Shown here: positions 1 through 32,809 of the stretch, one piece after another
Layout of the letters: every line of letters begins with the position of its first letter
How positions within the stretch are numbered: the stretch's first letter is position 1
Assembly (NCBI GenBank): GCA_003142475.1
Contig: PLMK01000080.1
Coordinates: 1 to 32,809, forward strand
Length of the DNA stretch: 32,809 bases
Direction of reading: 5' to 3'
From: Ignavibacteriota bacterium
GTDB lineage: Bacteria; Bacteroidota; Ignavibacteria; UBA10030
The notes under the pieces: model-generated
Database searches by the model: none
What the model was told of the DNA's origin: nothing
Seen by the model: only the letters and a program-made list of their open reading frames with translations
Position numbers and translations under genes: made by a program

Positions 1-1735
1 ATATAGTAAAGCTCAATATTACTTTGTTCCCAATAATTTTCATCGAATGATAAAGAGGCCCTGAATAAACCACATTGTTATCATGATATGCTACCTTCTG
101 AGCAGCAAGAGCAAGCCTTTTCCCCACATCTTTTTTATTCAAAGGATGAATGTCGTTCCATTCACCAATATCAATTGCCACAGCCATTCCGGTATTCGGT
201 AATGATAATGTCTTGAGCTGCGCTTCCCGCAATAATGCCCAATTGCTTTCTGAAGGCTGTTTTTTTGCTTCCATATAATTAGGCAGCTGAACGAACAGGA
301 AAGGAAAATCCCCCTGATTCCAATTCTTTCTCCAATCTCGAATGAGCGCCGGGAGCAGCTCCTCATATTCAATCGGTCTCTCTGCATTTGATTCACCTTG
401 ATACCAAATAACACCCTTCATCGCATAGTTGAGAAGCGGGGAAATCATTGCATTATATAACCCCAGCGGTTTCCATCGTATAAAGGTCTGGCTTGCTAAT
501 GGATCCATTGTTGCTCCGAGCCGATACTGCCAATCCCCTTTTAAATCAATAGTCTGTCCACCTGTAATTAATTCATAGTGCTTATCTAAGACAAAACCTC
601 CATGACCGCTCTCACTAATAACTCGTACGACTATAGCATTTTGACCTTCTTTCAATAAGTCTGAAGGGAAAGAATATCTTCGGGGTGGATATTGGTATCC
701 TGTAGTACCAACAAAAACCCCGTTAACAAAAACAGAATCAGAGTCTACTATTCTTCCAAGAATAAGTTTAGCCCGTTGTTCTGCCATTGGGGAATCTATC
801 CCGACTTTATCGGGAAAAGCTGGAATATTAATTTCTTTCTTGAACCACACAACACCGTTTACATGGCCAAGTTGTGTAAGTGTCCAGTAACCCGGAATTT
901 TCATTGTTGCCCAATCAGATGTATTTAAAGTTGGGTCATTCCATATTTTTCGCGGGTCTTTATAACCTTCATCTTTTTTCCTTAGCTCATTATGCCATGC
1001 CTGGATTCTCATTTTATCCTGATTCTCAATCTTATTTATGAGAGTACTGTCTTTAAATCGTTGTGCTTCTTTGTAATGTTCGGGAAAAGCTTTTAAGGAA
1101 CCTTCACTAATCCATGCCTCAGCAGGGGAGCCGCCAAGGCTTGTATTAATTAAACCGATTGGTACCTGATACTTTTCATAAAGTTCTTTTGCAAAAAAGT
1201 AAGCAGTCGCCGAGAAATCAAGTACGTTCTTTGGATTTGCTGCTTGCCAAATGCCCGACACTAAATCTTTTTGAGGTTCATTAAAATTAAATCTCTGAGG
1301 TACAGTAAAACATCTTATATATGTATTGTCTGAGTTTGCAATTTCATGTTCATAAATAGGACTCACCCTTTTCATGGGCAATTCCATATTTGATTGACCG
1401 GAACAAATCCAGACATCGCCAATTAATATATTTTTTATTGTAACCGTATCACTGGACATTATTGTCATTGTATAAGGACCGCCTGCTTTCAGATTTGGAA
1501 GTTTAACGTCCCATTCTCCCGAATCATTCGCAGTTGTTTGATATATTGAGTCATGAAAACTTAAAGAAATCTTTTCATGAATAGCAGCCCAACCCCAGAT
1601 TTTCACTTCGGTATCTTGTTGTAAAACCATGCCATCGCTTATAAGTTTTGGCAGTTTCACCTGACTAAAAGTTGTTAGAGATACGAGAAATGTAAAAATT
1701 AGAAATATCGTGGTTTGTTTTGTTTTTAAATTCAT
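1..1735 (-). CDS. Sialate O-acetylesterase / acetyl-xylan-esterase-type SGNH hydrolase (partial, 3' end outside window)
   Basis: The frame is open from an ATG at 1735 to the window edge (about 578 codons), so the C-terminus is missing. It begins with a signal peptide (MNLKTKQTTIFLIF, cleavage probably after TFSQ), so the enzyme is exported. The SASA/SGNH esterase motifs are in order: GDVWICSGQSNM with the nucleophile Ser about residue 115, INTSLGGSPAEAWIS, WYQGESN, and WNDIHP with the Asp/His of the triad. Between them sits a jelly-roll-like insert, usual for the long bacterial members. The family removes acetyl esters from sialic acids or from plant polysaccharides such as xylan. With GH115 and GH43 in the same window, I favour a polysaccharide acetyl esterase. 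No strong ribosome binding site is visible before this ATG. Function at family level is sure, substrate is not. Confidence 0.88.
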   Translation of the reverse strand, partial: MNLKTKQTTIFLIFTFLVSLTTFSQVKLPKLISDGMVLQQDTEVKIWGWAAIHEKISLSFHDSIYQTTANDSGEWDVKLPNLKAGGPYTMTIMSSDTVTIKNILIGDVWICSGQSNMELPMKRVSPIYEHEIANSDNTYIRCFTVPQRFNFNEPQKDLVSGIWQAANPKNVLDFSATAYFFAKELYEKYQVPIGLINTSLGGSPAEAWISEGSLKAFPEHYKEAQRFKDSTLINKIENQDKMRIQAWHNELRKKDEGYKDPRKIWNDPTLNTSDWATMKIPGYWTLTQLGHVNGVVWFKKEINIPAFPDKVGIDSPMAEQRAKLILGRIVDSDSVFVNGVFVGTTGYQYPPRRYSFPSDLLKEGQNAIVVRVISESGHGGFVLDKHYELITGGQTIDLKGDWQYRLGATMDPLASQTFIRWKPLGLYNAMISPLLNYAMKGVIWYQGESNAERPIEYEELLPALIRDWRKNWNQGDFPFLFVQLPNYMEAKKQPSESNWALLREAQLKTLSLPNTGMAVAIDIGEWNDIHPLNKKDVGKRLALAAQKVAYHDNNVVYSGPLYHSMKIIGNKVILSFTI

Positions 1736-1871
1736 TCGATGTCAGTCATAAAATTTTCATTCATATAGGAAGCTACATTTTTTCAGATCTTCAATCTTGA
1801 TATACAGACAATTTCACTCTGTAGAAACAATGCGGCTTCCAATGAATTATCAAAATTCCCCACAATTAAAA

Positions 1872-1901
1872 AATCCAGGCTCGCTGAGATGAGCCTGGAT
1901 T
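1872..1901 (-). terminator. Perfect 11-bp hairpin downstream of the FG-GAP gene
   Basis: Arms 1872-1882 (AATCCAGGCTC) and 1891-1901 (GAGCCTGGATT) pair perfectly around an 8-nt loop. Read on the minus strand the hairpin is followed by TTTTAATTGTGGGG, a short U-tract. It lies about 70 bp past the stop of the gene ending at 1974. It is the second hairpin there and may be a backup terminator or an mRNA 3'-end stabiliser. Confidence 0.6.
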
Positions 1902-1925
1902 ATATTAAGACTCTATTTAAAAATA

Positions 1926-1958
1926 AAGTGCGACTCACTTTTGCAGTGAGCCACACTT
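1926..1958 (-). terminator. Intrinsic terminator of the FG-GAP gene
   Basis: A 14-bp stem with two non-canonical or wobble positions (arms 1926-1939 and 1945-1958) encloses a 5-nt loop. It starts 16 bp beyond the stop codon at 1974. On the minus strand the stem runs straight into TATTTTTAAA, the expected U-rich tail. Position and shape fit a Rho-independent terminator closing the secreted-protein genes before the esterase. Confidence 0.7.
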
Positions 1959-1973
1959 GTACCTAAGAAAATA

Positions 1974-4900
1974 TTACTTCATGTAAAGAAGTTTCTTCAC
2001 AGAAGTAAAGTCAGCTGATCCATCTTGACTATGCGCTTGAATCCGGCAGAAATAAACACCGCTGCTCAAACGTGATGGATTCCATTCAACACGGTACCTA
2101 TTCGCAGTCTGTACGCCATCTACTAAATTGGCTACAACTCTACCAAGTACGTCATAGATATAGAGTTTCACAACAGACGTTTTCGGAAGATCATAGGAAA
2201 TTGTTGTTGAAGGATTGAATGGATTCGGATAGTTCTGCATGAGTGTAAACACCTGCGGAACTTCGTTGATAGCTTCAACCACTCCTACGGTTGTACCGGT
2301 GGTAAAGTGTGCTGACCCCGAGAACGCACCTTCGCCACCTAAATTCACACTACTGACATGCCAGTAATATAATGTGGCTGCTTTCAATGTATCTTTTATT
2401 GTGTATGTCGTATCCGTCTGGATTGTCACATCTTCCACAATATCAGATGAACTGGCGAAATTGGTTGTAGCAACCTGCAGATGATACCATAGCGCATTTG
2501 TCGCTTTACTCCAGACAAACTTTGTACTTCTCTGTTCTGCAGTCGTGTTTTTTGGAGTAGCAGCGTTTGGTACGCTAGCCAATTCAATAACAGTCGTAAA
2601 CGAATCTATTGCTGTGAAAGCACCCCATCCACCTTGGTTGCCCACCTGTACCTTCCAATAATATCTCGCCCGGTTTACGAGACCCGTAAGTGTAAGAGTC
2701 GGGCTTTGTTTTGTTGTATCAGATCTGAAAGCTTGTCCAGCAGATGTATAAGTCCATGTCTGGAACACATAGAAGCTATCTGCATCTACCTTTTGAACTT
2801 TGAAGACCAGCGTATCGGCATGTGCATCTGCCTGATTATGCGTAGGATACATAAGCGTCGTAGTGGCTGGGAGATACTGGATGGTAAATGAATCTACCGA
2901 TGAATATGCAGAAGCACCGGCAGCGTTCCACCCTCGCACACGCCAGTAATACATCCTACCGGGTGTCAAGGCACTCATCAGCTTCGTCGTATCGGTAACA
3001 GTGGTTGAATCATTGAATACCAATCCAGTAAATCTGGCAGCGCCTGTTAAAGTATCTCTTGCTGCAAACCTATTTACCGTATCCAGCTGGAAATGATAAA
3101 TGTAAGCTTCCGGTGTGCTGCTGCAAACCAATGTCGGTTGTTTGGGTAAGTGTAATTGGTTCGTTGTTGGTGAAAGTTTTTTCGGCACCGTTGTCGCGGG
3201 CGTCTTGTTTGTTTGGAAACTATCCACGGCAGAATAAGCGCCCTGGATATTACCGCTCAAGCCAGCCACACGCCAGTACATTTTCGATGCCAGAGGAACC
3301 TTTGTAACCTTAAACGTATCGGTTAAAGCTGTAAAGCTCTGCAAAAGGGAGGTCATCGCTTTACTGGTTCCAATCTGAAGTAAATACTTCACGCCTACGG
3401 TTCCACCGGTTACATTGTTCCATTTAAATGTATTACTCGAAGCCACCGACGTGTCTCCTGCGGCCCATGACGGTCGAGAAGTTGTCGGGGCTGCAAGATA
3501 AACGGATCCTTCGATGACTGAATTATAACTACTGATTGTGAAAGCAGCACCAGGCCATTTTTGCACCACACCATCGGGCCAAACGGCTGAGACGCTATCA
3601 ATCGCAGTTGCTGCACCAAGACCGAAGTTTGCCCTTAACGTTCCGCCCATACCTGCGGAGCCGCCTTCGGCCCTGATGTCGCGAATCTGCTTCTTCCCTC
3701 CAGCCCATACGGTGAACCGTGCTCCAATTGCCGACTTGTTGTTTCCATTACCGATCGGTATGATACCAATCCATTTATTACTGTTGCCGTTGTTCTTCAG
3801 TAAACTAGAAGCACCGCCAGTATATATGAATATATCCAGGAAACCGTCGTTATTGTAATCAACTAATTGTCCGGCTCGCCCACCATTTGCCGTCAGAAGA
3901 TCCGCGGTTGCTACATCAGTGAACGTACCATCACCATTGTTCCTGTACAAATGTTGGGCACCGCCGTTCAGGCATGTATATATATCTGCCCACCCATCAT
4001 TATTGTAGTCGCCTATGCTTATTGCGCGTTGGCCCGTACTCTGAACTATTCCATTGTTGGCTACGATGTGCACTCCATCCCACTTGTATGTAAACGTGCC
4101 GTCTCCCTTTCCATAAAGGATAACATCGGCCTGGAACGTTCCATTGCCATCGATGTTATCGGTTGCATTAAGCCCATTCAATATTAAATCCTCGATACCA
4201 TCGTTGTTGAGGTCGCCCCATTGTTCGCCAATAGCAGCGAAGTGGCGCACTGTGTCGTCCACAATGATTCCGGTGTCAGGCACCGCGGCTACGACGTTAC
4301 CAGCACCGACGGCATAGATGGGGCGTGGGGTTGCAAGTGTTGCTCCAGTCGGAACATAGAATTTACCAGTTCCATCGTTCAAGAACAGGACACATCCCTT
4401 TCTCGCACCCGATGAGCCGGTGTCTATCCTGGCAAATCCATTTCGGAAATTCGGCATCAGCAAATCCATATAGCCGTCATTATTTGCATCGAAGAAACGT
4501 ACATCCCAGGATTCAAATGAAAGCGAGGTATCGATGCCACGGTTAGCCGTTGTCGCTCCTTTGCCAATATTGGTAAAGCCGGCTGGTCCTCCTTTAAGAA
4601 GCCAGATACCCCCGCCGGCTGGCGCTGGATTGTTGCTTGCAATACCTGTGAAGGTTCCAGGCCAGCAGAGACTAAGGTAATTGCTGTGATCGATGGGTGC
4701 CGCCGAAGCCCCTTGGAAGACTTCGCCGGTAACTCCCGTCGAGGCAAGATCGCCAGTTCCGGTCGCCGCGGTAAATACTCCAGCGTTGTTATAAAGTAAG
4801 CCAGAGCTTGGAGTCCCGCCATTCGTTGTAAACAAATCAAGAATGCCATCACCGTTAAAATCGGCGAGTAGTAAACCGGTACTGTTGTTATTAATCGGAA

Positions 4901-5165
4901 TATTTGCCGTCGCTGTTGAAACTGCCGGAGCAAATGAAGCGATATTGTTGAAAAAAACAATATTGGCCGGAATGAAAACATCAAGAATGCCGTCTCCATT
5001 CAAATCTCCCCACGCGAATCCGCCGTTGGCTCCGCTTACTCCACCGCTTGTCGCGACAGAGATTGTCGGCCCGGAAACGAACACCACTTCCTGCGCGGTC
5101 ACAACATTCATACCAAGCAAGAGCAAGAAGACTCCTAGTGTGAATACCTGTATAAACCTTTTCAT
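1974..5165 (-). CDS. Secreted FG-GAP/VCBS + ASPIC/UnbV + fibronectin-type repeat protein with T9SS sorting domain
   Basis: 1063 residues from the chosen ATG at 5165. That start has GGAGG (5170-5174) just upstream and opens a good signal peptide (MKRFIQVFTLGVFLLLLGMNVVTAQ). The frame stays open 27 codons further upstream, but without such a site. The N-terminal half has at least six Asp-rich calcium-binding FG-GAP motifs (DLNGDGILD, DFNGDGILD, DANNDGYMD, DLNNDGIED, DYNNDGWAD, DYNNDGFLD), suggesting a beta-propeller. An ASPIC/UnbV-like segment follows (GARFTVWAGGKKQIRDI...VWPDGVVQKW). Four fibronectin-III-like repeats come next, each ending in Y-W-(R/K/H)-V. The last 80 or so residues are a T9SS type A domain (NYPNPFNPSTTISYDLP...SSGVYFCRI...KKLLYMK). 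It is probably a surface or secreted protein with an adhesive or glycan-binding role. No catalytic motif was recognised. Confidence 0.9.
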   Translation of the reverse strand: MKRFIQVFTLGVFLLLLGMNVVTAQEVVFVSGPTISVATSGGVSGANGGFAWGDLNGDGILDVFIPANIVFFNNIASFAPAVSTATANIPINNNSTGLLLADFNGDGILDLFTTNGGTPSSGLLYNNAGVFTAATGTGDLASTGVTGEVFQGASAAPIDHSNYLSLCWPGTFTGIASNNPAPAGGGIWLLKGGPAGFTNIGKGATTANRGIDTSLSFESWDVRFFDANNDGYMDLLMPNFRNGFARIDTGSSGARKGCVLFLNDGTGKFYVPTGATLATPRPIYAVGAGNVVAAVPDTGIIVDDTVRHFAAIGEQWGDLNNDGIEDLILNGLNATDNIDGNGTFQADVILYGKGDGTFTYKWDGVHIVANNGIVQSTGQRAISIGDYNNDGWADIYTCLNGGAQHLYRNNGDGTFTDVATADLLTANGGRAGQLVDYNNDGFLDIFIYTGGASSLLKNNGNSNKWIGIIPIGNGNNKSAIGARFTVWAGGKKQIRDIRAEGGSAGMGGTLRANFGLGAATAIDSVSAVWPDGVVQKWPGAAFTISSYNSVIEGSVYLAAPTTSRPSWAAGDTSVASSNTFKWNNVTGGTVGVKYLLQIGTSKAMTSLLQSFTALTDTFKVTKVPLASKMYWRVAGLSGNIQGAYSAVDSFQTNKTPATTVPKKLSPTTNQLHLPKQPTLVCSSTPEAYIYHFQLDTVNRFAARDTLTGAARFTGLVFNDSTTVTDTTKLMSALTPGRMYYWRVRGWNAAGASAYSSVDSFTIQYLPATTTLMYPTHNQADAHADTLVFKVQKVDADSFYVFQTWTYTSAGQAFRSDTTKQSPTLTLTGLVNRARYYWKVQVGNQGGWGAFTAIDSFTTVIELASVPNAATPKNTTAEQRSTKFVWSKATNALWYHLQVATTNFASSSDIVEDVTIQTDTTYTIKDTLKAATLYYWHVSSVNLGGEGAFSGSAHFTTGTTVGVVEAINEVPQVFTLMQNYPNPFNPSTTISYDLPKTSVVKLYIYDVLGRVVANLVDGVQTANRYRVEWNPSRLSSGVYFCRIQAHSQDGSADFTSVKKLLYMK

Positions 5166-5169
5166 ATTT

Positions 5170-5174
5170 CCTCC
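5170..5174 (-). promoter_or_regulatory. Shine-Dalgarno that decides the FG-GAP gene start
   Basis: On the minus strand GGAGG is followed by AAAT and then ATG. It supports the start at 5165, where the signal peptide begins, over the upstream in-frame ATG at 5246. Confidence 0.75.
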
Positions 5175-5437
5175 AAGGTTTGTTATTATTGGATACTTGT
5201 TAATTAATGAAAAAAGTATAGGACACATGTAACATACGTGACCCAAAAACCATTCTTATCGATGGCATTTGTCTCCATGGTAACAAATACGTGTCTAACG
5301 AAAAAGTCCTACGGTATGTAAAAAAATCATCCGGCTGATGGAAGACAAATGTCGTCAAACCTTAAAATCCATGATGTATACGACCACCTCCTTCTCTCTC
5401 AACATATCGCTGATACCAATAAACCTATTTCGCCTGA

Positions 5438-5470
5438 CCCGGTCGGAGACCGGGCTAACAGATCTCCGAC
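5438..5470. repeat. GC-rich REP-like palindromic element downstream of the beta-helix gene
   Basis: CCCGGTC (5438-5444) pairs perfectly with GACCGGG (5448-5454) around a 3-nt loop. The overlapping GTCGGAG (5442-5448) can instead pair with CTCCGAC (5464-5470). The two mutually exclusive hairpins stand out against an AT-rich spacer and lie 29 bp past the stop of the gene ending at 5499. No U-tract follows on either strand, so it looks more like a dispersed REP-type element or an mRNA 3'-end stabiliser than a classical terminator. No second copy was found in this window. Confidence 0.45.
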
Positions 5471-5498
5471 GCGGTCGACGGAAATTCTAGATGAAATA

Positions 5499-7325
5499 TT
5501 ATTTTAGAATAACCAATTTCTTTGCATCAGAGAACTTCCCAGTCTGCAGCTTGTAGAAATACACACCACTTGCCAGTGAAGAAGCATCCAAAGTCACGGT
5601 ATGGCTCCCTGCCTCGTAGCTACCGGCTGCGATGACTTTCACTTCTTGTCCTAAAATGTTCATCAGCACTAACCGCACATCACTTCGCACGGGCAGTTTG
5701 AATTTGATGTTGGTTGTGGGGTTGAACGGATTCGGATAGTTCTGGCCAAGTTCATAGGTCAAAGGAATTGCGGCCTGAGACTGCTCGACACCGGTAATAC
5801 CATTTGTCTGCATATTCAAAATATTGGTACGTTCCTGAGTTGCTTGTGCGAGCCATGCAGTGTATTTCGATGGCCACCAGTGGAAGAGATCACCTAACGG
5901 GTAACCACTCATGGCGGCGGTTTTCAGTGTGGCATTGGTGTACGAAAGATCTTCATTCATGGGCCAACTCTGTTGAACATCCGAATTCGGATCAAACGCC
6001 CAACTCACGTTTACCCCTGTACTCCATCTCCCCAGCAATTGGGCTTTAGTACTGTCGACGTTACAAGGGTTTAAAATAAATCCGGGATCTACTGCAGCAT
6101 TATATGTAACAGGTAAATCAGCAGTAGTATCAACAGCCGGGTATAGATTAGCTAAGTTCATAAAGGGAAAGTTCTTTTTACCGTTTGTGGTCCCGATAAA
6201 AAATCTCAACGTTTTGCCGCTCATTGCAGGCATACGGTGTATTTTATCTGTATCGCCGGGAGGGTTATAAGGATTATGACTCAGATAATCGGTGTACCAT
6301 TTCTCATGGCCATAGCTGTTGTTGGCTATTAGGATATGGCGCTGCAATGATGCCGGAACAGTCGAAGAATCAGAAAAGGGCACTGTAAATCCAAACGTTG
6401 CTACGCTGTCGACGTTTATCAATCCACCGTTGCCGAATTGGTTCGCACCATCTCCCGAAGGAATGTCTCCATACAGGTAAATGTTCAAAAACACACAATT
6501 CGTTACGCGCATCCACCACCAATACGATGACTCAAACGTGAACATTAATGTCTGGGCAAAAGTGCAGTGATTGAATGAAATATAGTCCCCATATTCCGGT
6601 GATTCCTGCATTAATACATATCCACAATTTGCAACGGTACAATTTTCAAACATGAGTGTATCGGTGTGCCATGTGGTACTTTGATAGGTATACGAAACCG
6701 GTCTGCCGTAGTAACGATAATGCGGGTCGGTCATATTCCGGAAATAACAATTGGTAATGTGACCGCGAAAGTGTCGGCAAGACGGCTCTATCGCGCCTCC
6801 ACCATTTCCAATGTTATTATAATCGAATATGCAACCATCAAACCATGCGTTTTCACCCTTGCCGCTCAAGTTTGCAAGGGAATCATCTTCAAACACAATA
6901 CTCGTTCCAACTTGAGCGCCGCTTGATCTTGCGCTGAGAAACCAAATGTTCTTCGCCGTGAAATCGCCGCCACAGTCGAAATTAAATGTTGTCGTCACAC
7001 CGCCACTATTGCTCCATGCAATTTGAGGCGGAGCGGTCTGTTGCGTCGCCCCTGGGGTTGGCCCTTCGAGATACAGATGCGAACCTCGCGGGGTTGTAAT
7101 CGTACCGGTGAGAATGTAATAACCATAGGCTTCCAACTTGAAAACCGTATTGGAGAGCTGAGCGCCGGTAGGATCTGCGTTGATCACATTACTTATAGCA
7201 GTGTTCAGATTCCCTTCGGTACCATTCGTCAGGTCGCTTACTACATTCACAGTAGCCGTCTGTCCATACAGCGATACCGATACCGCCGCTGCAATAATAA
7301 GCAGTGATAGAACAATTTTTTTCAT
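5499..7325 (-). CDS. Secreted right-handed beta-helix-like protein with T9SS sorting domain
   Basis: 608 residues. AAAGGAG lies 7 bp before the ATG, followed by a signal peptide (MKKIVLSLLIIAAAVSVSLYG). The central part (about residues 80-330) is rich in short beta-strand repeats of the N-C-x-F / F-x-N-C-T type (NCYFRNMTD, FENCTVANCG, FNHCTFAQT, VTNCVFLNI), with many Asn, Cys and aromatics. This is how parallel beta-helix (pectate-lyase-like) proteins read. The C-terminal 85 or so residues form a T9SS type A domain (YELGQNYPNPFNPTTNIKFKLP...ASGVYFYKL...KKLVILK). I see no certain polysaccharide-lyase catalytic motif, so enzymatic activity is unproven. A polysaccharide-binding or lyase role is inferred from the fold pattern and the neighbours. 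Confidence 0.8.
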   Translation of the reverse strand: MKKIVLSLLIIAAAVSVSLYGQTATVNVVSDLTNGTEGNLNTAISNVINADPTGAQLSNTVFKLEAYGYYILTGTITTPRGSHLYLEGPTPGATQQTAPPQIAWSNSGGVTTTFNFDCGGDFTAKNIWFLSARSSGAQVGTSIVFEDDSLANLSGKGENAWFDGCIFDYNNIGNGGGAIEPSCRHFRGHITNCYFRNMTDPHYRYYGRPVSYTYQSTTWHTDTLMFENCTVANCGYVLMQESPEYGDYISFNHCTFAQTLMFTFESSYWWWMRVTNCVFLNIYLYGDIPSGDGANQFGNGGLINVDSVATFGFTVPFSDSSTVPASLQRHILIANNSYGHEKWYTDYLSHNPYNPPGDTDKIHRMPAMSGKTLRFFIGTTNGKKNFPFMNLANLYPAVDTTADLPVTYNAAVDPGFILNPCNVDSTKAQLLGRWSTGVNVSWAFDPNSDVQQSWPMNEDLSYTNATLKTAAMSGYPLGDLFHWWPSKYTAWLAQATQERTNILNMQTNGITGVEQSQAAIPLTYELGQNYPNPFNPTTNIKFKLPVRSDVRLVLMNILGQEVKVIAAGSYEAGSHTVTLDASSLASGVYFYKLQTGKFSDAKKLVILK

Positions 7326-7404
7326 ATCAATTCTCCTTTTTTAATTAGTTGATGAAATTTTTTTTATAACCAATATATTTCTTCGTACTTTTTACTGTTC
7401 ATTT

Positions 7405-10400
7405 TTATAGTTCATATCTAATTCCTAGATTTAATGTAAAACCATAATAATTTTGAGAAGTGAAGCCGTTGATCGACTGCTGAACAGCCATATTCGATTC
7501 ACTATTAAGATTTTTTGCATCAAAAAACAACTGTAGTCCTGTCCATGGCAACATCTGTCGTGCTGAAAAATCTATACTAAAATAGTCTTTTGAATAACCA
7601 TCCTGCTCAGGATATGCTCCGACGTAGGTGACAGAGTTTCCCTGGAAAACACAAGACACCTTGGCAGAAAATCCTTTATAATCATAGCCAAGGGACACAT
7701 TGGCAATATCGTTCGGCTGATACACCAGCCGGCCGGTCCGCGTGCTGTCTGTGTACTTCGTTATGACACCTCTAACCGCTTTTTCATCGAAGTATGGATA
7801 GGTGGCTTGTGACCATACGTGAGTGTAATTGATCCCCAATACAATTCCGTTGAACGGAGCGGGAAGATACCAAAACCGGGTTTGAAAGTCGAATTCGACA
7901 CCCTTCACATAAGCCTTATAAGGACTATTGATGAAGGTGTTCAGTGTTGCGTCATCATCCGCAGATGTTAAAAACGGAGCAAATGAGGCTAAAGAGTCGA
8001 GGCCTGTTATCCCAAATTTATCGTATACAGCCTTGCTATGGAGATGGTACGCTGTGGCATAGGTGAAATGATCTATCTCCTTGTAGAATCCTCCGACTGA
8101 AAGAAGACCTAATTCATTGGAGTGAAGCGTGAACAAGAGGTCCTGGTTGTACGCCTGTGCCGGTTTCAATTTAGGGTCTCCTCCCCAGATATTGTGAGGA
8201 GAATCAGCTGAAATATTAAAATGCGGCGAAAACTGTGTATAATCAGGCCTTGCTAGTGTCTGAGTATATGAATACCGCAAGTCTACCCAATCAGCGATGT
8301 CATACTTTGCCTGCACCTGGGGGAGCCAGTAATGATTCCACGGATAAGCCGATACCGGGAAATACGGCTGAACCGCCGGGTTGCGTTCATCCATCATGTT
8401 ATAAGCGTCGTACAAGCCCTGATCTTCTTCATACCGTGCGCCGCCAACCACCATGAAGTTTGAACCGAATTCCAATTCCGTCATCAGGAATGCTGCATAA
8501 TATTTCTCGATATATTTGTAATCATTAGGAAGCTCCTGGTATGCACCATCGAACCATCCCCCAAGTGAATTGTACGCCCTCAGCGCAGGATTGTGGCTTA
8601 CATAGTTCATTATCCAATTCAGGGCACTCGGATCGGGAGCCCAATATATGCCTCCAAATTTGTTGTCTAAGAAACTGTTTATAAGTTTTGAATCACCGGA
8701 CGTAAAGTTAGATCCCAGTAATTGATTTGTGTTACCAAAAGCCAGATTAGGATAATAATGTAAAATAGCATCTACGACCTGACGGTTGATATCGGTGTTG
8801 TTGGCACTCCCGCGGTTGATGCTAATGTATGGTGTACTTTGATCATTATGATGTTCGTTGTAGCGATATTCTCCGCCGAATTTAAAGTATCCGGAGACGG
8901 ATGAACCGAGACTCAGCGGAATTTTGAAATCGGCTTTATAGACTTGATCGTTCTCTCGATAATCGGAACTGAATAGACTCGTCGATCCCAAAAGTGTTGT
9001 CGTGTCTGATCTATAGTTGACAAAATGCACCAAATTTTCGGGAACTATATTTGTATCACCTGTAACAGAATGCTGGTGGCTGATACCATTATTTTGGAAA
9101 AACGCGTAATACGGCGAAAGCGGGAGGTGATTCCTTGAATACGTATTAGCAACTTTAATATCCACGGATATAAATTTGAAGTCATTAGTAAATTGCAGCG
9201 AATTCACTGCAAGATCCGTATTGCTGGTTCCTTCCCGGTAATTAAAATCTATGTCATAGTTGGTGCTCACATAATTCAAGACCGTATTATAATCTTTATA
9301 ATCTGAATTCAAGCGACTGAACATATTGACAAATTTGATGGAGCCGGAAGGGAGCTGATAGTCAAGAATCAAATTACCACCAAATCGTTCCCTGGTTTCT
9401 AAATGACGATTCAGCGTCGTGTTGGTCACACGGACAGCTCTGTACCCGCTCGAACCCACAACAGAACTCGCTTGTTGGTAAGCCGCGGTCATGTTATCCG
9501 CACTGCGGTCGTATTGTTCCGCATTGCCAAGAACATAGACGCCAAGAGCATCATCGAAGAAACGATCGCTCGCAGAGGCCACGGCTCTATAGTTTCCGTA
9601 CTTATCAGTCTTTTGCGTATAGCCGGATTGAAATAATAAACTCGTGCGAAATCCTGATGGAGCTTCCCTCAGGTCCATATTCACGTACCCACCGATGGCG
9701 TTTGCCTCCATATCCGGGGTTAGTGTCTTATAGACTTCGATAGATTTTATCATATAAGGAGTGACCATCGTGAGGTCGATACTTCGATCATTATTGATCG
9801 AACCCGATGTAAGGCCGGCCAGGGATGTGGCACCAATCTGAGTGCTTCCCGTTGAAGCAAGCGAAATACCGCCAATAGCAACTGCATTATATTGAGGAGC
9901 TAAACCTCTGATGACCACTTTATTATCTTCACCAGAACTCTTTAATGTTGACACACCCGGTAAACGGCCTATGGCCTGTGCAGCGTTGAAGTCTGGTAAC
10001 TCTTGAATTCTTGCTTCAGACACAACGCTGGAAATTTTATTCGAAGCAAGCTGTTGGTTGATGGCCTGCACTTGTCCGCGTGCTTGAGCGGTCACGACCA
10101 CTTCCTCACCGGTTAATGCTTGTGGAATCAAACGAAATTCCTGTTCTGATGTTTTGTCTTCAACAATCGTCAGATCACGAACAATTGGAACATAACCAAT
10201 ACAGGAAACTTTCACCTTCCACGTACCAGCCGGGACAAACTTAATTTCGAAATTCCCATCCACATCCGCGGCAACTCCTAAACTCGTGTTTTGGATTATG
10301 ATATTGGCACCTACGAGCGGATCTTTCGACTGATTATCAATAACATGCCCTTTCAGAGAACCAGAACCTGCTGCATAGATAGGTTGAATCATGAAAAATA

Positions 10401-10458
10401 ATACAAATAGAAATACACAAGCTATTGTGCCGCGAAAACAAGCATTTCCAATAAACAT
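7405..10458 (-). CDS. TonB-dependent outer-membrane receptor with CarboxypepD_reg-like N-terminal domain
   Basis: 1017 residues, a full-length member. AAGGAG lies 8 bp before the ATG. Order: signal peptide (about 1-29), carboxypeptidase-regulatory-like beta-sandwich (about 34-115, with GHVIDNQSKDPLVGANI and DVDGNFEI), a TonB-box-like stretch EEVVVTAQA (118-126), the plug (about 140-260, with ELPDFNAAQAIGRLPGVS and VVIRGLAPQYNAVAIGG), then a long barrel ending NLGIRYEL with the usual aromatic/charged end. Such receptors import oligosaccharides or chelates across the outer membrane using TonB energy. It sits between the GPH sugar symporter gene and two T9SS cargo genes. No SusD-like gene is beside it, so it is probably not a classical SusC. 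Substrate is unknown, but glycan fragments are likely from context. Confidence 0.92.
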   Translation of the reverse strand: MFIGNACFRGTIACVFLFVLFFMIQPIYAAGSGSLKGHVIDNQSKDPLVGANIIIQNTSLGVAADVDGNFEIKFVPAGTWKVKVSCIGYVPIVRDLTIVEDKTSEQEFRLIPQALTGEEVVVTAQARGQVQAINQQLASNKISSVVSEARIQELPDFNAAQAIGRLPGVSTLKSSGEDNKVVIRGLAPQYNAVAIGGISLASTGSTQIGATSLAGLTSGSINNDRSIDLTMVTPYMIKSIEVYKTLTPDMEANAIGGYVNMDLREAPSGFRTSLLFQSGYTQKTDKYGNYRAVASASDRFFDDALGVYVLGNAEQYDRSADNMTAAYQQASSVVGSSGYRAVRVTNTTLNRHLETRERFGGNLILDYQLPSGSIKFVNMFSRLNSDYKDYNTVLNYVSTNYDIDFNYREGTSNTDLAVNSLQFTNDFKFISVDIKVANTYSRNHLPLSPYYAFFQNNGISHQHSVTGDTNIVPENLVHFVNYRSDTTTLLGSTSLFSSDYRENDQVYKADFKIPLSLGSSVSGYFKFGGEYRYNEHHNDQSTPYISINRGSANNTDINRQVVDAILHYYPNLAFGNTNQLLGSNFTSGDSKLINSFLDNKFGGIYWAPDPSALNWIMNYVSHNPALRAYNSLGGWFDGAYQELPNDYKYIEKYYAAFLMTELEFGSNFMVVGGARYEEDQGLYDAYNMMDERNPAVQPYFPVSAYPWNHYWLPQVQAKYDIADWVDLRYSYTQTLARPDYTQFSPHFNISADSPHNIWGGDPKLKPAQAYNQDLLFTLHSNELGLLSVGGFYKEIDHFTYATAYHLHSKAVYDKFGITGLDSLASFAPFLTSADDDATLNTFINSPYKAYVKGVEFDFQTRFWYLPAPFNGIVLGINYTHVWSQATYPYFDEKAVRGVITKYTDSTRTGRLVYQPNDIANVSLGYDYKGFSAKVSCVFQGNSVTYVGAYPEQDGYSKDYFSIDFSARQMLPWTGLQLFFDAKNLNSESNMAVQQSINGFTSQNYYGFTLNLGIRYEL

Positions 10459-10614
10459 GTTTCTTCTCCTTATTATATACTAGTGTCATTAGTCCGAATA
10501 AGTTTTTTTCAAGAGCAATTCCTTGTTAGATTCTATAATCTTCTGTTATGCTAGTCTTGCTAACGGAATATTCGACGATAATTCATTCAATCTTTTTATA
10601 TAATTATAGTATAA

Positions 10615-12126
10615 CTAAAAACTCCTTCGCCGTTCTGCAAGTTCATCGGCCATCTGGATCGTCATTTTCTTATTGATCTGATATGCAGTCAACAAGAGTG
10701 TGCAGATCGCAAACATAATGCCGACAACAATCCCACTGCATGCACGAAAACCCGCCACTGCGTCAGGCGCATCAGGCATTTGTGTGTTATAGTTAAACAA
10801 ACCAGCCATAATCCAGAGGAACGAAGAAGAGCCAAGTGCCAAACCGCCTTTCAAAGCAAAACCAATAGTTGCAAAAACGATTCCCGTGAAGCGATGTCCT
10901 GTCTTCCATTCAGAGTAATCCGCCACATCCGCATAGATCGCCCAAATTAATGGAATAGTTGGAGCGTACGCAATTGCAATGAGAATTGTCAGCATAACCA
11001 TGCCGGTAATATTCGTAGGACCAAGCAAATAGAAAGCAAGTGTTCCTATGCTCGCAAGAGCAAATCCGCTAATTGCAACTACCTTCTTTCCAAACTTTTT
11101 AGCAAGAGATGGCGAGAGGATGATAACTATAATAGTAACACCAGTGCCGATCATATTGATAATACTGTTAGCAACGTCGGCAACATTCGAACTTGCTAGG
11201 TTTGCCTTATCTCCATGAACGATGTAACCGAGCCATTCAAGAATGCCGCCGGGTGCAGGAGCACCGGGAATGAGTGCAGGTGCAGTCAAACCCAAACTTT
11301 GTATCCAATCATATAACGCAGCTTTGTCGGCAAAATGATGATAATAATTATAGAGGGCAGCACCTCTGAATGAAAGAATCGCAAAGTGCACCAGTGTCAT
11401 GAAAAACATTACTTTCCACGGATTGTTTTTTAGCAAATTGATAAAATCCTCTTTTGGTGAGGACTTTTGCTGGGGCTTAGGTTTAATGCGTTCTTTTGAT
11501 GTAAAGAAAGTAATAAGGAATAAAAAGAAACATACAACGGCCCAAATTGTCATGGTCATCTGCCAGCCGTACTGTCTGTCATGCCCGATGGCAAACTTCG
11601 CAATCAACGGCAAAGTAAAACCGCCCACAATGAACTGGGCAGCGTTCACTGCAATGAAACGGTATGAATTAAGTTTGGCGCGTTCATTGACATCACCGGT
11701 CATAACACCGCCCAGCGCTGAGTACGGCATATTGTTCATGGAATAGATGCTCATCAGCAAAATGTTGGTGATGGCAGCATACACAATCATCGAGGTCATG
11801 CCCCAACCTTTCGGTGTAGTATACGCCAGGACCATCACGATACACCATGGCAGCGCCGTAAACAGAACCCATGGACGGAATTTCCCCCAGCGTGTGTTCG
11901 TACGGTCGGCAAGTACACCTACAATCGGATCAGCGAAAGCATCCCACAACCGAGCAACCAAAAGAATCGTTGCAGCAGCGCCAGCGGTTATACCAAAGAC
12001 ATCTGTATAAAAATTCGTCTGGAAAAGAATCATCGTCATGAAGACAAAATTTGCTGCAGCATCTGCGGCACTGTATCCTGCTTTTTCGACGAAAGAAAGC
12101 TTTTGGTGAAAGTGTTCTTCTGCCAT
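10615..12126 (-). CDS. GPH-family (MelB-like) sugar:cation symporter, MFS
   Basis: 503 residues with about 12 hydrophobic helices, the usual size for glycoside-pentoside-hexuronide:cation symporters. The diagnostic helix II / loop 2-3 motif is complete: W61-D62-A-F-A-D66-P, then LADRTNTRWGKFRPW to residue 86. D62 and D66 correspond to the paired aspartates that bind Na+ or H+ in MelB. A long hydrophilic and Pro-rich insert lies in the second half (LTAPALIPGAPAPGG). The family carries xylosides, melibiose, glucuronides and similar sugars across the inner membrane. Beside a TonB receptor and upstream cytoplasmic GH3/GH116/PfkB genes, it is the likely import step for their substrate. The ribosome binding site is weak. 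Its start lies only 38 bp after the stop of a degenerate TonB-receptor fragment, so its original promoter region may have been rearranged. Confidence 0.93.
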   Translation of the reverse strand: MAEEHFHQKLSFVEKAGYSAADAAANFVFMTMILFQTNFYTDVFGITAGAAATILLVARLWDAFADPIVGVLADRTNTRWGKFRPWVLFTALPWCIVMVLAYTTPKGWGMTSMIVYAAITNILLMSIYSMNNMPYSALGGVMTGDVNERAKLNSYRFIAVNAAQFIVGGFTLPLIAKFAIGHDRQYGWQMTMTIWAVVCFFLFLITFFTSKERIKPKPQQKSSPKEDFINLLKNNPWKVMFFMTLVHFAILSFRGAALYNYYHHFADKAALYDWIQSLGLTAPALIPGAPAPGGILEWLGYIVHGDKANLASSNVADVANSIINMIGTGVTIIVIILSPSLAKKFGKKVVAISGFALASIGTLAFYLLGPTNITGMVMLTILIAIAYAPTIPLIWAIYADVADYSEWKTGHRFTGIVFATIGFALKGGLALGSSSFLWIMAGLFNYNTQMPDAPDAVAGFRACSGIVVGIMFAICTLLLTAYQINKKMTIQMADELAERRRSF

Positions 12127-12164
12127 AAATCTATTTTTCTCTTGGATAGTTTACTTCTGAACTG

Positions 12165-12407
12165 TTAATATAAGTTTCTGTAAATCAAAATCGCGTTTAT
12201 TATATACTTACCATGAACATCCATTGGAGCTCCTAAACTTGCGCCTTTTAATGTGACATTTGCTCCAATCATAACTTCACTTGTTGTTGCATCTATAATA
12301 GTGCCTTTAATCTGTCTAGATTCCTGTTGCGCCGATAGGTATGGAGCACTAAATAATAAAAGATCTATGATTAAAAATGATTTTGTAGCGAAATTAATAA
12401 CCTTTCT
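12165..12407 (-). pseudogene. Remnant of a TonB-dependent receptor 5' end (signal peptide + CarboxypepD_reg start)
   Basis: Between a TAA at 12408-12410 and a TAA at 12165-12167 the minus strand encodes about 80 residues without any ATG near the front. They read as a signal peptide (KSFLIIDLLLFSAPYLSAQ) followed by QIKGTIIDATTSEVMIGANV and SLGAPMDVHGKYII. This matches the start of the CarboxypepD_reg domain in the intact receptor nearby (SLKGHVIDNQSKDPLVGANI, SLGVAADVDGNFEI). Similarity stops after GKYII, and the frame ends 12 codons later. The rest of that domain, the plug and the barrel are absent, and the GPH symporter starts 38 bp downstream. It is best read as a deletion scar. It is not a functional gene as it stands. 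Confidence 0.75.
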
Positions 12408-12813
12408 TTATTTAGTTTTTGAAATGTTGAAGAGATCTAAAAAAATAGGATGAGAAGCTCCGATTAACTTAATGATACAGCAGATCGAATGCAAACCACT
12501 TTTTGATATCCATTAACCAAATTGCGCAGTTGATTATCTTAAACACCTTTTACAGAAATAAGCCTGTTTATATTCACCTTAACTTAGTGAGCGAAAATTT
12601 AAATTCATAGAAATCCATCCTCTGATGGAACATCGGTGAATTTGAAAAAAATGATTTATTAATCAAAAAAATATGTACTGATTCAGACGTAATTCTTGAT
12701 ATCTTAAAAGTTAAAAACAAAATACCATGTCAACATACTTTACTGAGAATAATGAATATTGCATTCGAACGATTGGAAAAAATCAAATATTTTTTTAATG
12801 GGTTTAAATGTTG

Positions 12814-12827
12814 TTGAACCGATTCAA
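12814..12827. promoter_or_regulatory. LacI-type operator-like near-palindrome, copy 1
   Basis: TTGAACCGATTCAA is palindromic except for one base pair and has the central CG typical of LacI/GalR-family operators. An identical 14-mer occurs at 18925-18938, upstream of the GH3 gene. Here it lies about 400 bp before the TonB-receptor remnant and about 690 bp before the GPH symporter. No regulator gene is in the window, so the binding protein is unknown. Confidence 0.55.
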
Positions 12828-12883
12828 TAATAATGTATAAACATGCTTTATTCGTAATTGAAAAACGATTCTAGCTAATCGAT

Positions 12884-12907
12884 CATAATTAAATCTTATT
12901 AATTATG
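12884..12907. repeat. Perfect 9-bp inverted repeat
   Basis: CATAATTAA (12884-12892) and TTAATTATG (12899-12907) form a perfect inverted repeat with a 6-nt spacer, 57 bp upstream (minus-strand sense) of the operator-like site at 12814-12827. It could be a protein-binding site or simple AT-rich structure. Confidence 0.35.
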
Positions 12908-13043
12908 CAAGTGATTTTTTAAAAAGTTCACCAAGGATGCTATATCACTCAGAAAGACAAATTTTGTGTCCAATAGAAACATCAGATTTAAGTATGTTGA
13001 AAGTCCTCAATAATAGAGAAGCCTTCAGGCATGGAACACGCTG

Positions 13044-13940
13044 TTACAAGGAATGTTTTTCCTTTAATCGGATTAAGACATCCTCCAGCGTTCCGTTAAA
13101 AGGCCCGGGAGTTTCCATCTTGATTGAAACTAACGCCGCTGCAAATTTCAAAGATTCTCTTATGTCATGATTCAACCGCCAAGATAGGTACGCTGAAAAG
13201 GTTGTATCTCCACGACCCGTTCTGCCCGAGACGTTGCTGTTGGAAAACTTCTCATAATACGTTACGCCTTTCACATGTGCGAGGACGCCCTCCGAGTGCG
13301 TGATCATAACTTCGGGGCATCCCCACGATTCGACGATAACAGCAGCTTTCTCCAGATCTTCAGTGCCGGTCAGAATACGGGCTTCCACGACGTCCAGCTT
13401 GAGCTTATCCATCATCGCCGCGATTTCTTTTTTATCGGCAACGTCGCTGGACTCGTGGTCGTGGCTCACCGGGTTGATATGGCGGACGAAACTCTGCATA
13501 TCAACCGACAGACTGTTGTAGGCTCTGGACTTCAAACTCTTCATGAGCGCCATGTCGAACTCGGTGTCCGATATCCCGGCCAGATGGACGCACGTCGAGT
13601 CCAGAGCTGGAACATCATCGATGGAAATTAACCCGGCGGATTTGATGAGCGTCATCCTACGTTCATCGACGTTCGCGGAGTAGTGCAACACTCTATTATA
13701 CGATGTCTCTTCACTTGGGATGAGGTATGTATCGACGCCGACGTCTTTCATCGGCTGAAGGATAGCTTCGTCCTTCTTGGCCATCTTCACGACGGCGGCC
13801 ACTTTTTTTCCAATTCGAGCAGCTACCATCGCACCGCATAAAACGGCGCTTCCCGGAGCAACACGCGGTTGCCCTCCGAATGGAATGATTTCGTCATAGC
13901 ACATGTGACCGATGAATGTGATGTCGTACTTCTTTGGCAT
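13044..13940 (-). CDS. PfkB/ribokinase-family carbohydrate kinase
   Basis: 298 residues, standard length. The N-terminal strand reads DITFIGHMCYDEIIPFGG, as in the family's substrate-binding lid. GSAVLCGAMVAARIG resembles PfkB signature 1. The C-terminal signature 2 is SGRTGRGDTTFSAYL (about 238-251), with D245 as the expected catalytic base in the anion-hole GxGD motif. AAGGA lies 10 bp before the ATG. It is cytoplasmic, with no signal peptide. The gene follows the GH116-type gene after 29 bp and is very probably co-transcribed with it and GH3. It would phosphorylate the monosaccharide, or a derived acid or nucleoside, released by those enzymes. The exact substrate cannot be read from the sequence. 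Confidence 0.85.
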   Translation of the reverse strand: MPKKYDITFIGHMCYDEIIPFGGQPRVAPGSAVLCGAMVAARIGKKVAAVVKMAKKDEAILQPMKDVGVDTYLIPSEETSYNRVLHYSANVDERRMTLIKSAGLISIDDVPALDSTCVHLAGISDTEFDMALMKSLKSRAYNSLSVDMQSFVRHINPVSHDHESSDVADKKEIAAMMDKLKLDVVEARILTGTEDLEKAAVIVESWGCPEVMITHSEGVLAHVKGVTYYEKFSNSNVSGRTGRGDTTFSAYLSWRLNHDIRESLKFAAALVSIKMETPGPFNGTLEDVLIRLKEKHSL

Positions 13941-13969
13941 TTCGATTGATTCCTTAGTTTAGCAGAATA

Positions 13970-16519
13970 TTATTTGATGTTTTCCGTACCGTTCAAAAGT
14001 TCAGAGAATAACGGAATCAGGTCTTTCGATTCGACAGTCTTGGACTTGGTTTTTTCCTGGATCGTTTTGATGCGGTTCAAGACCAGATGCGTCCAGATCG
14101 CACCGGGCCGCGGGTAGGCGGCGACGATGTAATGAGGCCCGGGAGTGGACTCCCCTGCTTCTTTTTCCAACTCGGCCCGGAGATTGTCCGGCGTAATCAT
14201 GGAATTGGCGTAATCGAAGATAACCCGGTCCATGTGCTTGTAAACGTCCTTGCTCTCCTTGACCATTCCGTAGTAATCCAACAACTGGGCAAAGACGTAA
14301 TTGGATGTCGTGTAGACGTCTTTCCCCTGATCCGACTCCACCGGTTTGCCATTCTCCGTTTTGCACATGGCCCAACCCATGAACGAGCGGTTGTTTCGAT
14401 AGATAGTCTTGAGGATCTTCTTGACCCGGTCCTCCGGGATAAGCGGCTCTTCGCCGATAGCAAGCAGGTACCAAAGGGCGTCGAGTTGGTTAGTCCAGAC
14501 GTCGGTGTTTTTCTTTCCAGTCTCGGGATCGAAGCAGGTGATGTAATACTGAAGCTTCTCACCCTTCTTGTTCTTTCCGTCCCGCCACAGTTTATCGAGA
14601 GCTTCCCAACCCTTGTCGAATGCCTGCTGGATGTGTTTCTTGCCGGCCTGGTCGCCGACCATGTCGGCCAGTTTGATCAAGGCTTGGCATCCGCCCAAAA
14701 ACTGCGTCGCATCGTATGCGTCGGCACCGAAGAGGACTAAGTTGTCGAACGTGTTTTTTACTTCCTCGGGATAGCCTTCGGGTATACCGTCGTTGTCAAA
14801 ATCGAGCTGAAGCAGGGACTCCAGACCGAATTTAAGCGTTTCCCAATTCTTCTTAAGGAACTCGATGTCGCCCGTGAACTTGACGTTGCGCAGTACCCGC
14901 ATGGCGAGCTTCGGATACAGGTCTACCCAGTAATTGTTGTTGTACCATGCATAGTCGCTCACGTTGCGGAGCGGATGGCCCTTGGGCATGGCGCAGACGT
15001 CGTGAGCCACGCTGCCCTTGGTTTTAAATGCATCCCGGATCTGGGTCATCGACAGGCCTTCGTACGCCTCGGGATGTTCCTGGAAATGTTTCCTGGCTTC
15101 GACGTTCGAGGCATGGTGGTGGTACCAGCGCTGTGTGGGATCTACGGCCTGGATCGAATCGATGAAAGCCTGGCACAGATCCATCTCGACCTTCGGGAAA
15201 AGCATCAACAGCACCATCGAATACCAATCCACGTCGGAAGGATCAATGTATGCATAGTCGAAGCATTCCAGAAACCGTGCACGCTCGTTCCCATTTTCGT
15301 CTTCGACCCAGACGATCGCGTTGGACAGCGGGAAATGGAGTTCATTCAAGATCAACCTGGTAAGGCGCAGGGCGCCGACACGGTCGTTTTTGTAAGAGGC
15401 GCTGGACTGTATTGAATCAAAGATCCTCTTCTGGATTGCGACAGTCCGGTCCCACCAGATTGGATAACTCTCCAGCGCGAGTTTGACCAGGTCGATCGTT
15501 CGCGTTTCCGGGTTCGTAAATTTTTTAACGTATTTGCGTTCGAAAGTCTTGCCGTCGATGTAAACCTGTACTGGGAAATCCAACACAATGGCCACGGGAA
15601 TTTTCACGGATGACTTCGGCTCTACGGTGAAAGTCAGACTGATGGCCGCTCCGTAGTCGCTGCGTAGAACTGGCTGGCGCTTTTCATAGAAACTTCCGTC
15701 CGCATTCAGAAGAAGATCGCCTGTGTACTTGTTCAGGCAGAAGTACGGCTGGACATCCACGGCAACGCCCGGCAGTTCGGGCACGGCCAGAGCCATGCGA
15801 TTATCGGTTTCTGTGCTACCCATGATCACACCGCGGAAGCCTGCGGATTGAAATTCCTCGTGCTTTTGTCCGCTAACCGCCGCTGTGCTGACGTAGATGC
15901 TATCCTGGTCCGTCGGTTTGAGTTCCTTCTCCTGCAGGTTGACAAGGGACGGTCTGGGCACCACGAGCGTGATTTCCTGGGCATCTGCCCCAGTGTTTTC
16001 AATCTCAAATTCTTCAACCCCCAATGGCATGAGCGTCTGATCGTTCCCCGACAACAAAGGAGAAATAATCCGCCGGATGATTTTTATCTTTCCCAACTTG
16101 AAGGCGATCTCCAGTGACGGCGTGGCGATGGTGAGGGAAACGTTCTTTTCGGCAATCGGAGGATGGTAGTAATTTTTGAGTGCCGGGATGTCGTCGGGCA
16201 GTTCGGTCTCGCCCGGGTCCTTCTGGGTTAGCATCGTGCAGGTCTCGTCAATGCGGACGTAGGGCGCGGAGCCAAACTGGACAGCCTTTTGGTTCAGCAT
16301 GATGAGCCTTCCCGCGTCGTTCAGGCGGTTGTACAGACCATAGGGGGAAATACCGATCGAACACGTCGGCGCCCCCTGCAGGGCAACCGTTTGCGGAAAC
16401 TGCAATGTCTTGGACATTCCCTGAAAGTGGACCGCCATCTTGTTTTTTTCGTAAATGGAGACTGCTTCGGGTCCTGCGATGGTATAAATGTCACGCAGGT
16501 TGAACTCGGAAGATTTCAT
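13970..16519 (-). CDS. GH116-type glycosidase (GBA2 / beta-glucosidase-like), cytoplasmic
   Basis: 849 residues from the ATG at 16519. GAGAGGA (16528-16534) is 8 bp before it, but only 2 bp before the alternative ATG at 16525. The N-terminal half is beta-rich. The C-terminal half has the (alpha/alpha)6-barrel motifs of GH116: RFLECFDYAY...DVDWYS..LLMLFPKVE (around 415-445), DFDNDGIPEG (573-582), NTFDNLVLFGADAY (589-602), and a closing YPRPGAIW segment. E418 in FLEC aligns with the region of the family's nucleophile, and D592 in TFDN with its acid/base, judging from human GBA2-like sequences. There is no signal peptide. The family includes beta-glucosidases, beta-xylosidases and N-acetylglucosaminidases, so the substrate is open. 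Base composition is clearly richer in GC than the 19-32 kb region. It lies between GH3 and the PfkB kinase. Confidence 0.78.
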   Translation of the reverse strand: MKSSEFNLRDIYTIAGPEAVSIYEKNKMAVHFQGMSKTLQFPQTVALQGAPTCSIGISPYGLYNRLNDAGRLIMLNQKAVQFGSAPYVRIDETCTMLTQKDPGETELPDDIPALKNYYHPPIAEKNVSLTIATPSLEIAFKLGKIKIIRRIISPLLSGNDQTLMPLGVEEFEIENTGADAQEITLVVPRPSLVNLQEKELKPTDQDSIYVSTAAVSGQKHEEFQSAGFRGVIMGSTETDNRMALAVPELPGVAVDVQPYFCLNKYTGDLLLNADGSFYEKRQPVLRSDYGAAISLTFTVEPKSSVKIPVAIVLDFPVQVYIDGKTFERKYVKKFTNPETRTIDLVKLALESYPIWWDRTVAIQKRIFDSIQSSASYKNDRVGALRLTRLILNELHFPLSNAIVWVEDENGNERARFLECFDYAYIDPSDVDWYSMVLLMLFPKVEMDLCQAFIDSIQAVDPTQRWYHHHASNVEARKHFQEHPEAYEGLSMTQIRDAFKTKGSVAHDVCAMPKGHPLRNVSDYAWYNNNYWVDLYPKLAMRVLRNVKFTGDIEFLKKNWETLKFGLESLLQLDFDNDGIPEGYPEEVKNTFDNLVLFGADAYDATQFLGGCQALIKLADMVGDQAGKKHIQQAFDKGWEALDKLWRDGKNKKGEKLQYYITCFDPETGKKNTDVWTNQLDALWYLLAIGEEPLIPEDRVKKILKTIYRNNRSFMGWAMCKTENGKPVESDQGKDVYTTSNYVFAQLLDYYGMVKESKDVYKHMDRVIFDYANSMITPDNLRAELEKEAGESTPGPHYIVAAYPRPGAIWTHLVLNRIKTIQEKTKSKTVESKDLIPLFSELLNGTENIK

Positions 16520-16565
16520 CAGCATATTCCTCTCACTCGTTGTTTGGGTGTATCAAATCTGTGAA

Positions 16566-16587
16566 GGATCCTTGTTTTCAAGGGTCC
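16566..16587 (-). repeat. Short hairpin in the leader of the GH116-type gene
   Basis: GGATCCTT (16566-16573) and AAGGGTCC (16580-16587) can form an 8-bp stem with one G-U pair and a 6-nt loop, about 46 bp upstream of the GH116-type start. No U-tract follows, so it is not a clear terminator. Confidence 0.35.
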
Positions 16588-16703
16588 AAAATTGTTCCCA
16601 GTGCCGGTTCGAGATCTCAAGTTTGCCGCCGGCGCTCGGAATGATTGTTTCAAGAAGCCATCTCAAGAATGACGAGGCTCAAATACAAGGGCTTCACACA
16701 AAA

Positions 16704-16744
16704 ACGCAAAGACGTAAAGATGGCTTCCTTCACGGCCTTTGCGT
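16704..16744 (-). terminator. Hairpin with U-tract between GH3 and GH116 genes (terminator/attenuator or dispersed-repeat relic)
   Basis: Arms ACGCAAAG (16704-16711) and CTTTGCGT (16737-16744) form a perfect 8-bp stem around a 25-nt loop. Read on the minus strand the stem ends in CTTTGCGTTTTTGTG, an immediate U-tract. It lies in the 282-bp space after the GH3 stop (16802) and may partly terminate transcription before the GH116 gene. The CGCAAAGACG wording also resembles a common dispersed palindromic element, so the two readings compete. I see no reading frame in the rest of this spacer. Confidence 0.45.
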
Positions 16745-16801
16745 CCTAGCATAGACATTTTTAAGATGACCTTTACCTTTGTTGTGGAAGGGCGCTTGAT
16801 A

Positions 16802-18634
16802 TTAGCACTTTCCCGCCCACATATTGGCTGCTGGCTTTTTCCCGGGCTTCAGAGGAGCAACGGGTTCGTCCGGAATGTTCGCCTCGGCGCTCAGATCGAT
16901 CGGCATCTTCGTTGTGGGACGTGCCTTGATGGTGCCCCACAGAAGATCTGCGGCAGCCCTGATGGAATCGGGCGAGCCGGAGAAGTTGCAGACCACTACG
17001 TCGGCTTCGCGGGTGACGCCTTTCCGGTACGGGAAGTTAGTCACAACGATCACGGTGTGTCCCGCCGCCTTCAACGCCTTAACTAGGCGCTGGTTATTGC
17101 CTTTCTTCTCGATACGGGCAAAGTAGTTCGTCATAACGACCAGATCCGCCTCTTTCGCCAGTTTTAGAGCTTCTTCCATATCCTCATCGGTGGCATGAAA
17201 GCCGGTATCATCTAAAATGAGGTTCATCGAGTGCTTAGCCATCTGCTCGCAGAACATGTGCGGATGACTGTACAGATCCTTACCCAGGAAGGAGTAGGGG
17301 ATGATCTGCTCGATGACCAAGATCCTCTTGTCCTTGGAGAGAGGCAGGAGTTTCTTGTCATCGCGCACTACTAGGAGAGCTTTCTCAGCTACTTCCCGAG
17401 AGAAGCCCTGGACTTCCTTGCTGTGGACGTTGATGTGGGTCTTTTCCGGATCCATTTTTCCGGCTTTCTCGAACAGACCTTGGTCGTACTTCATGCACAG
17501 GAGCCGCCGAACCGCATCGTTGAGTCGCTCTTCGGAAAGCTCGCCGCGCTCGACGGCGCCCTTGATCCCGAAGAAGCACTGCGAACGGGATTCATCGTCT
17601 GCCTTGAGGAGGATGGTGTCCACACCCGCCTTGATTGCCATGGCGCACGCCTTGGGAAGCGGCCACTGTTTCAGGATGGCAGCCATACCGATTGCGTCCG
17701 AAACGACGACGCCCTGGAATCCCATTTCCTTCCGCAAAAGATCGACGAGGATCTTCGAGGACAAGGTGGCCGGGAACTCCTTGTCGTAGGCCGGGAAGAT
17801 TGTGTGTGCCGTCATTAAAGCCTTAGCACCCGCATTAACACCCGCCTGGAACGTGACCAATTCGACTTCTTTCATACGCTTCAGGTCGCCCTTGCAGACA
17901 TCCAGCGTATCGTGCGCATCGGTCGCCGAATCGCCGCGGCCGGCAAAGTGCTTGATAGTTGCCACGATGCCCGCATCTTGATAACCGCGAACCGTCGCAT
18001 CCACGAACTTCGCGCATTTCTGGGGATCGTCGCCGAAGGAACGCACCCCGATTTCGGGGTTCAAGGGATTGATGTTGACATCGCAGACTGGATGGTAGAA
18101 CTGCGTGATGCCGATGAGTGCCATTTGCTTGCCGAGTGTGTTTGCTACCTTATAAGCGAGATCGAGATCGCCGATGGCGGTGATGCCCATGGGCGGAGGA
18201 AATTGGATGACATGGCCTGATGTATAGTCGTTCTTGAAATCGCCTTCCATATCGATGGTGATGTGTAAGGGGATTCCCGCGGGCCGCTTCAACGCGATTT
18301 GCTGCAGTTGGTTGAGCGCGGCGGTGAGCTCCTCGGGAGTCACGCATACACCGAAGCTGCGGTCGTCGAAGTAGGTGTGCGCGATATCGAACCAGTCTTT
18401 CGGTTTTTTGAAATTGGGATCAACTTGGGAACGCCCCCAATACAAGTTCTTGCAGGTCTCCAGTGCGTAGGGTTCCAGGCAAAGGCCGCCGGCATGCAAC
18501 CGGGTGATCTGTTCGAACCCCGAAGGCGTCAAGTAAGCGCCGCGCCATGTAAACGTGAGAACCTGACCGCATTTTTCCTCCAGGGTCATTTTCGCTAGCT
18601 TTGATGCAACAAATTTATCTCTTTCTGCTGACAT
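16802..18634 (-). CDS. GH3 glycosidase, NagZ-like (Asp-His dyad), cytoplasmic
   Basis: 610 residues. GAGGAG lies 7 bp before the ATG. The first domain is a GH3 TIM barrel (about 10-360): LHAGGLCL, IDMEGDF, IKHFAGRGDSATDAHDTLD and VVVSDAIGMAAI. D313 in VSDAIGM is the expected nucleophile. The D239-A-H241 pair sits where NagZ-type enzymes carry the Asp-His acid/base dyad. A second alpha/beta sandwich follows (about 390-590), shorter than in most beta-glucosidases. With this dyad the family gives exo-beta-N-acetylglucosaminidases and also some phosphorylases, so beta-glucosidase is not the default assumption. There is no signal peptide. It is first of three likely co-transcribed genes (GH3, GH116, PfkB), behind an operator-like palindrome at 18925-18938. 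Confidence 0.87.
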   Translation of the reverse strand: MSAERDKFVASKLAKMTLEEKCGQVLTFTWRGAYLTPSGFEQITRLHAGGLCLEPYALETCKNLYWGRSQVDPNFKKPKDWFDIAHTYFDDRSFGVCVTPEELTAALNQLQQIALKRPAGIPLHITIDMEGDFKNDYTSGHVIQFPPPMGITAIGDLDLAYKVANTLGKQMALIGITQFYHPVCDVNINPLNPEIGVRSFGDDPQKCAKFVDATVRGYQDAGIVATIKHFAGRGDSATDAHDTLDVCKGDLKRMKEVELVTFQAGVNAGAKALMTAHTIFPAYDKEFPATLSSKILVDLLRKEMGFQGVVVSDAIGMAAILKQWPLPKACAMAIKAGVDTILLKADDESRSQCFFGIKGAVERGELSEERLNDAVRRLLCMKYDQGLFEKAGKMDPEKTHINVHSKEVQGFSREVAEKALLVVRDDKKLLPLSKDKRILVIEQIIPYSFLGKDLYSHPHMFCEQMAKHSMNLILDDTGFHATDEDMEEALKLAKEADLVVMTNYFARIEKKGNNQRLVKALKAAGHTVIVVTNFPYRKGVTREADVVVCNFSGSPDSIRAAADLLWGTIKARPTTKMPIDLSAEANIPDEPVAPLKPGKKPAANMWAGKC

Positions 18635-18911
18635 TGCTTATCTCCTCGAGAATTATATATGTTTTGGGTTGTCTATACCAATTATTGTGACGAATTACAA
18701 GAACACGTTGAACAGGCTCAATCCGACTGAGGGCACGTTCGATTTATCCGGTTATCAAATGCAGTAATGGAAGAAATTTAATGATGAGAAATTAATATCA
18801 GCATCTTGCTTTTCTTCATTTATTAAAATAATACACTTATCCTTCTCATACCTCAGATTCAAGGGGTAATGAATTTTTGGGGAACTAAAATTTAATTCAA
18901 TTATTCTGATT

Positions 18912-18931
18912 GGTTCAATTATGATTGAACC
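18912..18931. promoter_or_regulatory. Inverted repeat overlapping operator copy 2
   Basis: GGTTCAAT (18912-18919) and ATTGAACC (18924-18931) form a perfect inverted repeat with a 4-bp spacer. The right arm is also the left half of the operator-like palindrome at 18925-18938. The same half-site (TTGAACC / GGTTCAA) therefore occurs three times in 27 bp, which suggests cooperative binding. Confidence 0.5.
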
Positions 18932-18938
18932 GATTCAA
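18925..18938. promoter_or_regulatory. LacI-type operator-like near-palindrome, copy 2
   Basis: TTGAACCGATTCAA, identical to the site at 12814-12827 and in the same orientation, lies 291 bp upstream of the GH3 start. Both copies are followed on the plus strand by a similar A/T-rich AATAAT run. It probably controls the GH3-GH116-PfkB genes. The cognate regulator is not in the window. Confidence 0.58.
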
Positions 18939-19013
18939 AATAATAGGTAAGATCTACAAAAGCAAGTTAAAAAAATACTTATTCCTTCGCGAGCACATCG
19001 ATGAAGGAAGAAC

Positions 19014-21644
19014 TCATATCGAAAACCAGTAGCTGAGTTTCAGCAGAAAGAGATTGGTGGGAGAGACATTTTGCAGGTTGCGTATTGCGGCATCAACCGA
19101 ATCATTACCAGGTTGATCGTATGCCGTTCGTTCGTGCGATCAAACCAAATAAAGCTGTGAACCAGGCAAATACTCCCAGCGGAAAACCAGATTTGACCGA
19201 AACTGGCCAAAGGCGAAATCAGGATTCGCAAACGAATATTCTAGACCATGGTCATCGAGCACTTCATATGTATTACCTTTCTGTATTAGATTGAGTATAA
19301 AGAATCTATCACTATAATCGGCAGCTCTTGGATTGCTCGCAGTTTTAAATAGAGAGTATCTACCCACGGAAGTAAACGGACTTCCATAATATTGCAGGGA
19401 CAATTCCGGCGTGAGATTGTAGTCTATTCTAAATGTTGCGCCTAATGAATGTTGTGCGATGTGTGCGAGGATATATCGTTGATTATTGTTATCGGACCGA
19501 GTATCAACGTATTGGAGATTGTCGACATTTGAAGAATAATTAACGCTAACGGCTACTCTTAGTATTGTAAGAGGCATGACCGACAATCCCGGCTGCACAT
19601 ATGAGTAGTGGTTACTCGGATTGGCAGAGGCACTAACATTGTATGTGCATTCGAAAAAAATTCTTTCGGAAGGATCTGTCCGGACGTAATGACTCATAAA
19701 CCATGTTCGCGGTACCAGCATCGCGTATCCTCCACGCAAGAGACGGATGTCAAGAGCTTCAGGTGTATAACTCAGGGATGTAGTAAGTGCCCACTTGTTT
19801 AGAAACTCGAGATAGATGTTCGTGCTGAAAACTATCGACAAGTACCGAATGCCAAAATCCCAATTGTTGATTTCGTTAAGTCCGACCGAGTAAGTCCTGA
19901 ATATCGAAACTGGCTGGTTCACAAAATAGGAGATGGAATTGCTAAGCTTAATAATATCAGCCGTTTGCATAAACCCGAGATCATTGAGATCGAGGCCGGG
20001 CGAACGCCAGTTTAATTCTGTGGAATAATGCCAGAACCCTTTACTGCCTTTTCCTATCTTGAGCTGTCCCCCGTAACCACTGAGTTGTGTACGTGTACTA
20101 TCAAACTGAACGTAGTCTAGGTCGGGTCGTTGGTAGTAACGTGCAGAGGCATTTTGAAGACCACTGATCGCTTCGGTGCTACCTGAGATCGTGCTCCCGA
20201 TGAGGTTTGCGTTTACATAGAACTCTTTATCATTCCATTGATGCAGCAAATCAAACCCGCCAGTGTATGCATCGCGATTGATAAAATGGAGATGTGAATC
20301 GTTAATGAAGCAATTGGTCGCAGTAACGATCCCTCCCAAAACAGTATTTCCTTCCTCAAAATCTTGCTGAAGACGTGCGATTGAATAGCTGGTTAATGGT
20401 TCAACAGTAACTTCCCTTTGAGTAGTTGCACTTTGCAGTATCGCCTGTTCCCTGTTGGTGATGTTCTGGAGCACGCCGACTGCGAGCCCGTTTGATGTTT
20501 TACCGCTGACTTTCAGGGCACTGAGGATAGTAATATTATCTGGAAACTTCATGTACGCATCTTCACTTACGATGGGAGTATACGTAGGAGCGTGTCCAAT
20601 GCGACGGCTGTAGAACATGTTAGTGTTGTCGAAATCGAAACTGAAAATGTTTTTTCCTTTCAGGAAGAAGGGCCGTTTTTCTTCGTAGAAAGTCTCAAAT
20701 GCCGTAAGATTCATCACCGAAGGATCTGATTCTACCTGACCAAAATCGGGATTAACGGTAACATCAGCTGTGAAGTTGCTTGAGAGACCAATCTTAGCAT
20801 CGAGGCCAACATTTCCCAGCCAGCTTAGACCTTTGTCAGTGAAGGGATTATCGGGCTCTGTCTTGAATGTCTTCAATTTTCCGAGTGTGTAAGGCATAAT
20901 TTCGATGCTTTGGGATTTCGGCAAATCCTGAATACCATGGATTTCGCCGAAGAGATAGAGAATCCCCGGTCCCTCGGAAGATTGCGGTTCCCAATCGTTT
21001 TCTTCCTGCAAGCGATCGATCCAGCGCTAGCAATGCATTCCCCATATCTGTTCATTGTCGCCGCTGTAGCGAAGTTGGCTCAGAGGAATCTAGAACTCAA
21101 CGGTCCAGGCAGAGTCCTCTATGCCGGTCTTCGCGTACCAAACAGCATTCCAGTTTACATCGGTGATAGATGGATTGGTGAGAATCAGATCAATCTTTTG
21201 TCCTACTGCCGTAACATCAAACTCAAACCCAGTCCTATGATCATGATAGCTGTCGAAATTCACGCCTAGGACGTCACCGTTAAACTCATCACGCCTGCCC
21301 CCTTTACAAATAATTTTTTCAGGTTCACTGTCAAAGGCCCGAAAGGCAACATAGATATTCTTGTCATCATACAGGATTTTGAATTGCGTTGGTTGAGAAG
21401 GTCTTGCTCCTTTCCTGGGAATCCATTGTGTGAAATCGCCTGTCCACTCACCGGTTTTCCAGCATTGATCATTTAGGATTCCATCGATTATGGGTTTTTC
21501 GCCTATAAGACGAACTGCGTTATAGATTCTCGGAGATCTCTTAGACAGCGTGCGTGTTGTATCGTCCTTTTCTATGTAACCAAAGGCAAATATATTAGTG
21601 CTAACGAAGAAATTGACGATTATTAAAACTAATGAACATTTCAA
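19014..21644 (-). pseudogene. DUF5916 / CBM9-like outer-membrane protein gene with three in-frame stop codons
   Basis: One continuous frame of 877 codons runs from a TTG start (21644) to a natural-looking end, LKLSYWFSI-stop at 19014. It is interrupted at three codons: TAG at 21090-21092 (WTVEF-stop-IPLSQLRY), TAG at 21027-21029 (WGMHC-stop-RWIDR) and TGA at 19140-19142 (GSQLYLV-stop-SHERT). Sequence on both sides of each stop fits the family, and no frameshift is needed. Order: signal peptide (KCSLVLIIVNFFVSTNIFA), CBM9/DOMON-like domain (about 40-185, with IDGILNDQCWKTG), then a long beta-barrel DUF5916 region (WLGNVGLDAKIGLSSNFTADVTVNPDFGQVE, FYEEKRPFFLKG). No ATG lies in frame near the front and no good ribosome binding site is visible. 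It is most simply a recently inactivated gene. Stop-codon readthrough or sequence error are alternatives. Confidence 0.85.
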
Positions 21645-21772
21645 GATTATACATTCAATGAATTGTTTTATTATGCTATTTTATAATATATTTGCTGAGA
21701 GGCTCTAGTTGATCCACTATGTACGAAACGACGAGACACATATTTGGTTTATTGCAAAATAGTGGACAGACT

Positions 21773-23740
21773 TCATCGCGTAGAGATACACAACAAAAAA
21801 CCATCTTGAGATTTCATGGTAACTTTGAGAGACCGTGTTATATCAATATTGTGAATATTAAATGAGCGATCATTCAACTCGCTAGTAAAGAGAAGGCTCT
21901 TGATTGGATTTTCAATAAAACTCATATTTACTTCTAAAGTCTTTTCAATCGATTCACCATTAATACCTGCCACATACCACACTTTATCTTTTCTTCTAGC
22001 GATAACTATATATTTCCCCGGATATCCATCGATAAATTTCGTTTCATCCCACGCCACAGGTACATCTTTCATGATTTTTTTAACTTCGGCAGGAACCTTC
22101 GCCATTCCTTCCGGCACTTCGGCAAAATGTTGAATACCAGACCAGAAGAGCACTGATAATGCCAATTCAAAACTATTTGTTGTTTTTCTACGAATATTAG
22201 GTATTTCACTAAAGCAAACAGGTGTAAAATCCATTGGATCGAATAGATTACGTGTAAACGGAATTACCGCGCAATGTGCGGCTTCTTTATCGGCATTTGT
22301 TTGCTCGAATGTTATAAATTCAAATCCCTTAATCGCTTCCATCGAAACAAGGTTTGGATATGTACGCTGCCACCCTCTAGGTATTGTAGAACCATGACAA
22401 TTCACCATTAATCCGTACCGCGCCGCATCTTCAATAATATCTTGGTAATACGTCATAACAGATTGTCCGTCGCCGCCGAAGAAATCGACTTTAATTCCTG
22501 ATACACCTAATTGTTTTAGTTTCTTGAATTCGGTTTCGCGAAGTTCTTTTGTAAGCAATTTGTTCCGAGGAGAGTATGGTGTTGTATTCCAATCGCCCGC
22601 TGAATTATACCATACTGTAATACCGACTCCCTTTGATTTGGCATATGAGCATAGTTCGCCAAGCTTCTCGTACCCAATTTTTCTGTCCCAGTCCGCATCG
22701 ACAAGGCAATATTCCCATGTCATATCTGCCGCGTAGTCGATAAATCGCTTTTGCACTGGAAATATCGTTGAATCATCTTTGAAAAGAACCCAACTCCACG
22801 TTGACCTCCCCGGTTTGATATATGAAATATCAGAAATTGTTGGCGGTTGTGCTAAATCGGTGCCAAGTGTGGATTCGACAAGCGTTCCGAGATTATCACA
22901 TAAGGTAATGATACGCCACGGTGAATACCAAGGAAGCTGTGATTCAGGATTGAGAGCTCCGTTAAAGATTACTTCAGCTTTTTGAGGAAATCCAATTTTG
23001 AATCCTGTGCTCAGACTATCGTGAAGCAACCTGCAACCACAATAATTTCGGTCTGGAGCTGTTTCGGTTAGTGCAATCCAATAATGTCCCGAATTAAATA
23101 ATGCTGGAAACACCCAGCCTGGTTTGTTCGTAGGCAAATTTTTTATGTTGATCTCGTGATAATAATGTTCTTCGTACGATGGATTAGTTCTGTTCCAACC
23201 CGATTTTGCTTCAGCAATCGGCTGAATCCATGCACGCGTGCTATCATTGAAATTGAAATACGTCATTTCATCCGTAATTAATTTTAGACCATCCGATTTA
23301 CCGGGAAAGAAGTATCTCAACGCAACACCATCATTCGATACCTGGAATATAATATCAAGCTCTTTGTCCTCACTATTTTTAAGATGATACACTTTCTTAT
23401 GAACACGATAAAGACAATTTTTCTTTTTCCCGTACAAGAGCGTGTACTGATCTTCAATTTTTTCTACAGATGAAGCTGATACCAGCCGTAGGTTTTTAGA
23501 AAAGTCCGCATCTTCTCTCATCAATCCTAACCGGTTATTTTTTATAACGGGGAGGCCATTATAGAGAACGGTAAATTCAGGCGTTCCATTAGCGGCCATT
23601 TTGAAGTCAGCATAAATAATGCCATTGGGACTCGCAACACGGTTTTGATTTTCACCATAAGAATTTTCTGCTAAAAGAAGTAAAAGGATCACCGCGAACC
23701 GACTATAATATTTCACTATTTTTCTATTAATCATTTTCAT
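21773..23740 (-). CDS. GH97 glycoside hydrolase (retaining alpha-galactosidase-like subtype)
   Basis: 655 residues from the ATG at 23740, chosen because AAAGGT (23748-23753) lies 7 bp upstream and a signal peptide follows (NRKIVKYYSRFAVILLLLLAENSYG). The upstream extension to 23818 has neither. The GH97 N-terminal beta-sandwich (VASPNGIIYADF..., GVALRYFFPG) is followed by the TIM barrel: STWSWVLFKDD, YCLVDADWD, GVGITVWYNS, GIKVDFFGGDGQ and IPFTRNLFDPMDFTP. Asp419 in KVDFF occupies the nucleophile position of the retaining alpha-galactosidase branch, whereas SusB-type inverting alpha-glucosidases use Glu residues. Glu468 in SMEAIKG is a candidate acid/base. It is exported, probably periplasmic. 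Here it would remove alpha-linked side residues from the polysaccharide. The precise sugar is inferred only. Confidence 0.9.
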   Translation of the reverse strand: MKMINRKIVKYYSRFAVILLLLLAENSYGENQNRVASPNGIIYADFKMAANGTPEFTVLYNGLPVIKNNRLGLMREDADFSKNLRLVSASSVEKIEDQYTLLYGKKKNCLYRVHKKVYHLKNSEDKELDIIFQVSNDGVALRYFFPGKSDGLKLITDEMTYFNFNDSTRAWIQPIAEAKSGWNRTNPSYEEHYYHEINIKNLPTNKPGWVFPALFNSGHYWIALTETAPDRNYCGCRLLHDSLSTGFKIGFPQKAEVIFNGALNPESQLPWYSPWRIITLCDNLGTLVESTLGTDLAQPPTISDISYIKPGRSTWSWVLFKDDSTIFPVQKRFIDYAADMTWEYCLVDADWDRKIGYEKLGELCSYAKSKGVGITVWYNSAGDWNTTPYSPRNKLLTKELRETEFKKLKQLGVSGIKVDFFGGDGQSVMTYYQDIIEDAARYGLMVNCHGSTIPRGWQRTYPNLVSMEAIKGFEFITFEQTNADKEAAHCAVIPFTRNLFDPMDFTPVCFSEIPNIRRKTTNSFELALSVLFWSGIQHFAEVPEGMAKVPAEVKKIMKDVPVAWDETKFIDGYPGKYIVIARRKDKVWYVAGINGESIEKTLEVNMSFIENPIKSLLFTSELNDRSFNIHNIDITRSLKVTMKSQDGFLLCISTR

Positions 23741-23843
23741 TATTGATACCTTTATGAATACATGATTCAAGTTGACGATTATTCCAACAGGATGACTTAC
23801 GCAAAAATCATCTAACAAGACCGGATTGGTTCGGCTATAGGAT

Positions 23844-24986
23844 TTATTTTATTTTCTTTGCAAAGAATCCACTATTATACTGTTCAGTTTGAAATCCAGT
23901 TACCTTTCCAGTGTCATCCTTTTGAAAATGGATAATTAAATATGCGCCCATGATGTAAAAATCTTTCTCCGTTTCAGCATAGATTGTCATCTTCGGACTA
24001 CCGGGAGCAATTCCAACAAGCTGACTGCCTTCTCGTTCTAACTTTACATGCAATTGCGGATTGATCTCGTATTCGCCGACATACCGTTCCAATATTTCTT
24101 GATCGACTTTTATGGAAGGACGTTTAAACACTTGCTGCAATCCCCTGTTATATCCTTCTGGCTTTGTTCCTGCATGACCGGATCCCTTAACTATTTGAGT
24201 TTCTAATTCCAGACCTTTTATTCTGCAATCTCGTATTGATGCTGCCAATTTTTCAAAACCAGGAACATCTTCATATTCTCCTATATATGTATATACTTTT
24301 ACAGGGTGCGATAAATTTATTTTTGAGAATTTCTCAATATGCTTGAGTAAAGAGGCTTTATCCCATGACAAGGCAGGGCTACCGGGGATATACTGGTTGA
24401 ATAATTCAGTTTCAGTAAAGAGAGCATAGAGTGTAAACAATCCGCCGAATGAATGTCCGGCCAATGTACGATTGTTTTTATTCGTTCGGTATTTTGAATC
24501 AATAAAGGGAATTGCTTCTTTTTTAATGAACGAGAGAAATTTTTCAGCATTCCCGAATTGAGTCGGCTGACCGTTATCTGTCGGCGTCAGATCAAAAGCA
24601 CGTCGTGCATCGTAGTTAGGATTTTCACCGCCCCAGGTGATACCGACAATGATAGTACTCGGCATAAATCCATCATAATATTGATCTCCATAAATTGCAG
24701 TAATCAATGGAAAATCCCACTGGCTATCCAGCAGATAAACAACCGGAAAAGTCTTACTCGTATCACTGTAATGCTGCGGTAATTGTATGTGTAAAACATA
24801 TTCCTGACCTGTGATAGAAGAATTGATTTTTAAAACCTGAGAACCGGCAATTTCAAACTGATGGGGTTGGACAGAGGAAATATCTTTTGCCTGGCCAAAG
24901 CTTTGAATTGATATAAAGAAAAGTAATGAAATTAAAATGAAAATCTTGCCAAAAAGGTTGGCATGGATTATTTTTAAAGCGTTCAT
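23844..24986 (-). CDS. Secreted alpha/beta-hydrolase esterase (IroE/Fes, CE1-like) with DUF3471-like C-terminus
   Basis: 380 residues from the ATG at 24986, with AAAGGA (24994-24999) 7 bp upstream. A TTG six codons earlier is less likely. The signal peptide is NLFGKIFILISLLFFISIQSFG. The esterase core has FPVVYLLDSQWDF, IIVGITWGGENPNYDARRAFDLTP and the nucleophile elbow GHSFGG with Ser179. The acidic residue is probably in GEYEDVPG (about 237-240), and His271 (GSGHAG) completes the triad. About 100 C-terminal residues (LERYVGEYEINPQLHVKLEREG...) resemble DUF3471. Members of this superfamily cleave siderophore, acetyl or feruloyl esters. In a xylan-like locus a carbohydrate esterase is the natural guess. 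It follows the UroD-like gene by 61 bp and precedes GH97. Confidence 0.85.
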   Translation of the reverse strand: MNALKIIHANLFGKIFILISLLFFISIQSFGQAKDISSVQPHQFEIAGSQVLKINSSITGQEYVLHIQLPQHYSDTSKTFPVVYLLDSQWDFPLITAIYGDQYYDGFMPSTIIVGITWGGENPNYDARRAFDLTPTDNGQPTQFGNAEKFLSFIKKEAIPFIDSKYRTNKNNRTLAGHSFGGLFTLYALFTETELFNQYIPGSPALSWDKASLLKHIEKFSKINLSHPVKVYTYIGEYEDVPGFEKLAASIRDCRIKGLELETQIVKGSGHAGTKPEGYNRGLQQVFKRPSIKVDQEILERYVGEYEINPQLHVKLEREGSQLVGIAPGSPKMTIYAETEKDFYIMGAYLIIHFQKDDTGKVTGFQTEQYNSGFFAKKIK

Positions 24987-25047
24987 AAAGATTTCCTTTC
25001 TCAAAGAAAATAAACCTAGTAAAAACTTGTTATTTCATTTTAGGAAC

Positions 25048-26073
25048 TTATGTTCGTACTGCTTTGATGAATGCTTGTATATTCTCTGAACTGACTCCTG
25101 GCGGCATTCCACCTCCACAAGAAAAAATAATTTTTGATTTGTCTTGTAAAGAATTTACAAGCTGAGTAGTGACTTCCCTCACTTTAGTAACATCGCCGCT
25201 TGCCAATACATCACGGGGAGGAATATTGCCGAGCAGTGTGACTTTATGCTGTGTCAACTGTTGTAGTTCATTCAACGTAATATCGAAACCCATATTGAAC
25301 AAGTTTACACCAATCTCCGGTAAAAGAGGAGCCGAGACTTTACAGGGGGCATCGTTGTGCAGAAATTTGACGGAGACATTTGCATCGTACAATTCTTTAA
25401 AGTACGGCATGCCAAAATTACGGAACTCCTCTTCGCCCATAAATCCGATTATGTCATCCAACAAAAAAATGCCGTCAATAGACGGAAATGTTTCCATTTG
25501 CAGATGGAGCCAATCTTTGAGATACAGAGTAATCTTTTTCATAAGCGCTTCGGCTTTTTCTGGCTGCATCATCATCGTTGTTAAGAATTCTGTCGAACCC
25601 ATCAGATAGCTGGCAATGTTCAGCGGGCCGCGGGCAACTGCAAATCGGATATTATGTCCTGCCGCTTCAATTTTTGGCTGGGCGAGTTTTAAGCGGTTCA
25701 GTACGAACGGCAACAGGCCATCTGTTTTCGGATTGGGCTGTGGTAACGAGTCGATATCATCGACGGATTGAATGACTTTATGAGCATGAGGAAATTCGTT
25801 TATCGGAAATATGCAGCGAGCTCCGAATGCTGACGGTTCCGTACACATACCGAATTCCGACCAAAACCCGGGGAGAAACATCACATCTGGGAAATCCTGG
25901 AGCGCTTTTAGATTTGCCTTCAACCATAATTCGTCGTTTGAAAAATAATCAAGAATATTAATACCATACCAATTCGGCAACCATGGGCAATCAATAATAA
26001 AACCAACCGGCAACGGTTGTACGATTTCGTTCTTAATTATTTTCTGTAAAGTTATCCATTGTTGATCAGTCAT
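25048..26073 (-). CDS. UroD/MtaA-family corrinoid-dependent methyltransferase (candidate O-demethylase component)
   Basis: 341 residues, TIM-barrel size for the uroporphyrinogen-decarboxylase-like superfamily. AAGGA lies 8 bp before the ATG. The family includes true UroD, the Zn-dependent MtaA/MtbA/CmuA methyltransferases and methyltransferases of ether demethylation. The C-terminal metal-site region is modified: KFLHNDAPC (H239, D241, C244) replaces the usual H-x-C, while the second element SCGGGMPPG (C319) is present. The gene closes a four-gene run with a corrinoid protein, a homocysteine methyltransferase and a corrinoid-reactivation protein. That makes a heme-pathway role unlikely and methyl transfer to or from the corrinoid protein likely. 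The methyl donor is unknown. A methoxylated sugar such as 4-O-methylglucuronate is inferred from the GH115/GH43 neighbours. Confidence 0.82.
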   Translation of the reverse strand: MTDQQWITLQKIIKNEIVQPLPVGFIIDCPWLPNWYGINILDYFSNDELWLKANLKALQDFPDVMFLPGFWSEFGMCTEPSAFGARCIFPINEFPHAHKVIQSVDDIDSLPQPNPKTDGLLPFVLNRLKLAQPKIEAAGHNIRFAVARGPLNIASYLMGSTEFLTTMMMQPEKAEALMKKITLYLKDWLHLQMETFPSIDGIFLLDDIIGFMGEEEFRNFGMPYFKELYDANVSVKFLHNDAPCKVSAPLLPEIGVNLFNMGFDITLNELQQLTQHKVTLLGNIPPRDVLASGDVTKVREVTTQLVNSLQDKSKIIFSCGGGMPPGVSSENIQAFIKAVRT

Positions 26074-26147
26074 TCTTTCTATCCTTTTTATCCGTTAAAA
26101 GATCTCCTTCTTTTTCCTTATAAGCTTATCCTATGAATTTATCTTTG

Positions 26148-26894
26148 TTAATTTGTTCGTTTTGTTTTTCCTCTACGGTATGCGCGATATGTGCAATCCT
26201 TCATACCGCATGTATCACAGGTATAATTAACTTTTTTTACTTCCGTCCCCACACCAATAATTCCACTTACAGATTTGATTGGTACCATTAATGCGGAATC
26301 GGTCAGTACAATTCCACAAAAATTGACTGGAAAGAATGAAAATAGGAGATGTTGTTCTGATACAGACCAATCGCAATAACCTGGACTATATCTGTTTGTG
26401 ATTTTGAGCCCTCGCATCTGCATCTGCTTCTCGATGTGATCCTGGAGCACGTCGGTTGTTTGTTCTTCCGTTACCGATGCAACAATATCAACCAAATAAC
26501 TTAACGCGATATCACCTTCGGTAGACAATGTTTTCGCCCAGGTTTCCATCGCTGGTCCGATGGTAGAAATAAACAATGCTGCCTTTTCGGATTTCCTGAG
26601 TTGGCTGGTGACAATCTTATGTAATTTAAAAAACTTGTCACCAACAAATAATCCGTCGTTTCGATCGTCGGATTTATTGACATCGAGGAGCCGATAGCCC
26701 GCTTGTATTTCACAATGACTTGGCAGTTGGGAAAGAACATCGTCGACCATCTCTTCAAAATGTACCGGAATTGCACCCTCTGTATATCCAAGTGCTAACT
26801 CGATATCATTTTTATTTACCGTCAGATCCCTGAAGTTAATTTTGACTTCAAAGGTGTCTTTTTCTCGTTCTACTTGAGGAATGACAATTTCCAT
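26148..26894 (-). CDS. Stand-alone MetH-type corrinoid reactivation (AdoMet-binding) protein with Cys-rich tail
   Basis: 248 residues. The second half carries the fingerprint of the methionine-synthase activation domain: RYSPGYCDWSVSEQHLLF (168-185), then GIVLTDSALMVPIKSVSGIIG (194-214). In MetH this domain binds AdoMet for reductive methylation of oxidised cob(II)alamin. The first 110 residues include YTEGAIPVHFEEMVDDVL, as in other free-standing members. The C-terminus adds C226-x2-C229-x4-C234, a possible metal or Fe-S site not seen in MetH. The ATG overlaps the stop of the homocysteine methyltransferase gene (TGATG), implying translational coupling. It most likely keeps the neighbouring corrinoid protein in the active state. 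Confidence 0.87.
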   Translation of the reverse strand: MEIVIPQVEREKDTFEVKINFRDLTVNKNDIELALGYTEGAIPVHFEEMVDDVLSQLPSHCEIQAGYRLLDVNKSDDRNDGLFVGDKFFKLHKIVTSQLRKSEKAALFISTIGPAMETWAKTLSTEGDIALSYLVDIVASVTEEQTTDVLQDHIEKQMQMRGLKITNRYSPGYCDWSVSEQHLLFSFFPVNFCGIVLTDSALMVPIKSVSGIIGVGTEVKKVNYTCDTCGMKDCTYRAYRRGKTKRTN

Positions 26895-27778
26895 CAGTGA
26901 ACTCTAATCGCATGAACTAATCCCTGGATATGTGCCGGTGTCGTACCACAGCAACCACCGATAATATTCGCTCCGGATTTTATTAACTCCCCAACCTTCG
27001 CCGCCATCTTTTCCGGTGTTTCTGGAAATACTGCTTTACCATCTTGAAAAACTGGTTTTCCTGCATTCGCATGAACAAGAATAGGAGTTATTGGATCAAT
27101 ACTTCTGATTTCCTGCACTATATCAATCATTTGATCGAATCCATTTCCGCAATTCGTTCCAATAATAGAAACACCAACCTCTTTAACCGCCTGAACCATT
27201 TCAGCAGGTGAAACACCCATCATAGTTCGGTATTCGCCGCTGACTGTTTTCTCAAAGGTGAAGGTACACGCCACTTCCAAATCGGTAGTCTCCCGAGCTG
27301 CCCGAATCGCGAGACACGCTTCATCGACAGCAGACATGGTTTCAATGCAAAGAGCGTCAACCCCACCTTTTTTAAGTGCTTCAGCTTGGATACAAAATCC
27401 GTCGTAGAGTGCTTCTTCAGAAACTTCTCCCATCATCAATATCACACCTGTAGGACCGATCGAACCAAGTACGAGATGATCTACGCCTGCGGCTTCTCTC
27501 GATATAGCAGCAGCAGTTTTATTTAATTCGGCAGTACGGTCTTGCAATCCGTAATGTTCCAATTTAGATGGACTGCCGCCAAAACTATTTGTGAGAATTA
27601 TATCAGCGCCAGCGTCGATATAACTTTTTGCAATTGCAAAAACATCATCGCGATGTGTGATGTTCCACAACTCCGGACATTCCCCCGGTTGCAATCCGCG
27701 CTGATGCAAGAATGTGCCCCATGCTCCATCTGAGACAAGGATTTTTTTATTTTTAAGAGCTGTAAGAAGTGAACTCAT
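26894..27778 (-). CDS. Homocysteine S-methyltransferase domain protein (single-module, MetH N-terminal-like)
   Basis: 294 residues, the length of one Hcy-binding module. Motifs: SDGAWGTFLHQRGL (16-29), NSFGGSPSKLEHYGL, GSIGPTGVIL, GTNCGNG with C210, and GGCCGTTPAHI with C276-C277. These three cysteines are the zinc ligands that activate homocysteine thiolate in MetH and BHMT-type enzymes. Folate-binding and cobalamin-binding modules are absent from this polypeptide. The cobalamin module is the separate gene just upstream (27844-28530), and no folate module is in the window. The gene is coupled to the reactivation protein by a TGATG overlap. Likely reaction: methyl-corrinoid protein plus homocysteine gives methionine. 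Acting on another thiol acceptor is possible but less likely. Confidence 0.9.
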   Translation of the reverse strand: MSSLLTALKNKKILVSDGAWGTFLHQRGLQPGECPELWNITHRDDVFAIAKSYIDAGADIILTNSFGGSPSKLEHYGLQDRTAELNKTAAAISREAAGVDHLVLGSIGPTGVILMMGEVSEEALYDGFCIQAEALKKGGVDALCIETMSAVDEACLAIRAARETTDLEVACTFTFEKTVSGEYRTMMGVSPAEMVQAVKEVGVSIIGTNCGNGFDQMIDIVQEIRSIDPITPILVHANAGKPVFQDGKAVFPETPEKMAAKVGELIKSGANIIGGCCGTTPAHIQGLVHAIRVH

Positions 27779-27843
27779 TATTATACTTTATCGATTTTTA
27801 TTGAACCACTATATCATCCAAAGGCGAGTGCTTTTTTATTTGC

Positions 27844-28530
27844 TTAGGCAGCACTAATCTTATCAAGAAATGTTACGGCACCTTGAGGATCATGAGAATA
27901 TCCATCAGCACCCATTTTCAAGGCAGCATCCATGGTCAGAGGTGCACCACCGACAATAACTTTAGTGGCTGGAAATTGTATTTTAATTTCCTGAACTGTT
28001 TTCGACATGTTGACCATTGTTGTTGTCAGCAAAGCGCTCAAACCAACTATGCAACCCGGAGTATTCTTGATTGCGTCTAAAAATTTTGTCGATTTAACAT
28101 CAACACCTAAGTCAATGACTTCCCAGCCGTTTCCTTCAACAACCATCCGAACAAGGTTTTTACCGATGTCATGCAAATCGCCGGCAACGGTTCCAAGTAC
28201 AAATTTTCCTTTTACTTTCACAGTCCCCGATTTAAAAAAAGGTTCAAGATGAGCCATAACAGCATGCATTGCTTTGGCTGCCATTAATAGCTCGGGGACA
28301 AACACTTCATTTCTACTGAATCGTTCCCCGATACGTTGCATACCATCATTGCACGCCTGCAGAATAGCATCGGGTCCGATAGCAGCATCCAATGCCTGCT
28401 TTGTCAATTCATCTGCTCCTTCCATACCTTTCATAGCGTTAGGATATGGTGAAGCCTTATTAATCTTTCCATTCTCAACACAGTGACTTATTCGTACAAC
28501 CAATTCATCCATTGCAGCATCCTTAGACAT
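27844..28530 (-). CDS. Corrinoid (cobalamin-binding) protein, MtaC/MtbC/MetH-module type
   Basis: 228 residues in two domains. A helical cap comes first (about 35-100: KQALDAAIGPDAILQACNDGMQRIGERF, EVFVPELLMAAKAM). A Rossmann B12-binding domain follows with GTVAGDLHDIGKNLV (113-127). D118, H120 and G123 form the DxHxxG motif whose His is the lower cobalt ligand. Later elements GLSALLTTTM and VIVGGAPLT fit the family's SxL and GG motifs. It is the methyl carrier of the module: it would be charged by the UroD-like methyltransferase and discharged to homocysteine. It follows GH43 after 165 bp and is followed by the homocysteine methyltransferase after 65 bp. The ribosome binding site is weak. 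Confidence 0.93.
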   Translation of the reverse strand: MSKDAAMDELVVRISHCVENGKINKASPYPNAMKGMEGADELTKQALDAAIGPDAILQACNDGMQRIGERFSRNEVFVPELLMAAKAMHAVMAHLEPFFKSGTVKVKGKFVLGTVAGDLHDIGKNLVRMVVEGNGWEVIDLGVDVKSTKFLDAIKNTPGCIVGLSALLTTTMVNMSKTVQEIKIQFPATKVIVGGAPLTMDAALKMGADGYSHDPQGAVTFLDKISAA

Positions 28531-28695
28531 TTTATTAAGAAATATTCAATTATATTTTTGTATTCAAAGTATTTATATTGGGTCTTACAGGAAAAAATAT
28601 TTTTATAATATAGTATTTACTTTTCCTTTAAGCTTCATAGAAGCGTTTTTTCTTTTCAAGAACATCTCAATTATTTTCCGGCTTAACAAGCAAAA

Positions 28696-30411
28696 TTATT
28701 TATAAACTTCATCATTTCCTTGATATTCGAACCAAGCATAATAAGACACATTTGTGCTGGGTTTGCCAAGCGAAGTCGCATATAAGGCATACATACAACC
28801 CACAAATCCTCCAGCGACTTTTGTGCTTAGATATTTTGCATCGACACTATCTTTCAACAAGCTCCATTCATTTGGTTTAAAAGAGTAGAAGAACGAATAG
28901 CTGTCTCCATTAGCCTCAATTTTTAAATCTAATTTCTTTCTGTATTGATCTTCACTCAGTTTTTTAAAAGTTATCAATTCCATTTGGCTGCTGGAGTCTG
29001 CATTATCACCGGATCTGTAGAGTTGGACCACTGATGCATTCTCATCTATTGATTTGCATAAGAAATAGAAATGCTTCTCATTTTGGAAAATCAGTAGTCC
29101 GGCTTTTTCATTTTGTGCTTTTGGTATAAAATGGATTTCAGTACTTGCTGATCCACAAAGATGCTGTTGCCGATGTCCTAAGAAACTAGGATTCATATTC
29201 CCAGCGCAGGTTTCTGATCTCAATTGAAGTGCTAAGTATCCCTTTCTTGTTGTCAGACTATACCATTGTTCATGAGGTGTTCTTAAAAACATCCAATCAC
29301 GATTTAATTGTTCCTTATCAAATTCATCTTTCCAAGTAAAGTTTCCGCTGTACTGCTTCTCGATATCTTCTTTATTTAGTGTGATCGGAAGCGGATAATG
29401 ATATTGCACTTTTTCTTTGCCAGGATTAATAACAGGCCAACCATTTTTCCATTTCACAGGAGCCAAAAATGTTTCTCTTCCTGTATTCACATATCCTTCT
29501 TCATAGGGTCGGTATGGTCTGCACCCCAAGAAAACTGTCCACCAATCACCTAGCTCAGTCTGAACGAAATCAGCATGTCCGGTACAAGTAATGGCAAATT
29601 CTCTTTTAGGATTTAAATGTCTTTGTGTAAGAATCGGATTATGCTTATAAGGCACATAAGGACCATCAACGTTTTTGCTTCTAAAAACGACCACAGAGTG
29701 TTGATCAGATGTTCCGCCTTCAGCAGCAATAATATAATAATAGCCGTCCCTTTGAAGAATATGAGGTCCTTCTATCCAAACAGGTTTTTTGCTAATGTTT
29801 ACGCCACCATTAACTAATATTTTTTCTTTACCAACAACCTTAAGATTTTCAATATCAAATTCATACATTCTTAGCGTTCTATGTCCATCATAAAGTGGCT
29901 TATTATCTGGAGGTATACTATTATAGAGTATATATGCTTTGCCATTTTGATCAAAAAACATCGAAGGATCTATCCCATTAATCTGAGGAATCCAAACGGG
30001 ATTAGACCATGGACCAGAAGCCGATTTTGAAGTTGCAATAAAATTTCCACCAATATCAACCAACGTACAGGTTACATAATAGGTACCGTTATGATATCTT
30101 ATCGCGGGAGCGAAGATACCTCGAGAAACTCCTTGGCCATCCAAATTCAATTGTTCTTGTCTATCCAGTACATAACCAATGAGTTTCCAGTCTACCAAGT
30201 CCTTACTATGAAAGACATTGATTCCCGGAAAATATGAGAATGTTGAGTTTACTAAATAATAATCGCTTCCAACCCTGCAAATACTCGGATCTGGATAGAA
30301 GCCTGCAAGAATTGGATTCGTGAATTCCTGCTTATTCTGTGCAGTCAAATTGCATATCAAAACAAGAAATAATACGTGGAATGATATTAATCGCAATGCT
30401 AATCTATTCAT
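28696..30411 (-). CDS. GH43 glycoside hydrolase, beta-xylosidase-type
   Basis: 571 residues. A signal peptide (LALRLISFHVLFLVLICNLTAQ) is followed by the five-bladed GH43 propeller: NPILAGFYPDPSICRVGSDYYLVNSTF with base D41, GIDPSMFFD with D148, and WIEGPHIL with acid E214. The three catalytic carboxylates are all present. A C-terminal beta-sandwich (about 360-565, with FTWKDEFDKEQLNRDWMFLRTP) is as found in XynB-type beta-xylosidases. Its start lies 3 bp after the GH115 stop (GGAAAGTAAGCCATG), so the two are co-translated. GH43 enzymes of this form act on beta-xylosides or alpha-arabinosides. Beside GH115 this indicates xylan trimming outside the cytoplasm. Confidence 0.92.
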   Translation of the reverse strand: MNRLALRLISFHVLFLVLICNLTAQNKQEFTNPILAGFYPDPSICRVGSDYYLVNSTFSYFPGINVFHSKDLVDWKLIGYVLDRQEQLNLDGQGVSRGIFAPAIRYHNGTYYVTCTLVDIGGNFIATSKSASGPWSNPVWIPQINGIDPSMFFDQNGKAYILYNSIPPDNKPLYDGHRTLRMYEFDIENLKVVGKEKILVNGGVNISKKPVWIEGPHILQRDGYYYIIAAEGGTSDQHSVVVFRSKNVDGPYVPYKHNPILTQRHLNPKREFAITCTGHADFVQTELGDWWTVFLGCRPYRPYEEGYVNTGRETFLAPVKWKNGWPVINPGKEKVQYHYPLPITLNKEDIEKQYSGNFTWKDEFDKEQLNRDWMFLRTPHEQWYSLTTRKGYLALQLRSETCAGNMNPSFLGHRQQHLCGSASTEIHFIPKAQNEKAGLLIFQNEKHFYFLCKSIDENASVVQLYRSGDNADSSSQMELITFKKLSEDQYRKKLDLKIEANGDSYSFFYSFKPNEWSLLKDSVDAKYLSTKVAGGFVGCMYALYATSLGKPSTNVSYYAWFEYQGNDEVYK

Positions 30412-30414
30412 GGC

Positions 30415-32809
30415 TTACTTTCCATTACCCAATCTTGTTATTCCATGAAAACTTTCCGGCGGCCCTAAATAGCTTGGTCTCACCTCACCTGTTTCTATGA
30501 CAATTTTTTGCAGTACAACTGCAGGATCGACCATCCAGAATTTTAATATATGTTCACCGGGCTTTTGGATTGAATGTATGGAAGTTTTTAATAGAACATT
30601 ATCACTCACTTCTTGATTCCACAAAAGAGGATATCGCCAATCCGGTATCGTATCATTTTCATGAATATTCACAATCTGCGGTTGTTCATCATCAAAGGAA
30701 ATCGCATAGCGTAATCCCTTGTTATTGAAATTAAGTATTGGAGATAAATACGTTTTTACTTTTACTTCTCCCTTGCTTAAAAGATGGACATTATATTCTA
30801 ATTTAGGACTATTATTAGCAGGAGATTGAACGTACTCAGCCACAGGCATTGGTGTCATCGCAGAACTTGTACGTCCTAAATTTGGAATTTCCAGCCAGTT
30901 TATAGGTGCGGCGCTGATCAATTTTGAAAAGTTATGAGCTTCCATTGATACGTAACCATTACTTTCAACAAATCTGTCGACATTTTCTCTCTTGGGAGCA
31001 GGCGGATTGTTAATTATTGCATGAACATCAACTCGATTATTCTCAGGGCCTATAATAGTAATCGGAACATCATGTTGTCCTATGTCTACTTTTTCCCAAT
31101 CGACACTAATCCATAGACGTTTTTCTGTTTCTACTTTCCCTTTATTCGGATAAATGTTCATCCAAGGTTTTCCTGTTTGGATAGAATACTCAAAAGGTTT
31201 TTTTCCGCGATTAAATACTTCGATATAATAAATCTGTTGGTTATATACATCGAACTCGGGCAGTACGGCTTTCTCTTTATAATTAGGCCACCAATTTTCT
31301 GAGCCTTCAATTGCAACACCCATTTCTGCACTTTCTGGCAATTGTATTTTTTTTACTTCCGGCATTGCATTCTTTTCCGGCTGCTGCCAGTTTGTGTAAC
31401 CGATGTGCGTCTGATCCATCATATGGTTCCACTTACCATTTGCGACTATTTTATTATAGTAGTATGTAATTGCTGAATCCTTGTTAAACAATTCTTTCGC
31501 TTTTTCAGCAAGATCATTCGTCCTTGCGCGCCCTTGTTTTGCATACAGATGATTCTTGCCCACAGTTACGTACAAATCATTGAGGTTTGCACATGCGACT
31601 GGTTGATGTAATACAAGTTGATAAAATGCATCTTTACAATTCGCAGGTAGCAAATCGTATATTCTCTGTGCTTTATCTGCCAATGCGTTGTATTCAGCAA
31701 CAACTGTTTCTGCTTCTCGGTAATTAACTAAACTGTAAGTTTCTGGTGAGAGCATTTCCGGTTTGCGGCGCGAATTAAATTTTGTGTACGTATTTAGAAT
31801 TTCGGCAATCTCTTTCGCGTGTTCAGCGCCGAACTGTTCTTCTGCCCACTGTCGAGTATATTCAGGCAAATCCTGTGCTGATATTTTTTCGGGATTCCAG
31901 GCATAATCTAAAAAGAACTCTATCGGAAATTCCATCGGTTTTAAATCGCCAACGTTTAAAATCCAAATTCGGTCCGCTCCATATTCGTACGCAAGATGCA
32001 TTTGTTCCCAGACACGTTCAATCTGATTTGTATTTAACCATTTATAGTTACGGGGTCCCCCCACAAAATCGCAATGGTAATAAATTCCGTAGCCGCCTGA
32101 ATGTGGTGGATCGGTCAAGTTTGGAAGTCTGCGGATATTTCCCCAATTGTCATCGCACAATAATATTGTTATATCGTCGGGAACACGCATACCCTTGTCG
32201 TAATAATCTTGTACTTCTTTATACAGTGCCCATACTTGGGGAATGCGTGTTATATCTTTGCCCATAACTTCACTGAGAATGTGGCGCTGGTCTGCAACAA
32301 TATTCTGAAGCAAATCGATGTTTGCACCTTCGCTCATCGGTTCATCACCGTCGCCGCGCATCGCAAGCGTGACGACCTTTTCATACTCTTTTGTTCTTCG
32401 GATGCCTTCCTCCCAGAATTTTCGCAGAGATGGGGCATTCTTTGAGTAGTCCCAGCTCCCTCTGCCATTCCCGGCCCATTCCCATTCTTTCCATGCCCGC
32501 ATCATCGGTTCATGATGCGACGTGCCCATGACAATACCATATTCATCCGCAAGTTTCGGATTTAAGGTATCATCAGTATTAAACGAATTATCCCACATCG
32601 CAGGCCAAAGATAATTTCCTTTCAAGCGTAGAATAAGCTCGAAGATGTGTTCATAAAACTTACTATTAAACCCTCCAAACTTTTCATGTGCAAATCCAGA
32701 AAGTGCGGGTGCTTCATCATTCAGGAAAATACCTCTATATTTTACTTTTGGTTCGCCTTGTGTGTACTTGCCAGGCAGAATATATATACTGGATTTCTTC
32801 TTCGGCGGC
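30415..32809 (-). CDS. GH115 alpha-glucuronidase (partial, 5' end outside window)
   Basis: The frame is open from the right window edge to the stop at 30415 (about 798 codons). Reading begins before any start codon, at IYILPGKYTQ, and the internal ATG at 32625 is not the true start because conserved sequence precedes it. Family GH115 blocks are unmistakable: VKYRGIFLNDEAPALSG, EKFGGFNSKFYEH, LKGNYLWPAMW, YGIVMGTSHHEPMMRAWKEW, LLCDDNWGNIRRLP, GGYGIYYHCDFVGGPRNYKW and WILNVGDLKPMEFP. A C-terminal beta-sandwich region (SMEAHNFSK, MTPMPVAEYV) is also typical. GH115 enzymes release glucuronic or 4-O-methylglucuronic acid from internal or terminal alpha-1,2 branches of xylan, and act on related gums. 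It is the strongest substrate marker of the region. Confidence 0.94.
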   Translation of the reverse strand, partial: PPKKKSSIYILPGKYTQGEPKVKYRGIFLNDEAPALSGFAHEKFGGFNSKFYEHIFELILRLKGNYLWPAMWDNSFNTDDTLNPKLADEYGIVMGTSHHEPMMRAWKEWEWAGNGRGSWDYSKNAPSLRKFWEEGIRRTKEYEKVVTLAMRGDGDEPMSEGANIDLLQNIVADQRHILSEVMGKDITRIPQVWALYKEVQDYYDKGMRVPDDITILLCDDNWGNIRRLPNLTDPPHSGGYGIYYHCDFVGGPRNYKWLNTNQIERVWEQMHLAYEYGADRIWILNVGDLKPMEFPIEFFLDYAWNPEKISAQDLPEYTRQWAEEQFGAEHAKEIAEILNTYTKFNSRRKPEMLSPETYSLVNYREAETVVAEYNALADKAQRIYDLLPANCKDAFYQLVLHQPVACANLNDLYVTVGKNHLYAKQGRARTNDLAEKAKELFNKDSAITYYYNKIVANGKWNHMMDQTHIGYTNWQQPEKNAMPEVKKIQLPESAEMGVAIEGSENWWPNYKEKAVLPEFDVYNQQIYYIEVFNRGKKPFEYSIQTGKPWMNIYPNKGKVETEKRLWISVDWEKVDIGQHDVPITIIGPENNRVDVHAIINNPPAPKRENVDRFVESNGYVSMEAHNFSKLISAAPINWLEIPNLGRTSSAMTPMPVAEYVQSPANNSPKLEYNVHLLSKGEVKVKTYLSPILNFNNKGLRYAISFDDEQPQIVNIHENDTIPDWRYPLLWNQEVSDNVLLKTSIHSIQKPGEHILKFWMVDPAVVLQKIVIETGEVRPSYLGPPESFHGITRLGNGK

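Follow-up and report, generated by a model that had tools for sequence, protein, structure and literature searches.

Introduction

In Anaerocellum/Caldicellulosiruptor bescii, the LacI-family regulator XynR recognizes CG-centred palindromes, with binding validated in vitro, and controls its own gene together with beta-xylosidase, xylanase, esterase and alpha-glucuronidase operons (PMC12285236). XynR orthologues were reported from some Firmicutes and from no other group, with weak homologues in Chloroflexi (PMC12285236). Comparative genomics of LacI-family regulons at large revealed even, CG-centred palindromes and tandem sites with spacings near helical repeats, peaking at 13, 22 and 32 bp (Ravcheev et al. 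2014; PMC4052901); the words Ignavibacteria, XylR, XynR and xylan are all absent from the main text of that study.

Here we analysed 32,809 nucleotides of an Ignavibacteriota genome (contig PLMK01000080.1; the window), for which it had been predicted that two identical LacI-type palindromes flanking a GH3-GH116-PfkB gene block define a small regulon. The sites, their conservation, the gene content and the promoter register were established by computation. We conclude that the palindromes are very likely the operators of a LacI-family protein encoded at C54:34050-35081, where C54 is the 70-kb contig that contains the window. This protein would act as a repressor helped by a second operator and would be released by a xylan sugar, so that five to six transcription units are co-induced (Table 1).

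Palindrome copies and the genes behind them

The 14-mer TTGAACCGATTCAA lies exactly where the original prediction placed it, at 12814-12827 and 18925-18938 in the same orientation, and the reported absence of a third copy from the window extends to the whole 3.58-Mb genome (2 seen versus 0.11 expected under a dinucleotide Markov model). Its palindromic form, TTGAANCGNTTCAA, occurs five times genome-wide versus 0.97 expected under the same type of model, and the reversed-pattern control occurs once. Besides the two window copies, these are C54:33609 and C54:33911, both ahead of the gene for a LacI-family regulator, and C21:11664, located on another contig 437 bp ahead of a xylose isomerase (xylA) gene that scores over the TIGR02630 cut-off; four of the five are thus on the window contig. 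None of the five perfect copies falls inside a gene; each lies upstream of the regulator gene or of xylan/xylose genes, and the scan for the 14-mer and its variants did not reveal the many non-promoter copies that would speak against a regulatory role. One-mismatch palindromes on contigs C38, C11, C12 and C62 were rejected as chance matches inside unrelated coding sequence. The weaker window matches at 6629, 14067, 21944 and 25688, which lie in coding sequence and have no second operator, were likewise attributed to chance.

Both window copies are located 5′ of minus-strand genes and, as had been proposed, precede the GH3 operon and the receptor-remnant/GPH-symporter unit. They are 291 bp (GH3) and 688 bp (symporter) from the start codons, distances that imply long leaders. 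The C54:33609 site faces the GH115 operon, which makes up the right half of the window, and is its predicted operator, outside the window and followed by the LacI gene. Past the regulator come GH10 and GH67 genes, ahead of which no site was found even at ≤3 mismatches. The xylA contig also holds a GH30 glucuronoxylanase-like gene, a GH35 gene and an esterase gene. By gene content, the regulon points to glucuronoxylan as its substrate. The proposed link of import and hydrolysis under one regulator is supported, and the regulon is wider than the small one that was claimed.

Table 1 Features of the window and the neighbouring regulator gene (window positions unless a contig is named)
Feature	Position	Strand	Details
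TonB-dependent SusC-like receptor	7405..10458	-	probably in symporter unit
GPH-family sugar:cation symporter	10615..12126	-	TIGR00792
Relic of 14 residues, just before symporter	12151..12201	-	RDFDLQKLILTVQK followed by stop; short match, by eye
TonB-receptor N-terminus remnant, in symporter leader	about 12189-12395	-	tblastn, E down to 2e-12
O2 (degenerate second operator), symporter/receptor unit	12794..12807	-	TTAAACCCATTAAA; 9/9 consensus positions; background frequency 0.001; predicted
O1 (main operator), GPH-symporter/receptor unit	12814..12827	-	TTGAATCGGTTCAA on coding strand; predicted
-10 box overlapping O1	12827..12832	-	TATTAT, predicted; -35 in expected register poor (ACGAAT)
PfkB-family sugar kinase	13044..13940	-	
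GH116 glycosidase	13970..16525	-	
GH3 glycosidase	16802..18634	-	first gene behind 18925 site
O2, GH3-GH116-PfkB unit	18905..18918	-	TTGAACCAATCAGA, one good half-site; 7/9 consensus positions; background frequency 0.013; predicted
O1, GH3-GH116-PfkB unit	18925..18938	-	predicted
Promoter, GH3-GH116-PfkB unit	18937..18965	-	TTGCTT (18965-18960), 17 bp, TATTTT (18942-18937); predicted
GH115-GH43-corrinoid/methyltransferase-esterase-GH97-CBM9-DUF5916 run	19140..32809	-	one strand, gaps ≤165 bp
Corrinoid module	25048-28530	-	URO-D/MtaA-like methyltransferase, corrinoid protein, homocysteine S-methyltransferase-like, B12-activation-like
LacI-family regulator gene	C54:34050-35081	+	1.2 kb past window end

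Predicted operator pairs and promoter architecture

Each main operator (O1) in the window is accompanied by a predicted degenerate second operator (O2). At the symporter unit, O2, which was absent from the original prediction, is positioned 6 bp downstream of O1, or 20 bp centre to centre. At the GH3 unit, the further inverted repeat that had been reported at 18912-18931 exists, but a better reading is that it represents one half-site of a degenerate O2 located 6 bp downstream of O1. The AATAAT-like runs said to follow both 14-mers are also real; the minus (coding) strand has TATTAT at the -10 position, and the runs would be the -10 box read from the opposite strand. An alternative -10 box, TATTAT, is predicted at 18945-18940 in the GH3 promoter.

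Alignment of 26 gene-oriented target promoters revealed a shared, sigma-70-like arrangement, TTGAC/TTGCY-N17-TAnTAT-O1-N6-O2, in which the -10 box overlaps O1; a degenerate O2 reading TTTAACCCATTAAA or TTGAACTGATAAAA comes 6 bp after O1. The mean match to the O2 pattern was 6.5/9 at this spacing versus 1.5 to 4.5 at other spacings. Because the promoters were selected partly for containing the palindrome, only the conservation of the flanks is independent evidence. The sites in front of lacI itself are without a second operator. In a genome search for O1-N6-O2, both window sites ranked first, and the next found was C72:125264, a probable sixth target that precedes aldose 1-epimerase (mutarotase) and SSF symporter genes; this site is imperfect, and its O2 lies on the side facing away from the epimerase gene.

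We infer that LacI binds these sites, represses rather than activates transcription, uses O2 cooperatively and responds to a sugar derived from xylan. Without inducer, a LacI dimer on O1 would cover the -10 box and the probable start site, a second dimer would probably occupy the weaker O2, 20 bp downstream and on nearly the same helix face, and RNA polymerase would be blocked by the bound protein. A xylan breakdown sugar, either xylose or a xylo-oligosaccharide, would then release LacI and co-induce the GH115-GH43-corrinoid-GH97 operon, lacI, the GH3-GH116-PfkB unit, the GPH symporter-receptor unit, xylA and probably the mutarotase-SSF symporter genes.

Across the 26 promoters of the alignment, O1 overlaps both the -10 box and the start region, which is the classic position of a repressor, and several sites ahead of lacI orthologues, located some 44 to 51 bp before the start codon, also fit (auto)repression. 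It is unlikely that the same LacI works at the same sites as an activator or with a mixed effect, although the long leaders and the poor -35 match at 12814, as found in some activator-dependent promoters, would suit such a role. The poor -35 match and the 688-bp leader with its gene relics suggest that the 12814 promoter may be weak or decaying.

The probable regulator and conservation of the sites

The regulator scores over the cut-offs for PF00356 (LacI HTH) and for PF13377/PF00532 (periplasmic-binding-protein-like sugar-binding domain), which places it in the LacI family, and, as is usual for this family, even CG-centred palindromes (C54:33609 and 33911) are found near its own gene, which starts 139 bp after the latter. 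This is the kind of LacI/GalR gene that the original prediction proposed to look for near the sites. Together with the conservation described below and the shared promoter architecture, it bears out the reading of the palindromes as LacI-type operators of a regulon.

We compared the genome with 100 relatives, mostly Ignavibacteria metagenome assemblies that are not phylogenetically independent, and found regulator orthologues (57-94% identity) in about one third of them. Among 25 upstream regions picked solely by the regulator, the palindrome was present within 800 bp in 13, 18 and 23 at 0, ≤1 and ≤2 mismatches, respectively, versus shuffle means of 0.01, 0.19 and 2.5. Among 30 regions picked solely by xylA, it was present within 500 bp in 9, 14 and 16, versus 0, 0.08 and 0.92. 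The two genes co-occur (29 relatives with both, 4 + 4 with one, 63 with neither; Fisher p 1e-16, from a tally made by hand on ortholog searches), often at the same locus. Units usually found behind the site in relatives are GH3-GPH-xylA-receptor, FGGY-kinase-xylA or GH115-GH43. Raw TTGAANCGNTTCAA counts per genome did not clearly split genomes with the regulator from those without it, because the pattern is too generic.

The hinge Leu of LacI and PurR inserts at the central CG step of the operator. The regulator has Leu56 in its hinge, where this residue would be expected to read such a step, and all sites have a central CG. A CG-centred site precedes lacI in 20/21 orthologues with Leu56 and in 0/4 with Phe or Met (p 4e-4, with three of these four mutually 91-95% identical and hence only about two independent losses). 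One relative, G003, has a Phe56 regulator, yet retains a CG-centred site before xylA. This covariation, and the retention of the site ahead of orthologues of the C54:34050 LacI, argue that the sites belong to this protein rather than to a LacI paralogue or a global factor, with the nearby LacI incidental. Four LacI-type HTH genes are present in the genome, and the three paralogues differ from this regulator in their reading residues; a different palindrome, TTGGAAGCGCTTCCAA, accompanies one of them, and none of this kind occurs within 500 bp of the other two. Ownership by such another regulator would account for TTGAANCGNTTCAA-like palindromes also occurring in relatives without a strong orthologue, but we consider it very unlikely.

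History of the locus

The receptor remnant that had been noticed near the symporter unit is real (Table 1). The relic just before the symporter resembles the C terminus of the long GH3 that relatives encode ahead of the symporter. Judged by gene order, the 12814 site most likely stands at the former start of a GH3-symporter-xylA-receptor operon whose GH3 has been lost in this genome; xylA now lies on a different contig, behind a predicted operator of its own. In the close relative G012, whose GH116 is 92% identical, the order is GH3-GH116-PfkB-GH10, site, symporter-xylA-receptor. No site at ≤1 mismatch was found there ahead of the homologous GH3, and the 18925 site is thus not conserved in G012.

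The regions of the two window sites are 78% identical over 46 bp, after which similarity ends, and this likeness comprises the operators and the -10 box and nothing beyond. A second reading in the original prediction, in which the copies delimit a GH3-GH116-PfkB segment that was inserted or duplicated, would draw on that identity, on the shared orientation of the copies and on the mosaic history of the block (GH116 is rare, in 5/100 genomes). It is hard to reconcile with the additional copies ahead of lacI and xylA and with the homologous G012 block, which has the site on one side only. The block showed neither a target-site duplication nor a mobility gene, and there were no repeats reaching the segment ends and, in a partial comparison, no empty site in relatives; we give this second reading very little credence. 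Chance palindromes in AT-rich intergenic DNA have a negligible probability: about one TTGAANCGNTTCAA per genome is expected anyway, but two exact 14-mers occur within 6 kb versus 0.11 expected genome-wide, and the site is strongly conserved ahead of orthologous genes, where shuffled sequences give almost none.

A corrinoid methyltransferase module under a predicted LacI operator

The corrinoid module is located between GH43 and the esterase in the GH115 operon. Several relatives have URO-D genes close to GH115/GH43, xylA and the regulator. Two relatives have the same operator at genes for the RACo activator; no RACo was found in the present genome. The URO-D protein has His-Asn-Asp where His-x-Cys is expected in S-methyltransferases (motif placed by eye), and a substitution of this type has been reported in O-methyltransferases (PMC10418091). 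Tentatively, the regulon may include a corrinoid-dependent O-demethylase for the 4-O-methylglucuronate released from glucuronoxylan, a possibility to which we assign somewhat less than even chances. If true, xylan methyl groups would be harvested through a corrinoid route under the same LacI switch, and co-regulation would give an otherwise hard-to-explain module a likely role in putative methylglucuronate demethylation. A partial literature search found no paper on corrinoid demethylation of 4-O-methylglucuronate.

Comparison with known systems

The palindrome pair leads to a regulon that can be tested and whose regulator is named. For Ignavibacteria, which are mostly uncultured, it provides an operator/promoter model in which O1 lies on the -10 box and O2 is 20 bp from it. 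Regulons of this kind are known (XynR/XylR-like LacI regulons); a partial literature search showed no xylan regulon under a LacI-family protein yet reported for Ignavibacteria.

In sequence, the best PDB matches of the regulator are CcpA and PurR, which share its fold, HTH and hinge Leu. These are global or purine regulators, unlike the xylan role proposed here, and the protein is far below the NCBIfam cut-offs for either (173 bits versus 442 for ccpA, 190 versus 501 for PurR). Compared with the collection of Ravcheev et al. (PMC4052901), the two sites here are 20 bp apart, and the second, degenerate one keeps a fixed position.

XynR resembles the regulator described here in being a LacI-family protein with CG-centred palindromes before its own gene and xylanolytic operons. 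As in XynR/XylR-like regulons, sites precede a xylose isomerase gene (C21:11664, and 14/30 xylA genes in relatives) and xylanolytic operons (the GH115 and GH3 units). In the XynR system, however, xylA is under a separate ROK-family XylR and transport is by ABC systems (PMC12285236), whereas here the LacI site precedes xylA and transport involves a GPH symporter and a TonB receptor. The operator sequence (GAAAnCGnTTTC-like in the XynR comparison) and the regulon content differ as well. Among known systems, the regulon would thus work most like XynR of Caldicellulosiruptorales, as a functional analogue with a wider reach that includes xylA.

A corrinoid methyltransferase module within the glucuronoxylan operon

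The glucuronoxylan operon encloses a corrinoid methyltransferase module, in whose URO-D protein HxC is replaced by HND. In several relatives the URO-D gene is found close to GH115, xylA or the LacI regulator. The module is a possible 4-O-methylglucuronate demethylase. RACo (corrinoid-activator) genes were searched for in the window's own genome and not found; in relatives G012 and G022, such genes are preceded by the LacI palindrome, the predicted CG-centred operator (L155:3955 and L169:5414). The relics in the symporter leader are remnants of an earlier operon order. The window ends at an assembly gap of two N bases, which lie directly after its last position (L020:811-812, about C54:32810-32811) and break the GH115 reading frame.

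Features of the window
Feature	Position	Strand	Location
Corrinoid methyltransferase module: URO-D/MtaA-like, Met_synt_B12-like, S-methyltransferase, corrinoid protein	25048-28530	-	
Relics: TonB-receptor N-terminus and end of long GH3	12151-12395	-	leader of symporter gene

Further probable operators and the hinge residue

On contig C72, imperfect tandem LacI-like sites (L026:5265; C72:125264) precede an aldose 1-epimerase and an SSF symporter, and are probably a sixth target of the LacI regulon. A LacI paralogue on contig C77 has a different perfect palindrome, TTGGAAGCGCTTCCAA (L016), some 49 bp upstream of where its HTH-coding sequence begins; this palindrome is probably the paralogue's operator. 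In the LacI orthologues of loci L071, L072, L074 and L082, hinge position 56 is Phe or Met, and a CG-centred site, looked for before lacI in these loci, was absent. These orthologues may offer a natural test of covariation between the hinge residue and the operator centre.
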